Shown here in pieces: positions 1 through 64,000 of a stretch of 64,000 nt of DNA (positions within the stretch are counted from its first letter, which is position 1; each line of letters starts with the position of its first letter). The notes beneath the pieces are model-generated. The model searched no databases and was not told where the DNA came from. It worked only from the letters and a program-made list of their open reading frames with translations. Source of the DNA: Dechloromonas denitrificans (GTDB lineage Bacteria; Pseudomonadota; Gammaproteobacteria; Burkholderiales; Rhodocyclaceae); NCBI RefSeq assembly GCF_020510665.1, contig NZ_CP075187.1, forward strand, positions 2,666,001 through 2,730,000, in the 5' to 3' direction. Both the position numbers and the translations under genes were made by a program.

Positions 1-35
1 CCCGTCACCAGAAATACTTTATCTTTAATTTGCAT
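1..35 (-). CDS. Start of a probable short-chain dehydrogenase (partial)
   Basis: Only the first 11 codons lie in the window, reading MQIKDKVFLVT and then a partial Gly codon. A strong ribosome-binding site (AAAGGAGAG) sits just upstream of the ATG at 35-33. A basic start followed by a hydrophobic strand and TG is how NAD(P)-binding SDR enzymes begin (the TGxxxGxG nucleotide loop), so a Rossmann dehydrogenase is likely. Substrate and length cannot be judged. It is divergent from the diguanylate cyclase at 238. Confidence 0.5.
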   Translation of the reverse strand, partial: MQIKDKVFLVT

Positions 36-193
36 TGCCGCTCTCTCCTTTAAAAACAACGAACATCGGCACCTTCTCCAGACGGTACCGTATGGAACAT
101 ACACATCATATTACAACGGCCCGAGACGAAGACAGAAGCCCCCAGCCACAGAATCAAACCAGGCCCCTCACTCAAACCACGAAGGAATGATCT

Positions 194-219
194 ATGATGA
201 TCAAAAATTGATCCATCAT
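194..219. repeat. Inverted repeat upstream of the diguanylate cyclase gene
   Basis: The arms atgatgatcaa (194-204) and ttgatccatcat (208-219) are complementary apart from one bulged base, with a three-base AT loop. The repeat lies about 20 bases before the GTG start of the REC-GGDEF gene in the divergent region with the dehydrogenase. It could be an operator or an RNA hairpin in the leader. Its role is unknown. Confidence 0.35.
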
Positions 220-237
220 CTCCTTCTCTGAAAACCT

Positions 238-1221
238 GTGCAGGCAATGCTTGACCCTAACAAATCGACCGTACTCATCGTCGATCCATCCGCCAGCAAC
301 CGATCACTGATCAGCGAATGCCTGGCCCAATTACCTGACGTACAAACAGTCGTCGCGGCAAACGGGGCGCAGGCACTCAATCAGTTCTGCAAGCACCACC
401 CCAGCCTGGTGCTGATGGATATCGCCCTGCACGATACCGACGGCCTGTCCATCGCCAAAAGCATGCGCTCCTGGGAGCGCTCGGCAGAACAACCCGGAGT
501 CATGCCCTGGACGCCCATTGTTTTCCTGTCGACCGTCATGGACGAAGACATCCTGGCCGAGGGCATCATGGCCGGTGGTGATGATTTTTTGTACAAACCC
601 GTTTCTGAAGTCGTTCTGCTCGCCAAAGTCCGCGCCCTGTTACGGATTGTCTGCATGCAGAAAGAAATTCACGAAGCGCATCGCCAGATTAAGGCTCTTT
701 CCCTGCTTGATGGACTGACCAACATCCCCAACCGCCGGCATTTTGACGAAACGCTGCGCACAGAGTGGAGACGCTGCTCACGCCTGAAAGCACCTTTGAG
801 CATCGTCATCGGCGACGTTGATTTTTTCAAACAATTCAATGACATATACGGCCACCAGGCGGGTGATGAATGCCTGAAAGCGGTTGCTGGTGCACTCAAC
901 GAATCGCTGTTTCGTGTCGAGGACATTGTGGCGCGTTACGGTGGCGAAGAATTTGCCGCCATCTTGCCTGGCACCGATGCCATCGGAGCGCAAGCCGTCG
1001 CAGAGCGCATGCGCAGCTCCGCGCGAGAGTTGTGCATTCCACACCAGGGAGGCGTAGGAGGCCTAATTTCCTGCAGCTTTGGCGTCGCCAGCATGGTTCC
1101 ATCCTGCGAAACCCCAGCCCCTCTGCTGCTACAAGCCGCCGATGAGTCCCTGTACGCCGCCAAACGCAATGGCCGGAACCAGATTCGCAGCCAGGACCAA
1201 GGGGCGCAAAAAACAGGATAA
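238..1221 (+). CDS. Response regulator with GGDEF output (diguanylate cyclase, PleD/WspR-like)
   Basis: Cytoplasmic phosphorylation-controlled synthesis of c-di-GMP from two GTP. An N-terminal receiver domain (about residues 10-140) shows the phospho-acceptor D61 in LVLMD and the conserved Lys in YKP; the usual acidic pair is reduced to a single D16. The C-terminal GGDEF domain (about 165-320) has an intact GGEEF active site at 235-239. An RxxD inhibitory site (R226 to D229) lies five residues upstream of it, so an active, product-inhibited enzyme is expected. The GTG at 238 is used here; an ATG three codons on (247) is equally possible, as neither has a clear Shine-Dalgarno. No partner histidine kinase is adjacent. 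Confidence 0.9.
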   Translation: MQAMLDPNKSTVLIVDPSASNRSLISECLAQLPDVQTVVAANGAQALNQFCKHHPSLVLMDIALHDTDGLSIAKSMRSWERSAEQPGVMPWTPIVFLSTVMDEDILAEGIMAGGDDFLYKPVSEVVLLAKVRALLRIVCMQKEIHEAHRQIKALSLLDGLTNIPNRRHFDETLRTEWRRCSRLKAPLSIVIGDVDFFKQFNDIYGHQAGDECLKAVAGALNESLFRVEDIVARYGGEEFAAILPGTDAIGAQAVAERMRSSARELCIPHQGGVGGLISCSFGVASMVPSCETPAPLLLQAADESLYAAKRNGRNQIRSQDQGAQKTG

Positions 1222-1249
1222 AAAAAAGGGCTGCGAAAATGCAGCCCTT
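1221..1249 (-). terminator. Intrinsic terminator of the tRNA-Thr gene
   Basis: Read on the minus strand, a perfect 9-bp stem (AAGGGCTGC/GCAGCCCTT, arms 1241-1249 and 1226-1234) with a six-base loop is followed by eight T. It lies just past the tRNA CCA end. It also covers the stop codon of the GGDEF gene, so it may hold back transcription from both sides. Confidence 0.85.
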
Positions 1250-1257
1250 GGTATTTC

Positions 1258-1333
1258 TGGTGCCGGAGATAGGAGTCGAACCTACGACCTTCGCATTACG
1301 AATGCGCTGCTCTACCAACTGAGCTACACCGGC
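1258..1333 (-). tRNA. tRNA-Thr (anticodon CGT)
   Basis: A 76-base cloverleaf with encoded CCA (complement of 1258-1260). The anticodon stem GCGCA/TGCGA holds loop TTCGTAA, giving anticodon CGT, which reads ACG threonine codons. The D arm (GCTC AGTTGGTAGA GC) and T arm (GTAGG TTCGACT CCTAT) are standard. The acceptor stem GCCGGTG/CTCCGGC carries a T-T mismatch at pair 6-67. The match to E. coli tRNA-Thr(CGU) in the anticodon, variable and T regions is close. Confidence 0.95.
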
Positions 1334-1405
1334 ACACTGCTTGTCACGAAGCAGAAATCTTTGTTTTATAAAGCTTCTGAAGTTCGCGCCGAAGCACAGC
1401 GTAGA

Positions 1406-1435
1406 ATTATAGCTTTCTATCCGCCTTTCAGGCAA
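1406..1435 (-). promoter_or_regulatory. Predicted sigma-70 promoter of tRNA-Thr
   Basis: On the minus strand a TTGCCT -35 box (1430-1435) is separated by 18 bases from a perfect TATAAT -10 box (1406-1411). Transcription would start near 1399 and give a precursor with a leader of roughly 65 bases before the mature 5' end at 1333. The promoter lies directly before the murJ start at 1447 on the other strand. Confidence 0.6.
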
Positions 1436-1446
1436 CGTCCCTCTCA

Positions 1447-2997
1447 ATGAATCTGCTTCGAGCGCTGGCCACTGTCAGTGGAATGACCCTTCTTTCTCGC
1501 GTTCTCGGCTTTGTTCGCGATTTCGTAATTGCGCGTGCGTTTGGCGCCGGCCTGGCTACGGATGCGTTTTTTGTCGCATTCAAACTCCCCAATCTGCTCC
1601 GCAGAATGTTTGCCGAGGGGGCGTTCTCACAAGCATTCGTCCCTATCCTTGGCGAATATCGCAACAAACAGGGAGAAATAGAAACCAAGGCACTGGTTGA
1701 CCATGTAGCTAGCCTGCTTTCCATTGCCTTGTTTGCCATCACCGCCATCGGCATCGCAACAGCACCTTTGCTGGTTTGGCTATCGGCCCCCGGATTTTCT
1801 GCCGACGCAAGCAAATTCGAACTCACCGTAACGCTCACCCGCATTACCTTCCCTTATATTTTCTTCATGTCGTTGGTGGCTCTTGCCGGAGGCATTCTGA
1901 ATACATGGAGCCGCTTTGCACTTCCTGCATTCACGCCGGTACTACTCAACATTGCCTTCATCGGCATGGCCTTGTTTGCTGCCCCATATTTTGACCCACC
2001 CGTACTGGCACTGGCCTGGGCTGTATTTTTGGGCGGATTGCTGCAGCTTGCCATCCAGATTCCTGCCCTGAAAAAAATTGCCATGCTGCCTCGACCATCG
2101 CTCAACTGGCAGGCCGCCTGGAAAAACCCGGGGGTTCGGCGCGTACTCATGCTCATGGCACCAGCCCTGATCGGCGTCTCGGTGTCTCAAATCAGCCTGC
2201 TGATCAACACCATCTTTGCCTCTTTCCTGGCAACCGGCAGCGTCTCATGGTTGTATTACGCTGACAGGTTGATGGAATTCCCATCCGGGATGCTGGGCGC
2301 AGCCCTGGGCACCATCCTGCTGCCATCCTTGTCGCGCTATCACGCGAGCGCCAATCACGAAGAATACTCAAAGCTGCTTGACTGGGGGCTACGTCTGACG
2401 CTGCTCCTCGCAGCACCTGCCGCCCTGGCTCTTGCCATTCTGGCGGTACCGCTCATCAGCACACTTTTTTTCCACGGCGCATTTTCTGTAGTGGACGTCC
2501 TGCACACCCGAGAAGCACTCGTTGCCTATGCCATCGGCCTGACAGGACTGATCTTGGTCAAAGTGCTGGCCCCGGGGTTTTATGCCCGGCAAAACGTCAG
2601 AACCCCGGTTCGCATTGCACTGATCTCCTTATTCGCGACACAAGCCATGAACCTGGCATTCATCGGCTGGTTGCAACATGCCGGACTGGCACTGTCGATC
2701 GGACTGGCTGCCTGCCTGAATGCAGCAATGCTCTACCGAGGCTTGCGCAAGCAAGAAATCTTTGCGCCACAACCCGGCTGGGCAAAATTCATCACCAAAC
2801 TGGTCCTGGCCATGCTCGCCATGGGTACGACACTTTGGTTTTCCATGGGGGTAGAAACAAGCTGGCTGGAAAACTCGATGGTCGAACGTTTGGCTCGCCT
2901 CGCCTGGATCATCCCGCTTGGCGCAGGCAGTTATTTCGCTACACTATGGATTCTCGGCTTCCGCCTTGGCGACTTCAAACGTCGGGCGGCTGAATAA
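1447..2997 (+). CDS. murJ: Lipid II flippase MurJ (MviN family)
   Basis: Integral inner-membrane protein that moves lipid-linked peptidoglycan precursor to the periplasmic face. The 516 residues match the family length. The N terminus carries the diagnostic MurJ signature ([36 protein letters not shown]), with the functional arginines in the first helices, followed by about 14 hydrophobic segments. The ATG is the first codon of the conserved N terminus. It stands alone in front of a PEBP gene, 15 bases apart, which may be co-transcribed. Confidence 0.97.
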
Positions 2998-3012
2998 CAA
3001 GGAGCAGCCTCA

Positions 3013-3636
3013 ATGAAACTGACCAGCACCGCTTTTACCGATGGGCAACGGATTCCGGGCGATTTTTCCTTTTGCATCCCCGACCCGGCGCACCACGTTT
3101 GCCTCGGTAAAAACCTGAATCCCGCATTGGCTTGGGACGGCGCTCCTGCGGACACCCAATCTTTCGTCCTGATCTGCCACGACCCGGACGTCCCCAGCAA
3201 GGGCGACGATGTCAATCAGGAAGGCAGAACCATTCCTGCCAGCTTGCCGCGAGTCGATTTTTTCCACTGGGTTTTGATCGACCTGCCTGCCACGGTCAAC
3301 GCGATTTCCCAGGGCGAATTCAGCAATACCGTTTCACCACGCGGCAAACCCGGCCCTCAAGCCGCCCATGGCACACGCCAGGGGATCAACAATTACACAG
3401 ACTGGTTTGCTGGCGACAACGACATGCGCGGCGACTACTACGGCTACGACGGCCCATGCCCACCATGGAACGACGAAATCATCCACCGCTACATTTTTAC
3501 GCTATACGCACTCGATGTCGCGCACCTGCCGGTTGAAGGCCGGTTTGGCGGGACGGAAGTACGACAAGCAATCCAGGGGCATATCCTGGCCGAAGCCAGC
3601 CTGATTGGCACGTACACACTCAACCCGAAACTCTGA
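3013..3636 (+). CDS. PEBP family protein (YbhB/YbcL, Raf-kinase-inhibitor-like)
   Basis: Soluble 207-residue protein of the phosphatidylethanolamine-binding family. The two ligand-pocket signatures are visible: CHDPDVPS near residue 55 and, later, GPCPPWNDEIIHRYIF, the bacterial form of GxxPPxxxHRY. Bacterial members have no firmly known substrate. A good ribosome-binding site (AAGGAG, eight bases before the ATG) supports this start. It follows murJ closely and is closed off by a hairpin terminator at 3641. Confidence 0.93.
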   Translation: MKLTSTAFTDGQRIPGDFSFCIPDPAHHVCLGKNLNPALAWDGAPADTQSFVLICHDPDVPSKGDDVNQEGRTIPASLPRVDFFHWVLIDLPATVNAISQGEFSNTVSPRGKPGPQAAHGTRQGINNYTDWFAGDNDMRGDYYGYDGPCPPWNDEIIHRYIFTLYALDVAHLPVEGRFGGTEVRQAIQGHILAEASLIGTYTLNPKL

Positions 3637-3640
3637 TCAG

Positions 3641-3665
3641 AAAAGGCCATTTTCATGGCCTTTTT
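3641..3665 (+). terminator. Intrinsic terminator after the PEBP gene
   Basis: A perfect 10-bp stem (aaaaggccat, 3641-3650, with atggcctttt, 3655-3664) around a TTTC loop ends in a T run. It closes the murJ-PEBP unit. With A residues on the left arm it may also act for minus-strand transcription from the solute-binding protein gene. Confidence 0.8.
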
Positions 3666-3713
3666 ACTGCTTTTGACTCTTTACTGCTTTTGACTCTTTA
3701 CCGCTTTTGACTC
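3663..3713. repeat. Three tandem 17-bp repeats
   Basis: The unit tttactgcttttgactc occurs three times head to tail (3663-3679, 3680-3696, 3697-3713), the third with one T to C change. It starts within the T tail of the terminator at 3641. It runs into the stop codon of the minus-strand solute-binding protein gene (3712-3714). The unit length is not a multiple of three, so copy-number change would only affect noncoding DNA and the very end of that gene. Confidence 0.85.
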
Positions 3714-4623
3714 AGTTGACCGGCGTATCGCTCGGCGTCAGGATCGCCGCCTTGAGCGCCTGCGACATCGGCAAATCAAGTGACACACTTTCAGAAGGAA
3801 GCGGCGACATGAACCATTTATCGTAAATGGCCGTCATTTCACCACGCTTCATCAAACCGATCAGTGTTTCATCGACAAGCGCCTTGAATGACGCGTCACC
3901 CAACGGGAACATCAATGCCAGCGGCTCCGTTGCCAAGACCACATCAAGCAAACGAAACTCGGCCTTGCCCGCACGCAAAATCGACAGCGTTGCATCTTCA
4001 GCCACAATCCCGTCTGTCCTGCCCTGATGCAATAAAGCCATCGCTTCTGCTGGCGAATTGGCCAATTGATGCTGCATCGTGATATTTTTTTCCAGCGCCA
4101 TACGCTTCAACTGACGCTCGCTCCCGCCGGAGACGGTCACGATCCGCTTCCCAGCCAAATCCGCCGGCATCGCCAGGCCGCTATCCGATCGAACCAGAAT
4201 TTTCACATCACTGACATAGAGCGTCACCGACAAGGCCACCTGCTTCTGACGAGCCACCGTATTCGCGGCACCTCCGCAATCAAGATCAACCACATTATTC
4301 TTGATCAACATCGGGCGAGCATTGTCACTCACGACAACGGGAACAACCTCAAGCGACTTGCCCACTCTGGCTTCCAGCGCCTTTACAACATGCAGGCAGA
4401 TATCCCACACATAGCCTGCCGGCTGTGAGCCCCCCGCCAGCACATAGGTAAAAGGGGGCATCGCCTCGCGATAGCCGAGATAAACCCGGCCTTGCGCAGA
4501 TATTTTGCTCAGCGTCGGCCCCAAAGCCTCCTGAGCACCAGCACTCAGCGCAAAAAATACGCCAACGACCAAAAGCAGTCGATGAATCAGGGGTTGAAAA
4601 TACCTCACTTGACGGACTTGCAT
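3712..4623 (-). CDS. Periplasmic solute-binding protein, family 3 (amino-acid type)
   Basis: A 303-residue exported protein with a signal peptide ending near SAGAQ (about residue 31) and the bilobed SBP_bac_3 fold. Hallmarks are YREAMPPFTY in the first strand, the DLAGKRIVTVSGGS start of the second lobe, and a YDKWF element near the C terminus. The family binds polar amino acids for ABC uptake, but no permease or ATPase gene is nearby, so the ligand and even a transport role are uncertain. Its start overlaps the end of the upstream TolC-like gene by 19 bases, which suggests translational coupling to that outer-membrane protein. Confidence 0.82.
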   Translation of the reverse strand: MQVRQVRYFQPLIHRLLLVVGVFFALSAGAQEALGPTLSKISAQGRVYLGYREAMPPFTYVLAGGSQPAGYVWDICLHVVKALEARVGKSLEVVPVVVSDNARPMLIKNNVVDLDCGGAANTVARQKQVALSVTLYVSDVKILVRSDSGLAMPADLAGKRIVTVSGGSERQLKRMALEKNITMQHQLANSPAEAMALLHQGRTDGIVAEDATLSILRAGKAEFRLLDVVLATEPLALMFPLGDASFKALVDETLIGLMKRGEMTAIYDKWFMSPLPSESVSLDLPMSQALKAAILTPSDTPVN

Positions 4624-6467
4624 CCACCGGTGGTGCTACCGCCGCAAGGTACCGAGCTCTCGCGGTTGATCAGCCACTTGCCACCAACCTGAATCATTTC
4701 CAGGGCCTTCTGCGTCGTGTCGTTATAGCGGTTCGACTGATAGATCTGGCGGAAACTGACTTGCGCACGGTCGGCACCTTCCATCCGAACGCTAACATCC
4801 TGCAACTCAACATTGATGTGCTCACGCGTCGAAATCCGGCTGCGACGCAGTTGCGCCCAGTCTTCCCGCGATAGCCCACCATCCGGCGTGAAGGTCGGCG
4901 CATAGAAGCCGCTGTAGGCGTTGTAGTCTTTCGCCGCCCAGGCTGCTGCCCAGCCCTTGACCCGCGAAAGGACTTCGCTGTCCGGACCGGTTGCGGCGAC
5001 CGGCGAGGCTGCGGGCACGAAGGGGGCTGGCTTGACTTGCAGTTGGGCCATCGCTCGGGCATTCAGTGCTTCACGATCCGGGACCGGCACGCCGGCGGTT
5101 TCGTTCGGGCAGAGTTCTGCCAGGTCGACCTGGGCGAGTTCTTTCGCTTCCGGGGTCGGCGTGTCGAGCTTTTGCAGGCCCAGGTGTTCGAGGAGTGTGC
5201 CCATGCCAGCGTAGGTCCGCAGGTAGGCGAGGCTCAGGTCGGAGTCTGCATTGACTGCGTTGCGACGCGCACTGAGCAATTCGTTTTCGGTGTCGAGCAG
5301 GTCGAGCAGGGTGCGCTGACCGACGTTGAACTGGTCGCGATAGGCGTCGCGGGTCTTTTCCAGCAGGCTGACCTGGGTGGCCAGGGCGGTGGCTCGTTCG
5401 CGCAGGCGGGCGACGTCGTTGTAGGCGATGGCCAGGGTTTGCCGGGTGTCGCGGCAGGCTTTTTCCCGTAGGTCGAGCGAGAGGTTCTTGCGCTCGATGT
5501 ATTGCTTTTCACGGGCTCGGTCGGCGCCGCCGTTGAAGAGGTTGAAGCTGACGACGAGTTCGCCGACGGTGTAGTTCCGTTCGCCTTTGGCGCCCAGGTA
5601 GTTGTCGGTGCTGTCGGTCCGGGCGCGCAGGTCCAGTTTGGGGGAGTAGGCAGCGCGACGGACGTCCAGTTCGCTTTGGGCGGCTTCGGTGTTCTCGACG
5701 GCGGCGAGCAGGGTCGGGTTTTTCTTGTACAGAACGTCCAGCGCAGCTTTCTGGCTGGCGGGCAAGCCGCTGCTAACCTGGCTGGGTGGAACGATCACGC
5801 TGGGCGGCTGGCTGTTCACGATGCGCTGGTAGCGGGCCGTGACGTCGTGCAGGTTGGCGGTTTCGGTGGTCAGGTTGATTTCGGCCAGGGCCAGGCGGCT
5901 GCCGGCTTGCTCAAGGTCGACCCGACGACCAACGCCTGATTGCGTACGACGCAGCAGTTGTTCGTGGGTCGCTTTGTGCTGGACGTAGTTGTCTTCGGCC
6001 AGATTGACCAGGAAGCGGTAGCGCAGCACATCAAGGTAGGCGCGCGAGGCTTCCAGGGCAACGGCTTCCGAGGCGTCCAGCAGTTCGTAGTAACGAACCA
6101 GCCGGGCCTTGTCCAGGCGACGAACTTCGTTGCGCGTGGCAAAGCCGTCGAACAGGATCTGGTTCAGGCTCAGGCCGTAGCCGCTGCGCGTGTATTTGTT
6201 CGTCGTGCTGCTCGGGGCTTGTTCCAGGCTTTCCCGGCCGGTCCCGGCCGTGAAATCAACCCGCGGAAAGTAGCCGCCCCGGCCAACACCAATCTCTTCT
6301 TCCGCGGCCTTGTAGTTGTGCCACTTCGACGTCACTTCAGGACTGTTCAGCACTGCCTTCTGCGCTATCTCCTTCAACGTCCCCTGTGCCTCCGAACTCG
6401 GCGCACTATGGCCAAGGGTGGGAAGCGCCAGAAGTATTAGCAAGGAGAGCGTTTTATTGGTTTGCAT
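4605..6467 (-). CDS. TolC-family outer-membrane channel with C-terminal NTF2-like (Cds6-type) domain
   Basis: 620 residues. It has a signal peptide (to about residue 22) and two outer-membrane-efflux repeats (about 30-440) rich in long helices. After a Pro/Ala linker comes an extra domain of about 110 residues (about 500-610) that looks like the SnoaL/NTF2-like Cds6 C-terminal domain (WAAAWAAKDYNAYSGFY, then a WLINRES strand). The channel part should form the outer-membrane exit duct of a type I secretion system. Position back to back with lapG-lapD suggests a LapE-like role in exporting a large adhesin. No inner-membrane ABC exporter or adaptor gene is in the window. Standard TolC proteins are about 450-490 residues, so the tail is an addition. 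Confidence 0.88.
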   Translation of the reverse strand: MQTNKTLSLLILLALPTLGHSAPSSEAQGTLKEIAQKAVLNSPEVTSKWHNYKAAEEEIGVGRGGYFPRVDFTAGTGRESLEQAPSSTTNKYTRSGYGLSLNQILFDGFATRNEVRRLDKARLVRYYELLDASEAVALEASRAYLDVLRYRFLVNLAEDNYVQHKATHEQLLRRTQSGVGRRVDLEQAGSRLALAEINLTTETANLHDVTARYQRIVNSQPPSVIVPPSQVSSGLPASQKAALDVLYKKNPTLLAAVENTEAAQSELDVRRAAYSPKLDLRARTDSTDNYLGAKGERNYTVGELVVSFNLFNGGADRAREKQYIERKNLSLDLREKACRDTRQTLAIAYNDVARLRERATALATQVSLLEKTRDAYRDQFNVGQRTLLDLLDTENELLSARRNAVNADSDLSLAYLRTYAGMGTLLEHLGLQKLDTPTPEAKELAQVDLAELCPNETAGVPVPDREALNARAMAQLQVKPAPFVPAASPVAATGPDSEVLSRVKGWAAAWAAKDYNAYSGFYAPTFTPDGGLSREDWAQLRRSRISTREHINVELQDVSVRMEGADRAQVSFRQIYQSNRYNDTTQKALEMIQVGGKWLINRESSVPCGGSTTGGCKSVK

Positions 6468-6570
6468 GAATAGCCCCTGTTTTAATATTTGATCCAGATT
6501 ATAGCGATACGATAGCTGGTTTTGTATGTAATATTATGTACTTACAGTCAGACTAATCGCTGCCCGCCCC

Positions 6571-7245
6571 TTGCCAAGAACATACGCACTGTTTCGCTTA
6601 GTCGTCTTTGTCACATTTAGTGCAACGTGCGCCTTGGTCGGCCTGAAAGCAGCATTAGGGCTGGACTTCGAACAGCTTCAGCAAGCTCTGACAAGCCGCT
6701 TCGGCCAAACACAACTTCCCGTATACAAGGATTGGCAGGCCCTGCTGGCCGACTCAAAAGCACGTTCCGACTCAGACAAAATACGTGCAGTTAATGACTT
6801 CTTCAACCGCCGCATCGGGTACGCCGACGACCTCAATGTGTGGGGACAGTCTGATTACTGGGCGACCCCGATTGAATTCATCGGGCGGGGCTGGGGAGAT
6901 TGCGAAGATTTCTCGATCGCCAAGTATTACTCGCTGATCAACATTGGCATTCCGGTCAACAAACTCCGCCTCGTTTACGTCAAGGCCACGCAGAACACGC
7001 CAAGCGGTCCGATTCAGCAGGCTCACATGGTGCTGGCCTACTATGCGACGCCCAACGCCGAGCCTCAGGTTCTCGACAACCTGAACCCCGAGATTCGCCC
7101 GGCCTCGCAGCGTCCGGATCTTGCCCCCATTTTCAGTTTCAACAGCGCCGGCCTGTGGCAAGGCACAGGTAACCAGTCGAGCAAGAGCAATCTTTCCCGC
7201 TGGCAGGACCTCCTGCAACGAGCGCGCGCCGAAGGTTTTCAGTGA
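6571..7245 (+). CDS. lapG: LapG-type periplasmic cysteine protease (transglutaminase-like, BTLCP)
   Basis: Cuts LapA-type adhesins near their N terminus and so releases them from the cell surface when c-di-GMP is low. The catalytic triad of the family is visible as C111 (GDCEDF), H152 (QAHMV) and D169 (VLDN). The acidic residues around C111 correspond to the calcium site known in the family. An N-terminal hydrophobic segment (about 7-28) exports the protein. The TTG at 6571 is the only start that keeps this segment whole; no ATG or GTG occurs between it and the in-frame stop at 6529. It lies 10 bases before lapD, the usual pair. Confidence 0.92.
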   Translation: MPRTYALFRLVVFVTFSATCALVGLKAALGLDFEQLQQALTSRFGQTQLPVYKDWQALLADSKARSDSDKIRAVNDFFNRRIGYADDLNVWGQSDYWATPIEFIGRGWGDCEDFSIAKYYSLINIGIPVNKLRLVYVKATQNTPSGPIQQAHMVLAYYATPNAEPQVLDNLNPEIRPASQRPDLAPIFSFNSAGLWQGTGNQSSKSNLSRWQDLLQRARAEGFQ

Positions 7246-7255
7246 GGTAATTTGC

Positions 7256-9184
7256 ATGTCCCTTTTCCGACAACTCTGGCTTGCCGTCATTGCCAGCACC
7301 ATCATCGCTTTTGCGGGCAGCTTTGTGGTGAGCATGCTGACAGCACGTCATTATCTTGAGCAGCAACTAGCCATCAAGAACAATGACAATGCCTCCTCCC
7401 TGGCGCTGTCGATGTCGCAACTCGACAAGGATCCGGTAACCGTCGAACTGCAGGTTGCCGCTGTCTTCGACAGCGGCCAGTACGAGCACGTCCGCCTGGT
7501 CGGCCCGGATGGCAAATTGATGATCGAAAAATCAAGCCCGCCGATGGCCGGCGATGTTCCGGCATGGTTTATCCGCGTTTTCCCCATCAAATCACAAGCA
7601 GGCCAGGCCCAGGTTTCTTCCGGCTGGACGCAGTTTGGTACGGTCGAACTCGTCAGTCACAGCCAGTTTGCCTACAAGGAACTCTGGGATGGCGCCTGGC
7701 ACCTGATTGTCTGGTTCATTATCGGTGGCGGCTTCATGGGCTTTCTCGGCATGCAGATCTTGCGCCGGATCAAGCGCCCCCTCGATGCGGTCGTCGGACA
7801 GGCACAGGCGATCAGCGAACGCCGTTTCGTCAACATTCCGGAACCCTCCACCCCCGAATTGAAAAGCGTTGCCAGCGCCATGAATGCCATGGTCGACCGA
7901 CTGAAAACCATTTTTGCCGAAGAAGCCGCCCGCCTGGAGCAAGTCAGACGCGAAGCAACGCAAGATGGCCTGACCGGCTTGGCCAACCGTGCTTTTTTCA
8001 TGAACCAGCTGCATGCGGCACTCAATGACGACGATGCCAGCCCGAACGGCAGCTTGCTGATGCTCCGTCTTGGCGACCTGGCAGGCATCAACAAACGAGC
8101 CGGCCGCGAAGCTGCCGATGAGCTTTTGCGCCGGACGGGAGCCCTCATCGCAACGCTCGCCAGCAACACCAGCGGCGGCGCTGCTGCGCGCCTGAATGGT
8201 GCCGATTTCGCCCTGCTGTTGCCCGGCATCCAAAACCCGGCCCAACAAGCGGAAAGCATGCTTACTGGTCTGCGCGATCTGGTTTCGGCCGGGTTGATCG
8301 ACAGCGAGCGAGTCGGCTATGTCGCCAGCGGGGTCTATCAACACGGACAAGGCATCGGTGCCCTGCTCTCCAGTCTTGATACCGCGCTGGCTTCGGCAGA
8401 AAACCAAAGCGGGCTGGCTTGGTGCTCCGCCGAAAGTGGCTGTGAACAACATGCGACCTCCAGCGCCGACTGGAAAAAAGTGCTGGAGTCGGCCATCCAG
8501 ACCCAGCGTTTGCGCTTGATCGAATTCCCCGTTGCCAACAACGGGGGGGACATCATGCACCTCGAATGCCCGCTGCGCCTGCAGGCCAGCGAGAACGGAG
8601 AATGGCTGGCGGCTGGCAGCTTCATGCCGATGGCCTCTCGCCTCTCGCTCACGACAGAGCTCGACCTTGCCGCAACCCGGCTGGCGCTTGAGCGTATTGC
8701 AGCCGGCATCCCGGCTGTCGCGGTCAACCTCTCTGGCGAGTCAATTCTGGTCGCTTCTTTCCGTGATCGCCTGCAAGCCATGATTGCCGACAAGAAAGAG
8801 CTCGCTCCGCGCCTCTGGCTGGAAGTTGCCGAAGTCGGTGCCTTCCAGCATTTTGCTGAATTCCGCGCCTTCTGCGAAGCAATCCGTCCACTCGGCTGCC
8901 GCCTTGGCATCGAACACTTCGGCCGGCAATTCAGTGAAATCGGACGCCTGCACGATATCGGCCTGGATTACCTGAAGGTCGATGGCAGCTTCATTCGCGC
9001 CATTGATACCCAGGCCGGAAACCAGGCATTCCTCAAAGGACTGTGCAGCATTGCCCACAATATCGGGCTGACTGTCATTGCCGAAAACGTCCAAAGCGCG
9101 GGAGAACTGGCCGCCCTGCCAGAACTGGGCTTTGATGGTGCAACCGGTCCCGCTGTGCCACGTAAAACGAATCCGGCAAACTAA
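7256..9184 (+). CDS. lapD: LapD-type inner-membrane c-di-GMP receptor (HAMP-GGDEF-EAL)
   Basis: 642 residues. One N-terminal membrane helix, a periplasmic domain (about 30-150) that captures LapG, a second helix, HAMP, then degenerate GGDEF and EAL domains. The GGDEF signature is replaced by NGADF and the EAL motif by EFP, so it should bind c-di-GMP rather than make or cleave it. Binding inside the cell lets the periplasmic domain hold LapG and protect the adhesin (known mechanism of the family). The ATG at 7256 is chosen because GAGG lies eight bases upstream and the first helix follows at once; an open frame extends 45 codons further back into lapG but has no support. Confidence 0.92.
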   Translation: MSLFRQLWLAVIASTIIAFAGSFVVSMLTARHYLEQQLAIKNNDNASSLALSMSQLDKDPVTVELQVAAVFDSGQYEHVRLVGPDGKLMIEKSSPPMAGDVPAWFIRVFPIKSQAGQAQVSSGWTQFGTVELVSHSQFAYKELWDGAWHLIVWFIIGGGFMGFLGMQILRRIKRPLDAVVGQAQAISERRFVNIPEPSTPELKSVASAMNAMVDRLKTIFAEEAARLEQVRREATQDGLTGLANRAFFMNQLHAALNDDDASPNGSLLMLRLGDLAGINKRAGREAADELLRRTGALIATLASNTSGGAAARLNGADFALLLPGIQNPAQQAESMLTGLRDLVSAGLIDSERVGYVASGVYQHGQGIGALLSSLDTALASAENQSGLAWCSAESGCEQHATSSADWKKVLESAIQTQRLRLIEFPVANNGGDIMHLECPLRLQASENGEWLAAGSFMPMASRLSLTTELDLAATRLALERIAAGIPAVAVNLSGESILVASFRDRLQAMIADKKELAPRLWLEVAEVGAFQHFAEFRAFCEAIRPLGCRLGIEHFGRQFSEIGRLHDIGLDYLKVDGSFIRAIDTQAGNQAFLKGLCSIAHNIGLTVIAENVQSAGELAALPELGFDGATGPAVPRKTNPAN

Positions 9185-10648
9185 ATGAGCACCGAAATTG
9201 AACTGAAACTGCAACTCACCGCCAAGTCAGCCAAAAAACTGGCATCGCACCCCCTGCTACTTCCGCTTGCCGTACAAAAGCAGCACCTGCTGAACACTTA
9301 CTACGACACGCCCGAATTGGCCCTACACGCCAAACGCATAGCGATGCGCTTTCGCAAGAAGGGCGAACAATGGCTGCTCACCGTAAAGTCGGCTGAACCT
9401 GCCAGCGGAGGACTGGCCGTTCGCAGCGAATGGGAAACGCCGGCCCTTCCCGGCGTTTTCGACTTCAGCCATGTCGACGAACCCAGCATGCGCGATCTTC
9501 TCGAAACAGCCCGCCCCAAAATGTCCGCTGTTTTCACGACAGATTTCAGACGGCAAATCTGGCACGTACCCTTCGGGCACTCCCTGATCGAATTGGCGCT
9601 GGATCGCGGCACCATCGAAAGCCGGGGAAGGAAAAGCCGGATTTGTGAAATAGAGCTGGAGTTGCTTTCGGGCGACATCGACGACATTTTCAAACTGACC
9701 CGAAAGCTCCAGGACAAACTCGAACTCAGCCCGGCCATTGCCAGCAAAGCCGAGCGTGGCTACAACCTGTTCAACGATGAGCCGCTCAAACCATTCAAGG
9801 CAAAACCGGCCGGAATCTCTGCCGACATGCAGCCGGTCGAAGCCTTCCGCTGCATCGCCTTGGGCTGCCTCGAACACTTCCAGCGCAATGAAGAGGGATT
9901 GCACCTCAGCAGCGATCCGGAATTCATTCACCAGGCCCGTGTCGCCTTGCGCCGCCTGCGCTCCGCCATCAAACTGTTTTCACCAGTTTTGCCACCGGAA
10001 TTTGTCAGCACCTATGGACAAACTTGGCGCACGCTAGCCAGCGCCTTGGGCGAAGCTCGCAACTGGGATGTTTTTCTTGAAGAAACACTCCCCCCGATTC
10101 AGGCCGCCTTTCCGGAACATGGCGACATTCGCCGCCTGCGTACCGAAGCTCGTCGCAGAGCCAAACAGGCCCGGCAATCGGTCATCAAACTCCTGGCGGT
10201 TCGCGAATACCCGCGCCTGATGGTTGAATTTACGGCAGCAATTTATGCCTTGAAGGACACGCTGCCACTTCCGATCGGCGATTTCGCCCATCAACAACTG
10301 TCGCGTTACGCCCGGCAGGCACAAAAACAAGCCGCTCGGCACTGTACCTTTTCGCCAGAGGAACGACATCAATTGCGCATTGCGCTCAAGAGATTGCGTT
10401 ACACCCTTGAGTTTTTGACGCCACTTCTTCAAGCAAAACGCTTGCCAGCCTATCTTGCTGCATTGGCGCAATTGCAAGATGAGTTGGGCTTGCTCAATGA
10501 CTTGTCCACTGCCCAGTCATTAATCGACAGCTCACTGCCCAAACGGCCTGCCGGGCCGGTGCACGGCTGGATGGCAGGCAGACACACCTTGCTTGGCCAT
10601 CAACTCGGCGAATCAATCGATCTCTGGCTGACGCAGAAAAAACCATAG
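9185..10648 (+). CDS. CYTH-CHAD domain protein (inorganic triphosphatase-like)
   Basis: 487 residues with an N-terminal CYTH tunnel domain (about 1-205) carrying the ExExK signature (E4, E6, K8). The C-terminal CHAD domain (about 215-480) is rich in conserved His and Arg (HQARVALRRLRS, HQLRIALKRLRY). CYTH enzymes of the YgiF type hydrolyse inorganic triphosphate; CHAD domains bind polyphosphate. The start codon directly follows the lapD stop with no gap. It is therefore probably co-expressed with lapGD, though a functional link is only an inference. Confidence 0.93.
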   Translation: MSTEIELKLQLTAKSAKKLASHPLLLPLAVQKQHLLNTYYDTPELALHAKRIAMRFRKKGEQWLLTVKSAEPASGGLAVRSEWETPALPGVFDFSHVDEPSMRDLLETARPKMSAVFTTDFRRQIWHVPFGHSLIELALDRGTIESRGRKSRICEIELELLSGDIDDIFKLTRKLQDKLELSPAIASKAERGYNLFNDEPLKPFKAKPAGISADMQPVEAFRCIALGCLEHFQRNEEGLHLSSDPEFIHQARVALRRLRSAIKLFSPVLPPEFVSTYGQTWRTLASALGEARNWDVFLEETLPPIQAAFPEHGDIRRLRTEARRRAKQARQSVIKLLAVREYPRLMVEFTAAIYALKDTLPLPIGDFAHQQLSRYARQAQKQAARHCTFSPEERHQLRIALKRLRYTLEFLTPLLQAKRLPAYLAALAQLQDELGLLNDLSTAQSLIDSSLPKRPAGPVHGWMAGRHTLLGHQLGESIDLWLTQKKP

Positions 10649-10664
10649 AAACAAGCCCCAGCTC

Positions 10665-12290
10665 ATGAAATACAAATATCCGCTCCTTGCGGCAACTCTG
10701 ATTGCCTTGTCGACGTTTGCCCTCTACTACCCGTTTATTGGCAACCCCCTGATCTTTGACGACTACAACCTGTTTAACGGCCATCACTCAATCTATGATC
10801 TGGCCCTGGTACCGTTTAACCCCTATCCCCGGACTTTTCCCTTATTCACCCTCGGATTTGTTGAAACAATCTGGAAAAGCCTGGAAATCAACCGCTTGGT
10901 CAGCATCGGCATTCACATCGCCAATGCCCTATTGCTCGGACGCCTTGTTTTTGACCTGTTGCGACTAGTCGACCGCGAAACGCCACCGACAAACACCCTA
11001 CTGACAGCAACCACCCTGTCGCTCTTTTTCGCACTGCATCCAGTCGCCACCTATGGTGCTGGCTACCTTGCACAGCGCACCATCCTGCTGGCGACTTTTT
11101 TCGGGCTATGGGCCTTCTTCTTTCACTTGCGCTCATATCGCCGGCAAGCAGTGTCAGATCAGATAACCGCCGCACTGTTCTACTCTCTGGCTGTTTTCTC
11201 AAAAGAGCATGCCATCATGCTGCCCATCGCCATCGCACTCAGCACATTTCTGCAAACTGCGCCACGCCACCAGAAACTGCTCAAGACGGGGCTATTTCTG
11301 GGCCTATCCAGCTGTACCAGTATTTATATCCTGCTCTGCCTGAAAGGTCTGATCGGCGCCTACGAGCCTGCCGGCGCAAGTTCGGCGGCAAGTTTGCCTG
11401 AGCTTGCATTGACGCACTCGGCCAGCGGACAGTGGCTACTGAGCGCCATCGGACAGGCCGGGCTGTTTTTCAAGTATCTGATCGCGTGGCTGATTCCAAA
11501 TCCTGGATCAATGTCGATCGATATGCGCGTGGACTTTGCGAACAATCTGTCACCCATCGGAATCATCTTGCAGCTTTCCGCCTTTCTGCTGTTGATCGGC
11601 GGGGCTTGTTTCCTGTTAAGCAAGCGTGGCCTGCCTGCCCTCGCAGGCTTTGGCCTGCTCTACACCGGGACGCTGTACTTGACCGAATTTTCCACATTCA
11701 GGCTACAAGAACCTTTTGTCTTGTACCGCAGCTATATCTGGGCCCCCGGAATCGTTTTTTCACTGGCTGCCGCGCTCGGCATGCTACGCCTGTCAACAAG
11801 GGTGGCATCGGCCATGCTGCTCGTTCCGCTGCTGCTTTTTCCCTTGGCAATCGACCGCCTCAAAAGCATGCGAAGCGAGCTAAGCATCTGGGTTGATGCG
11901 GCAGAGAAGCTGACCAATCCGACACTCCCCGGTGCTGAGCGCATTTTTTACAACCGCGGCCATCAATACCTGAAGCAAGGCAAATACGCCGAGGCGTTAT
12001 CGGACATGCAACAGGTCGTCGCCAACCACCCCGAGAGCTATGAAGGCTACATTGGCCTCGCCAACGTTCACGCAGCGATGAATGATCCGGTACAAGCTGC
12101 AGCTGATCTTGATCAGGCTGAAAAGGTGACGACAGCTCGTACAGCATTGGGGCAGATCTATTTCAAACGAGCACTACTGCTATTAACCCAAAAACAAAAC
12201 CTGGCGGCAGAAGAAATGCTTAAGCAAGCCATTGCTTATGGCCACAATGGGGCAAAAGTACTGCTAGAAGCCCGATTTTCCACGCGATAA
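10665..12290 (+). CDS. GT-C-type membrane glycosyltransferase with C-terminal TPR repeats (possible pilin glycosyltransferase)
   Basis: 541 residues. Roughly ten transmembrane segments occupy residues 5-400, followed by TPR-like repeats (about 425-535). The first extracytoplasmic loop has a paired acidic motif (IFDDY, D32-D33). Later come FALHPV and an AQRT element, a layout resembling TMTC/PMT-like GT-C transferases that use lipid-linked sugar donors. It is convergent with a type IV pilin gene 55 bases away. Pilin-modifying transferases (TfpO, TfpW, PglL types) are often neighbours of the pilin gene, so modification of that pilin is a reasonable hypothesis. Substrate and donor are not shown by the sequence. 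Confidence 0.7.
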   Translation: MKYKYPLLAATLIALSTFALYYPFIGNPLIFDDYNLFNGHHSIYDLALVPFNPYPRTFPLFTLGFVETIWKSLEINRLVSIGIHIANALLLGRLVFDLLRLVDRETPPTNTLLTATTLSLFFALHPVATYGAGYLAQRTILLATFFGLWAFFFHLRSYRRQAVSDQITAALFYSLAVFSKEHAIMLPIAIALSTFLQTAPRHQKLLKTGLFLGLSSCTSIYILLCLKGLIGAYEPAGASSAASLPELALTHSASGQWLLSAIGQAGLFFKYLIAWLIPNPGSMSIDMRVDFANNLSPIGIILQLSAFLLLIGGACFLLSKRGLPALAGFGLLYTGTLYLTEFSTFRLQEPFVLYRSYIWAPGIVFSLAAALGMLRLSTRVASAMLLVPLLLFPLAIDRLKSMRSELSIWVDAAEKLTNPTLPGAERIFYNRGHQYLKQGKYAEALSDMQQVVANHPESYEGYIGLANVHAAMNDPVQAAADLDQAEKVTTARTALGQIYFKRALLLLTQKQNLAAEEMLKQAIAYGHNGAKVLLEARFSTR

Positions 12291-12295
12291 AAATG

Positions 12296-12321
12296 TAAAA
12301 AGCCCTCCGAACGGAGGGCTT
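12296..12321 (-). terminator. Intrinsic terminator of the pilin gene
   Basis: The arms aagccctccg (12300-12309) and cggagggctt (12312-12321) form a strong GC stem. On the minus strand it is followed by five T. On the plus strand it follows the stop of the GT-C gene but with only two T, so it should work mainly for the pilin transcript. Confidence 0.8.
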
Positions 12322-12345
12322 CAGATACCAACAACCTCAATTACT

Positions 12346-12822
12346 TTAATTGATTACACAGCCCAGAACCTTGAGATAGTTAGCCTTGACCGAATTCGAA
12401 GTACCATTGTAGTTGCATGCCACAGTCCAAGTAAGGGCAGTACTGCCCACTGCGGGGGTGTACTGCACCGTTTGACCATTAAACCCAGTACCGATACCCT
12501 GCATCGTCAATGTCAGTACGCCAGCAGCAGTCATCGCATATGTACCAACTTCAGTCGTCGGGGTTGGCGTATCGGACAAACCAATTGTCCGCCATGCATT
12601 ATCCGACCCCAAAGCAATCGTACCACCAGCAGAAACGCCCTGCTCCTGAGCAACCAGGGCAAGGGCTGTCTTGATCGGATCAGCAGCAGTCGCAACCTTG
12701 GACAGCTTGGCTCGGATGACATAGTCCTGATATTGCGGCAGGGCAACGGCGGCCAGAATGCCGACGATGGCGACAACGATCATCAGTTCGATCAGGGTAA
12801 AACCTTGTTGAACACGCTTCAT
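12346..12822 (-). CDS. pilA: Type IV major pilin (PilA/PilE-like prepilin)
   Basis: 158 residues with a textbook type IVa prepilin start: a six-residue basic leader ending in Gly, then F-T-L-I-E and a hydrophobic helix. Prepilin peptidase should cut after the Gly and methylate the Phe; Glu5 is present. The C-terminal part has two cysteines (ACNYNG and LGCVIN) for the D-region disulphide. The ATG at 12822 is chosen because AAGGAG lies seven bases upstream; a longer frame to 12843 adds seven residues that would spoil the leader. It subunits the fibre used for twitching or attachment. Pilus assembly genes for this class are not in the window, and the MSHA-like cluster at 53.7 kb is a different machine. 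Confidence 0.95.
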
Positions 12823-13027
12823 TTGAATCTCCTTTGTTTGCAAAAGGCGGGAAAAACCGCTGCTAAACCTTAATCACTTTCCATGCCAGGGAAAAAGCGC
12901 TGAGCCATAAAAAATGAAATGGCTTTCTTTTCAACAAGCTGGAAGAAAACCAAAAAACAAAAGCGTGAACCGAGGCCAAATGGCTGACAAAAAACGTCAC
13001 ATCAGCATAACCTTTTGAGGCAGTTCT

Positions 13028-14614
13028 TCAGCAATCCACCTGCTCATCCAGCAAATAGCTGGCAGCATACGTCCTGAACACCTCGCCCCGGACAAAGACA
13101 TCGAACAGGTCCGGGTCGATATGGCCGCCTTTCTTGAAGTTTTCCATGATGCCCAGCGCCTGGGTGAGTTTCATGGCTTCCTTGTAGGGGCGGTCTTTCG
13201 CGGTCAACGCTTCGAAAATGTCAGAAATACCCATCATCCGGGCCTGCCAGCTCATTTCGTCACGCTTCAGGCCTTTAGGATAACCCTTGCCATCCATCCG
13301 CTCGTGGTGGCCGCCAGCGTATTCCGGCACATTGCGCAGATGTTTCGGCCAGGGCAGTTGTTCCAGCATGCGGATCGTCGCGACGATGTGGTGGTTGATG
13401 ATTTCACGTTCATTCTGGGTCAGCGTGCCGGCGCGAATGGTCAGGTTGTCGAGTTCGTCCGCTGACAGGAAATCGGTTTCGATGCCCGCCGGATTGGTCC
13501 AGCGGTACTTGCCGGCCATCGCCTTGACCCGTTCGATCGCCTCATCGCTCATCCGTTCGCCACCGATATTGGCCTGGCGCAAAAAGTCGCGGTCGACATC
13601 GCATTCACGGCAAAAATCGAGAAAAACACGCTCGGCTTCAACCGCTTCCTGGCCGCCCGCGATCTGGCGCCATTGGCGGACTTCGGCATCACGCTTGACG
13701 ATCTCGAAACGCGTATCGATCAGATCGATCCGGTCGTAAATCGTTTGCAACTTGGTTGCCTTGTCGACGACATGAACCGGCGTCGTCACCTTGCCACAAT
13801 CATGCATCAGCGCCGCGATACGCAGCTCGTACCTGTCCTTGTCGGTCAGCTTGAAGTCGGCAAGCGGGCCTTCCGTCGTGGCATCGACCGCATCGGCCAG
13901 CAGCATGGTCAGTTCGGGGACGCGCTGGCAATGACCGCCGGTGTGGGCCGACTTTTCGTCGATGGCCAGATTGATCAGCTTGATGAATGACTCGAACAGC
14001 GTTTCCAGCTGCTCGACCAACTGGCGATTGGTCAGCGCAATCGCTGCCTGCGAGGCCAGCGACTCGGCCAGCCGCTGGTCGGCCTGCGAAAACTCGGTCA
14101 CCTCGCCACTGCCCGTCTTGAGCGCATTGATCAGTTGCAGCACGCCGATGATTTCACCTTCATGGTTTTTCATCGGCACGGTGAGAAAGGATTGCGAGCG
14201 ATAGCCGGTGCGCTCGTCGAATTTGCGCGTTCCCGAAAAATCGAAGCCTTGTGCGGTATAGGCATCGGAAATATTCACCGTTTTACCGTGAATCGCAGCA
14301 TACGCGGCAACCAGGGAGTTGTTCGGTGAGCCATCCGGGTTGTAGAGCGGCAAATCGGGAAACTTGCCGGAGGTCGATTGGCCGCTACTGCCACCGAAGG
14401 CAATATTCAGGGAATCGGTCCGGACAATTTCGAAATGCAGCGACTGGCCATCCTCTGCCAGCAAATACAGCGTACCGCCATCGGCGCGGGTGATGGCCTT
14501 GGCGGCGAGGAGAATTTTCTCAAGCAACAGGTTGATATCGCGTTCATTTGAAAGCGATGCCCCGATATCGTTGAGTTGTTCGAGCCGGCGAAAAAGATCC
14601 TGAATGGTTTCCAT
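13028..14614 (-). CDS. GAF-HD-GYP protein (probable c-di-GMP phosphodiesterase)
   Basis: 528 residues. An N-terminal GAF sensor domain (about 15-190) is followed by an HD-GYP domain with the first metal His in HTGGHC, H271-D272 in HDCGK, the HHE triad at 436-438 and the GYP signature at 444-446. HD-GYP enzymes hydrolyse c-di-GMP to pGpG or GMP in the cytoplasm. About 165 residues separate the HD and HHE motifs, roughly 95 more than usual, marking a large insertion. The ATG at 14614 is chosen because the GAF domain starts there and AGGGG precedes it; a longer open frame reaches 14797 inside the upstream gene. Last gene of the signalling operon, 43 bases after the cNMP-binding protein. Confidence 0.9.
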   Translation of the reverse strand: METIQDLFRRLEQLNDIGASLSNERDINLLLEKILLAAKAITRADGGTLYLLAEDGQSLHFEIVRTDSLNIAFGGSSGQSTSGKFPDLPLYNPDGSPNNSLVAAYAAIHGKTVNISDAYTAQGFDFSGTRKFDERTGYRSQSFLTVPMKNHEGEIIGVLQLINALKTGSGEVTEFSQADQRLAESLASQAAIALTNRQLVEQLETLFESFIKLINLAIDEKSAHTGGHCQRVPELTMLLADAVDATTEGPLADFKLTDKDRYELRIAALMHDCGKVTTPVHVVDKATKLQTIYDRIDLIDTRFEIVKRDAEVRQWRQIAGGQEAVEAERVFLDFCRECDVDRDFLRQANIGGERMSDEAIERVKAMAGKYRWTNPAGIETDFLSADELDNLTIRAGTLTQNEREIINHHIVATIRMLEQLPWPKHLRNVPEYAGGHHERMDGKGYPKGLKRDEMSWQARMMGISDIFEALTAKDRPYKEAMKLTQALGIMENFKKGGHIDPDLFDVFVRGEVFRTYAASYLLDEQVDC

Positions 14615-14657
14615 GACTACCCCTGATTGGCTGCTGACAGCCTGTACGTAACGGCAC

Positions 14658-15689
14658 TCATGTGCCGCTCCCGAGCAAGCCATCCTGCAACCAGAAAGCC
14701 TTGAAGCCGCGCTGGGCAAGCAGGAAGGCTGCAGCCGAACTGCGCCGCCCGGAACGGCAATAAACAATGTATTCACGCGATGGATCAAGCAGGCCAAAAG
14801 CCGAGCGAATTTCGCTCAAGGGCAGGTTGACCGCGCCAGGCAAGCCATTTTCGGCGAACTCGGCGGCGTAACGCACATCCAGCCAGCAAGCGCCGGCCGC
14901 AACTTTGGCATCGGCTGCCGGTCGGCCAAGCGCATGCAGCAAGGGGGTGCGCAGCAAGGCGAGAAAATCGGGTTTGGCCAGACGAAACAGCACGCCATCC
15001 GTTTTCATCACCACCGAAGCATTGCGCAGGGAGTCTGAAACCAGGGCTTCTTCACCAAAAGCATCCCCGGCCTTGAATTCGGCCAGCCGAACATCCGCGC
15101 CGCCGACGCGTTTGAACACTTCGCAGCGCCCGCTCTCAATCAGATAGTAATAATCACCCGGTTCGCCCTCCTTGATGACCGAAGCCCCCCGGCGCACAAC
15201 GATGCGCTCGAAACGCTGCAGCAATTCGTGGATGTGGGCCGGCGGCAACTGGGCCAAGGCACCGGCAGTCAAGGCCTGGGCGCTGAAAGCACCGGTCATT
15301 TTGCCCCATTCCGGCGCGGGAGCCGGGTCGACCGCAGCAGACAGGTCATCCCAGGTCATCATGATGTCGAGCAGTTCAAAATCAATGCGCAACAGCGTGA
15401 CGTCGGTAATGGCCTTGCTGCTCAGCGGCAACACAGTCTTGTAGCCGATCGGCCAGTTGGCAATATCGCAACCGCCGACCAGCACGCGCATGCTGCCATC
15501 GAGCAGGACAATTTTCAGCTCGCCGGCCAGCAAAAAAACGAGGTGCGCCCCCACGCCGATATCGCGCAAGGGGTCGCTGCCACGCGCATGGGTTTCCGGC
15601 ACACACAAGCGGACCAACTCTTCCAGGCGGGCCGACGACAAACCGCAGATCGGCTCAAGTCGGCTCAGCGTGCGGAGATTCAGTTCCAT
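14658..15689 (-). CDS. Cyclic-nucleotide-binding domain fused to rhodanese
   Basis: 343 residues, no membrane segment. The N-terminal 130 residues resemble a degenerate cNMP-binding fold. A second, intact one (about 150-255) has the phosphate-binding cassette FGEEAL followed by SLRNASV, whose Arg contacts the cyclic phosphate. The C terminus (about 265-343) is a rhodanese domain with the active-site loop CRSGRRSS, whose Cys would carry sulfane sulfur. The gene starts one base after the stop of the cNMP phosphodiesterase and belongs to the operon holding the adenylate cyclase. It is therefore the likely cAMP effector of the set. What the rhodanese part does is not known. Confidence 0.88.
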   Translation of the reverse strand: MELNLRTLSRLEPICGLSSARLEELVRLCVPETHARGSDPLRDIGVGAHLVFLLAGELKIVLLDGSMRVLVGGCDIANWPIGYKTVLPLSSKAITDVTLLRIDFELLDIMMTWDDLSAAVDPAPAPEWGKMTGAFSAQALTAGALAQLPPAHIHELLQRFERIVVRRGASVIKEGEPGDYYYLIESGRCEVFKRVGGADVRLAEFKAGDAFGEEALVSDSLRNASVVMKTDGVLFRLAKPDFLALLRTPLLHALGRPAADAKVAAGACWLDVRYAAEFAENGLPGAVNLPLSEIRSAFGLLDPSREYIVYCRSGRRSSAAAFLLAQRGFKAFWLQDGLLGSGT

Positions 15690-15690
15690 A

Positions 15691-16458
15691 TCAGAACTCG
15701 ATCAACTGGTTGTTTTGCAACATTTTTGGTTTGAAGTCACCGAGGCAGGTTTCGATTTCTTCCATGGTCAGTTCGATCTGGCCCGGTTTGAGATGCGTGA
15801 TGTGGATTTCACATTCACGCTCCAGCTTTTGCAGTTCGGTCGCCAGCATATTCGGACAAAGATGCTTGGAAACCAGCGCCAACTGTTGCTCGCGATTGGA
15901 GAAAGCGCACTCGATGATCAGGTGACGCAGATTGGGAATGCGATTGACGACACGCCAGAAAGCATCGCAAACCCCTGTATCGCCTGAAAACACAAGACTG
16001 GCCTCACCGGAATCGAGACGATAGCCGACCGCCGGGACGGTATGTTCGGCAGGCAAGGCGGTAATCTGCCGTCCGCCAAGATCGATCGTCTGGCCGCGCT
16101 CGATGCTTTGGAAACGCATGAACGGGGCTTCCGGCGTGGGAATTTCGGAGAAATCCGGCCAGATGGCCCAGTTGAAAATATGATTGCGCAAAATAGTCAG
16201 CACGGCCTCCGTGCCATAAACCACCAGCGGCTTGTTGCGCCGGTCAGCCACGGTATCGATCATCAGCGGCAATGACGCAATATGATCGAGGTGGCTGTGG
16301 GTCAGGAAAACGTGGTCGATCATCGAAAGTTCGGCAATCGACAGATCGGCGGCTCCGGTGCCGGCATCGATCAGGATGTCCTGATCGAGCAGCATCGCCG
16401 TGGTGCGCTGACTCCGTCCGCCGATACCGCCGCTACAACCGAGAATGCGCAGTTTCAT
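15691..16458 (-). CDS. Class II cyclic-nucleotide phosphodiesterase (metallo-beta-lactamase fold)
   Basis: 255 residues with the metallo-beta-lactamase zinc motif THSHLDH near residue 60 and the GxxxGG start of class II cAMP phosphodiesterases. Further conserved metal ligands occur in PAEHTVP and FSGDTG. Such enzymes hydrolyse cAMP or cGMP to the 5' nucleotide. It begins two bases after the adenylate cyclase gene and ends next to the cNMP-binding protein. Synthesis, breakdown and sensing of the same messenger therefore appear encoded in a row. The ATG at 16458 begins the conserved N terminus; an open frame continues upstream into the cyclase gene but is not supported. Other MBL activities (RNase Z-like) are less likely. 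Confidence 0.82.
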   Translation of the reverse strand: MKLRILGCSGGIGGRSQRTTAMLLDQDILIDAGTGAADLSIAELSMIDHVFLTHSHLDHIASLPLMIDTVADRRNKPLVVYGTEAVLTILRNHIFNWAIWPDFSEIPTPEAPFMRFQSIERGQTIDLGGRQITALPAEHTVPAVGYRLDSGEASLVFSGDTGVCDAFWRVVNRIPNLRHLIIECAFSNREQQLALVSKHLCPNMLATELQKLERECEIHITHLKPGQIELTMEEIETCLGDFKPKMLQNNQLIEF

Positions 16459-16460
16459 GA

Positions 16461-18677
16461 CTATTTTGTCTGGAAAGTGGTGACGCCATCCCAGTTTTCC
16501 CCGGGCGGATTGGCCCGCAGGGTGGCGACACGCTCTGTGTAGAGAACATAAAGGCGACAATCCGGAGCCTGTCGCCGCAAGTTGTAAAGCTGCAGTTCGG
16601 CCTGATCCCAATCCTTCCCACGATAGAGGCGCAATGCGTGCTGCCATTGCTGTAATTCATCGAGTACGGCCGCCGACAACTCGGTCGTCGGACCCAGCGG
16701 CTCATAGATGGCAACCGGCTCATCCTTGCCTTTCACCCGCACCCGGTCAAGCTCGCGGAAGCTGATGTCGGTGACTTGCTGCCGGGTAAGCTCGCCGGCC
16801 ACGATACCAACCCCGTATTCCTTGGTGATGCCTTCGAGCCGGGAAGCCAGGTTCACGGCATCGCCCATCACGGTGTAAGCCTTGCGGACCGACGAGCCCA
16901 TATCGCCCACGGTCATCATGCCGGTATTGATCCCGATACCGATGTGAAGTTCCGGCCAGTTACGCGCCCGGAACGGTTCGGCCAGCGCTTTCAGCTGTTG
17001 CTGCATGGCCAGCGCGGTCAACACCGCATGACGGGCATTTTCCGAATCCTTGACCGGCGCCCCCCAGAAAGCCATGATCGCATCGCCGATATATTTGTCG
17101 AGCGTTCCCCGGTTGGACCGAATGACATCGGTCATCGCCCCGAGATAATCATTCATCAGATGTGTCAGCTCCTTCGGGTCCAGCCCTTCGGAAATGCTGG
17201 TGAAACTGCGGATATCGGCGAAGAGCACGGTCAATTCCTCGTTGCGCCCCTCCATGCTGTAGCTTTCCGGATTGCGCGCCATTTCATCGACCAGTTCCGG
17301 CGGCACGTACTGGCCGAACAATTCGGCGAACTGGCGCTTGGTGCGTGATTCGACGAAATAGCCCCACGACATGTTCAAGGCGTAGAGCAACGCTGTCAGT
17401 AAAACCCCGGCCGCCAAAGGCTGGACAAAATTGGCCGAGGTCCACAACCAGAGGTTGATCCCGATGATCCCCCCCAAGGTAAGCAGCGCCAGCAAAGTGG
17501 CCCGAAAAGGAGAAAGAAGCGGTAGCAGAAAAACCAGCAATGCCCCGAATGCCAGCAGTTGCAGCACTTCAAATCCGAGCAGGAAGCCGGGAGCTTCCTT
17601 GATCGCACCATCAAGCATGCCGGCAATCAGGTTGGCATGCACCTCAACACCGGGATAGGCAGCCCCAACCGGCGTCGAGCGCAAATCGTTGAGGCCGGGG
17701 GCTGAAGTACCCACCAGGACGATGCGGCCATTCAACTGCGCTTTGGAAATCCGCCCATTCAGCACGTCGACCGCGGAAAGGTAAGGAAAGCTGCGTTCGG
17801 CACCACGATACGGCACCAGCGCAGAAACATGCTGATCGACCGGAATCCGGATTTGCAGGCCGTCGCTGACGACGTTCAGGGCTTCGATAAAATCGGCGTC
17901 GCCATCGCTTTCAATAACCGGGTGCAGTTCAGTGCGTCCGATCTGGGTCCGCAGCACGGCCAGCGAGAGCGACTCGTAATACGCCCCTTCATACTCGACC
18001 ACCATCGGCACTCGCCGGACAACGCCGTCAAAATCAACGTCCGGATTGAAATGACCGCCACTGGCTGCCGCACTTTGCAGAATGGGCAAATTACCGCCGA
18101 AACCAACTCGCCGGATGAAATCGATATCCCTGCCCTGCAAGCTGTCCGCCTTGAAAACCGGCGGTGGCAAGGCACCGGCCAGTTGATGCGTGGTCTTGTC
18201 GGAAAAGTAATAGCCCAGCACGACAGGACGGCCACGCAGGATCTCGGCAAACATGCGGTCGAAATCAAGCTGTGGCCGATAAGTCTGCAACACCCGCTGA
18301 TAAGCTGCGTCGCTCTTGAGTTCCTGACGACCGATCTGGTCTAGCACCTTCAAGCCGGAACTATCATCCGGCTCAGCGAACACCACGTCGAAGCCGATCA
18401 CCGACACCTGGTAATCATCGGTCAAGCGTTGCACCAGATCGGCCACTGTCTTGCGCGACCAAGGCCAGCGCCCGAGTTCAGCCAGGCTTTTTTCATCGAT
18501 GTCGACGATGACGATGCGCTCATCGATACCGTCCTGCATCGAAAGCCTCAGGCGTGCATCGTAGAGATAGGCATCCAGCGCGGTGACAAATGGCAATTGC
18601 CAGACGTGTGCCACATGGCCGAGCAAGAGCAGCACACACAGGGCGCCGAGAATGAAGCGGACGAGATGCTTTTTCAT
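16461..18677 (-). CDS. CHASE2-domain adenylate cyclase, class IIIb
   Basis: 738 residues. An N-terminal signal-anchor helix, a large extracytoplasmic CHASE2 sensor domain (about 30-330), three transmembrane helices (about 345-430), then a class III cyclase domain (about 475-660). Catalytic metal Asp are D488 (LFADIR) and D532 (YIGDAIMAF). The purine-selecting pair is K528 and T602, which predicts ATP as substrate (class IIIb). Transition-state N609 and R613 are present. It should make cAMP in response to an external cue. The sensor domain type is shared with the kinase five kb upstream in the same operon. Confidence 0.92.
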   Translation of the reverse strand: MKKHLVRFILGALCVLLLLGHVAHVWQLPFVTALDAYLYDARLRLSMQDGIDERIVIVDIDEKSLAELGRWPWSRKTVADLVQRLTDDYQVSVIGFDVVFAEPDDSSGLKVLDQIGRQELKSDAAYQRVLQTYRPQLDFDRMFAEILRGRPVVLGYYFSDKTTHQLAGALPPPVFKADSLQGRDIDFIRRVGFGGNLPILQSAAASGGHFNPDVDFDGVVRRVPMVVEYEGAYYESLSLAVLRTQIGRTELHPVIESDGDADFIEALNVVSDGLQIRIPVDQHVSALVPYRGAERSFPYLSAVDVLNGRISKAQLNGRIVLVGTSAPGLNDLRSTPVGAAYPGVEVHANLIAGMLDGAIKEAPGFLLGFEVLQLLAFGALLVFLLPLLSPFRATLLALLTLGGIIGINLWLWTSANFVQPLAAGVLLTALLYALNMSWGYFVESRTKRQFAELFGQYVPPELVDEMARNPESYSMEGRNEELTVLFADIRSFTSISEGLDPKELTHLMNDYLGAMTDVIRSNRGTLDKYIGDAIMAFWGAPVKDSENARHAVLTALAMQQQLKALAEPFRARNWPELHIGIGINTGMMTVGDMGSSVRKAYTVMGDAVNLASRLEGITKEYGVGIVAGELTRQQVTDISFRELDRVRVKGKDEPVAIYEPLGPTTELSAAVLDELQQWQHALRLYRGKDWDQAELQLYNLRRQAPDCRLYVLYTERVATLRANPPGENWDGVTTFQTK

Positions 18678-18701
18678 GGCGCCCCCGAGTAACTCAGCCG
18701 G

Positions 18702-19394
18702 TCATGACTTGAAGAAGAATTCCATCTTGATGCCGGCAATTTCAATCACATCATGGTCGCAAAGAGCACGCGCCTGAGCGTCGAGCTGAATGCCATTGAC
18801 CACCGGAAACTGCGTACCTTCTACGTGCGTAATGAAATACCCGTTGGGCCGCTTGGCGATGACCGCCACCTGCAGGCCGGGTTTGCCGAGTGTCGTCAGG
18901 GTCTTGGTCAGCTCCAGTTCCTTGCCGGCATTCACGCCACTCAGGAGCTGGATGAAGCCGGCCACCACATGGGGAGCCTGTGGCGTTGCCGGTGCAGCCC
19001 CGACATTTGAACGCGCCGGCGAATCCGTCGGCGACATCAGCAGGTCGGCCCGCCCGCCCGAACGACGCATGGCCGCCTTGTCGATATCGCTGCTTGCGCT
19101 GGTGGACATGTCGGTCATGTATTTGAGCTTGTATTTACCGAGCTCAACCACGTCGTTATTGCGCAGGAAATACTTCTTCACCGGCTGACCATTGACCAAT
19201 GTACCGTTGGTACTGTTCAGGTCTTCCAGAAAGGAATCGTTGAGGATGGTGACTACCGCAGCGTGTTCGCCGGAAATTGCCAGATTGTCGATCTGAATGT
19301 CATTGCTCGGTTTGCGCCCGATCGTCAGGCGCTCCTTGTTGAGCACGATTTCCTTGAGCACCAGCCCGTCCATCGAAAGAATCAGTTTTGCCAT
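18702..19394 (-). CDS. FHA-domain protein with a second FHA-like domain
   Basis: 230 residues. A canonical FHA domain (about 1-95) shows the phosphothreonine-binding residues in TIGRKPSND, SGEHA and NSTNGT. After a linker rich in Ser, Ala and Pro, a second region (about 140-230) has the same strand pattern (GKPGLQVAVI, FPVVNG, HDVIEIAG) but lacks the key residues. It should read out phosphorylation made by the neighbouring Ser/Thr kinase and removed by the PP2C phosphatase, 15 bases upstream. It is not fused to an effector, so it may act as an adaptor. Confidence 0.92.
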   Translation of the reverse strand: MAKLILSMDGLVLKEIVLNKERLTIGRKPSNDIQIDNLAISGEHAAVVTILNDSFLEDLNSTNGTLVNGQPVKKYFLRNNDVVELGKYKLKYMTDMSTSASSDIDKAAMRRSGGRADLLMSPTDSPARSNVGAAPATPQAPHVVAGFIQLLSGVNAGKELELTKTLTTLGKPGLQVAVIAKRPNGYFITHVEGTQFPVVNGIQLDAQARALCDHDVIEIAGIKMEFFFKS

Positions 19395-19409
19395 GTTGTT
19401 CTCGTCACA

Positions 19410-20234
19410 TCACTTGAGCCAGTTACGCAGCTTGTGCCAGCGTCCCTGGGTCGTGGAATTATCAGCCGCCACCTTGACCAGAATGACCGAAATATTATCC
19501 CAGCCACCATTATCGTTAGCCATCCTGACCAGTTCGTCGGCGGTTCGGGTCAGATCATCCGACTGACTCAGCAAACGGGCGATATCTTCATCCTCGACCA
19601 TGTCGTTCAGGCCATCGGAGCAAAGCAGGAAAACATCACCGGTCTGGACGTCGAAACTATTGACCTCCGGCTCAACGGAAGGATCGACCCCCAGCGCCCG
19701 CGTCACCAGGTTCTTGTTATTCGACTGCCTGGCTTCTTCCGGGGAAATCAAACCGCTGTCGATTTGCTCCTGAATCAGCGAGTGATCGCGCGTCAGTTGC
19801 TCCAAGTGTTCGCCACGCAGCCGATAAAGTCGCGAGTCGCCGACGTGCACGGAGCTCATCCGGTCACCATAAAACAGCGCGGCAACCAGGGTCGTGCCCA
19901 TACCGGCACAGCGCGGCTGGTTCCTGGCGGCGAGATGGATGGCCGAGTTGGCAGCAATGACTTCGTCGATCAGGTGCAGATTGGCGCGCGCATCGTCAAT
20001 CGCTTCGTGCTTGGCCTCGAAAGCAGGAATCAGGCTGGCAAAATTAGTGGCCATCTGGCTGACCGCCATACCGCTGGCCACCTCACCCGCCCGGTAGCCC
20101 CCCATGCCATCCGCCAGGATGGCCAGCCCCAGTGCTGCATCGGCATACAATGCATCTTCGTTATGGGTTCTGATCTTGCCCGGATGGGTTTGCGTCACCA
20201 TCTCCAGGCCTACTGCAAGATTCATAGCGTTCAT
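19410..20234 (-). CDS. PP2C-type Ser/Thr protein phosphatase
   Basis: 274 residues, cytoplasmic, with all main PPM/PP2C metal-binding motifs: RTHNEDA, LADGMGG, VHVGDSR, LCSDGL and GGWDNISV. It should dephosphorylate targets of the kinase encoded just upstream; its start overlaps the kinase stop by four bases (ATGA). Members of this kind (Stp/PrpC) commonly pair with PknB-like kinases. No regulatory extension is visible. Confidence 0.95.
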   Translation of the reverse strand: MNAMNLAVGLEMVTQTHPGKIRTHNEDALYADAALGLAILADGMGGYRAGEVASGMAVSQMATNFASLIPAFEAKHEAIDDARANLHLIDEVIAANSAIHLAARNQPRCAGMGTTLVAALFYGDRMSSVHVGDSRLYRLRGEHLEQLTRDHSLIQEQIDSGLISPEEARQSNNKNLVTRALGVDPSVEPEVNSFDVQTGDVFLLCSDGLNDMVEDEDIARLLSQSDDLTRTADELVRMANDNGGWDNISVILVKVAADNSTTQGRWHKLRNWLK

Positions 20235-22807
20235 TCCTCAGTCCGTCCGGCGGGTAGCGCAATCAACGCTGCAAGACAGGATCGCAAATCAGTTGCCACA
20301 TCGGCAGCTCGTTGATAACGCTGGACAACGTTTTTGTCCAGCGCCTTGTTGATGACATCGACGAGCGCCTGCGGCAGGGCTGGATTGATCGTCAGGATAT
20401 CGGTTTGGGTTTCGTTGGCAATCTTGTACATCAATTGAGCCAGAGAATCACCGGAAAAAGGCAGTTGACCGCAGCACAACTGGTACAGCGTAACGCCGAG
20501 CGAAAAAATATCCGAACGGCCATCGATTTTCTTGCCGGCCAGTTGCTCCGGCGACATATAGGAGGGCGTGCCCAGCACCATCCCGGTCTTGGTCCGTGAT
20601 GAATCGGTAATCCGGGCAATGCCGAAATCCGTCACCTTGACTTGATCCGAAGCCACTTCGTACATAATGTTGGCAGGTTTGATATCGCGGTGCACCACCT
20701 GCTGAGCATGCGCGTAATCGAGGGCATCGGCGACCTGGGCCATAATCGACAAGGTCGCCGGCAACGGCAGCAAGGCCGAAGTCTTGGTGTAGGGCATCAA
20801 ATCGCGCCCCTTGAGAAACTCCATCGCAATGTAGGCCAGATCCTGTTCCTCGCCGGCATCGTACATCGTGACGATATTCTGGTGATTCAGGCGCCCGGCT
20901 GTTTCAGCTTCACGGAAAAAACGCTGTTTGACGTCGGCCAGCTCATCCTCGTCGAATTCCTGGGCCAGGGCCATCGTCTTGATGGCCACCACCCGATTGA
21001 TTTTCGGATCGCGCCCCTGGTACACCACCCCCATGGCACCTTTGCCGAGCTCTTTTTCAATTTGGTAACGGCCCAGCATCGGCTTTTCGAGAACCGTATC
21101 ACCCAGCATCAGCGTTCCCGTTGCCGTTTGGCCCCGGCCGCCGGCCAGCATCACGGTTTCGGACATCTGGCGGGCGACCTTGAGGCGGGTCGTCAGGTCG
21201 CGAAACTTCGGATTGAACCCGATCAGGTATTGAAACACCGCCTCGGCCTTGTTGAACTGGCGCTTGCGCTCGTAATCCAGTGCCAGGTTATACATGTTCT
21301 CCATCAGCCCTTCATCCATCGGGCACTTGCGGAACTTGTCGAAAGCCATATCGAGCTGGCCCTGCCCCTGAAAAGCAAGCCCCAGCATGCGGTTCGACTC
21401 ACCGGATTCGATATCCGACTTTTCCTTGCCCCGCTCAGTCACCAGGAAGCGCTTGGTGGTCAGCAACAAATGGCCGATCACCAGCAGCGAAGCGGCCCAC
21501 ATCAGCTGTATCCACAAGCCGGAAAGCACCATCATCTGGAAGTGCGCAGCAAACAAAACAAACAACAAGACGGAAGTCAGCAAGGCGCCTTTACCGGCCG
21601 ACAGACGGGGCAACAGCAAGGTGACATACAAGGCCATCAGCACGAATACGCCCAAGCTGGCCCAACCGCCCCAGGCCGGCGTCACGAAAAAATGCTCCTG
21701 CAGGATGCTCGACACGGAATGCGCCACGATCATCACCGGCGCCATGGTCGGCGAAACCGGGGTCACCTGGGTAGCACCGACACCGGCGGCCGTAGCGCCA
21801 ACCAGTACGATCTTGCCGGCGTATTTGCTGGCCGGAATTTTTCCGGTCAGGACATCGTAGAAAGAATCGATCTGAAACGGCGGTCGACCGTCGCGTTCCT
21901 TGTAGAAGAAAGTATTCATCTGGCTCGTCAAATCCGTGGCGATACGCAGTTTGCCGAGACGAACCTCTTTGCCAGGCAGTACCTTGATATCCTCCGGCCC
22001 GAGATTCAGGCTACGAGCAGCGATCATCAGCGCCAGCGAAGGAAAATACTGGTCGAAATAATTGAGCACCAAGGCCTCGGTACGCACCGCACCGTCGATA
22101 TCCGGGCTGGCATTGAGATGCCCCAGCGCCACCGCCTGCAGCCCAAGCGGCTCAACAGGAATTTGTATTTGCCCCGCCTGGAGCACACTACCCGGTCCCT
22201 GGCCAATCGTCGCAAGACGATTCTTCAAGACGAAATCCGGCAAGACCTTGTCAGCTCTCCCCTGTGCCTCACCCAAACGGAACAGCAAGGGCAACAGGAC
22301 ATTGCCCGCCTGTTGATAGCTTTCCGCCAGTTTGCGATCGGTATTCAGCGCCTGTTCAGCCTCGGTCAACAGCGCCGCGATCTGTTCGATTTCCGGCGTC
22401 GGCGCAGTCCCTTCGGCGACACTTTGGTTGACCAGCTCGATCAGCCGGGTGACGTAACTGTAACCGGGGTCAATTTGCGGTTCGGAGAAAAAAATGGTGT
22501 TGGCAACCAGTTTGGCGGGGGCCGTACGCAACTGGTCGGTCAGCTTGGCATGCAGATCGCGGGGCCACGGCCAGCGCCCGAGATTGGCGATGCTGTAATC
22601 ATCAATCGCAATAACCGCGATACGGTCAGAAGGGCTGCGCTGCGCCATCTGCACGCCCATGTCGTACGCCTTGCGCTCCAGGCTCTGCAGGAGATCGGTC
22701 CCACCAGCAACGAGCATCAGCAGGCTGATTGCCATGCCGAGAAACCAGTCGGACTTCCAGAAAGCTGCTTTTGCCATTCGCCCCATCCATTGTGACTGCC
22801 GATTCAT
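20231..22807 (-). CDS. CHASE2-domain Ser/Thr protein kinase
   Basis: 858 residues. Signal-anchor helix (about 16-35), extracytoplasmic CHASE2 domain (about 40-365), three membrane helices (about 370-450), a cytoplasmic linker with TPR-like helices (about 480-560), then a Hanks-type kinase (581-850). Active-site features are the Gly loop GKGAMG, K610, the HRD catalytic D708, the DFG D727 and the SPEQL end of the activation segment, so it should be active. First gene of the seven-gene operon and coupled to its phosphatase. The signal sensed by CHASE2 is unknown. Confidence 0.94.
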   Translation of the reverse strand: MNRQSQWMGRMAKAAFWKSDWFLGMAISLLMLVAGGTDLLQSLERKAYDMGVQMAQRSPSDRIAVIAIDDYSIANLGRWPWPRDLHAKLTDQLRTAPAKLVANTIFFSEPQIDPGYSYVTRLIELVNQSVAEGTAPTPEIEQIAALLTEAEQALNTDRKLAESYQQAGNVLLPLLFRLGEAQGRADKVLPDFVLKNRLATIGQGPGSVLQAGQIQIPVEPLGLQAVALGHLNASPDIDGAVRTEALVLNYFDQYFPSLALMIAARSLNLGPEDIKVLPGKEVRLGKLRIATDLTSQMNTFFYKERDGRPPFQIDSFYDVLTGKIPASKYAGKIVLVGATAAGVGATQVTPVSPTMAPVMIVAHSVSSILQEHFFVTPAWGGWASLGVFVLMALYVTLLLPRLSAGKGALLTSVLLFVLFAAHFQMMVLSGLWIQLMWAASLLVIGHLLLTTKRFLVTERGKEKSDIESGESNRMLGLAFQGQGQLDMAFDKFRKCPMDEGLMENMYNLALDYERKRQFNKAEAVFQYLIGFNPKFRDLTTRLKVARQMSETVMLAGGRGQTATGTLMLGDTVLEKPMLGRYQIEKELGKGAMGVVYQGRDPKINRVVAIKTMALAQEFDEDELADVKQRFFREAETAGRLNHQNIVTMYDAGEEQDLAYIAMEFLKGRDLMPYTKTSALLPLPATLSIMAQVADALDYAHAQQVVHRDIKPANIMYEVASDQVKVTDFGIARITDSSRTKTGMVLGTPSYMSPEQLAGKKIDGRSDIFSLGVTLYQLCCGQLPFSGDSLAQLMYKIANETQTDILTINPALPQALVDVINKALDKNVVQRYQRAADVATDLRSCLAALIALPAGRTEE

Positions 22808-22863
22808 GCCGACTTTCTGCGGACCTCATTCTTGCGCCATGCACGCACGAGGTCAAACGCCGC

Positions 22864-23817
22864 TTAATACGGCAATGCTTGTCCCAGCCCCTGCAACTCC
22901 GCAGCATTCAAAACACGCAAGGCAATGGCCAGATCCTGGATCGCCATGCCCTGCGATTCAAATAGCGTGATTTGCTCTGGCGCAGTACGTCCGGCCTGAC
23001 GCCCGACGAGAATATCGCCCAGTTCGATCAGTTGCCGGGCATGCAAGCGCCCTTTCTCAAGCAGCGGTAGCAAATCGCCCGCCTCGGCCAGCGCCGTTGG
23101 CACAGCATCGACAGCAATCAGGTCGCAGCGCCGGATAGTGGCTTCATCCAGTTCCTGCCGAATCAGCGAGTTCGAGCCAGCGGCATTGATATGGACGCCG
23201 GCCTCAAGCCACTCGGCAGCCAACAAGGGTTGAGCCGCGGTGGTCACGGCCCCCAGTAGATCGCTTCCGCGCACAAGTGCCTCTGCCGAGGCAACGGGCA
23301 CGACATTGACGCCGGTTTGTGCCGTCATTCGTTCGCAAAAAGCGTGCAGCTTGTCTGCCTTGCGCGCATGAACCTTGACCAAGTGCAGCGGCAAAGCGGC
23401 GCAAATAGCCCTGACATGCCCCTCGGCCTGCCAGCCGGCACCGAAAACACCAGCCACCGAAGCATCCGGCCGAGCCAGCAGCCTGGCAGCCAATCCGCTG
23501 GCAGCCCCGGTACGCATCATGCCGAGATAATCCGCCTCGATCACCGCCCGCAAACGCCCGGAGGCCGCATCGAACAGATGAACCAGAAATCGGTTGCCGC
23601 TCCGGTTACTGGTGTACGCCTTGTAACCGAGAACGCCCTGCGCCGGCAAAGCCCCCTGCAGCATGTGCAGCACGGTCTGGGGCAAACGACTGCGCGCCCG
23701 CGGTGTGTCTTGGGCCCGCCCCATGGACAGGTCATGATGCGCCGACTCGACCCCCTCAAGGGCCATTTCCACGGTCAACAGCTGTTTTACATCATTTTCG
23801 GAAAGGAACAGGGCCAT
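22864..23817 (-). CDS. Ornithine cyclodeaminase / mu-crystallin family protein
   Basis: 317 residues, the family length. A Rossmann NAD-binding motif appears as GVFGAGWQA near residue 125, after the family signature RTGAASGLAA. The substrate-binding K/R region (GYKAYTSNRSG) is also present. Members include ornithine cyclodeaminase, alanine or lysine-type dehydrogenases and ketimine reductases, and the sequence alone does not decide which. It lies 11 bases after terC and 56 bases before the kinase operon, all on the same strand. Confidence 0.9.
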   Translation of the reverse strand: MALFLSENDVKQLLTVEMALEGVESAHHDLSMGRAQDTPRARSRLPQTVLHMLQGALPAQGVLGYKAYTSNRSGNRFLVHLFDAASGRLRAVIEADYLGMMRTGAASGLAARLLARPDASVAGVFGAGWQAEGHVRAICAALPLHLVKVHARKADKLHAFCERMTAQTGVNVVPVASAEALVRGSDLLGAVTTAAQPLLAAEWLEAGVHINAAGSNSLIRQELDEATIRRCDLIAVDAVPTALAEAGDLLPLLEKGRLHARQLIELGDILVGRQAGRTAPEQITLFESQGMAIQDLAIALRVLNAAELQGLGQALPY

Positions 23818-23828
23818 GGCATTTCATC

Positions 23829-24530
23829 TCAAACGATGGTCAGATCCTGGCGAGCCAGTATGCGCCGCTCCAGCCAACGTCCGCCCCCCACCACCACCAA
23901 GGCCCCGACAGCACCGGCTGCCTTGGGTGCCCAGGCGGGCAAGGGCGGCAGAAGCGCCAGCAAGCCGGGATCGGTCAGCAGCATTTGCCCGGCCACATAA
24001 CCGAGCAGCCCAGCGCCCAGCATGACGATCGAGGGCCAGCGTTCCATCCAGTGCAGGATCAGCTGGCTGGACCAGACGATCAGTGGAATGCTGACGGCCA
24101 GGCCAAAGAGCAGCAAAGCCAGGCTGCCATGCGCAGCGCCGGCCACGGCAATCACGTTATCCAGGCTCATCACGAAATCGGCCACGATAATCGTTTTGAC
24201 GGCACCCAACAGATGCGATGACGGCTTGATATCGGGTCCGTCATCCTCTTCCGGCAAGATCAACTTGATGGCGATCCAGGTCAGCAACAATGCGCCGACG
24301 AACTTGAGCCATGCCAAGTTCATGACCAAGGCAGCAAAGACAGTCAGGATGACGCGCAGAATCACCGCACCGGCAACGCCCCAGAAAATGCCTTTCTTGC
24401 GCTGCTCCGGCGCCAAACTACGGCAAGCCAGGGCGATCACGACAGCGTTGTCGCCGGAAAGAACAATATCGATCAGGATAATCTGGCCGACAGCGATCCA
24501 GAATGCAGCAGAAGAGAGGTCAAATTCCAT
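23829..24530 (-). CDS. TerC family integral membrane protein (YjbE type)
   Basis: 233 residues, about seven membrane helices, with the two conserved acidic motifs of the family, LSGDNAVV near the N terminus and SLDNVIAV in the middle. TerC/Alx proteins are linked to metal (mainly manganese) efflux or metallation of exported proteins. The start lies only 17 bases after the terminator hairpin of sucCD, so there is little room for its own promoter. It may depend on readthrough. Confidence 0.92.
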   Translation of the reverse strand: MEFDLSSAAFWIAVGQIILIDIVLSGDNAVVIALACRSLAPEQRKKGIFWGVAGAVILRVILTVFAALVMNLAWLKFVGALLLTWIAIKLILPEEDDGPDIKPSSHLLGAVKTIIVADFVMSLDNVIAVAGAAHGSLALLLFGLAVSIPLIVWSSQLILHWMERWPSIVMLGAGLLGYVAGQMLLTDPGLLALLPPLPAWAPKAAGAVGALVVVGGGRWLERRILARQDLTIV

Positions 24531-24542
24531 AAGTATCGGGCG

Positions 24543-24573
24543 AAAAAAAGGCGGGCACTAGGCCCGCCTTTTT
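24543..24573 (-). terminator. Intrinsic terminator after sucCD
   Basis: Arms aaaggcgggc (24547-24556) and gcccgccttt (24562-24571) around a five-base loop. On the minus strand the stem is followed by seven T. It lies 20 bases past the sucD stop and just before terC. Confidence 0.85.
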
Positions 24574-24593
24574 GGTTGAGCTAAGCTCGAATT

Positions 24594-25487
24594 TTACAGC
24601 ATAGCCTTGAGCAGCTTGGCCATTTCGGACGGGTTCTTGGTGACCTTGAAACCGCACTCTTCCATGATCGCCAACTTGGCATCAGCCGTGTCGGCACCAC
24701 CGGAGATCAAGGCGCCAGCGTGGCCCATGCGCTTGCCGGCCGGAGCCGTAACACCAGCGATGAAGCCGACGACCGGCTTCTTCATGTTTTCCTTGCACCA
24801 CATGGCAGCTTCGGCTTCGTCAGGACCACCGATTTCGCCGATCATGATGACAGCGTCGGTATCCGGATCGTCGTTGAAAGCCTTCATGACGTCGATGTGC
24901 TTCAGACCGTTGATCGGATCGCCACCGATACCGACGGCAGAAGACTGACCCAGACCGATTTCGGTCAACTGGCCAACGGCTTCATACGTCAGGGTGCCGG
25001 AACGGGAAACGACGCCGATACGCCCCTTGCGGTGGATGTGACCCGGCATGATGCCGATCTTCACTTCGTCCGGGGTGATCAGACCAGGGCAGTTCGGCCC
25101 GAGCAGCAGGGTTTTCTTGCCGCCCTTGGCTTCCTTTTCCTTCATCTTGTTGCGCAGGATCAGCATGTCGCGAACAGGGATGCCTTCGGTGATACAGATG
25201 GCCAGATCCAGATCGGCTTCAACAGCTTCCCAGATCGCGGCGGCAGCACCCGGGGGCGGCACGTAGATCACGGAAACGGTAGCGCCGGTTTCGGCAGCAG
25301 CTTCCTTGACGGAGGCGTAAATAGGAATGTTGAAGATCGACTCGCCGGCCTTCTTCGGGTTCACGCCGGCAACGAAACATTCCTTGCCGTTCGCGTATTC
25401 CTGGCACTTTTCCGTGTGAAACTGGCCGGTCTTGCCGGTGATGCCCTGGGTGATGATGCGGGTGTTTTTATTGATGAAAATGGACAT
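24594..25487 (-). CDS. sucD: Succinate-CoA ligase, alpha subunit
   Basis: Joins CoA and succinate with ATP or GTP in the citric acid cycle (reversible), as a heteromer with SucC. At 297 residues it matches the family length. It has the CoA-binding Rossmann start (GITGKTGQFHT) and the phosphorylated active-site His in the GHAGAL motif near residue 246. It follows sucC by 11 bases with a clear Shine-Dalgarno (AAGGAG) in the gap. Confidence 0.98.
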   Translation of the reverse strand: MSIFINKNTRIITQGITGKTGQFHTEKCQEYANGKECFVAGVNPKKAGESIFNIPIYASVKEAAAETGATVSVIYVPPPGAAAAIWEAVEADLDLAICITEGIPVRDMLILRNKMKEKEAKGGKKTLLLGPNCPGLITPDEVKIGIMPGHIHRKGRIGVVSRSGTLTYEAVGQLTEIGLGQSSAVGIGGDPINGLKHIDVMKAFNDDPDTDAVIMIGEIGGPDEAEAAMWCKENMKKPVVGFIAGVTAPAGKRMGHAGALISGGADTADAKLAIMEECGFKVTKNPSEMAKLLKAML

Positions 25488-25498
25488 TCAATAGCTCC

Positions 25499-26659
<1,161 letters not shown>

Positions 26660-26728
26660 GCGCTTTCCTTGCGTTTAGTTGAGTTGCGAGCAATGAGCAG
26701 TGGCCAAAGTCCCCCCTAGCCCCGCCCG

Positions 26729-26757
26729 GTTATACGGACTTCAGCCCAAAATGTTAC
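26729..26757 (-). promoter_or_regulatory. Predicted promoter of sucCD
   Basis: Minus strand: -35 GTAACA (26752-26757), 17 bases, -10 TATAAC (26729-26734), about 70 bases before the sucC ATG. The match is four and five of six. No other candidate in the 136-base gap is better. Confidence 0.4.
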
Positions 26758-26795
26758 CACATACAGCAAAAATTATTGCAGTCCAAAATTCATAA

Positions 26796-28136
26796 TTACG
26801 GAGACCTCCCTGCAGCTTCCATGGCCTTTTTCATCAACGGCAAAAGCAAGCCGGCGGCAACGACAAGGCTCAGCACCGATGCCAGCCAGAAACCGGCCAC
26901 ACCCATCGGCCGAGGTCCGTAATAGCACAGCCAGTTGCCGCCCAGCAGGCCGACGCCCCAAAAGCAGAAGGTCTGGACCAACATCGGGACGAAGGTCACC
27001 CGGTAAGCTCGCAAAACATGCCCGGCAATCGTCTGAATGGCATCAAAAATCTGGTAGACCGCGAGAAAGACGATCAGGCCGCGCGCCACGGCACGCACAG
27101 CGTCATCGTCCGTATAGACGGCCAGCAAGGGTTCGATGGTCAGCCACAACAGAATGCTGACCAGCAGCGAAAAGACCGCCCCCAGGATCATGCCGACCCG
27201 AGTCACCTGATGCGCCAAAGCCCAGTTGCGCGCCCCGACCGCCTGGCCTACCGTCGCCATTGTTGCAATCGCCAGCGAAAGCGGCAGCATATAAGTCAGC
27301 GCTGAAAGATTGGCAATGATTCGGTGGCCGGCGACAACCGTTGCGCCCTGCGCCGCGACAAAGAGACTGACCAGCGTAAATGCCGTAATTTCAACCAGAT
27401 TGGACAACCCCATTGGAACGCCAAGGTGCAATAACTCGCGCCAAGCTGCCAGACGCGGTTTCTGCCAATCGGCGAAGGGCCGGTAACGCACCCCCAGAGG
27501 GCCGAAGTGAAGATAGGCGGCACCGCACAGGCATGCCAACCAGGCAATCAGCACGTTCGACAAGGCACAACCCGCCACTCCGAGCGGCTCGCCAAACCAC
27601 CCTTGCTGCGCAAGCCCCCAAGCCAGCAAGGCGTGCAAGACCAGGCTGTACAAACCGATCCCCATCAGGACTCGCGGTTTCCCCAGTGCATTGCAAAAAG
27701 CGTAGAACGTTCGATAGCAAAGCGCGGCCGGCAAGCCCCAGGCCAGCAATGCCAAATATTGCCGAACCTTGAGGTCGACCGCGGGATCCATTTCCGCCAT
27801 GGCCAGAGCACCGCCCGGATGAAGAAGGAAAAGTACGCCGGGCACCGCCAGCAACAAGGCTAGCCAAAACCCTTGCTGCAGCACGGCAGCCACTTCGCCA
27901 TCCCGCTTTGCACCATGCAGATGTGCGACGACCGGCGCAACGGCCTGCAGGATACCGACCAGGGCAAAAACGAGTGAAATATAAATTCCCCCGCCGATTG
28001 CGACAGCGGCCAGGTCGATCGGACTGACATGACCCAGCACCACCGTATCGACCACCATCATGCCAATGGAAGACAACTGGGCAATCAGGATAGGAAAAGC
28101 ATGGGCTAGCAGCCCGCGTGCAGCGACTAAAAACAT
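26796..28136 (-). CDS. MATE family multidrug/Na+ antiporter (NorM-like)
   Basis: 446 residues with about 12 membrane helices in two related halves. Visible family features are the PILIAQLS start of helix 1, the VVDTVVLGHVS loop and the mirrored VPMGLSNLVEI start of the second half. Such proteins export cationic drugs or metabolites in exchange for Na+ or H+. The ATG at 28136 fits the conserved N terminus better than a TTG nine codons upstream. Divergent from paaK. Confidence 0.93.
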   Translation of the reverse strand: MFLVAARGLLAHAFPILIAQLSSIGMMVVDTVVLGHVSPIDLAAVAIGGGIYISLVFALVGILQAVAPVVAHLHGAKRDGEVAAVLQQGFWLALLLAVPGVLFLLHPGGALAMAEMDPAVDLKVRQYLALLAWGLPAALCYRTFYAFCNALGKPRVLMGIGLYSLVLHALLAWGLAQQGWFGEPLGVAGCALSNVLIAWLACLCGAAYLHFGPLGVRYRPFADWQKPRLAAWRELLHLGVPMGLSNLVEITAFTLVSLFVAAQGATVVAGHRIIANLSALTYMLPLSLAIATMATVGQAVGARNWALAHQVTRVGMILGAVFSLLVSILLWLTIEPLLAVYTDDDAVRAVARGLIVFLAVYQIFDAIQTIAGHVLRAYRVTFVPMLVQTFCFWGVGLLGGNWLCYYGPRPMGVAGFWLASVLSLVVAAGLLLPLMKKAMEAAGRSP

Positions 28137-28180
28137 AGCCCGATTGTCGCATGGTCGCCGCAAAAAAATGCGAAAGGGGC

Positions 28181-28194
28181 TTGATCTGGCTCAA
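28181..28194 (+). promoter_or_regulatory. FNR/Anr-like box upstream of paaK
   Basis: The sequence ttgatctggctcaa matches the FNR consensus TTGATnnnnATCAA at nine of ten fixed positions and is part of a 7-bp perfect inverted repeat (ggcttga/tcaagcc, 28178-28197). Its centre is 41.5 bases before a start site implied by a gacaat -10 box at 28217-28222, the class II activator position. The -10 box is only a 4/6 match, so the promoter part is weaker than the box. Confidence 0.5.
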
Positions 28195-28231
28195 GCCGGG
28201 AGGTCGCACGAAACATGACAATCGATAAAAA

Positions 28232-28241
28232 AAGGGGGGAG
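28232..28241 (+). promoter_or_regulatory. Ribosome-binding site deciding the paaK start
   Basis: A run of six G followed by AG ends three bases before the ATG at 28245. It supports that start over an in-frame ATG 30 bases upstream at 28215, which has no such site. Confidence 0.7.
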
Positions 28242-28244
28242 AAA

Positions 28245-29546
28245 ATGAAATCAAAAAATGGATTGCATGGCATAGAAACAGCCAGTCGCGACGAAATAAG
28301 CGCACTTCAGGTCGAACGTCTGCGCTGGACACTGAATCACGCCTACAACAATGTCAGTCATTACAAGGCGAAGTTTGACGCCGCCGGAATCCACCCGGAT
28401 GACTTCCACACACTGGATGATCTGGCCAAATTTCCATTCACCACCAAGCAGGACTTGCGCGACAACTACCCCTACGGGATGTTTGCCGTGCCGCGCGAAG
28501 AAGTTGTCCGCATTCACGCCTCAAGTGGCACAACCGGCAAGCCGACCGTCGTCGGTTACACGCAAAAGGACATCGATACCTGGGCCGACCTGATTGCCCG
28601 TTCGATTCACGCATCCGGCGGACGCAAAGGTGACATTGTCCACGTGGCCTACGGCTACGGATTATTTACCGGCGGCCTGGGCGCGCATTACGGTGCCGAA
28701 AAACTCGGCTGCACCGTAATTCCGATGTCTGGCGGCCAAACCGAGAAGCAAGTTCAACTGATCTGCGACTTCAAGCCGGCGATCATCATGGTCACCCCAT
28801 CGTACATGCTCAATATCGCTGACGAATTCCGCCGCCAAGGCATTGATCCTCGCAGCACAGCCTTGCGCATCGGCATTCATGGCGCAGAACCCTGGACGGA
28901 TGCCATGCGCAGCGAAATCGAAAAAATCTTCGGCATCGACGCCATCGACATCTACGGGCTGTCCGAAGTTATCGGTCCCGGCGTGGCCAACGAGTGTATT
29001 GAGTCCAAGGATGGCCCGGTGATCTGGGAAGATCACTTTTACCCGGAGATCATCGACCCGCTGAGCGGCGAGGTTCTTCCCGAAGGCAGCCAGGGCGAGC
29101 TGGTTTTTACGTCGCTCACCAAGGAAGCCATGCCGGTCGTCCGCTACCGCACGCGCGACCTGACACGCCTGCTTGCGCCAAGCGCCCGGAGCATGCGCCG
29201 GATCGGCAAGATCACCGGCCGTTCGGACGACATGCTGATCATCCGCGGGGTCAATGTCTTCCCCTCCCAGATCGAGGAACTGATCCTCCGGCAGCCGAAG
29301 CTGTCGCCACATTACGTCCTGGAAGTCAGCCGTGACGGGCACCTGGATTCGATGAAGGTCAATGTCGAACTGAAGCCCGAGTTCGAATTTACCAGCGCAG
29401 CCGAAAAGGAGTTTGTGGCGCACGACCTGCAGCACCATATCAAATCCTATATCGGCATTTCTGCCCGGATCGACATCATCGAATCCGGCGGCATCGAGCG
29501 ATCGATCGGCAAGGCAAAGCGGGTAATCGACAAACGCCCAAAGTAA
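28245..29546 (+). CDS. paaK: Phenylacetate-CoA ligase
   Basis: 433 residues, the usual length. Activates phenylacetate to phenylacetyl-CoA with ATP, the first step of aerobic or anaerobic phenylacetate breakdown. AMP-forming ligase motifs are present: the P-loop SSGTTGKPT, the YGLSE motif, and RTRDLTRLL with GRSDDMLIIRGVNVFP in the C-terminal hinge. No other paa genes are nearby. An FNR-type box upstream hints at expression under low oxygen. It may also act on related aryl acids. Confidence 0.95.
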   Translation: MKSKNGLHGIETASRDEISALQVERLRWTLNHAYNNVSHYKAKFDAAGIHPDDFHTLDDLAKFPFTTKQDLRDNYPYGMFAVPREEVVRIHASSGTTGKPTVVGYTQKDIDTWADLIARSIHASGGRKGDIVHVAYGYGLFTGGLGAHYGAEKLGCTVIPMSGGQTEKQVQLICDFKPAIIMVTPSYMLNIADEFRRQGIDPRSTALRIGIHGAEPWTDAMRSEIEKIFGIDAIDIYGLSEVIGPGVANECIESKDGPVIWEDHFYPEIIDPLSGEVLPEGSQGELVFTSLTKEAMPVVRYRTRDLTRLLAPSARSMRRIGKITGRSDDMLIIRGVNVFPSQIEELILRQPKLSPHYVLEVSRDGHLDSMKVNVELKPEFEFTSAAEKEFVAHDLQHHIKSYIGISARIDIIESGGIERSIGKAKRVIDKRPK

Positions 29547-29548
29547 AC

Positions 29549-29608
29549 AGCACCGTCTGGGCAAGCACAGCGAAATCCCTGTCATCCGGGATTTCGCCGC
29601 TTGGTGCT
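29549..29608. terminator. Hairpin between convergent paaK and FAH-family gene
   Basis: A perfect 10-bp stem (gcgaaatccc, 29570-29579; gggatttcgc, 29588-29597) with an eight-base loop. It is flanked by a further complementary pair (agcacc at 29549, ggtgct at 29603). There is no T run, so it could be a weak or Rho-assisted bidirectional terminator. Confidence 0.4.
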
Positions 29609-29617
29609 GGCGTCAAA

Positions 29618-30319
29618 TCAAACGATACGAACCCGCAAGCCAGCCACGCCATCCACCCCGGCCTCAAGCCGGTCACCGGGAACGATCGGGCCGACACCTG
29701 CCGGCGTGCCGGTATAAATCAGGTCACCCGCTTCAAGCCGCACAAAAGTCGACAGATTGGCGATCACATCGGCGACTTTCCACATCATCTGGTCGAGATC
29801 TCCCTCCTGACGAATCTGCCCATTGACCGAGAGCCAGATCCGGCCGGCAGCGGGATGGCCGATCTGCGCCGCTGGCTGCACGACACCGGAAACGGCGGAT
29901 TGGTCGAAGCCTTTCCCCATATCCCAGGGATGTCCCTTTTCCTTGGCCCGCGCCTGAAGATCCCGGCGCGTCAGATCAAGCCCCACGGCATAACCGAAAA
30001 TCATCGCTTTTGCGGCGTCGACCGTGACATTCGCCCCGCCACTGCCCAAGGCCACAACCAGTTCAATTTCGTGGTGCAGATTGCTCGTCAAAGGCGGGTA
30101 GTTCACTGCGACCTCACCCTCGCCGCTAACCACAGCATCGCCCGGCTTCATGAAAAAGAACGGCGGCTCCAATCCTTCAGCCTGATCGGCAGCCCCCATC
30201 TCGCGTGCGTGTTCCGCATAATTTCGCCCGACGCAAAACACGCGGCGCACGGGAAAGCGCTGCTCAGTACCGGCAACGGGCAGTGACGAATTGGCTGCCG
30301 GCGGAAAAACGTAGCTCAT
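29618..30319 (-). CDS. Fumarylacetoacetate hydrolase (FAH) family protein
   Basis: 233 residues, like short FAH members such as fumarylpyruvate hydrolase and acylpyruvases. The metal-binding ExE appears in HHEIELVV, with a third acidic ligand in GLDLTRRD, and the conserved FFMKPGDAV and TGTPAGVGP segments are visible. The reaction is hydrolysis of a C-C bond in a beta-diketo acid or decarboxylation of oxaloacetate-like acids; the substrate is not decided by sequence. Convergent with paaK. Confidence 0.93.
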   Translation of the reverse strand: MSYVFPPAANSSLPVAGTEQRFPVRRVFCVGRNYAEHAREMGAADQAEGLEPPFFFMKPGDAVVSGEGEVAVNYPPLTSNLHHEIELVVALGSGGANVTVDAAKAMIFGYAVGLDLTRRDLQARAKEKGHPWDMGKGFDQSAVSGVVQPAAQIGHPAAGRIWLSVNGQIRQEGDLDQMMWKVADVIANLSTFVRLEAGDLIYTGTPAGVGPIVPGDRLEAGVDGVAGLRVRIV

Positions 30320-30393
30320 GATCGGTATCCGGAAAGAAACGGGGGATTGTCAGTGTGCAACAAAGATCGACAAGGGCCAAGGGTGCCGTGATC

Positions 30394-31140
30394 TCAAACG
30401 GGGTTGGCCACATCGATAAACTCGCAGGCTACCCCGAACTGTTCCGCCAGATGTTCAGCCAGCGCTTTGACGCCATAACGTTCAGTTGCGTGGTGACCAG
30501 CCGCGATATACGCCACACCGCTTTCGCGCGCCAGATGGACTGTCTGCTCGGAGATCTCACCAGAAACATAGAGATCGGCACCTTGCGCAATCGCCTGCTC
30601 GAAATACCCCTGGGCACCACCGGAACACCAGGCAATGCGCTTGACCGGACGTGCGGCATCCCCGATCACCAGCGGGACTCGCTGCAACGTTTTCTCGATT
30701 TGCAGCGCAAGATCACCCAGCAAGGAGCTTTCGCCCACCCGGCCGAACCAGGCAATATCCTGCTCGCCAAAATGCCCTTCCGGCTGCCAGTTGAACATCT
30801 TGGCCAACTGCGCGTTATTCCCTAGAACCGGATGCGCATCGAGCGGCAAGTGGTAGGCAATCAGGCTCATCTCATGCTGCAGCAAAGTCCCGAGGCGCTG
30901 CTTGCGCATCCCGACCACCCGGCCATCTTCACCTTTCCAGAAATAGCCGTGGTGCACCAGGACCGCATCAGCCTGGCTGGCCACTGCTGCATCGAGCAAT
31001 GCCTGGCTGGCGGTCACCCCGGCAACGATGCGGACGACATCGTCGCGTCCTTCCACTTGCAGGCCATTTGGGCAATAATCCCTGAACTTTCCGGGCTCAA
31101 GCAGCCCATCCAGATACTTCACCAGTTCTTCACGTTTCAT
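30394..31140 (-). CDS. Nif3-like dinuclear metal-centre protein (YbgI/GCH1-type-2 family)
   Basis: 248 residues matching the widespread Nif3 family. Metal-binding His/Glu are seen in [10 protein letters not shown] near the middle of the N-terminal half and GHHATERYG near the C terminus, with DNGLQVEG-like NGLQVEG at the start. The proteins form toroidal hexamers with two metals per chain; a biochemical role is unsettled. Divergent from the DegS-like protease, with only 14 bases between the two ATG codons. Confidence 0.94.
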
Positions 31141-31154
31141 TGATACGGTCTTTC

Positions 31155-32306
31155 ATGCAGAGGTTGTGGCTGATTTTTGCACAAACGGTAACCATCGCGG
31201 TTGCCATTCTATTTGTCGTGACCACGCTCAAACCAGAGTGGATCGGACAACGCCCGGCCGTGGTTGCCCTTCAGGAAGCGCCGCTGTCCGGTGATGGAGA
31301 AGGCCGCGCCCCTGGGTCTTACCGCGACGCCTCGCGTGCCGCACTACCATCTGTTGTGCACATTTACACAACGCAGGAAATCAAGCAGCAACGCCATCCG
31401 CTGTTCGAGGACCCCATTTTCCGTCACTTCTTCGGCGACCGCCCGGAAGGACAGGCACAGCGCAACTCCGGCCTTGGCTCGGGGGTGATTGTCAGCGCCA
31501 ACGGCTACATCCTGACCAACTACCACGTGATCGAAGCGGCTGACGATATTCAGGTTTCGCTCAATGACGGCCATACCTACAAGGCCCGGGTCGTCGGCAG
31601 CGACCCCGAATCCGATCTGGCCATCCTCCAGATCAAGGCCGACAAATTACCCGCCATCACCTTTGGCCAGATGGATAGCCTGCGCGTCGGCGATGTCGTG
31701 CTGGCCATCGGCAACCCGTTTGGCGTCGGTCAGACCGTCACCATGGGTATTGTGTCGGCACTGGGCCGCTCGCACCTGGGGATCAACACCTTCGAGAACT
31801 TCATCCAGACGGATGCGGCGATCAACCCCGGCAACTCCGGCGGAGCGCTGGTCGACGTCAATGGCAATCTGGTTGGCATCAATACGGCGATTTATTCACG
31901 CACCGGCGGCTCGCATGGCATCGGTTTCGCCATCCCGGTTTCCAGCGCCAAAAGCATCATGGAACAAATTATCCAGAACGGCACGGTAACGCGCGGCTGG
32001 ATTGGTGTCGAAGCACAGGAAATCACGGCCGAACTGGCTGAATCATTCGGACTGCCGGACACCGAAGGCGCCCTGATTGCCGGCGTCGTCCGGGGCAGCC
32101 CGGCCGACAGCGCCGGCATCCGTCCGGGAGATGTGCTGCTTGCAGTCAGCGGCAAAGCCGTCAAGGACCCGCAAGTCATGCTGGACCTGATTGCGGCACT
32201 TAAGCCCGACGAACGCTCCAGCTTCCGCCTGCGTCGCGACAAGACCATTGTCGAACTGCCGGTAAAAATCGGCAAACGCCCGCCCATGCGGCTGGAAAAG
32301 GAATAA
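31155..32306 (+). CDS. DegS/AlgW-like membrane-anchored serine protease (trypsin-PDZ)
   Basis: 383 residues. One N-terminal membrane anchor (about 5-24), a chymotrypsin-like protease domain with triad H124 (TNYHVI), D154 (ESDLAI) and S228 (PGNSGGA), and a single PDZ domain (about 275-370). The single PDZ and the uncleaved anchor point to the DegS type, which senses misfolded outer-membrane proteins and cuts an anti-sigma factor in the periplasm. The ATG at 31155 is used; a TTG at 31140 would add five residues and touch the divergent gene. Four bases separate it from the amidotransferase gene. Confidence 0.94.
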   Translation: MQRLWLIFAQTVTIAVAILFVVTTLKPEWIGQRPAVVALQEAPLSGDGEGRAPGSYRDASRAALPSVVHIYTTQEIKQQRHPLFEDPIFRHFFGDRPEGQAQRNSGLGSGVIVSANGYILTNYHVIEAADDIQVSLNDGHTYKARVVGSDPESDLAILQIKADKLPAITFGQMDSLRVGDVVLAIGNPFGVGQTVTMGIVSALGRSHLGINTFENFIQTDAAINPGNSGGALVDVNGNLVGINTAIYSRTGGSHGIGFAIPVSSAKSIMEQIIQNGTVTRGWIGVEAQEITAELAESFGLPDTEGALIAGVVRGSPADSAGIRPGDVLLAVSGKAVKDPQVMLDLIAALKPDERSSFRLRRDKTIVELPVKIGKRPPMRLEKE

Positions 32307-32310
32307 GGCC

Positions 32311-33114
32311 ATGTGCCAGCTGCTCGGAATGAACTGCAATGTCCCGACCGATATCTGTTTTTCGTTTACCGGCTTTCAGGCACGCGGGGGAGCGACGGAT
32401 GTGCACTCGGATGGCTGGGGAATTGCATTTTTCGAAGGCAAGGGCACGCGGATTTTTCTCGATCCACAACCGTCGTGCAGCTCGCCGATTGCCGAACTGG
32501 TTCGCGCCTACCCGATCCGTTCCAAGAATGTCATTGCGCATATCCGCAAGGCAACGCAAGGATCGATTGGTCTGGAGAACACCCATCCATTCATGCGCGA
32601 ACTTTGGGGTCGCTACTGGATCTTCGCCCACAATGGCAACCTGATCGACTTCAACCCAGTGCTCGACGGCAGCTTCATGCCCGTCGGCCTGACCGACAGC
32701 GAGCGCGCCTTCTGCTGGCTGCTCCAGCAATTGCGCCAGCAGTTTGGCAGTTGCGCCCCTGAGCACAGCCTGCTTTTTAACGCCCTCCAGAAGTTGACCG
32801 TGGAAATCGCCCGTCATGGCGAATTCAATTTCCTGCTCTCGCAAGGTGACAGCCTGTTCGCCCACGCTTCAACCAAGCTGAATTACATCGTCCGCCAGGC
32901 ACCATTTGCCCAGGCACACCTCAACGATCAGGATGTCACGGTCGACTTCAACGCGGTGACCAATCCGGAAGACCGCGTCGCGGTGATCGCGACGCAGCCA
33001 CTGACCGACAATGAATGCTGGCAGAACATGCCGGCAGGAACCTTGTGGTGGTTCGACGAGGGGCTTCCGGTGCAGACCCTGGCCACACTGCCCGGCCCGG
33101 AAAAGAAACGCTGA
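32311..33114 (+). CDS. Class II glutamine amidotransferase (YafJ-like)
   Basis: 267 residues. The N-terminal nucleophile Cys2 is exposed after Met removal (MCQLLGMN). GATase II features include the HSDGWGIAFFE and HIRKATQG segments and the HNGNL oxyanion region. Stand-alone YafJ proteins have no established acceptor substrate. Its stop codon directly abuts the stop of tatC on the other strand, with no spacer. Confidence 0.93.
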   Translation: MCQLLGMNCNVPTDICFSFTGFQARGGATDVHSDGWGIAFFEGKGTRIFLDPQPSCSSPIAELVRAYPIRSKNVIAHIRKATQGSIGLENTHPFMRELWGRYWIFAHNGNLIDFNPVLDGSFMPVGLTDSERAFCWLLQQLRQQFGSCAPEHSLLFNALQKLTVEIARHGEFNFLLSQGDSLFAHASTKLNYIVRQAPFAQAHLNDQDVTVDFNAVTNPEDRVAVIATQPLTDNECWQNMPAGTLWWFDEGLPVQTLATLPGPEKKR

Positions 33115-33939
33115 TTACTTGCCGGAAAGATTGCGGAACGCTTCTTCCGCCTTGTCCATCTCGCCAGCCAAATCTTCCTGCTGCCCGGCGTTGACCGCAG
33201 CAGGCCCGGAAACCAGACGGGATGCAAGAATGCCAAGCTCGTAGAGCAGGCACATCGGAATCGCCAGCGCCAATTGCGAAACGACATCCGGTGGCGTTAC
33301 CACGGCGGCCACGACAAAAGCACCGACGATGAAATAAGAGCGCCATTCCTTGAGCTTTTCGACGGTCACAACCCCCAACTTGACCAGCACGACCAAAGCA
33401 ACCGGCACCTCAAAGGCCAGGCCAAAGGCCAGGAACATGGTCATCACAAAAGACAGGTAGGCTTCGATATCCGGCGCCGGCGTAATGCTCTTGGGCGCAA
33501 AACTTGATATGAAATGAAACACCTGGCCGAAAACAAAGAAATAACAGAAAGACATGCCGAGCACGAAAAGCAGCGTACTGGAAATGATCAGCGGTACGCC
33601 CAGGCGTTTTTCATGGGCGTAGAGGCCCGGCGCAATGAAAGCCCAGGCTTGATAAAGGATGAACGGCAAGGCAAGCACAAAAGCCACCATGGCCGTGACC
33701 TTGAGCGGCACCATGAAGGGCGTGATGACACCGATCGCCACCATCTTCGTACCTTCGGGCAAGGCTTGCGTCAGCGGCGCAGCCAGCATGTCGTAAATCT
33801 CTCCCGGACCGGGGTAGAAACAGAGCACGCCAAGCATGACCGCAACAGCAATCAGGCTGCGCAGCAGACGATCGCGCAGTTCCACCAGGTGCGAGATAAA
33901 CGACTCTTCTGCCGTTGCGTTTTCTTGAGCGTCGTTCAT
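33115..33939 (-). CDS. tatC: Twin-arginine translocase subunit TatC
   Basis: 274 residues with six membrane helices. It binds the RR signal peptide of folded export substrates together with TatB. The N-terminal FISHLVELRDRLLRSL motif and the conserved acidic ligand of the first loop region (PGPGEIYDMLAAPL) are clear. It overlaps tatB by four bases. It is the last gene of the his-hinT-tat transcription unit and converges directly on the YafJ-like gene. Confidence 0.98.
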   Translation of the reverse strand: MNDAQENATAEESFISHLVELRDRLLRSLIAVAVMLGVLCFYPGPGEIYDMLAAPLTQALPEGTKMVAIGVITPFMVPLKVTAMVAFVLALPFILYQAWAFIAPGLYAHEKRLGVPLIISSTLLFVLGMSFCYFFVFGQVFHFISSFAPKSITPAPDIEAYLSFVMTMFLAFGLAFEVPVALVVLVKLGVVTVEKLKEWRSYFIVGAFVVAAVVTPPDVVSQLALAIPMCLLYELGILASRLVSGPAAVNAGQQEDLAGEMDKAEEAFRNLSGK

Positions 33940-34304
33940 GCCACTGGTTTATTCATTGTTTCGGACAGCAATGGCGTCTCCGACGAAACCGCCGAAGCCG
34001 CAGATTCAACTTCCGCCGCCACAGACTGTACCGGCGTCTCAACCACACTGCGTGCCGCATCGAACTCCTGCCGCACGGAGCTTTCCAGCGAACGGGCAGA
34101 CTCGGTCACCTGCGATTGCAGTTTCTTCAGCTCATCAAGCTGAATCTCCCGATTGATGTCCGATTTGACATCATTGACGTAGCGCTGGGCGCGACCAAGC
34201 AGATGGCCGAGTGTCCGGGCCACTTTGGGCAAGCGCTCCGGGCCGATGACAACCAGCGCGACGATCGCGATGACGATGAGTTCAGAAAAACCGATATCGA
34301 ACAT
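33936..34304 (-). CDS. tatB: Twin-arginine translocase subunit TatB
   Basis: 122 residues. The family start MFDIGFSELIVIAIVALVVIG gives one membrane helix with the conserved Glu8. A GPERLP hinge, an amphipathic helix and a variable polar tail follow. It forms the substrate-receptor complex with TatC, whose gene it overlaps by four bases. Confidence 0.97.
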   Translation of the reverse strand: MFDIGFSELIVIAIVALVVIGPERLPKVARTLGHLLGRAQRYVNDVKSDINREIQLDELKKLQSQVTESARSLESSVRQEFDAARSVVETPVQSVAAEVESAASAVSSETPLLSETMNKPVA

Positions 34305-34382
34305 AAAAGATAACCAGCATCAGGGATCGTGTGATCAACCGGCAGAACTGGCAGTATCGCCATCCGCCGCAGATCGATCCGC

Positions 34383-34616
34383 TCAGCTCTTGGTTTTTTC
34401 CTTTACTTCGACGTCAATCGTCTGGCCGCTAACTTGCTGAGCCGGCTTGGCTTCTTCTGCAGGCTTGTCAGAGGCGGTCGCCTCTTTCATGCCGTCCTTG
34501 AATCCCTTCACGGCGCCGCCCAGATCCTGGCCGACATTGCGCAGCTTCTTGGTACCGAATACGAGCATGACGATGACCAGTACGATCAGCCAGTGCCAAA
34601 TGGAAAAACTGCCCAT
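34383..34616 (-). CDS. tatA: Twin-arginine translocase subunit TatA
   Basis: 77 residues: a short membrane helix (about 6-20), the [10 protein letters not shown] hinge, and an amphipathic helix with a charged tail. Many copies polymerise to form the Tat pore. It lies nine bases after hinT and 78 bases before tatB. Confidence 0.97.
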
Positions 34617-34625
34617 GGATATCTC

Positions 34626-34976
34626 CTAGATACGTTTGAGCATCGGACCCACAGGGTCCGTACCGCCCACGATATGTGCGTGCAGATGCGGCACTTCCTG
34701 CTGCCCCACCCGACCTGTATTGATGATGACACGAAAGCCATCGGCACTGCCTTGACTGCAGGCAATTTCATTGGCCTTGGCCAGAATGCGGCCAAGCACC
34801 AGGGTATCGTCTACGCCTGCGGTCGACAGCGAAGTAATGTGCTTTTTCGGGATCACCAGCACATGCACCGGACGCAGGGGATTGATGTCATTGAAAGCGA
34901 GGATTTCCTCATCTTCATAGACTGTGCTGGCCGGAATTTCTCCGCGAACGATCCTGCAGAAAATACAGTCGCTCAC
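34626..34976 (-). CDS. hinT: HIT-family nucleotide hydrolase (HinT-like)
   Basis: 116 residues with the His triad HLHAHIV near residue 100 and the CIFCRIV start carrying the CxxC pair of the family. Such enzymes hydrolyse adenosine phosphoramidates and aminoacyl-adenylates. It sits between hisE (four-base overlap) and tatA, a common betaproteobacterial order. Confidence 0.96.
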   Translation of the reverse strand: MSDCIFCRIVRGEIPASTVYEDEEILAFNDINPLRPVHVLVIPKKHITSLSTAGVDDTLVLGRILAKANEIACSQGSADGFRVIINTGRVGQQEVPHLHAHIVGGTDPVGPMLKRI

Positions 34977-35299
34977 TTCGCGCCCCGGGCAGCCTTTTCG
35001 TCGATACCGGAGATTCCTTCACGACGACGCATTTCCTGCGACACGTCTTCGATGGTCAGGCCATAAAAGGCGAGCAGAACCAGAACGTGATAAATGACGT
35101 CGGTCGATTCCCAGACGATTTTCAGGCGCTTGCCTTCCTTGCCGGCCATGATCAATTCGGCACATTCCTCGCCGATTTTTTTCAGGATCGAATCCGGGCC
35201 TTCAGAGAAAAGCTTGGCGGTGTAGGATTTTTCCGGGTCGGCATTGCGGCGCGAGGCCAGCGTTTCGGACAACCGGTGCAGGATGTCATGCGTGCTCAT
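34973..35299 (-). CDS. hisE: Phosphoribosyl-ATP pyrophosphatase
   Basis: 108 residues of the MazG-like all-helical fold. Metal-binding acidic pairs appear in KIGEECAELIMA and the later ESTDVIYH. It removes pyrophosphate from PR-ATP, the second histidine step. It is a separate gene from hisI, as in most betaproteobacteria, and overlaps it by four bases. Confidence 0.97.
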   Translation of the reverse strand: MSTHDILHRLSETLASRRNADPEKSYTAKLFSEGPDSILKKIGEECAELIMAGKEGKRLKIVWESTDVIYHVLVLLAFYGLTIEDVSQEMRRREGISGIDEKAARGAK

Positions 35300-35697
35300 T
35301 TTGCGTAAATTTCCTTAGGGTCTTTCAAAACCGGATCAACGGGAACCCAGCGATTCCCCTGCAACTCATTGAAAAAGCAGCTTTCCCGGCCGGTATGACA
35401 AGCAATGCCACCGACCTGTTCAATTTCCAGCAACAATACATCACCGTCACAATCGGTACGAATCGAGGCGACCTTCTGAAAGTGCCCGGATTCCTCACCT
35501 TTGCGCCACAGGCGTTTGCGGGAGCGCGACCAGTATACCGCGTTGCCGGACTTGACCGTTTCCTGCAGCGAATCGTGATTCATGTAGGCAAACATCACGA
35601 CACGCCCATGTTCATCCTGAGCGATCGCCGGAATCATGCCGTCGGCGTCCCATTTGAGGGCAGCCAGCCAGTCGAGATTGTTGTCGAGATCGCTCAC
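35296..35697 (-). CDS. hisI: Phosphoribosyl-AMP cyclohydrolase
   Basis: 133 residues, the monofunctional length. It opens the adenine ring of PR-AMP in the third step of histidine synthesis. The signatures [29 protein letters not shown] and the zinc/magnesium motif DCDGDVLL are present, along with the C-terminal CHTGRESCF. Overlaps hisF and hisE by four bases each. Confidence 0.98.
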
Positions 35698-36452
35698 AGC
35701 CGGACTTCGATACCGCGCGAAGCCATGTATTCCTTGGCCTGGCGCACTGTGTATTCGCCAAAGTGGAAAATCGAGGCAGCGAGGACGGCATCGGCCCGGC
35801 CCTCTGAAACGCCATCGGCCAGATGCTGCAGATTGCCGACGCCACCGGAAGCGATCACCGGAATACTGACTGCATCGGAGACGGCACGGGTCAAAGCCAG
35901 GTCGAAACCGTTTTTGGTACCGTCACGATCCATGCTGGTCAGCAGGATTTCACCCGCCCCCAGAGCCGCAACCTTTTTGGCCCATTCGATGACATCGAGA
36001 CCGGTATTGTTGCGACCGCCATGGGTAAACACATTCCACTGGCCCGGCGCAGTCTGCTTGGCATCAATCGCCACGACGATGCACTGCGAACCGACCTTGC
36101 TCGACGCATTAAAGACCAGCTCCGGGTCGTTGACCGCAGCAGTATTCATCGAAACCTTGTCGGCTCCGGCATTGAGCAGGCGACGGACATCTTCAACCTT
36201 GCGCACGCCACCGCCGACGGTCAGCGGAATGAAAACCTGTTCGGCACAGGCTTCGACGATGTGCAGAATGATGTCGCGCTGATCGGACGAAGCGGTGATG
36301 TCGAGAAAAGTGACTTCGTCGGCGCCCTGCTCGTTGTAGCGGCGGGCAATCTCGATCGGGTCACCGGCATCGCGCAGGCCGACAAAATTGGTTCCCTTGA
36401 CGACGCGGCCAGCCGTGACGTCAAGACAGGGAATGATCCGTTTAGCCAGCAT
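35694..36452 (-). CDS. hisF: Imidazole glycerol phosphate synthase, cyclase subunit
   Basis: 252-residue TIM barrel beginning [12 protein letters not shown], the invariant HisF start, with catalytic Asp in PCLDV and in [13 protein letters not shown]. It makes IGP and AICAR from PRFAR, using ammonia from HisH. It overlaps hisA by one base. Confidence 0.98.
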
Positions 36453-37192
36453 CAGGCGCCCAACTCGTCAGCCAGGCTTTGCGCGGCCTTGAAGTCGAGC
36501 GAACCGTCATACACGGCACGACCGGCAATGGTGCCAACCACACCTTCGCCCTCAACGGCGCACAACGCGCGGATGTCGTCGAGGTTGGTCAGGCCGCCGG
36601 AAGCGATGACCGGAATGGTCAGGGCCTGAGCCAGACGCACGGTAGCATCGATATTGAGGCCGGTCAGCATGCCGTCACGGCCGATATCGGTGTAGATGAT
36701 CGACTCGACGCCGTAATCTTCGTATTTTTTGGCCAGATCGACGACATCATGCCCGGTCAGTTTGGACCAGCCGTCAGTCGCCACCTTGCCGTCCTTGGCA
36801 TCGAGTCCAACGATGATGTGACCGGGGAAGGCTGTACAGGCATCATGCAGGAAACCGGGGTTCTTGACCGCTGCCGTACCGATGATGACATAGGTCAAGC
36901 CACCATCCAGACAAGCTTCGATGGTGTCGAGATCGCGAATGCCACCGCCGAGCTGGACGGGAATGTCGGTACCGACTTCGGCCAGGATCGCCTTGATGGC
37001 TGCCGCGTTTTTCGGCTTGCCGGCAAAAGCACCGTTCAGGTCGACCAGATGCAGGCGTCGGGCGCCCTGGGCAACCCAGTGACGTGCCATTTCGGCGGGA
37101 CTATCGGAAAAAACAGTGGCTTGTTCCATCAGGCCCTGTTTCAGACGGACACATTGGCCGTCCTTCAGATCAATGGCGGGAATAATCAGCAT
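36452..37192 (-). CDS. hisA: ProFAR isomerase
   Basis: 246-residue TIM barrel, paralogous to HisF. The start [17 protein letters not shown] holds the catalytic Asp8, and the mirrored Asp lies in [10 protein letters not shown]. It isomerises ProFAR to PRFAR, the fourth step. It follows hisH after 35 bases. Confidence 0.98.
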
Positions 37193-37227
37193 GGGATATC
37201 AGGTGATGTGAAAGTTCGAGAAGGCGC

Positions 37228-37860
37228 TCAGGGGCGCCATTCGACAAAATTCTTCAAAAGCTGCAAGCCATCGCGGGCGCTTTTTTCAGGGTGAAATTGA
37301 ACCGCAAAGATATTATCCCGGCCCACTGCACAGGTAAAGGGGATGCCGTAGTCGCAAGTTCCCGTGGTCAGGGCCGGATCGACATGCTGCACGCAGTAGC
37401 TGTGCACAAAATAGAAGCGCGAGCGGTCGGCGATCCCGGACCATAGCGCATGCGGCGTCTGGCTGACTTCATTCCAGCCCATGTGCGGCACCTTGAGGCG
37501 AGCACCGTCGCGGTCGACCATCCGGTCGGCTGGAAAACGCTTGACCTCACCGGGGAAGATGCCGAGTCCGGCCACATCGCCCTCTTCGCTGTGTTCGAAG
37601 AGCATCTGCTCACCAACGCAAATACCGAGGAAAGGCTTGTCTTTGGCGGCTTGCAGGACAGCGCCGCGCAAGCCGCGCGCTTCGAGTTCGCGCATGCAGT
37701 CCGGCATCGCGCCCTGGCCGGGAAAGACCACGCGCTCAGCCGCAGCCACGACAGCCGGATCGGCCGTCACGATGACCGGTTTGCCGCCGGCGACGTGCTC
37801 AAGTGCTTTCGACACGGAGCGCAGATTGCCCATGCCATAGTCGATGACAACGATGCTCAC
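37228..37860 (-). CDS. hisH: Imidazole glycerol phosphate synthase, glutaminase subunit
   Basis: 210-residue class I glutamine amidotransferase. It has the nucleophile Cys in FLGICVGEQ (the family often has GxCxGMQ) and the His-Glu pair in FHPEKS. It feeds ammonia to HisF. Overlaps hisB by four bases. Confidence 0.97.
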
Positions 37861-38444
37861 AGCGAGCCTTTCGTCGATGGCATCAAGCCGGCCATGCGCT
37901 CATCTGGCGTGACCGCCATGCGCAGTGCCCGACCGAAGGCCTTGAAGATGGTTTCTGCCTGATGGTGCGCGTTCTTGCCGCGCAGATTGTCGATATGCAG
38001 CGTCATCCCGGCGTGATTAACCAGGCCGTGGAAAAATTCGCTGAACAGATCGACATCGAAGGTGCCGATCACGGCACGCGTGAAATCGACATGCATTTCC
38101 AGCCCGGGACGACCGGAAAGATCGATCACGACACGCGACAGCGCTTCATCGAGCGGCACATAGCTGTGGCCGTAGCGGGTCAGCCCCTTCTTGTCGCCCC
38201 AGGCCTTGGCCAGCGCCTGGCCCAGCGTGATGCCGAGATCTTCAACAGTGTGATGCGCATCGATATGCAAATCGCCGACTGCCTTGACGTCGAGATCGAT
38301 CATCCCGTGACGGGCGATCTGGTCGAGCATGTGATCGAGAAAAGGAACGCCGGTGGCAAATTTGCCCTGACCGGTGCCATCGAGATCGAGACGCACGGTA
38401 ATCTGCGTCTCCAGCGTGTTACGGGTAATTTCGGCTTGCCGCAT
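37857..38444 (-). CDS. hisB: Imidazoleglycerol-phosphate dehydratase
   Basis: 195 residues, the monofunctional type without the phosphatase domain found in enterobacteria. Manganese-binding signatures [10 protein letters not shown] and [12 protein letters not shown] are present. First gene of the hisBHAFIE-hinT-tatABC run. It is divergent from hisC, with 80 bases between. Confidence 0.98.
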
Positions 38445-38524
38445 GGGTAAAGGCTGGAAAAGGCTTTTGAATGGAGGGCCATGATACCATTTCGCCCACC
38501 TTTTAAGCCTTCCGTGAAAACCCC

Positions 38525-39595
38525 ATGAGTCGTTTCTGGAGCCAGGTCGTCCGCGACCTCACCCCCTACGTGCCGGGCGAACAGCCCAAGATCGCCAACC
38601 TGATCAAGCTGAACACCAACGAGAACCCCTATCCGCCCTCTCCACGGGCGCTGGCGGCGATCCAGGCCGAGCTCGACGGTGATGCGGCACGCCTGCGTCT
38701 TTACCCGGACCCGAACGCCGACCTGCTCAAGGCGGCCATCGCCAAGACACACGGCATCGTGCCGCAGCAAGTCTTTGTCGGCAATGGTTCCGACGAAGTC
38801 CTGGCACATGTTTTCATGGCCCTGCTCAAGCACGAGCAGGCAATTCTCTTTCCGGACATCACCTACAGCTTTTACCCGGTGTATTGCGGCCTCTACGGCA
38901 TCGAGTATCAAACCGTGGCGCTGGCCGAGAATTTCACGATCAATCCGGACGATTACCGCGGTCGACCGAACGGCGGGATCATTTTCCCCAACCCCAACGC
39001 ACCGACCGGCTGCCTGTTGGCGCTCGACGCAATTGAAGCAATGCTCAAGGCCAATCCGGATTCCGTCGTGGTGGTCGATGAAGCCTATGTCGATTTTGGC
39101 GGCGAAAGCGCCATCCCGCTGATCAATCGCTACGACAACCTGCTGGTCGTGCACACCCTCTCCAAATCACGCTCGCTGGCCGGCTTGCGCGTTGGCTTTG
39201 CGGCCGGCCATCCAGCCCTGATCGAAGCGCTGGAGCGGGTCAAGAACAGTTTCAACTCCTACCCGCTCGACCGCGTTGCCATTGTTGCTGCCGTGGCCGC
39301 GATGGAAGACCGTGCTTATTTCGAGCAATGCTGCCAGGCCGTTATTGCCACCCGGGATGCGTTGACCGCAGCACTCGGCAAACTCGGCTTCGAAGTCCTG
39401 CCCTCCGCCGCCAACTTCATTTTTGCCCGTCATCCGCAAAAAGATGCAGCAGAACTGGCCAAGGCATTGCGCGACAAGAGCATCATCGTCCGCCACTTCA
39501 AATTGCCCCGCATCGACCAATTCCTGCGCATCACCGTCGGCACGGACACCGAATGCCAGGCACTCGGTGATGCACTTCAGCAGATCATCGGCTGA
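38525..39595 (+). CDS. hisC: Histidinol-phosphate aminotransferase
   Basis: 356-residue PLP enzyme of aminotransferase fold type I. The Schiff-base Lys lies in [13 protein letters not shown], with the supporting NPNAPTG and VVDEAYVDF motifs. In related genomes hisC normally lies between hisD and hisB on the same strand; here it is reversed and divergent from hisB. The ATG is preceded by a poor Shine-Dalgarno. Confidence 0.97.
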
Positions 39596-39600
39596 AATCC

Positions 39601-39813
39601 GTGAGCACCCTCTGGAAACGCCCGGACGGCAGCATTGTTGCCTGCACCGAGAAAATCAAGGTCCTGCGCGAAAACCTCGAAGAGCTCCGGCAAATGGCGC
39701 AGGACGCCTTTGAGGATGCGCTGCTGATGGAGTGCGATGAAAGCCAGATCCGCGCCGTCTTTCAGGACGTCATCGCCCAGCTGAACAACCCGTACAACCC
39801 GCCGTCCGACTGA
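39601..39813 (+). CDS. Small conserved-looking protein, unknown function
   Basis: 70 residues from a GTG, five bases after hisC, so co-transcription is likely. The N-terminal SLWKRPDGSIVACTEK-like part (here beginning MSTLWKRPDG) precedes a strongly acidic helical stretch with a predicted amphipathic helix (about 20-60). No motif of known function is seen. No Shine-Dalgarno is evident, which suggests coupling to hisC translation. Confidence 0.7.
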   Translation: MSTLWKRPDGSIVACTEKIKVLRENLEELRQMAQDAFEDALLMECDESQIRAVFQDVIAQLNNPYNPPSD

Positions 39814-39835
39814 CTTTCAACGCAGCAAACAAAGC

Positions 39836-40165
39836 TCAGGCAAATTCATCGACATTGCCGCCCAGCGCACCGCTGGCAGCCTTGGCCGTAGCCCCCTGAG
39901 ACTGACCAGCCGCTGCACCGGCGCTCGTCGTTTGGGAGGACTTGCTCTGCCCGGCGCTCTGTTGGGCAATTTTGGCCTCAAGCTGAGCGATTTGAGCCTT
40001 GATTTGCGCAACTTCCTTCGCACCTTCTTCAGTCGACGCGTTTTTCTCGGCCTGCACCAGCCGTTTCTGCAGCATCAGCAGCTGCTTTTCCAGGACCTCC
40101 AGTTGCGAGTTCCCCGTCCCTGATGCAACAGCTTGCGTGTTGCTTGCGTTAATCGCGGTGACCAT
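39836..40165 (-). CDS. FlxA-like coiled-coil protein
   Basis: 109 residues. A Ser/Ala-rich start is followed by a charged heptad region (about 18-65, LEVLEKQLLMLQKRLVQ and AQIKAQIAQLEAKIAQQ) and a low-complexity Gly/Gln/Ala tail. The pattern resembles the FlxA-like family, whose role is unclear. The ATG at 40165 is chosen as a natural start; the frame stays open 20 codons further up over a hairpin region. Confidence 0.65.
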   Translation of the reverse strand: MVTAINASNTQAVASGTGNSQLEVLEKQLLMLQKRLVQAEKNASTEEGAKEVAQIKAQIAQLEAKIAQQSAGQSKSSQTTSAGAAAGQSQGATAKAASGALGGNVDEFA

Positions 40166-40194
40166 GATTTTTTCAGCCCTTGTCGATATCCCGG

Positions 40195-40223
40195 AAAAGT
40201 CGGCTCGAAACAAACGAACCGAC
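40195..40223 (-). terminator. Intrinsic terminator after the chromate transporter genes
   Basis: Minus strand stem GTCGGTTCG/CGAGCCGAC (9 bp, one G-T pair; arms 40215-40223 and 40199-40207) with a seven-base loop and four T. It lies about 85 bases past the chromate-transport stop at 40308 and just before the FlxA-like gene. Confidence 0.6.
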
Positions 40224-40307
40224 AAACAATTCCCACACCCAGGTTATCGGCCAAAGCAGCCAAAACATCACGGCCAGGGGGTGTAAAACACTGTAAAGAC
40301 GTACGTT

Positions 40308-40829
40308 TCAAACCATGCCGAGCAAGCCCAGCCCGGCGCCAGCCGCAATAAACCAAAGTGGATGCAACTTCAGGCGAAGGTTGGCGACGACCGTCAGCAT
40401 CACCAAGCCCCAGGCAGCCCAGCCAAAACCGGCGGCCTGGGCAATCAGCGTTGCGCCGGAAAAAATCAAGCCTACCGCCAGCGGCGCCACGCCGAGGCTG
40501 ATCGCCTTTTGCCAACGCGCACCGGCAAAGCCCTCCCAGCGGTCGATCAACAAATAAATCAGAATGCTCATCGGCAGACACATGGCCAGCGTCGCGGCCA
40601 GAGCACCGGCCAGCCCGGCGATTTCCCAGCCGATCAGCGTGACAACCAGCACATTGGGCCCGGGCGCAGCCTGGGCGATGGCGTAGAGATGGGTAAAAGT
40701 TGCGTCGTCCAGCCAGTGATGATTTTCGACAACGACGCGATGCATCTCCGGCAGCAGCGCCGTTGCGCCACCGAAAGCGACACAAGACAGCAAGGCAAAC
40801 TCAAGGAAAAGCTCGATCGCGAGACTCAT
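40308..40829 (-). CDS. Chromate transporter family, C-terminal half
   Basis: 173-residue membrane protein with a CHR domain (FALLSCVAFGGATALLPEMH and APGPNVLVVTLIGW). It pairs with the gene upstream, which it overlaps by four bases. Together they make the two-gene (short-chain) form of ChrA, thought to export chromate against a gradient; related pairs may carry other anions. Confidence 0.92.
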   Translation of the reverse strand: MSLAIELFLEFALLSCVAFGGATALLPEMHRVVVENHHWLDDATFTHLYAIAQAAPGPNVLVVTLIGWEIAGLAGALAATLAMCLPMSILIYLLIDRWEGFAGARWQKAISLGVAPLAVGLIFSGATLIAQAAGFGWAAWGLVMLTVVANLRLKLHPLWFIAAGAGLGLLGMV

Positions 40830-41371
40830 TTTTGCCCCAGCTTCCAGTAAGCCAGCAGGCCGGATAGCAGCAAACCACCCAACATCACGCTCGGCATCGG
40901 CCAGCGCAGGCCGGCAATGGCTAGCGCGGTCAACGCCGTAAAAGGCAGGAAAAGCCTTTTATGTTTCAACGCCCCGCCCATCCGCCAGGCCATGGCAAAG
41001 AGCAAGCCGCAGCCGACCGCGGCAATGCCACGCAACATCGACTGGGCCAGCGGAAGACTCCCGTAGCGGTCGTACAGCATGGCCAGCAACAGGACGATGG
41101 CAAACGGCCCGGCCAGCAGCCCGAGCGGAGCAACGACCGCACCGGCCAGCCCTTGATAGCGCTTGCCAACGACCACCGCCAGGTTGATCACGTTCGGCCC
41201 CGGCAAAAACTGGCACAAGCCAAGCTGGGCATTGAACTCTTCGGCGCTCATCCAGCGGCGCTCTTCAACCAGCATGCGCCGGGCAAAAGGCAGCACCCCG
41301 CCAAAACCGGAGAGGCCGACCGATGAAAATCCCAAAAAAAGCGCCCGGAGGTCCGGGCGGCTTGGGGGCAT
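40826..41371 (-). CDS. Chromate transporter family, N-terminal half
   Basis: 181 residues if started at the ATG at 41371, with five or six membrane helices and the CHR signatures VGLSGFGGVLPFARRMLVEE and LPGPNVINLAVVVG. An alternative ATG at 41437 adds 22 residues and would overlap the end of hisD; neither has a clear Shine-Dalgarno. It lies 31 bases after hisD, so it may be transcribed with hisGD. Confidence 0.88.
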   Translation of the reverse strand: MPPSRPDLRALFLGFSSVGLSGFGGVLPFARRMLVEERRWMSAEEFNAQLGLCQFLPGPNVINLAVVVGKRYQGLAGAVVAPLGLLAGPFAIVLLLAMLYDRYGSLPLAQSMLRGIAAVGCGLLFAMAWRMGGALKHKRLFLPFTALTALAIAGLRWPMPSVMLGGLLLSGLLAYWKLGQK

Positions 41372-41402
41372 GTCAGTTGCTGCGGTCAACGGCAGAACAA
41401 GG

Positions 41403-42704
41403 TCAGTTTTCGAGCCGGAACTCGGCTGATTTGGCATGGGCCGGCAGACCTTCGCCATGCGCCAGCGTCGAGGCGATACGCCCCAGCGTTTGCGCCCCGG
41501 CTTGCGAAACCTTGATCAGGCTGGTCCGCTTCTGGAAGTCATAGACACCCAGCGGCGACGAGAAGCGCGCACTGCCGGAAGTCGGCAACACGTGATTCGG
41601 TCCGGCGCAGTAATCACCCAGCGCCTCGGAGGTGTAGTGACCGATGAAGATGGCGCCGGCATGGTGAATCTTGGCCACCCATGGATCAGGATCGGCCAGC
41701 GCCAGCTCCAGGTGCTCCGGCGCAACGCGATTGGCGATGGCTACCGCCTCTTCCATATCGCGCACCAGAATGAAAGCACCGCGATTGGTCAGCGAAGTTT
41801 CGATCACTTCACGACGCGGCATGGTCGGCAGCAGTTTTTCGATGCTGGCCTGCACCTGCTCAATGAAAGCGGCATCGGTAGAGATCAGGATCGACTGGGC
41901 CAGTTCGTCGTGTTCAGCCTGCGAGAACAGATCCATCGCCACCCAGTCCGGATTGCCCGAGCCATCCGCGACCACGAGAATTTCGGACGGGCCGGCGATC
42001 ATGTCGATGCCGACAATACCGAACACCCGACGCTTGGCGCAGGCGACGTAAGCATTGCCTGGACCAACGATCTTGTCGACTTGCGGAATTGTCCCCGTAC
42101 CGTAGGCCAGCGCACCGACCGCTTGCGCACCACCGATGGTGAACACGCGATCAACGCCGGCCAGACAGGCCGCCGCCAGCACCAGCGCATTCTTTTCGCC
42201 GCCCGGCGTCGGGACGACCATGATCAGTTCCTTGACGCCAGCCACCTTGGCCGGAATCGCGTTCATCAGCACCGACGAGGGATAAGCCGCCTTGCCACCC
42301 GGCACATAAAGGCCGACGCGGTCGAGCGGCGTAATCATCTGGCCCAGCGTGGTTCCGTCGGCTTCGGTATAGGACCAGCCTTCCAGACGCTGATTCTCGT
42401 GATAGACGCGAACGCGCTGCGCCGCAGCTTCGAGTGCTTGACGCTGCTCAGCCGGCAAGCCATCGAGTGCCGCCTGCATTTCGGTCCGGGACAATTCGAG
42501 ATCGGCCATGCCGCCGGCGGAAAGGCGATCGAAGCGGTTGCTGTACTCGACGACCGCTGCGTCACCACGCGCCTTCACATCGGCCAGAATGCCGATTACG
42601 GTACGCTCGATGCCTTCATCCTGCGCCGCCTCGAAAGCCAGCAGCGCATCCATTTTTGCCTTGAAATCGGCGTCGACCGTAGCAAGTCGTTTGATCGCGA
42701 CCAT
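41403..42704 (-). CDS. hisD: Histidinol dehydrogenase
   Basis: 433 residues. It oxidises histidinol to histidine in two NAD-dependent steps with a bound zinc. The signatures [17 protein letters not shown], the zinc-site [10 protein letters not shown] and the C-terminal [12 protein letters not shown] are all present. It follows hisG by five bases. Confidence 0.98.
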
Positions 42705-42709
42705 AGGAA

Positions 42710-43354
42710 TTACTTCTCCACCGCCTGTGCGAAGGCATCGATAATCGGTTGCAGGGTTTCGCGCTTGACCTTGAGCGAGGCCTGGTTGACCACCAGGCGT
42801 GACGAAATGCCCATAATGTCCTCAACCGCAACCAGCTTGTTGGCTTTCAGCGTGCCACCGGTCGACACCAGGTCGACAATCGCATCGGCCAGGCCGGCCA
42901 GCGGCGCCAGCTCCATCGAGCCGTAAAGCTTGATCAGGTCGATATGAACGCCCTTGCTGGCGAAATGTTCGCGCGCCATCTTGGTGTACTTGCTCGCCAC
43001 CTTGAGGCGAGCGCCCTGACGGACGGCATTTTCGTAGTCGAAACCTTCCGGCACGGCGACCATCATCCGGCACTTGGCGATATTCAGGTCGAGCGGGGCA
43101 TACAAGCCTTCGCCGCCATGTTCGATCAAGACATCCTTGCCGGCCACGCCGAGGTCGGCCGCGCCATACTGGACGTAGGTCGGGACATCGGTCGCCCGCA
43201 CGATGACGACGCGCACATTCGGCTTGTTCGTCTCGATGATCAGCTTGCGCGAGGTTTCCGGGTTTTCGGTCGGAACGATCCCTGCCGCAGCCAGCAGCGG
43301 CAGGGTTTCGTCAAAGATGCGGCCCTTGGAGAGGGCAATGGTGATGGTCGTCAC
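42710..43354 (-). CDS. hisG: ATP phosphoribosyltransferase, short form
   Basis: First, committed step of histidine synthesis. At 214 residues it is the short form lacking the C-terminal histidine-binding domain. Such enzymes need HisZ as a regulatory partner; no hisZ gene is in the window. The PRPP-binding loop is seen in [16 protein letters not shown]. The start is a GTG at 43354, directly bordered upstream by a large hairpin that may limit ribosome access. Confidence 0.97.
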
Positions 43355-43356
43355 TG

Positions 43357-43399
43357 GGGCTCTTGCTAAAAAGGCGAAAGCGCCATTTTAGCAGAGCCC
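43357..43399 (-). terminator. Large hairpin between dctM stop and hisG start (terminator or attenuator)
   Basis: The arms 43357-43376 and 43381-43399 are complementary over 18 base pairs with one bulge and one mismatch, closed by a four-base loop. On the minus strand the GGCG/CGCC tip is followed at once by TTTTT, as in an intrinsic terminator, and the outer arm ends two bases from the hisG GTG. It may end dctPQM transcription, or fold the hisG leader and block translation, or both. Confidence 0.65.
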
Positions 43400-44679
43400 T
43401 AGAGATAGCCGAGGTGGCGCGGCAGCCAAAGTGCCAAATCAGGGACAAATGTGACCAGCATCATCGTCCCGGCCATCGCGGCAACCATCCACAGAACCCA
43501 GGGCACGGTCGACTCCATCGACACACCTGCCATCCGGCAAGTGACCATCAGATTCACGCCCAGCGGCGGATGGAACTGACCCAGCGCCATGTTCATCGTG
43601 ATGATCACGCCAAACCAGACCAGATCCCAGTTGAAATGAATGGCGATCGGAATGAGCAGCGGCAGGAAGATGAAATAGATCGAAATCGCATCGAGGAACA
43701 TCCCGGCAATCAGCAAAAGAAGCTGAATGCTGAGCAACATCGGCACTTCCGACAAACCGGTACCGAGCAAGGCGGCGGCCAGATGATCGAATGTCCCGAG
43801 CGTATTGCTCGCCCAGGCAAAAACACTGGCCAGCGCAACGACGGTCAGAATCACCGAAGAAATTTCAGCCGACTCGACCAGCACCTGGTAGACCTCTTTC
43901 CAGGTCAGCGTCCGGTAAATCACCATGCCGACCAGCAAGCCATAGAACACGGCAACCACCGCCGCCTCGGTCGGGGTGAAGAAGCCGCTGCGCATGCCGC
44001 CAAGGATGATGACCGGGGCCAGCAAGCCCCAACCGGCTTCCTTCAGGCTTTGCCAGAACGGGGGACGAGGTTCGCTTGGCGCGGCTTCGAAATCGTTCTT
44101 GACCGACAACCACCAGGCAACCAGGATCAGCGTCAAGCCGGACAAAATGCCGGGAATCATCCCCGCGGCAAACAAGGCCGGAACGGAAGCCTGCGGCACC
44201 AGCAAACTGTAGATGACGAAGGCAATCGATGGGGGGATCAGGATATCCGTCGATCCCGCGGCCGCAATCACGCCAGCGGTAAAGGAACGTGGATAACCCG
44301 CCTTGAGCATCGACGGCAGCATCACGGCACCGACAGCCGCCGAATCGGCCGGTCCGGAACCGGAAATTCCGCCAAGGATCATGGCCACCAGAATCGCCAC
44401 AATCGCCAGACTGCCACGCCGCTGACCCACCAGGGCCGATGCAAAACGGACGATGGTCGCCGCCACCCCGGCCTTCTCAAAGATCAGGCCGGCGATCACG
44501 AAAACCGGAATCGCCATCAGCGGGTATTTCGCAATGCCGGTATAAACATTGGTTGGCAAGGACATCATGCCCAAGCCCGACAGAGCGACCACCGCCGTCC
44601 CAGCCAGCCCCATGGCCACAGCCAGCGGCACGCCGGAAAGCATCAGGACGACAAAGATGCCGAAGAGTATCCAGTCCAT
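43399..44679 (-). CDS. dctM: TRAP transporter large permease (DctM/SiaM-M type)
   Basis: 426 residues, about 12 membrane helices, the transport-catalysing subunit of a Na+-driven uptake system. Family features are the GVPLAVAMG start, the SGSGPADSAAVG motif and the IPPSIAFVIYSLL helix. The second of two adjacent ATG codons (44679) is used because GGAGG lies six bases before it; the first (44682) overlaps the dctQ stop. Confidence 0.94.
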   Translation of the reverse strand: MDWILFGIFVVLMLSGVPLAVAMGLAGTAVVALSGLGMMSLPTNVYTGIAKYPLMAIPVFVIAGLIFEKAGVAATIVRFASALVGQRRGSLAIVAILVAMILGGISGSGPADSAAVGAVMLPSMLKAGYPRSFTAGVIAAAGSTDILIPPSIAFVIYSLLVPQASVPALFAAGMIPGILSGLTLILVAWWLSVKNDFEAAPSEPRPPFWQSLKEAGWGLLAPVIILGGMRSGFFTPTEAAVVAVFYGLLVGMVIYRTLTWKEVYQVLVESAEISSVILTVVALASVFAWASNTLGTFDHLAAALLGTGLSEVPMLLSIQLLLLIAGMFLDAISIYFIFLPLLIPIAIHFNWDLVWFGVIITMNMALGQFHPPLGVNLMVTCRMAGVSMESTVPWVLWMVAAMAGTMMLVTFVPDLALWLPRHLGYL

Positions 44680-45164
44680 CATTGACCTCCCCGCCGCAGC
44701 ACGGCAAGCAGGCGCAATACGATAACGACCGACAGGATCGGCAGCCAGACCGTGTAAATCCACTGCGGCACGCCGAGCGACGGAGATGTCACCTCGAAAT
44801 CAAAGTCATCCCAGGCCATGAAAACGCCATACCAGGCCAGCAAGCCAAACATGACCAACGAACAGAGTGCGGCAAAGCCCCGGACGAAGCGCTGGAACTG
44901 GGGTTTGCGGTCGACAAAGAAAGTGATCGCAATATGGTGATTGGTCGCAAAGGCATGCGAAGCACCGATCAACGTCATGACCACCATCAGCGCGACGGAT
45001 ATTTCCTCGGTAAAGGCAAAGGAAATATCCGTGAAATAGCGCACCAGCACGTTGGCCATCGTCAACAGGCATAACAACCCCATCGACGCGGCCATCAGGA
45101 AACGCTCGACCGACTCGAGCGTTAATTTGCCGCCGGAAACGGCGGCATCATTATTGTCGTTCAT
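44679..45164 (-). CDS. dctQ: TRAP transporter small permease (DctQ type)
   Basis: 161 residues, four membrane helices, with the family motif FAFTEEISVALMV and the later HIAITFFVDR. It bridges the binding protein and the large permease in the membrane. The ATG at 45164 lies seven bases after the dctP stop; the frame remains open upstream inside dctP. Confidence 0.92.
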   Translation of the reverse strand: MNDNNDAAVSGGKLTLESVERFLMAASMGLLCLLTMANVLVRYFTDISFAFTEEISVALMVVMTLIGASHAFATNHHIAITFFVDRKPQFQRFVRGFAALCSLVMFGLLAWYGVFMAWDDFDFEVTSPSLGVPQWIYTVWLPILSVVIVLRLLAVLRRGGQ

Positions 45165-45171
45165 CAGTCTC

Positions 45172-46191
45172 TCAACGCTTGGCGATAGCCGATTCAGCCT
45201 TCTTGACCAGATCGGCGCCAATGGTTTTCGACCACTTGTCGTACACCGGGCGGGTTGCCTGGACAAACGCAGCCCGCTGCTCGCTTGTCGGATGGGTCAC
45301 CGTCACACCCTGCGCCTCGATCTGCTTGAGCACCGCGTTATCGCTACCGGCGATTCCCTTGCGGGCCTTGTCGACATTCTCGCGCGCAGCCTGCAACGCA
45401 GCCTGACGCACCGCTTCACGGTCAGCGGGCGTCCAGCTTGCCCAAACCTGCTTGTTCACGACAAAAATCAGCGGATCAGCAACGTAGTGCCAAAGCGTCA
45501 AATACTTCTGTCCCACGGTCGACAAGCGTGCAGCGACAAAAACGGAAAGCGGATTTTCCTGGCCGTCGACCGCGCCGGAAGCCAGGGCCGGCTGAGCATC
45601 AGCCCAGCTCATCTGGGTTGGATTGGCACCCAGCGCTGAAAACGTTTCGTTATAGAGCGGCGAACCGACTACACGGAACTTCATCCCCTTCATATCAGCG
45701 GGAGAAGCGATCGGGCGCTTCGAGTTGGACATTTCACGGAAGCCGTTTTCGCCCCAGGCCAGCGGAACGACCTCGCGTTTTTCAAGCACGGCAAACAGAT
45801 CCTTGCCGACATCACCCTGCGTCAAGGCATCGATCGCCTTGTAGTCAGGCATCAGGAAGGGCAGCGAGAACAGGTTCAGCTCCTTGACCTGCGGCGACCA
45901 GTTGATCGTGGAGCCAATCGACATATCGATCACCCCTTGGCGTATCGCGGTGAATTCACGCGTCTGATCGCCCCCCACCAGCGAGTTGCCGGAATAAAGT
46001 TTGATATTGATGCGCCCCTGGGTTTTTTCCTTGACCAGTTCGATCCAGCGCTCACCGGCCTGCCCCCAGGTAAAAGCCGTCCCCAGCGTTGTGGAAAGGC
46101 GGTATTCGGCTCGATAACTCTGCGCCTGAGCGGCGCCGCTGAGCAGCACACACGCTGCGGCAATGGCGGTCATGAAGTTTCTGCGTTGCAT
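45172..46191 (-). CDS. dctP: TRAP transporter periplasmic binding protein (DctP family)
   Basis: 339 residues with a signal peptide (cleavage near AQAQS, residue 24). The DctP carboxylate-binding Arg lies in MKFRVVGSP, with the GMKFRV and AVDGQENPL motifs. It probably captures a C4-dicarboxylate or other organic acid. A strong AAGGAG site supports the ATG at 46191 over an upstream in-frame start. Confidence 0.94.
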   Translation of the reverse strand: MQRRNFMTAIAAACVLLSGAAQAQSYRAEYRLSTTLGTAFTWGQAGERWIELVKEKTQGRINIKLYSGNSLVGGDQTREFTAIRQGVIDMSIGSTINWSPQVKELNLFSLPFLMPDYKAIDALTQGDVGKDLFAVLEKREVVPLAWGENGFREMSNSKRPIASPADMKGMKFRVVGSPLYNETFSALGANPTQMSWADAQPALASGAVDGQENPLSVFVAARLSTVGQKYLTLWHYVADPLIFVVNKQVWASWTPADREAVRQAALQAARENVDKARKGIAGSDNAVLKQIEAQGVTVTHPTSEQRAAFVQATRPVYDKWSKTIGADLVKKAESAIAKR

Positions 46192-46222
46192 TGTTGTCTC
46201 CTTGCTGTGGGGTGAAGCAAGG

Positions 46223-46251
46223 ATTATCGGTGCCAGCCATGCCATGCGCAA
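46223..46251 (-). promoter_or_regulatory. Predicted promoter of dctPQM
   Basis: Minus strand: -35 TTGCGC (46246-46251), 17 bases, -10 GATAAT (46223-46228), about 30 bases before the dctP ATG. The -10 box matches five of six. Confidence 0.4.
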
Positions 46252-46274
46252 TAAAAAGCACCATGCGTAAACGC

Positions 46275-46301
46275 AAAAAAGCCCGGCGAACCGGGCTTTT
46301 T
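46275..46301 (-). terminator. Intrinsic terminator of the cold-shock gene
   Basis: Arms aaaagcccgg (46277-46286) and ccgggctttt (46291-46300) with a four-base loop, followed on the minus strand by six T. It separates the cold-shock gene from dctP. Confidence 0.85.
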
Positions 46302-46324
46302 ACTAGCTTGCGCTATCGCTTGGC

Positions 46325-46531
46325 TTATTCCACCGGGCGAATGTTGGCAGCTTGCTTGCCCTTCGGGCCGGTAACGATGTCGAACGTTACCTTTTGGTTC
46401 TCGGCCAGGCTCTTGAAGCCATTGCCTTGAATTGCGGAGAAGTGAGCGAACAGGTCTTCGCCGCCTTCAGACGGGGAGATGAAGCCGAAGCCTTTAGCGT
46501 CGTTGAACCACTTAACGGTACCATTTGCCAT
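46325..46531 (-). CDS. Cold-shock domain protein (CspA family)
   Basis: 68-residue OB-fold RNA/DNA-binding protein with RNP1 (GFGFIS) and RNP2 (DLFAHF) intact. It acts as an RNA chaperone. The ATG at 46531 has AAGGATG six bases upstream; an in-frame ATG three codons earlier lacks one. The roughly 250 bases upstream are free of genes and include a hairpin near the start, in keeping with the long leaders known for csp mRNAs. Confidence 0.96.
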
Positions 46532-46562
46532 TTTTAGCATCCTTGGTAAAAAATATACAAGT

Positions 46563-46578
46563 GGGTAACGAATTACCC
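46563..46578 (-). promoter_or_regulatory. Hairpin in the cold-shock gene leader
   Basis: On the minus-strand transcript, GGGUAA-UUCG-UUACCC forms a six-bp stem with a UUCG loop about 32 bases before the ATG. It is followed downstream by a U-rich stretch. A role in temperature-dependent translation is only a guess. Confidence 0.35.
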
Positions 46579-46600
46579 GGGAAATACGAGATCAAGACCG

Positions 46601-46634
46601 AGGAGCTGGCAAACCGAAAAGCTGGCAACTAAAA
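46601..46634. repeat. Short direct repeat in the cold-shock gene leader
   Basis: The 9-mer agctggcaa occurs at 46604-46612 and 46620-46628 with a 16-base period, followed by a similar stretch. No function is apparent. Confidence 0.3.
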
Positions 46635-46744
46635 GCTGCTAGCCGGGTACGGCGTAGGCACAAAACACTGCCTGGAAATCCCGAAGCCCGGAGTATGGGG
46701 CCGTCTTACGAATAATGCAAAGGTATTTTGCCCAACTGGAGCGG

Positions 46745-46766
46745 TCGACCGGGGAAACCCGGTCGA
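46745..46766 (-). terminator. Hairpin downstream of murA
   Basis: A perfect 9-bp stem (tcgaccggg, 46745-46753; cccggtcga, 46758-46766) with a four-base loop begins 21 bases past the murA stop. There is no T run, so it may be a Rho-dependent or RNA-protecting 3' end. Confidence 0.45.
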
Positions 46767-46786
46767 TTCAGCGCAGAAACAACAGC

Positions 46787-48278
<1,492 letters not shown>

Positions 48279-48282
48279 ATTT

Positions 48283-49035
48283 TTAAGCTCTAAGTTTCCA
48301 GCCACGCTTGAGCAGGTTCAACGTCAAAAACGTGACTGCAGCAAAACTGGCTACGACGACTGCGAGACTGGTTTCGGGCGCCACATCGGAGACGCCAAAA
48401 AACCCGTAACGAAAGCCGTCAATCATGTAAAAAACGGGATTGTAATGCGACACACGCAGCCAGAATGTAGGCAATGTGTAAATCGAGTAGAAGACACCTG
48501 AAAGCATGGTCAGCGGCATGATCAGAAAATTCTGGAAGGCAGCCAGCTGATCGAATTTTTCCGACCAGATGCCGGCAATCATGCCCAACGCACCAAACAA
48601 GGCACCGCCAAAGACAGCAAATGCAAGAATCCAGAAGGGGGCCACAACTTTCAACTCGGCAAACCAGATCGTTGCCAGCAAGACCCCCAGACCAACCATC
48701 AAGCCACGAAGCAATGCGGCAAGAACATAAGCCCCGAAAAAGGCACCATAAGGAATCGGCGGCAGCAGGACAAAGACGATCGAGCCCGTGATTTTTGCCT
48801 GAATCAGACTGGAAGATGAATTGGCAAAGGCATTTTGCAATATCTGCATCATGACGAGACCAGGCACCAGGAAAGTTGTATAGCGGACGCCATGCACGAG
48901 TACATGCTCATCAAGGACATGCCCAAAGATCAGCAGGTAGAGCAGCGCCGTCAGCACAGGCGCGCCGACGGTCTGGAAGGCAACCTTCCAGAAACGGAGC
49001 AATTCCTTGTAGAAAAGCGTCCAGAAACCGATCAC
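48283..49035 (-). CDS. ABC-2 type transporter permease (YadH-like)
   Basis: 250 residues with six membrane helices, starting FWTLFYKELLRFWKV with the amphipathic entry helix typical of ABC-2 permeases. It pairs with the ATPase gene upstream (four-base overlap). The substrate is unknown; in this conserved block an envelope component is likely. Confidence 0.93.
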   Translation of the reverse strand: MIGFWTLFYKELLRFWKVAFQTVGAPVLTALLYLLIFGHVLDEHVLVHGVRYTTFLVPGLVMMQILQNAFANSSSSLIQAKITGSIVFVLLPPIPYGAFFGAYVLAALLRGLMVGLGVLLATIWFAELKVVAPFWILAFAVFGGALFGALGMIAGIWSEKFDQLAAFQNFLIMPLTMLSGVFYSIYTLPTFWLRVSHYNPVFYMIDGFRYGFFGVSDVAPETSLAVVVASFAAVTFLTLNLLKRGWKLRA

Positions 49036-49751
49036 TGATTCATCGTCCGGACAAAAACATCTTCCAGCGTTCCACCTGGATGGGCTGCCATCAAGTTGGC
49101 CGTGCTATCGAGCGCAATGAGTCGCCCCTGTTTCATCAGGGCCAGCCGGCCGCAAAGGGCTTCGGCCTCTTCAAGATAGTGGGTCGTCAAAATAATGGTG
49201 TGACCTTCGTTATTCAAGCGACGAACGAATTGCCACAAGCCCTGACGCAATTCAACATCAACGCCTGCGGTCGGCTCATCAAGCACGATGACTGGCGGTT
49301 TATGCACCAGCGCCTGCGCAACCAGCACACGGCGCTTCATGCCACCCGACAGACGACGCATATTCACATCTGCCTTGCCCGTCAAATCAAGGTTTTCGAG
49401 AATCTCATCGATCCAGTCATCATTTTTTCGAATACCGAAATAGCCTGACTGGATTTTGAGCGTTTCACGCACACTGAAAAAGGGATCAAACACCAACTCC
49501 TGCGGCACAACGCCCAACATGCCGCGCGCCAGACGAAAGTCGTCAATGACATCATGCCCAAGCACCTTGATGGTGCCGGAGTCAGGCCGGACAAGACCGG
49601 CCAAAGAAGAGATCAGGGTTGTTTTTCCCGCACCGTTCGGGCCAAGCAGGCCAAAAAACTCCCCTTGCGCGATGTCGAGCGAAATCCCGTCCAGCGCCTT
49701 CAGGGAGCCAAAATGCTTAACGACATCAGTAAAGGAAACTGCAGCGGTCAC
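49032..49751 (-). CDS. ABC transporter ATPase (YadG-like)
   Basis: 239 residues with Walker A GPNGAGKTT, signature RLSGGMKRR, Walker B VIVLDEPT and the switch His in ILTTHY. The GTG at 49751 is used: GAGG lies eight bases upstream and the start follows the mlaB stop by ten bases; a longer frame overlaps mlaB. It energises the neighbouring permease. Confidence 0.94.
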   Translation of the reverse strand: MTAAVSFTDVVKHFGSLKALDGISLDIAQGEFFGLLGPNGAGKTTLISSLAGLVRPDSGTIKVLGHDVIDDFRLARGMLGVVPQELVFDPFFSVRETLKIQSGYFGIRKNDDWIDEILENLDLTGKADVNMRRLSGGMKRRVLVAQALVHKPPVIVLDEPTAGVDVELRQGLWQFVRRLNNEGHTIILTTHYLEEAEALCGRLALMKQGRLIALDSTANLMAAHPGGTLEDVFVRTMNQ

Positions 49752-49761
49752 AGCAACGCCC

Positions 49762-50043
49762 TCAAGCGAGGGGCAGCAGTTCGGCAACGCCGTACAGCTC
49801 AGCCAGCGAACGAACTCCGGCCGGAATATTGGCAAATCGAACGGTCGACCGCGACAATTCAGCCGCCCGCAACCAGCCGAGCATAACGGCTAAAGCCGAC
49901 GAATCCGCTTCCCTCACTTCGGCAAAGTCGAAAACATCTTCCCCGGCCTGCAAAGCAGAACGGCCTGCTTCAAGCAGGCCGCGCGCATTGGCCATGACAA
50001 GGGGCACCTTGACCACAAGGCGCCCGGCCTGACGTTCGATCAT
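49762..50043 (-). CDS. mlaB: STAS-domain protein MlaB
   Basis: 93 residues with a STAS fold and the ADSSALAVML segment that carries the conserved Ser/Thr. MlaB binds the MlaF ATPase and stabilises the MlaFEDB complex. Its start overlaps the mlaC stop by four bases. Confidence 0.93.
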   Translation of the reverse strand: MIERQAGRLVVKVPLVMANARGLLEAGRSALQAGEDVFDFAEVREADSSALAVMLGWLRAAELSRSTVRFANIPAGVRSLAELYGVAELLPLA

Positions 50044-50663
50044 TTCTTATCCGCCTTGCCCTGGCCGGACTCCAAGGATTTGTTTTTGGCTGAAATCGTC
50101 GAAATCAAACCATCCAGTCCGCCATTGCGTACTTCTTGAGCGAACTGATCGCGGTAGTTCGTCACCAGACTGATCCCAGCCACCGTCATGTCGTAAACTT
50201 TCCAGCCGGCATCGAGCTTTTCCAGACTGTAGTCAATCTGAACGGGTTTACTACCCGGCTGAAGCACTTCGGTCCGAACCAGAACATCGGTCTCGCCAGC
50301 AGCCATTTTGAATGGCTTGTAGACCAGTTTCTGGTTTTTATAGCCAGTCAGTGCATTGGCATAGGTACGCACCAGCAGGGTCTTGAATTCTGCCGCCAAC
50401 TGCTGCTGCTGCTGGGCATTGGCTTTTTTCCAGTCCTTGCCAACAGCCAGGGCTGTCATGTGCTGAAAATTGAAATGCGGCAATACCTTTTTCTCGACGA
50501 GGTCGATTACCTTCTGGGTGTTGCCACTCTGGATATCCTTGTCGGACCGGATAATCTCGAGGACTTCAGACGAGACTTGCTGGACCAGCACATCGGGAGC
50601 CTCCTGCGCCAGGACGGAGGTCGCAAAAAACACGGAGGCAACAAAAGCAAAAACTTTTTTCAT
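50040..50663 (-). CDS. mlaC: Periplasmic phospholipid shuttle MlaC
   Basis: 207 residues with a cleavable signal peptide (to about SVLAQ). The MlaC/Ttg2D fold is seen in HFNFQHMTALAVGKDW and the later YRDQFAQEV. It carries phospholipids between MlaA in the outer membrane and MlaFEDB. The ATG at 50663 opens a clean signal peptide; a GTG three codons upstream is an alternative. Confidence 0.95.
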   Translation of the reverse strand: MKKVFAFVASVFFATSVLAQEAPDVLVQQVSSEVLEIIRSDKDIQSGNTQKVIDLVEKKVLPHFNFQHMTALAVGKDWKKANAQQQQQLAAEFKTLLVRTYANALTGYKNQKLVYKPFKMAAGETDVLVRTEVLQPGSKPVQIDYSLEKLDAGWKVYDMTVAGISLVTNYRDQFAQEVRNGGLDGLISTISAKNKSLESGQGKADKK

Positions 50664-50681
50664 GGTGTTCACAATGGAGAA

Positions 50682-51407
50682 TCAATCTTCCAGGCGCGGC
50701 GGGCGGCCATCAAAAATCTGGTTGCGGCGACGTTGCAGGTAAGCGTCACGAATATAGGCATATTTATCCAGCGCCGCCTCATCGATGACTTTATCTGCCG
50801 GCAAAAGGCTGGCACGGATATCAACGAAACGAGCCGCCACCATGCTGTTGCGCGAGGCAATCGGACGAACGCGCCACACCGGATCAGCATAAGAGTCGAT
50901 GCCCCAGCCAGCAGTATCACGCACCGTACGGGGGCCGAGAATTGGCCAGAACAGGTAACCGCCATCACCAACACCCCAAACAGCCAGCGTCTGTCCGGCA
51001 TCTTCATCGTGCTTTTCCAGGCCAAGCTCGCTGGCAACATCAAACAAGCCGAAGATACCTACCGTCGAATTGATCAGCAGACGGCTGACATCAATGCCGG
51101 CATCGCCAAACTTGCCTTGCAGGGCGCTATTGACGCCAATCCACAAGTCCGCGGTATTGCCAAAGAAATTACCGAGCCCAGCCTTGACCGGCAAGGGAAC
51201 AGCCTTGTCGTAGACCTGAGCAACGGGCTTGGCAGCGTATTTATCAACCGCTTCGTTCACAGAGAACATCGTGCGGTTAAATCCTTCATACGGATCACGC
51301 GGGTTAGCTTCAGCCGCCACCTCGGCAGACAAAATCAAAGCGAGAGCGGCACCCGCCATCAGCTTGCCGACCCCACGAGCACTTAATGCCTTGAGCATCA
51401 CCGTCAT
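50682..51407 (-). CDS. mlaA: MlaA/VacJ family protein (without lipobox cysteine)
   Basis: 241 residues. It shows the conserved NPRDPYEGFNRTMF start and WPILGPRTVRDTAG core of the outer-membrane lipid-transport component. Normal MlaA is a lipoprotein, but here the signal peptide runs SAEVAAEANP with no Cys, and the protein contains no Cys at all. It may therefore be released by signal peptidase I or anchored otherwise. It overlaps mlaD by four bases and lies between mlaD and mlaC. Confidence 0.94.
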   Translation of the reverse strand: MTVMLKALSARGVGKLMAGAALALILSAEVAAEANPRDPYEGFNRTMFSVNEAVDKYAAKPVAQVYDKAVPLPVKAGLGNFFGNTADLWIGVNSALQGKFGDAGIDVSRLLINSTVGIFGLFDVASELGLEKHDEDAGQTLAVWGVGDGGYLFWPILGPRTVRDTAGWGIDSYADPVWRVRPIASRNSMVAARFVDIRASLLPADKVIDEAALDKYAYIRDAYLQRRRNQIFDGRPPRLED

Positions 51408-51874
51408 TTTTTATCCTGTCCGTCTGCTGCCTTGCTGAATAGAAATTGGCTAATCAATTTTTCAAGTACCACGGCCGACTGTGTTTTCTTGATTGTATCG
51501 CCCGCCTGCAACATTTTTTCCTCACCGCCAACATCAAACCCGATGTACTGCTCGCCGAGCAGGCCTGCGGTATAAATCGAGGCAAACGTATCCTTGGGAA
51601 ACTGATAGCGGCCACCAATTTCCATCGTCACGACCGCTTCGTAAGTCGCTGGATCAAAACGTATATCGGAAATGCGCCCGACCAGCACGCCGGCACTTTT
51701 AACCGGGCCACGCACTTTCAGGCCGCCAATATTATCAAACTTGGCTTGGAGGACGTAGGTTTCCGACAAGTGCGAGGAGGACAAATTGCCGACCTTCAAA
51801 GCCAGGAACATGAGCGCGACAATACCAATAGCGACAAAAAAACCGACCCAGAGGTCTAGTACGGTACGTTTCAT
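51404..51874 (-). CDS. mlaD: MCE-domain protein MlaD
   Basis: 156 residues: an N-terminal membrane anchor (about 7-27) and one MCE domain (about 38-115, starting YVLQAKFDNIGGLKVRGPVK). Hexamers form the periplasmic ring of the phospholipid transporter. The end of mlaE and the start of mlaD share one base. Confidence 0.96.
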   Translation of the reverse strand: MKRTVLDLWVGFFVAIGIVALMFLALKVGNLSSSHLSETYVLQAKFDNIGGLKVRGPVKSAGVLVGRISDIRFDPATYEAVVTMEIGGRYQFPKDTFASIYTAGLLGEQYIGFDVGGEEKMLQAGDTIKKTQSAVVLEKLISQFLFSKAADGQDKK

Positions 51875-52665
51875 TAAGCTCCCCGGAACATGAACGAAGT
51901 GAGTACGAAATCGAGCGCCAGAATGGTCAGGGCGGAAGTCACCACAGTACGGGTGATTGCCCGGGAAACCCCTTCGGCGGTCGGCACGGAATCGTAACCT
52001 TCGAAAACGGCAATCAGCGAAACCGCGATGCCAAAAACAAAACTCTTGATGACGCCATTGAGCACGTCATAACGCCAATCGACACCAGACTGCATCTGCG
52101 ACCAGAAAGCGCCATCGTCGACACCGATGAACACCACGCCAATCAGCCAGCCCCCCAGCACCCCCATGGCAGAAAACAGGGCTGCCAGCAACGGCATGGA
52201 AATCACGCCGCCCCAAAACCGAGGAGCCACAACGCGCGCAATCGGATTGACCGCCATCATGTCCATTGCCTTGAGTTGCTCGGTCGCTTTCATCAAGCCG
52301 ATCTCGGCCGTGACGGAAGAGCCGGCCCGCGAAGCAAACAGCAAGCCGGCGACAACCGGGCCAAGCTCACGTGTCAAGGACAGTGCCACCAGAACACCAA
52401 GCGCTTCCGTTGAACCATAGCGCTGCAAGGTTTCATACCCCTGCAAACCCAGCACCAAGCCGACGAACAACCCGGAAACCATGATGATCAGCAGAGACAG
52501 CACCCCGCTGAAATAAATTTCCCGCAGGGTCAGCGGCAGGCGCAAAAAGGAGGCCCCGGAGTAGCGCAGGATGGCAACCAAAAAGCGCGCGGCAAAACCA
52601 AGTCGCCAGATGCGCTCAATAACGGCATGCCCCAGCTTGCGGAAAGGAAGCAGCAAATCAGGCAT
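51874..52665 (-). CDS. mlaE: Phospholipid transporter permease MlaE
   Basis: 263 residues with five or six membrane helices and the MlaE signatures LGPVVAGLLFASRAGSSVTAE and EGYDS near the C terminus. It moves phospholipids with MlaF. Overlaps mlaF by eight bases. Confidence 0.97.
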   Translation of the reverse strand: MPDLLLPFRKLGHAVIERIWRLGFAARFLVAILRYSGASFLRLPLTLREIYFSGVLSLLIIMVSGLFVGLVLGLQGYETLQRYGSTEALGVLVALSLTRELGPVVAGLLFASRAGSSVTAEIGLMKATEQLKAMDMMAVNPIARVVAPRFWGGVISMPLLAALFSAMGVLGGWLIGVVFIGVDDGAFWSQMQSGVDWRYDVLNGVIKSFVFGIAVSLIAVFEGYDSVPTAEGVSRAITRTVVTSALTILALDFVLTSFMFRGA

Positions 52666-53470
52666 GCTTCACCCCGCGCAGAAATTCATGGCGAACAACT
52701 GGCGCCGGGTAATCGAAGTGGACAGGCCCATCAACTTCGGCATGCACGAACTGATGAACAAATGGATCCTGCGAGGCGCGAATTTGATCGGGCGTCCCTT
52801 CGGCAACAATCTGCCCACCTGAAACAAAGTAAATATAATCAACGATCTGAAGCGACTCCTGAACATCGTGAGTCACCATGATCGAGGTCGCGCCGAGCGC
52901 GTCATTCAGCTTCCGGATCAATTGCCCGATGACACCCAGCGCAATGGGGTCCAGGCCGGTAAAGGGCTCGTCGTACATGACCAGCATCGGGTCGAGTGCA
53001 ACCGCCCGAGCCAAGGCAACACGCCGGGCCATTCCCCCAGAAAGCTCGCCGGGCATCAGCTTATGAGCCCCGCGCAGCCCGACGGCCTCAAGCTTCATCA
53101 ACACCAGGTCGCGAATCATTTCGTCCGACAAATCCGTGTGCTCGCGCAACGGAAAAGCCACGTTGTCGAACACGGACATATCGGTAAACAGGGCCCCGAA
53201 CTGGAAAAGCATCCCCATGCGGCGGCGCAACCCATAAAGCTCTTTTTGAGTCATTTCGCAAACACGATTGTGTTCGAGAAGAACACGGCCGCCGGTCGGC
53301 TTCAACTGCCCGCCAATACACTGCAAAAGCGTGGTTTTGCCACAACCGGACCCGCCCATGATGGCGACGACCTTGCCGCGAGGAATCTTCATGTTGATTC
53401 CCTGCAGGATGGGCCGACCATCATAGTCGAAGCGTAGGTCTTCTATATCGACCAGGATGTCGTTGGACAA
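52658..53470 (-). CDS. mlaF: Phospholipid transporter ATPase MlaF
   Basis: 270 residues with Walker A GGSGCGKTT, the ABC signature ELSGGMARR and Walker B VMYDEPFTGLDP. The start is TTG at 53470, with AAGGGA about eight bases upstream. First gene of mlaFEDACB; the rest of the conserved block follows on the same strand down to murA. Confidence 0.96.
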   Translation of the reverse strand: MSNDILVDIEDLRFDYDGRPILQGINMKIPRGKVVAIMGGSGCGKTTLLQCIGGQLKPTGGRVLLEHNRVCEMTQKELYGLRRRMGMLFQFGALFTDMSVFDNVAFPLREHTDLSDEMIRDLVLMKLEAVGLRGAHKLMPGELSGGMARRVALARAVALDPMLVMYDEPFTGLDPIALGVIGQLIRKLNDALGATSIMVTHDVQESLQIVDYIYFVSGGQIVAEGTPDQIRASQDPFVHQFVHAEVDGPVHFDYPAPVVRHEFLRGVKHA

Positions 53471-53705
53471 AACGGGGTCCCTTGAAAAAAGTCGTGCGAT
53501 TTTACCAGATTAGCTCCCCGCTCAGCCGGCTGCTGCTGCAATTGCCAACTTTTCCATTTGGAATGTTGCGCCCACGCCAGCACAGCCAAGTCACCCGAAA
53601 CGGCAGCCAAGCGTATCTCCCTACAAAAAATTACAAACAATCTGCAAACACCCCTCATAAAATGCCAAACAAATATACCAGTGGGCTAAAAGAGGAACAA
53701 AACCA

Positions 53706-55529
53706 GTGCGCGTGCAATTGTTCATCATTTCATCCATCCCGCTGTTACTGATTGCGTGTAGCACGCCTGTCGTACACGATCGGGTGCCAGGGCACCTGAA
53801 TCCCGCAAGCACCACACAAATCATCCCAGGCAATATTCCAAGCCCGGTACTGAACAATTTGCCACCACCTGTGAACTCTGCCGCACAGACAAACAAGGCC
53901 GAAACCTACAGTGTCGTGGTCAACAACATTCAAGCGCGGGATTTGCTGTTTGCCCTGGCGCGCGATGCAAAAATCAACGTCGACATTCACCCTGGCATAT
54001 CGGGGACGCTAAGCCTCAACGCCATCGATCAAACCCTGCCGCAACTTCTACAGCGAATCGCCAGGCAAGTTGATATTCGCTTCGAATTTGATGGGGACAA
54101 TATTTCGGTGATGCCAGATTCACCGTTTCTCAGGCATTACACCGTTGACTACGTCAATATGGCGCGCAATGTCAGCGGGACGATCTCGACCAACACGCAG
54201 ATTTCAACGGCGGGAAACATGCCGGGTGCGGCGACGGGCGGCAGTGCGGGAAATATATCCAATACGCGGATCGACAATAGCGCCAAGAATATTTTCTGGG
54301 AGTCGCTGGAAAAAAACATCAAGGACATCCTGCGGGAAACCGACAAGACATTGCCCGAGGGCAGCAGCGAAACAGTCATTGAACAAACCGATAGCAGAAA
54401 CTCGACAGGGCCGCAGCCCCAGCCTCCCAACAACCCTCGAACACACCGCCCCGCAGCCAACACCGTCCAACAAACATCGCCAGTCCCCAGTTCATCACAG
54501 ACTGCCGCCAACTCAACCATCCGGCGCAACACGTTTCGCGAAGCCGCCGCCGTTATTCTGAATGCCGAAAGTGGCGTCATCACCGTCCGTGCCACCCAGC
54601 GGCAACACGAAAAAATACAGGAATTCATCGACCGGGTAGTTCATGCCGCCCGCCGTCAAGTCATGATCGAAACGACGATTGTCGAGGTCGAACTGTCCGA
54701 TGGCTTCAAACAAGGCATCGACTGGAGCCGCTTTCGCGCGGACGACTCCGGCTTCTCCATCACCCGGCCGGCCAACGGGAGTGTTGCTGATTCGGCCAAC
54801 ACGGCATTCAGCCTGATTTTGCGGCAACTCAACAAGCCGCTCAATCTCGTCGCCGCAGTCAATCTTCTCGAATCGTTCGGTACGACCAAGGTGCTCTCCA
54901 GCCCTCGCTTATCGGTACTCAATAACCAAACGGCGCTACTCAAGGTTGTTGAAAGCATTGTGTACTTCAACGTCAAATCCGACACGACCACATCAGCCAA
55001 TGTTGGCACCACGACCGCCGTCACAACCACGCCGCAATCGGTCTCGGTTGGTCTGGTGATGGCCGTCACGCCGCAAATCAGTGAATCCGGAACGGTGATC
55101 ATCAATATCCGGCCAACCATTTCCAGCGTTTCCGACTGGAAGGAAGACCCCAATCCATCGAACAAAGCAGCCGGCGTCCAGAATCTTGTCCCACAAATCC
55201 GTACCCGCGAAGTCGAGTCGGTGATGCGCGTGACAAGCGGGGACATTGCCGTATTAGGCGGTTTGATGGAGGACGGTATCAGTTACAACACCGGCCGGAT
55301 TCCCTTGCTCGGACAAATACCGCTGGCTGGAGAGCTGCTTACCAAGCGCGACAACAGTTCCCGAAAGTCCGAACTGGTCATTTTTCTAAGGCCCGTCGTC
55401 ATCAAGGAAGCCAGTCTCGAAGGGGACTACCGCTCGCTGAAAGACCGCCTGCCTGGACCAGGGATGTTTTCGCCTGGATTTTCGGCACACAGCATCACCG
55501 GCCTTCCCGAGGCAAGCAGACATCCATGA
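53706..55529 (+). CDS. mshL: MSHA-type pilus secretin (MshL-like, lipoprotein)
   Basis: 607 residues from a GTG with GAGGA upstream. It has a lipoprotein signal (LLIAC, Cys18), an STN-like domain (about 60-140), a Pro/Ser/Asn-rich linker, and a secretin domain from about 320 on, ending in VLGGLMEDG and LVIFLRPVV. It should form the outer-membrane pore for the pilus. The MshM ATPase gene that often follows mshL is missing here. Confidence 0.93.
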   Translation: MRVQLFIISSIPLLLIACSTPVVHDRVPGHLNPASTTQIIPGNIPSPVLNNLPPPVNSAAQTNKAETYSVVVNNIQARDLLFALARDAKINVDIHPGISGTLSLNAIDQTLPQLLQRIARQVDIRFEFDGDNISVMPDSPFLRHYTVDYVNMARNVSGTISTNTQISTAGNMPGAATGGSAGNISNTRIDNSAKNIFWESLEKNIKDILRETDKTLPEGSSETVIEQTDSRNSTGPQPQPPNNPRTHRPAANTVQQTSPVPSSSQTAANSTIRRNTFREAAAVILNAESGVITVRATQRQHEKIQEFIDRVVHAARRQVMIETTIVEVELSDGFKQGIDWSRFRADDSGFSITRPANGSVADSANTAFSLILRQLNKPLNLVAAVNLLESFGTTKVLSSPRLSVLNNQTALLKVVESIVYFNVKSDTTTSANVGTTTAVTTTPQSVSVGLVMAVTPQISESGTVIINIRPTISSVSDWKEDPNPSNKAAGVQNLVPQIRTREVESVMRVTSGDIAVLGGLMEDGISYNTGRIPLLGQIPLAGELLTKRDNSSRKSELVIFLRPVVIKEASLEGDYRSLKDRLPGPGMFSPGFSAHSITGLPEASRHP

Positions 55530-55551
55530 CATTTCCCCCGAACAAGCGATC

Positions 55552-56286
55552 ATGAGGTTCTTGATAATGATTATCGTAGCACTCCTCATCCCGGCCCTGG
55601 CGATGGCCGGAAGTCTTGGCAATCCCCCGAAAGGGCTGGCTTCGAATCACGACCAAGGTACGCCACATCAAGCCAAGCCGACTGATAAAAACATCGGAGC
55701 AGGAGCACTTGTTTGCCAGCCCCTCGCTGAGCCAGAAAAACCGGACGAACTTGACTTGGTGCAGTTGGCGTATCAGAAGCAGTCGGCCAAGGATCCCAAC
55801 AACACGGACATTCTTCTTGCTCTCGCGACCATTGCTGAAAGAAAAAACCGGCCCGATGCGGCAGAGAAACTCCGGCGACAGGCGCAACAGGCCAACCCTC
55901 AATCTCCAGCAGTCATTGCCAGCGTTATCGGTTCACTCAAAGGCGGCGTCATGCGCCGCGAAGCAGAAAGCCATCTCAGAACCTGGCTGGCAGCTCATCC
56001 ACGCTCAGCCGCCCTGCACTTTACCCTGGGAAATCTGATGGCCGGAGAAGGGCGCTGGGATGAAGCCGAACTAGCCTATTTCAATGCCGTCGCCAATGAA
56101 TCAGGCAACCCGGACTTTCTCTTCAACCTGGCCATCAGTCTTGACCGGCTAAGGCAGTACCGCCTCGCCATTCAGCATTATCGACTGGCACTGGAAGCTT
56201 CAGACAAGCGTCTCGCCGGGTTTGATATTGCCCAGACCAGACTTCGCCTGATCGAGTTGCAACAAGTCCTGTCGGATACGCGATGA
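55552..56286 (+). CDS. TPR protein of the MSHA-like pilus operon (MshN-like)
   Basis: 244 residues with an N-terminal export signal (about 1-20) and TPR-like repeats (about 70-235), matching the position and type of MshN, a scaffolding factor in pilus assembly. It lies between the secretin and ATPase genes and overlaps the latter by four bases. No clear Shine-Dalgarno. Confidence 0.75.
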   Translation: MRFLIMIIVALLIPALAMAGSLGNPPKGLASNHDQGTPHQAKPTDKNIGAGALVCQPLAEPEKPDELDLVQLAYQKQSAKDPNNTDILLALATIAERKNRPDAAEKLRRQAQQANPQSPAVIASVIGSLKGGVMRREAESHLRTWLAAHPRSAALHFTLGNLMAGEGRWDEAELAYFNAVANESGNPDFLFNLAISLDRLRQYRLAIQHYRLALEASDKRLAGFDIAQTRLRLIELQQVLSDTR

Positions 56287-57992
56287 ATTCATCGACATCA
56301 CAACATCTGCCGCTCGGCCAGGCACTCATCACCGCCGGATTGCTGAGTGACGATCAATTGCATATTGCCTTGCGCGAGCAGCAAGAAAGAAAACAGCAAT
56401 TGGGACGCCTTCTGGTCACCCTGGGTTTTCTGAGCGAAAAGCATTTATGCCAGACGTTGGCTGCGATACAGGGCAAGACGAGAATTGACCTGGCAAACAT
56501 CAGCATTGACCCTGAAGCACTCAAACTGATCCCCGGCGATCTCGCCAGACGCCAGCGTGTGTTGCCGCTTGATTTTGACCAGGTGCGCCGACACCTGCTT
56601 CTGGCGGTTGCCGACAGTCACGACCTGCTCGCCCAGGATCAGATCCAAGCTGAACTGGGTTCTGAATTCAAGATTGAAATGCGGCTTGCCGGGGAATCGG
56701 AGATCAGCCAGGCCATTGATCGATTCTATGGCCATGATTTTTCGATCGACGGCATCTTGCATGAACTGGCCACAGGCGAAATCGACCGAAAACAACTGTC
56801 GACCGCAACACCCGATTTTGGACACCCTATCGTTCGACTAATTGATTCCTTGCTGAATGATGCCGTCAAGCGAACCGCCTCGGACATTCACTTTGAACCG
56901 GAGGCTCACTTTCTACGCATTCGCTACCGGATAGATGGCGTACTCCGCCAGATCCGCGCGTTACACAAATCATGCTGGCCGGCGATGATGGTTCGCCTCA
57001 AGGTTATGGCCGGGATGAATATTACCGAGACGCGAGCACCGCAAGATGGCCGAATCAGCCTGAACATTTCAGGCCGGCCGGTTGATTTCAGGACGGCCTG
57101 CCAGCCAACCATCCATGGCGAAAACATGGTCATGCGCATCCTGGACCGGCGGCAAGGCATCATTCCCCTGGAAGACCTCGGACTGAGAACGCACCATCTG
57201 GCACAACTCAAACGGATGATCGCTCGACCGGAGGGTGTCATTCTGGTCACCGGCCCCACTGGCAGTGGAAAAACCACAACCCTCTATTCAATTCTGGGCC
57301 AGATAAACAGCGAAGGCGTCAACATCATGACGCTGGAGGACCCGGTTGAATACCAGTTGCCGATGGTGCGTCAGACCTCTCTGGGAGAAAGCAGCAAACT
57401 GGATTTTGCCAGCGGCATCCGATCGATGATGCGCCAGGATCCGGACGTGATTCTGGTCGGAGAGATACGCGATCCGGAAACGGCAGAAATGACCTTTCGG
57501 GCCGCCATGACCGGTCATCAGGTTTTCTCGACCTTGCACAGCAACTCAGCCATCGGTGCGATTCCCCGGCTTCTTGATATCGGCGTACAGCCGGACATGA
57601 TGAGCGGCAACATTATCGGCATCATTGCCCAGCGGCTGGTTCGCCGCCTTTGCCAGACATGCCGGCAGCCCCGCATCGCAACGAGCGAGGAGCTCAAGCT
57701 ACTCGATCACGACACCACCGCAGCGACAAACCTGACCATTTATCACTCGCTAGGCTGTCCAGCCTGTGAGCATCAGGGCTATCGTGGACGGATTGCCTTG
57801 ATCGAAACGTTGCGCATCGGCCCCGGGCTGGACAAATTGATCGCGCAACGAAGCACTTTGGTCACACTGCGCGAACAAATGCATGGGGAAGGCTTCCAGA
57901 CACTGGCCGATGACGGCGTTCAACATGTCATCGAGGGCAACACCTCGCTCGAAGAACTCTGTCGCATCGTTGACCTGAGCGAACGGATGTAG
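56283..57992 (+). CDS. mshE: MSHA-type pilus extension ATPase (MshE-like) with MshEN-type domain
   Basis: 569 residues. The first 60 residues contain two copies of the 24-residue MshEN pattern (LGQALITAGLLSDDQL and LGRLLVTLGFLSEKHL), the c-di-GMP-binding domain of MshE. The catalytic part has Walker A GPTGSGKT (K330), the Asp box, Walker B DVILVGEIRDPETAE, and a zinc tetra-Cys motif (CQTC and CPAC). It powers pilus extension at the inner membrane. In the first repeat the Arg that begins RLG in other MshEN domains is Pro10, so ligand affinity is uncertain. Confidence 0.94.
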   Translation: MNSSTSQHLPLGQALITAGLLSDDQLHIALREQQERKQQLGRLLVTLGFLSEKHLCQTLAAIQGKTRIDLANISIDPEALKLIPGDLARRQRVLPLDFDQVRRHLLLAVADSHDLLAQDQIQAELGSEFKIEMRLAGESEISQAIDRFYGHDFSIDGILHELATGEIDRKQLSTATPDFGHPIVRLIDSLLNDAVKRTASDIHFEPEAHFLRIRYRIDGVLRQIRALHKSCWPAMMVRLKVMAGMNITETRAPQDGRISLNISGRPVDFRTACQPTIHGENMVMRILDRRQGIIPLEDLGLRTHHLAQLKRMIARPEGVILVTGPTGSGKTTTLYSILGQINSEGVNIMTLEDPVEYQLPMVRQTSLGESSKLDFASGIRSMMRQDPDVILVGEIRDPETAEMTFRAAMTGHQVFSTLHSNSAIGAIPRLLDIGVQPDMMSGNIIGIIAQRLVRRLCQTCRQPRIATSEELKLLDHDTTAATNLTIYHSLGCPACEHQGYRGRIALIETLRIGPGLDKLIAQRSTLVTLREQMHGEGFQTLADDGVQHVIEGNTSLEELCRIVDLSERM

Positions 57993-57994
57993 CC

Positions 57995-59194
57995 ATGCGG
58001 TTCCGCTACAAAGCACTCAGCAACGATGGACAGCTCGCCCAGGGTTATGCCGAGGCGCAGGATACGGTCGACCTCGAAACGAGGTTGAAAATCAGGCACC
58101 TGGAACTGATCCGCTGCCAGCCATGCCGCTACCGCCCGCTCTTTGGCCAGCCGACCATCACGCGGCGCGACCGGATTGACTTCTGTTTTCATCTGGAGCA
58201 CCTGACCCGGGCGGGCATTCCGGTTCTCGACGGGCTGAAGGATTTACAAGCCGCCACGGAACACAAGGTTTTCCGGCAAGCCATTGGCGAGATGATTTGC
58301 GACATTGAAAACGGGCAAACCATTTCCCAATCGATGGCTGTCCATCCTCACCTGTTCGACGCCATCTTTGTCAATTTGATCAAAGCCGGAGAGGAAAGCG
58401 GCCAGCTGCCGAGCACACTGACCAACCTCGGCGAAGCCCTCAAATGGGAGGATGAACTCTCTTCGCAAACCAAAAAACTGCTGCTCTACCCCGCTTTCGT
58501 TGCAACCGTCGTCATCGGCGCCACCATATTCCTGATGCTGTACATGGTGCCGCAACTGAAACTGTTTCTCAGCGGCACAGGGCAAGCCATTCCCCTGCAA
58601 ACCCGGCTTCTGTTTCTCACCGCGGCGCTTGTTGCTGACTGGTGGCCGTTGATCATTACCTTGCCCATCGCTGGCGGCATCCTGATTCGATGGATCCTCG
58701 ATACCTCCCAGAACACCCGGCAACGCGCCGATGCCTTGATACTTAAATTGCCGATTATCGGCCCACTGCTAGGCAAAATCAGCCTCGCCCGATTTGCCAA
58801 TACCTTTGCCATGCTCTACGGCTCAGGCATTTCAGTCCTGCAAGCCCTCAGCATCACACACGGCGTCGTCGACAACCGGGCCATCCGCGCGGCACTGCAA
58901 GATGTCGAAAAATCGATTCAGGATGGCAGCAACATTGCCGAAGCATTTACGCGCACCGGACTGTTTCCGCCGTTGATCATCCGCATGCTGCAAATTGGGG
59001 AAAGCACGGGCGGGCTGGATAGTGTGCTGCTCAATGTCAGCTATTTTTATACCCGCGACATCAGGGAGTCGATCGGACGCCTCCAGTCGCTGATTGAACC
59101 TGCCTTGACTTTACTGATTGGTGGCTTGCTTGGCTGGATCATGATGGCGCTGATCGGTCCAATTTATGATGTGATCGGACAGGTCAAAACATGA
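57995..59194 (+). CDS. mshG: Inner-membrane platform protein (GspF/PilC family, MshG-like)
   Basis: 399 residues with two GspF repeats, each followed by membrane helices (three in all). Key segments are HLTRAGIPVLDGL and the mirrored FAMLYGSGISVLQAL. It lies two bases after the ATPase gene and overlaps the next gene by four. Confidence 0.95.
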   Translation: MRFRYKALSNDGQLAQGYAEAQDTVDLETRLKIRHLELIRCQPCRYRPLFGQPTITRRDRIDFCFHLEHLTRAGIPVLDGLKDLQAATEHKVFRQAIGEMICDIENGQTISQSMAVHPHLFDAIFVNLIKAGEESGQLPSTLTNLGEALKWEDELSSQTKKLLLYPAFVATVVIGATIFLMLYMVPQLKLFLSGTGQAIPLQTRLLFLTAALVADWWPLIITLPIAGGILIRWILDTSQNTRQRADALILKLPIIGPLLGKISLARFANTFAMLYGSGISVLQALSITHGVVDNRAIRAALQDVEKSIQDGSNIAEAFTRTGLFPPLIIRMLQIGESTGGLDSVLLNVSYFYTRDIRESIGRLQSLIEPALTLLIGGLLGWIMMALIGPIYDVIGQVKT

Positions 59195-60654
59195 ACAAGG
59201 CAGCCATTTTTCTGGCCAACCCTCAGTCTCTGACTGTTTTCATGCCCTCCCGCGGTCAACTTGCCCGGCATGCCTGTTTTGAAAATACGCCCGATGGGCA
59301 TCGGGATTTTTTAGCCTATCTGGCGGCAAATCACAAAACTCACTATCGCCTTGCCGTCGACACGGCAGATGAGTCCTGCATTCGGGCAAGCATACCCAGG
59401 CTTCGCGGCGCCGACCGCCAAGCGCTTGTCCAACACCGGATCCAACATGCATTTCCGCCATCGGCCCTGACTTTTTCGACCCCCCTTGGCATCAACAAGG
59501 CGCAGCCTCCCCAGGAAGAGCTGGTCATTTCCGGACTCTCCCAAGCGGACAAACTTGGCCCTTGGCTGGACAGCATCAAAATATCCAGAATTTGCTGCAA
59601 TGGGATTTTCACCCTGTCGCAAATTGGCCCGCTACTACTGAAAACGCTGGGCCACGACACATCCTGTTGCCTTTTACTCGCCCAATGTGGCGACGTACTT
59701 CGCCAAAGCTTTTTGCTCGATGGGCAGAATTTATTGATCCGGCAATCCCCCCTGCTCAAGGGCAATGCGGTGCAAATGGCCGAGCAAATCCGGCAGGAGC
59801 ACACCAAACTACGGCAATACCTGATTGGTCAACGCGAGATCACCCGCGATACGGTCATTCCAACCTATCTGATCGCGCAGCATGAGGTAACAGCAAACAT
59901 CGACGTAACGGTGAGCCCCCAGGAAGCAGCCTGGCAGATGCTTGAAACCGGCGAAACCGCCAGACGCCTTGAAATATCCGCTCAGATGGAAGAAGGAGAT
60001 GCGACGGCAATTTTTCTTGGCGTGCTAAGCCAGAAACAGCCCAGCCATAAATTCAAGGAAGCACGCCTGCACCAAACCGTCTTGCAGCATCAAATTCGAC
60101 GCGCGACGGTTGTAGCCAGCATCGGTATGGCAATCGTTGCGACGGGCTTGCAGGTATACCTGCAGCACGAGATCAGCCACTTGGAAAGACAGACATCTGC
60201 GCTTTCCTCCCACGATCCGGCACGACAAAATCCGCCCACGGAAGACAGTGCCGCCGCCCTTGAAAAGTGGCGCAATCTCAATCAGCAGCACACCGCAATT
60301 TTGGGACAAATCGCCGATCCCGTCGCCAGGCTCGGACAAATCAGTCAGGTATTGACGCAATATCCCGAAGTCGAGCTGGATGAAATCAATTGGCAGAACG
60401 ATGCAGGAAAACAGCCTGAAAGCACCCAATTACGCGGCAGGATATTGCTCCCAGAATCAACCTCGGCAAGGATGCTTATTGCTTACCAGGACCGCTTGAT
60501 CGCATCCTTCAGACAGGTCGGCAGTGCTACGGTCGACCTTCAGAAATCGCTTGTTTCGACCGACTCATCCGCATCGCTGGTGCAGGGAAATAGCGTCGCT
60601 GATAAACAGGCCCGGCACTTTGCACTCCTGATGCGCTATCAAGCTGCACCATGA
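59191..60654 (+). CDS. PilM/PilN-type pilus assembly protein (GspL-like fusion)
   Basis: 487 residues. The first 270 look like a divergent actin-fold (PilM/MshI) domain. A membrane helix follows at about 295-312 and then a periplasmic PilN-like part with a coiled coil. This fuses two proteins that are separate in type IVa systems, as in GspL of type II secretion. Position between the GspF-like and PilO-like genes supports the role. Sequence similarity to named families is weak. Confidence 0.7.
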   Translation: MNKAAIFLANPQSLTVFMPSRGQLARHACFENTPDGHRDFLAYLAANHKTHYRLAVDTADESCIRASIPRLRGADRQALVQHRIQHAFPPSALTFSTPLGINKAQPPQEELVISGLSQADKLGPWLDSIKISRICCNGIFTLSQIGPLLLKTLGHDTSCCLLLAQCGDVLRQSFLLDGQNLLIRQSPLLKGNAVQMAEQIRQEHTKLRQYLIGQREITRDTVIPTYLIAQHEVTANIDVTVSPQEAAWQMLETGETARRLEISAQMEEGDATAIFLGVLSQKQPSHKFKEARLHQTVLQHQIRRATVVASIGMAIVATGLQVYLQHEISHLERQTSALSSHDPARQNPPTEDSAAALEKWRNLNQQHTAILGQIADPVARLGQISQVLTQYPEVELDEINWQNDAGKQPESTQLRGRILLPESTSARMLIAYQDRLIASFRQVGSATVDLQKSLVSTDSSASLVQGNSVADKQARHFALLMRYQAAP

Positions 60655-61238
60655 AAACATGGGTGTCCAACGCACATCCAGTTCAAAAACCGATTGCGGT
60701 TTTTTTGGTCATGCTGACCCTCGCCACCGGCCTCTCCCTCTGGGGAATGGAACGTCACACGCAGGCGAATGAGCAGTACCGGCAGGCAAGACAGAACACT
60801 CTTGCCAACGAGCAGAGACAACGCTCGCAGCATGCCGCAGAACAAATCATAGCCAGTGGCAAGCACCTGGCTCGGCAGTTCAGTCGAACGGGAGCCAACA
60901 AACAGGAACGACGGCTCAACTTGATCGAATCATTGGAGCGAATCCGGCACCACCCGTTCATTCACCAACTGGCGTATTCATTCCCGGAACCCAAATCATC
61001 CACACCTGTTGTGGCAGACCAGCAGGCATTTTCTTGCATCAAACTCAACATCAGGCTCAGCCTGTTGCACGAGCAAATTCTGCTGGACGTTATTGATCAG
61101 CTCAAACAGGAGATCAATGCCATTCCTGTCATCCGGCAGTGTCTGTTGAAGCGCAACACGTCGGAGAGCGAAAGCATGCTGGCCGCAGAGTGCGATATCG
61201 ACTGGTATTTCCTTGAAACAGGAGCCCTGCCGCAATGA
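60651..61238 (+). CDS. PilO/GspM-like pilus assembly protein (MshJ position)
   Basis: 195 residues with one N-terminal membrane helix (about 15-35), a coiled-coil region and a ferredoxin-like periplasmic end. Overlaps both neighbours by four bases (ATGA). The assignment rests mainly on topology and gene order. Confidence 0.65.
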   Translation: MKTWVSNAHPVQKPIAVFLVMLTLATGLSLWGMERHTQANEQYRQARQNTLANEQRQRSQHAAEQIIASGKHLARQFSRTGANKQERRLNLIESLERIRHHPFIHQLAYSFPEPKSSTPVVADQQAFSCIKLNIRLSLLHEQILLDVIDQLKQEINAIPVIRQCLLKRNTSESESMLAAECDIDWYFLETGALPQ

Positions 61239-61606
61239 AAGCGCACGGGACCATCGTTTTGTTTGCGCTATCAATTGGCTTTCAGACATGTGCCGCCCAG
61301 CCCGAAAATCGTCTGGAACGACTGTTTTTCACTCCGGAACAACGCACAAACCTTGAACGAACGCAGCGTTTGCCAAGTATCAACGGAGAAACACACGATG
61401 GCAGAGGAGAATTTACGCTCAATGGGGAAATGATCCGCAGTAATGGCCGACGCATTCGCTGGGTAAACAATCAACACATTCCTGACGAAGTCGCTCTTCC
61501 AGCGACGCTCGCCGTCGGCGACACGCTCCTCAATGAAAGCGGAAATCGGCTATCGATTCTCGGCGATGGAAAAATTGAAATCCAGCGGGCCAAGGGTAAA
61601 CCTTGA
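61235..61606 (+). CDS. Periplasmic pilus assembly protein (MshK-like)
   Basis: 123 residues with a signal peptide (cleaved near CAAQP) and a small beta domain containing FTLNGEMIRSNGRRIRWVN, like the C-terminal half of MshK/GspC-type proteins. It probably links the inner-membrane platform with the secretin. Coupled by four-base overlaps on both sides. Confidence 0.7.
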   Translation: MKAHGTIVLFALSIGFQTCAAQPENRLERLFFTPEQRTNLERTQRLPSINGETHDGRGEFTLNGEMIRSNGRRIRWVNNQHIPDEVALPATLAVGDTLLNESGNRLSILGDGKIEIQRAKGKP

Positions 61607-64000
61607 AATATCGCCACCCTCTACCTCGCAAGCAATCCGGGATCATTATCTGGCTGCTCGTCGTCATCCTCATCCTGGTCAGCAGCCAAGTCATCTCAGG
61701 CCTGTCTGGATCGCAAAATCATGCGATCCGCCATCAAGTCAAACTGCTTGACGCGCTGAAACAAGCCAAGGAGGCCTTGATTGCCTATGCTGTCACGGAT
61801 GCCAAGCGACCGGGTCGCCTACCCTGCCCGGACATCACCGGCAGCGGCATTTCGCCGATTCTTTCGCGCGATGACTGCGATAGTTACAACGGGCTTCTCC
61901 CCTGGAAAACACTCGATCTGGTCACTGCCGTCGATGATCGGGGAATGGTCTTTCACTATAGTTTGGCACGCTGGTTTGGCGGCGATCGAAAAACGCCACC
62001 ACTAAACAGCGACACAGAAGCCGATTTGCGTGTCGAAATTGCCAATGGCCCGGCAAGCACCGACATTGTCGCCATCATCATCGCCAGCCGTGGCCAACTT
62101 GATCCAAAAAATGCAGACAGCGATCTGATTTTTCAATCCGGCACTGGCCGCGAAGCAAGCAATGACGATGTACTCATCACGATTACACGGGAAGAGCTGA
62201 TGGCGGCCGTCGAAAAACGAATCGCCGGTGAAGCGAAGTCCTGCCTCGAACAATATGCCAGCACACACGGCTACTACCCATGGCCTGCACCTCTCGGGGG
62301 AACTGCCTACCGGGGAAATCCGGGAAGTCTTTTTGGCCAGATCCCGGAAACACAGCCTGCCGGAGATACTGAAATACTCGTGTCAGCCGATATAGCAGCC
62401 CTTGAAACAGCCCGTCTGACGGCTGATCGAGCAATCTCAACGACAGAACGTATCGTTGCCCTGAAAAACATCAGCACCTTGGTCAGCGATCAAAACACTC
62501 AATTCCTTGTGCCATGGGCCAACCTTGCTCAATCCTTGGTAGAAAAGGCTAACGGGATCAGCTCGGCACTGGGGGCTCAAAGTAAAGCCATTACATCAGC
62601 CATCGCCAATGACCGAATCAGCAAAACTGAAAAAACAAATTTGCGCAGTAGCGCGTTGGCCATCAAGGAAAGTTCCAACCAATTGATCATCCAACTCGAA
62701 GATTCGGGGCTGGATCCGTTGCCGTTGTATCTGGCTAAGCAAAACAAAGCGCTGCGCTTAGAAACAGAGAAACTCATCTCGGGCACACCAAGTGATCTTG
62801 AATACACAGCAATGATCGGCCTTATTCAAGACCTGGCTGAAACACTCAAGATTAGTCATACCGGCAATCCCACACTTTTATATTTGCTGGATACTGCCTA
62901 TCAGGCATCAAGCATTGCGCAGGCAGAATACAGCCACGCCCAAAGCGCTACCGGTGATACAAGAATCCAGCAAATTGCCAGGCAATCCGGCAGCGATCTC
63001 ATTGCTGCGGTCGACGCATTAAAAGCAGGGATTTCCGGGCAAAGGGTCAATGTTCACCCTGAAGAACTAAGAGCACCGTCACTTCAGCTTTCGAGCTTGC
63101 CACAACTGGATAGTCTGCTGGTTGAGCAAAAACTGGGGCTGCTCCAGAAAATCACCGCGTCAATCAAGACTGAATCGACGGCTGTTCTCGCACAAACACA
63201 CGTCGTTGTATCCAGTCTGGAATCGGCAACACAGGCGATAAAGACAATGACCAACACGTCCCAACTCCAGCAAACCATCGCCCCTTCGCTGGCCGAAATT
63301 GACAAGCTCTGCAGCCTGATTGCAAACAATGGCGACAATATCGGCCAGGAGAGCCTCAAAGCCATTGCGGCACGCTACTCTGACGCTGAAAGTATATTCG
63401 CCAGAATTGAACCAAGAACCCAGCAAGAGATGGTGCCGTACGTCAATGCACTGACAAATCCGGCAGACGAACTGAACCGCTGGGCTGAGCACATTCGTGC
63501 GCAGGCATATGAGATTTCAACCTGGAGTCAATCCGGCACGGATGTCATTGCCAGCATCAATCGCAAAGGCGAAAAATCACCCGATGGAAGCCTGATTGCA
63601 CTGCAGTCTTACGCCAAGACCCCGACAGAAGAAAATCGCATTATTGCTGAAAATGCTCAAAAGCTGACGGCAGGAGCGCTTGCCGTATTAAAGGAAAAAC
63701 TTTCCGGCCTGAGTGCCTCAATGGCTGCAGCGGTACCTATGCGCTGGTCAAGCAACACATGCACGATGCTGAATCCCGACAGCAAAGGACAGTGGTGGGG
63801 AGATAACCAGTGGAAACAGGGCGTTTTTTACCAGATTTCAGACCGTTTCCGAGGCAAATCGGGCGAACTGAAAGTCAATGGAGCAGGATATTACAGCATC
63901 GTCGTCCTGAGTAGCGGCCCAATTGCCTGGCATGAAGTCAGTGCCTGTCAGTGGCAGCAGCAATCAACCTCAGCAAGAATTGCTGTTAACCGAAAAATCG
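61603..64000 (+). CDS. Giant pilin-like protein of the MSHA-like operon (runs off the window)
   Basis: At least 799 residues, with no stop before the window end. It starts with TTG at 61603, overlapping the previous stop (TTGA) and preceded by AAGGG. The N terminus has a 13-residue basic leader ending in Gly13 and a hydrophobic helix, but lacks Glu5, as in PilX/GspK/MshP-type minor pilins. Two globular pieces follow, with GRLPCPD (Cys75) and a related CLEQY..YYPWP (from Cys214). A long Ala/Ser/Gln-rich, probably helical stretch (about 265-705) and a compact Trp/Cys-rich domain near the end complete the visible part. Far larger than any usual pilin; it may be a tip adhesin. Confidence 0.75.
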   Translation, partial: MKYRHPLPRKQSGIIIWLLVVILILVSSQVISGLSGSQNHAIRHQVKLLDALKQAKEALIAYAVTDAKRPGRLPCPDITGSGISPILSRDDCDSYNGLLPWKTLDLVTAVDDRGMVFHYSLARWFGGDRKTPPLNSDTEADLRVEIANGPASTDIVAIIIASRGQLDPKNADSDLIFQSGTGREASNDDVLITITREELMAAVEKRIAGEAKSCLEQYASTHGYYPWPAPLGGTAYRGNPGSLFGQIPETQPAGDTEILVSADIAALETARLTADRAISTTERIVALKNISTLVSDQNTQFLVPWANLAQSLVEKANGISSALGAQSKAITSAIANDRISKTEKTNLRSSALAIKESSNQLIIQLEDSGLDPLPLYLAKQNKALRLETEKLISGTPSDLEYTAMIGLIQDLAETLKISHTGNPTLLYLLDTAYQASSIAQAEYSHAQSATGDTRIQQIARQSGSDLIAAVDALKAGISGQRVNVHPEELRAPSLQLSSLPQLDSLLVEQKLGLLQKITASIKTESTAVLAQTHVVVSSLESATQAIKTMTNTSQLQQTIAPSLAEIDKLCSLIANNGDNIGQESLKAIAARYSDAESIFARIEPRTQQEMVPYVNALTNPADELNRWAEHIRAQAYEISTWSQSGTDVIASINRKGEKSPDGSLIALQSYAKTPTEENRIIAENAQKLTAGALAVLKEKLSGLSASMAAAVPMRWSSNTCTMLNPDSKGQWWGDNQWKQGVFYQISDRFRGKSGELKVNGAGYYSIVVLSSGPIAWHEVSACQWQQQSTSARIAVNRKI

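Follow-up and report, generated by a model that had tools for sequence, protein, structure and literature searches.

The window analysed here is a 64,000-nt stretch of Dechloromonas denitrificans DNA (assembly GCF_020510665.1, contig NZ_CP075187.1, positions 2,666,001 to 2,730,000, forward strand). Seven minus-strand genes occupy positions 13028..22807 of the window and are separated by intergenic gaps of -4, 15, 24, 2, 1 and 43 bases. Frames and DNA agree exactly with the genes, order and gaps described in an earlier note on this locus, and Pfam confirms the domains it assigned to all seven proteins. The gap figures assume ATG starts at 16458 for the metallo-beta-lactamase gene (M) and at 14614 for the HD-GYP gene (H). 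Longer, overlapping frames are also listed for these two genes. All seven frames are intact. The features are as follows.

20231..22807, minus strand: K, CHASE2 sensor, TPR-like linker and Ser/Thr protein kinase (Pfam CHASE2 171.6 bits, Pkinase 194.4 bits)
19410..20234, minus strand: P, PP2C Ser/Thr phosphatase of the Stp1/IreP family (NCBIfam NF033484 252.6 bits, cut-off 230)
18702..19394, minus strand: F, FHA protein with a canonical first FHA and an FHA-like second half (Pfam FHA 69 bits)
16461..18677, minus strand: C, CHASE2 sensor and class III adenylate cyclase (Pfam CHASE2 209.6 bits, Guanylate_cyc 81.7 bits)
15691..16458, minus strand: M, metallo-beta-lactamase fold enzyme, PDE class II / RNase Z-like (Pfam Lactamase_B_2/PDEase_II; PDEase_II 56.0 bits, cut-off 23.7)
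14658..15689, minus strand: R, cyclic-nucleotide-binding and rhodanese protein (Pfam cNMP_binding 77.9 bits, Rhodanese 45.7 bits)
14615..14657, minus strand: the 43-base gap, in relatives the site of X, a GAF-MshEN-T2SSE ATPase of ~775 aa
13028..14614, minus strand: H, GAF and HD-GYP c-di-GMP phosphodiesterase (Pfam HD_5 143 bits, GAF 55.5 bits)
12346..12822 (end ~12822), minus strand: type IV pilin, the next gene downstream of H (Pfam N_methyl 40.3 bits, Pilin 32.3 bits)

The earlier description of the unit holds for the seven genes; it missed both the downstream pilin and X. A terminator-like stem (12322-12299) lies behind the pilin gene. Terminator-like sites number 20 against 14.3 expected, and a promoter scan found 6 sites against 5.5 expected.

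The checked catalytic and binding residues are kept in nearly all aligned orthologues (71 to 96 in each family), and nothing in them points to the inactive kinase or cyclase domains that the earlier note had weighed against its own reading. K has the VAIK lysine and the HRD and DFG aspartates in 69/69 residue-bearing rows, and the metal-binding aspartates of P are kept across its aligned orthologues. The first FHA domain of F retains R27, S41, H44 and N63 in 81/81 residue-bearing rows; in the second, FHA-like half the canonical Arg and Ser are replaced by Lys (83/84) and Ala (84/84). In C the two metal Asp, the adenine-type Lys/Asp pair, the Asn and the Arg each occur in 90/90 rows. Given the roles that we take these residues to have in class III cyclases, C appears to be a class III adenylate cyclase. 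The sensor parts of K and C are, as had been proposed, of the same extracytoplasmic type (CHASE2; 24.5% identical, E 8e-22). M carries HxHxDH and all metal ligands in 96/96 rows. It is presumed to be a cyclic nucleotide phosphodiesterase on the strength of these ligands and of the PDEase_II profile, whose alignment covers residues 46-104 only; the equivalog for cyclic nucleotide-degrading enzymes of this fold (NF041851) scores 45 bits, below its cut-off of 400, and RNase Z models score higher, at 74.6 bits, yet under their cut-off of 292.95. R keeps the cNMP Glu (95/96), the cNMP Arg (96/96) and the rhodanese Cys (95/96). In H the HD, HHExxDGxGYP and distal Asp, Arg and Lys residues are found in 81/81 or 82/82 residue-bearing rows, and by these residues H looks competent as an HD-GYP phosphodiesterase. 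It carries Tyr or His where PmGH presumably has its third-metal Glu. The GAF of H matches those of PDE5 and CyaB2, and the GAF domains of both H and X resemble cAMP/cGMP-binding GAFs, a likeness from which we infer their ligands.

Conservation was assessed in the best 80 of 385 relatives found with R as bait. In 50 of the 80 the series is complete, with order and strand unchanged, and most of the others are interrupted by contig ends. Homologues are not scattered; scatter had been named in advance as one observation that would count against a unit. The seven-gene grouping is an old, conserved unit, beyond chance. Among 20 additional loci, 14 also have a collinear operon, full or cut by contig ends; one of these 14 lies in the same genus and the other 13 outside the family. 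It does not follow R everywhere, a notion rejected by its absence at 6/20 order-level and all 20 class-level loci carrying R. At one class-level locus a CHASE2-cyclase-like gene adjoins R on the opposite strand. Clustering of flanking genes took in many spurious antisense frames.

Of the 80 loci, one is cut by a contig end; among the 79 informative relatives, 76 have X between the R and H genes. X is absent from the window and from the complete D. denitrificans genome, which retains a canonical pilB. The best-matching models of this GAF-MshEN ATPase are PilB and GspE, and its Walker A and B motifs, Asp box, His box and four-cysteine zinc motif are invariant in the rows that cover each site (79 to 83 of 84). 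Binding of c-di-GMP through MshEN was considered and rejected: X seems not to bind this messenger, because the MshE c-di-GMP motif model (NF053729) matches neither of two X proteins at E 0.001; another ATPase of the window (56283-57992) does match it, with 52.9 bits over 38. A pilin motif follows the operon on the same strand in 22/68 loci and on the opposite strand in 1/68; none occurs in 932 kb of operon bodies. In a second set of loci the pilin lies downstream in 18/40, always on the same strand.

PilB counts as the standard motor of type IVa pili. X occurs in 26/46 pilM-positive versus 1/12 pilM-negative genomes (p 0.003). Among the pilM-positive genomes it is found in 12/13 without canonical PilB versus 14/33 with PilB (p 0.0026; 11/12 versus 14/33, p 0.005, without a hybrid genome described below); these tests ignore shared ancestry, the one-per-family version (p 0.011) excepted. 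At the pilC-pilD locus of 11 X-bearing genomes pilB is missing or reduced to a 150-residue remnant; control genomes have pilB there in 5/5. The 12th X-bearing genome lacking canonical PilB carries at its pilC locus a protein with the head of PilB and an engine of the X type. Such hybrids were found in four genomes of two families, that one and three further, and are the exception to the rule that X genes sit in the signalling operon rather than beside pilC and pilD. Their N-terminal part is 56-58% identical to a PilB, and their last 410 residues share 77-80% identity with X and 40-43% with PilBs. Several families seem to have X in place of PilB.

X may instead be an accessory motor, since 14 of the 33 PilB-positive genomes also have it. 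PilB or another GspE-type ATPase would then remain the main motor, and the operon would tune a pilus that works without X. Genomes encode several other T2SSE ATPases, X and PilB coexist in 14/46 pilM-positive genomes, and a precedent exists in Acinetobacter baylyi, where a second extension ATPase, TfpB, is used with PilB on one pilus (accessible part of PMC11656802). X would resemble TfpB as a second PilB-like motor for a type IV pilus; unlike TfpB it has a GAF domain, and its score with the TfpB model is 394 bits, where the cut-off is 850. An accessory role nevertheless seems rather unlikely, given that X is present in 12 of 13 pilM-positive genomes without canonical PilB and that the pilB locus of each of those 12 has either lost the gene or carries a remodelled one.

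Across the order, 105 out of 250 genomes encode X. In the family (150 genomes) it is found in 104, K in 52 and R in 44, at thresholds that differ between genes. Many loci combine X with F and M yet lack K, C, R or H, and H adjoins X in 14 of 20 X-bearing loci (one per family), which makes it an optional neighbour. The earlier suggestion that c-di-GMP breakdown is the output is not supported: the widest partner is a pilus-type assembly ATPase. A free-standing signal integrator ending in c-di-GMP breakdown, beside which X is an incidental neighbour, would agree with the competent appearance of H and with the persistence of the signalling shell without X in the window, in genome G062 and at loci L013, L016 and L027; with X the most widespread member, and in many loci found without K, C, R or H, we regard it as improbable. 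In the same-genus G062, C and R are lost as well as X. This might mean that the genes left in this lineage are a decaying relic of X loss. Intact frames, retained residues and a branch of the tree that is not unusually long for the window speak against decay, which is the least probable of these explanations. Around the window the deep nodes of the tree have supports of 0.46 to 0.58, and the tree does not fix the number of X losses.

K and C tend to co-occur. Read by eye in the 20 X-bearing loci (one per family), both are present in 10, kinase only in 1, cyclase only in 1 and neither in 8 (p 0.0009, or 0.0055 once a CHASE2-only fragment at L169 is counted as no kinase). This pattern fits the earlier idea of one cue feeding phosphorylation and cAMP. 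The proposed pairing of each writer with an eraser is weakened, because M stays beside X in 7/9 cyclase-less loci (L156-L175); it is also kept in 11/12 among L136-L155, a count that omits L152, where a cyclase-like gene lies further off. M does not need C, and its role as simply the eraser for this cyclase loses ground. The earlier interpretation as a whole is partly supported.

The operon probably controls type IV pilus extension, with X able to replace PilB and the window holding the regulatory shell without X. Its conserved order would be K-P-F-C-M-(R)-X-H-(pilin), of which the seven genes of the window form the signalling part. The sequences show the conservation and gene order, X and its loss, the neighbouring pilin and, in relatives, the absence of pilB and the PilB/X hybrids. 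The biochemical steps, their ligands and the driving of extension by X are inferred, and may run as follows. (i) A single CHASE2-type envelope cue would act on both K and C. (ii) Phosphorylation by K would be reversed by P and read by F. (iii) The cyclic nucleotide would be read by R and by the GAFs of both X and H, and removed by M. (iv) H would lower c-di-GMP. (v) All arms together would set the timing of extension driven by X, a GAF-equipped relative of PilB that would stand in for it in many relatives. The operon of the window cannot work fully in this way, because X is absent there; canonical PilB is kept, so the shell presumably works in trans, on the pilus that PilB drives. Counting against the proposal are the scores of two X proteins with the PilB equivalog TIGR02538 (474.2 and 468.2 bits, cut-off 675.65), pilin adjacency in only a minority of loci, a pilM-positive genome (G196) in which the thresholds used detect no PilB and no X, and the incompleteness in X and H of NKFDE, which we take to be a GAF motif.

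A broader reading is offered tentatively. Across the order, a GAF-domain motor may have displaced PilB. Extension would then be gated by cAMP on the motor protein itself, the same operon would also encode a phospho-relay and an HD-GYP enzyme gated by cAMP, and PilB and the new motor would have swapped engine domains. The window would be the reverse case: PilB kept, the gated motor lost and the shell recruited to the classical pilus. What is conserved is a PilB-related engine with a nucleotide-sensor-like domain in one operon with a Ser/Thr kinase, phosphatase, FHA protein, adenylate cyclase and HD-GYP protein. It could be tested here whether a second messenger acts directly on the motor of a pilus and not by way of transcription, and the gene losses among relatives are a natural series for dissecting the circuit.

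Known systems share parts of this arrangement. X has the same PilB/GspE motor core as type IVa PilB, whose regulators are PilZ, FimX and c-di-GMP together with the Pil-Chp/CyaB/Vfr cAMP circuit. It differs in its N-terminal GAF, in missing the PilB cut-off and in lying with kinase, phosphatase, FHA, cyclase, MBL and HD-GYP genes. The T6SS threonine phosphorylation pathway, with its genes for PpkA, PppA and Fha, likewise has adjacent genes for a kinase, a PP2C phosphatase and an FHA protein; here the sensor is CHASE2. A T6SS-type phosphorylation cassette was rejected: F scores 39.5 bits against the T6SS FHA protein model TagH (cut-off 120.25), and no T6SS gene is annotated in the operon or its two neighbours. 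That pathway is named in the available text of PMC5995506. Pilus extension receives cAMP and c-di-GMP inputs in P. aeruginosa and other bacteria, according to the part of the pilus review available (PMC11656802), in whose main text the word GAF is absent. In the cyanobacterial Cya1-Sycrp system cAMP controls pilus-based motility (PMC7690835, in part). The proposed operon would likewise link cAMP to type IV pili, through a GAF on the motor rather than through Crp-type transcription factors. PmGH of Persephonella marina (PDB 4mcw) has the GAF and HD-GYP architecture of H (GAF match E 5e-12); H differs in a long insertion between its HD and GYP parts, as read from its sequence, and in a GAF closer to those of PDE5.

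The most economical reading of the operon is that it controls the motor of pilus extension; in the window it stands without a motor of its own. The genomic part of this reading is well supported; the mechanism is one that we infer. Seven minus-strand genes encode a CHASE2-kinase (K), a PP2C protein (P), an FHA protein (F), a CHASE2-adenylate cyclase (C), an MBL-fold enzyme (M), a cNMP-binding-rhodanese protein (R) and a GAF-HD-GYP protein (H). The positions and gaps proposed for them in the earlier note are borne out by open frames and DNA, and each of its family assignments is backed by Pfam. Functional residues are conserved throughout. The VAIK Lys, HRD Asp and DFG Asp of K are kept in 69/69 residue-bearing rows, the PP2C metal Asp of P is present in an alignment of orthologues, and the first FHA domain of F keeps Arg, Ser, His and Asn in 81/81 residue-bearing rows. 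Metal and adenine-type cyclase residues occur in 90/90 rows for C, and MBL ligands in 96/96 for M. R retains the cNMP Glu (95/96), the cNMP Arg (96/96) and the rhodanese Cys (95/96), and H the HD-GYP residues in 81 to 82 of 82 rows. The second half of F (window 18702-19394) is FHA-like and conserved, with Lys (83/84) and Ala (84/84) at the canonical Arg and Ser positions, and therefore probably does not bind phosphothreonine.

The seven-gene unit described in the earlier note is real and conserved; what that note missed is its centre. The R family served as bait and identified 385 places in public genomes, the best 80 of which were kept. The series K-P-F-C-M-R-X-H is complete, in one order and on one strand, in 50 of these 80 loci, and most of those falling short are interrupted by contig ends. 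X is a protein of approximately 775 residues with the domain order GAF, MshEN, T2SSE. Its nearest models are PilB and GspE, with scores below both cut-offs. Among the best 80, the place of X is visible in 79 (L031 is cut by a contig end); 76 of them have it, and L013, L016 and L027 do not. The cyclase gene is absent from L053, L037 and L027, and the kinase gene from L012; L008 is without K, P and F and has a cyclase located after H. In the window the R-H interval measures 43 bases, and X is found neither there nor elsewhere in the genome. Within the same genus, X is in place in one genome (G147), and C, R and X have all been lost from another (G062). The cNMP-rhodanese gene is duplicated in tandem in L020, L025 and G136:C44.

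X extends beyond the complete operon. Among 150 family genomes, R occurs in 44, K in 52 and X in 104, at the different thresholds of 1e-30, 1e-100 and 1e-180, respectively; X occurs in 105 of 250 genomes of the order, which we take to be Burkholderiales in GTDB terms. Loci lacking R or K still have X beside partial sets (F-M-X, P-F-M-X, P-F-M-X-H, K-P-F-C-M-X-H and others). Among X-bearing loci taken at one per family (20 in all), 18 have M, 14 have H and none has R. Kinase and cyclase occur together: 10 of the 20 loci have both, one K only, one C only and eight neither (p 0.0009; p 0.0055 under stricter scoring, where the CHASE2-only fragment of L169 counts as no kinase). The presence of M is independent of the cyclase. 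Outside the order, 129 of 274 class genomes are positive for the bait protein, and stand-alone double cNMP-rhodanese proteins are frequent there. In the 20 loci with the best scores (L116-L135) the bait protein is alone every time, with no operon.

A cyclic nucleotide is the likely input to both X and H, because their GAF domains match cAMP/cGMP-binding GAFs and share a near-invariant TGYR motif. The GAF of H resembles those of PDE5 (E 7e-23) and of Anabaena CyaB2 (1ykd, E 1e-15); the best match among GAFs for that of X is 1ykd (E 1.5e-23), a cAMP-bound structure. The NKFDE motif of GAF domains is incomplete in H and X. M is a relative of class II PDE or RNase Z. In PMC9293780, Rv1339, an MBL protein of broadly similar type, is reported to decrease cAMP in mycobacteria.

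X seems to take the place of PilB in many relatives. Canonical PilB, defined as a TIGR02538 match over cut-off, is present in 84/150 order genomes. X, PilB and pilM data are jointly available for 58 order genomes, of which 46 are pilM-positive: 19 have PilB only, 14 both, 12 X only and one (G196) neither. X is commoner with pilM (26/46 versus 1/12 pilM-negative, p 0.003) and, among pilM-positive genomes, commoner without PilB (12/13 versus 14/33 with PilB, p 0.0026; one per family, 10/11 versus 12/28, p 0.011). With pilM disregarded, the X-PilB association is weaker (p 0.25 for one per family, p 0.018 for all 142 genomes).

The pilC-pilD locus was inspected in the 13 pilM-positive genomes without canonical PilB and in five controls, all of which have pilB there. 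Eight X-bearing genomes, which lack pilB there, keep pilC together with both of its upstream neighbours, or just the nearer of them, with only 126 to 179 bases between matches. In G160 and G164, pilC-pilD is present and pilB was not found within the 12 kb read; in G196 pilB is likewise absent from the locus. X-bearing G151 has a 150-residue C-terminal pilB remnant adjoining pilC (L187:5176-5625), and G184 a hybrid gene. The first approximately 150 residues of the G184 hybrid are PilB-type, with 56% identity to one PilB and nothing that matches X; its last 410 are X-type (80% identical to the X of its own genome, 41% to PilBs). Three further genomes, from the family of G184 and another, have the same build. 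The four hybrids are:

L182:3174-5099, L194, L195 and L196 (four genomes, two families): X-type engine behind a PilB head, at the pilB locus.

A tree places the hybrid engine among X proteins, next to the X of its own genome (support 0.78). The hybrids are natural domain exchanges between motors.

Pilin genes provide a further connection. In the window a type IV pilin (Pfam Pilin) comes after H. A pilin start motif is found no more than 6 kb downstream in 22/68 loci on the same strand, the window counted, and in 1/68 on the other; the operon bodies, 932 kb in total, contain none. Of 40 loci in a second set, 18 have it downstream on the same strand and none on the other. The operon-pilus link is real but not universal, since a same-strand pilin is downstream in only part of the loci. 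Searches of open-licence literature found no account of the operon, nor of a PilB with a GAF domain. In the main text of a 2024 review of PilB control, TfpB is handled as a second motor and GAF goes unmentioned (PMC11656802). Other work reports three PilB paralogues with one pilus machinery in Ramlibacter tataouinensis, and absence of pili in a pilB-pilC mutant of Verminephrobacter eiseniae.

Two other regions of the window were noted:

10665-12290, plus strand (opposite to the pilin): 541-aa multi-helix protein with TPR.
53706-59191, plus strand: second pilus/secretion-type cluster, with secretin, TPR protein, T2SSE ATPase and T2SSF protein.

A few relatives encode proteins like the former on the downstream side of the operon. 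The latter cluster resembles an MSHA-type system, and its T2SSE ATPase matches the MshE c-di-GMP motif NF053729 with 52.9 bits (cut-off 38).
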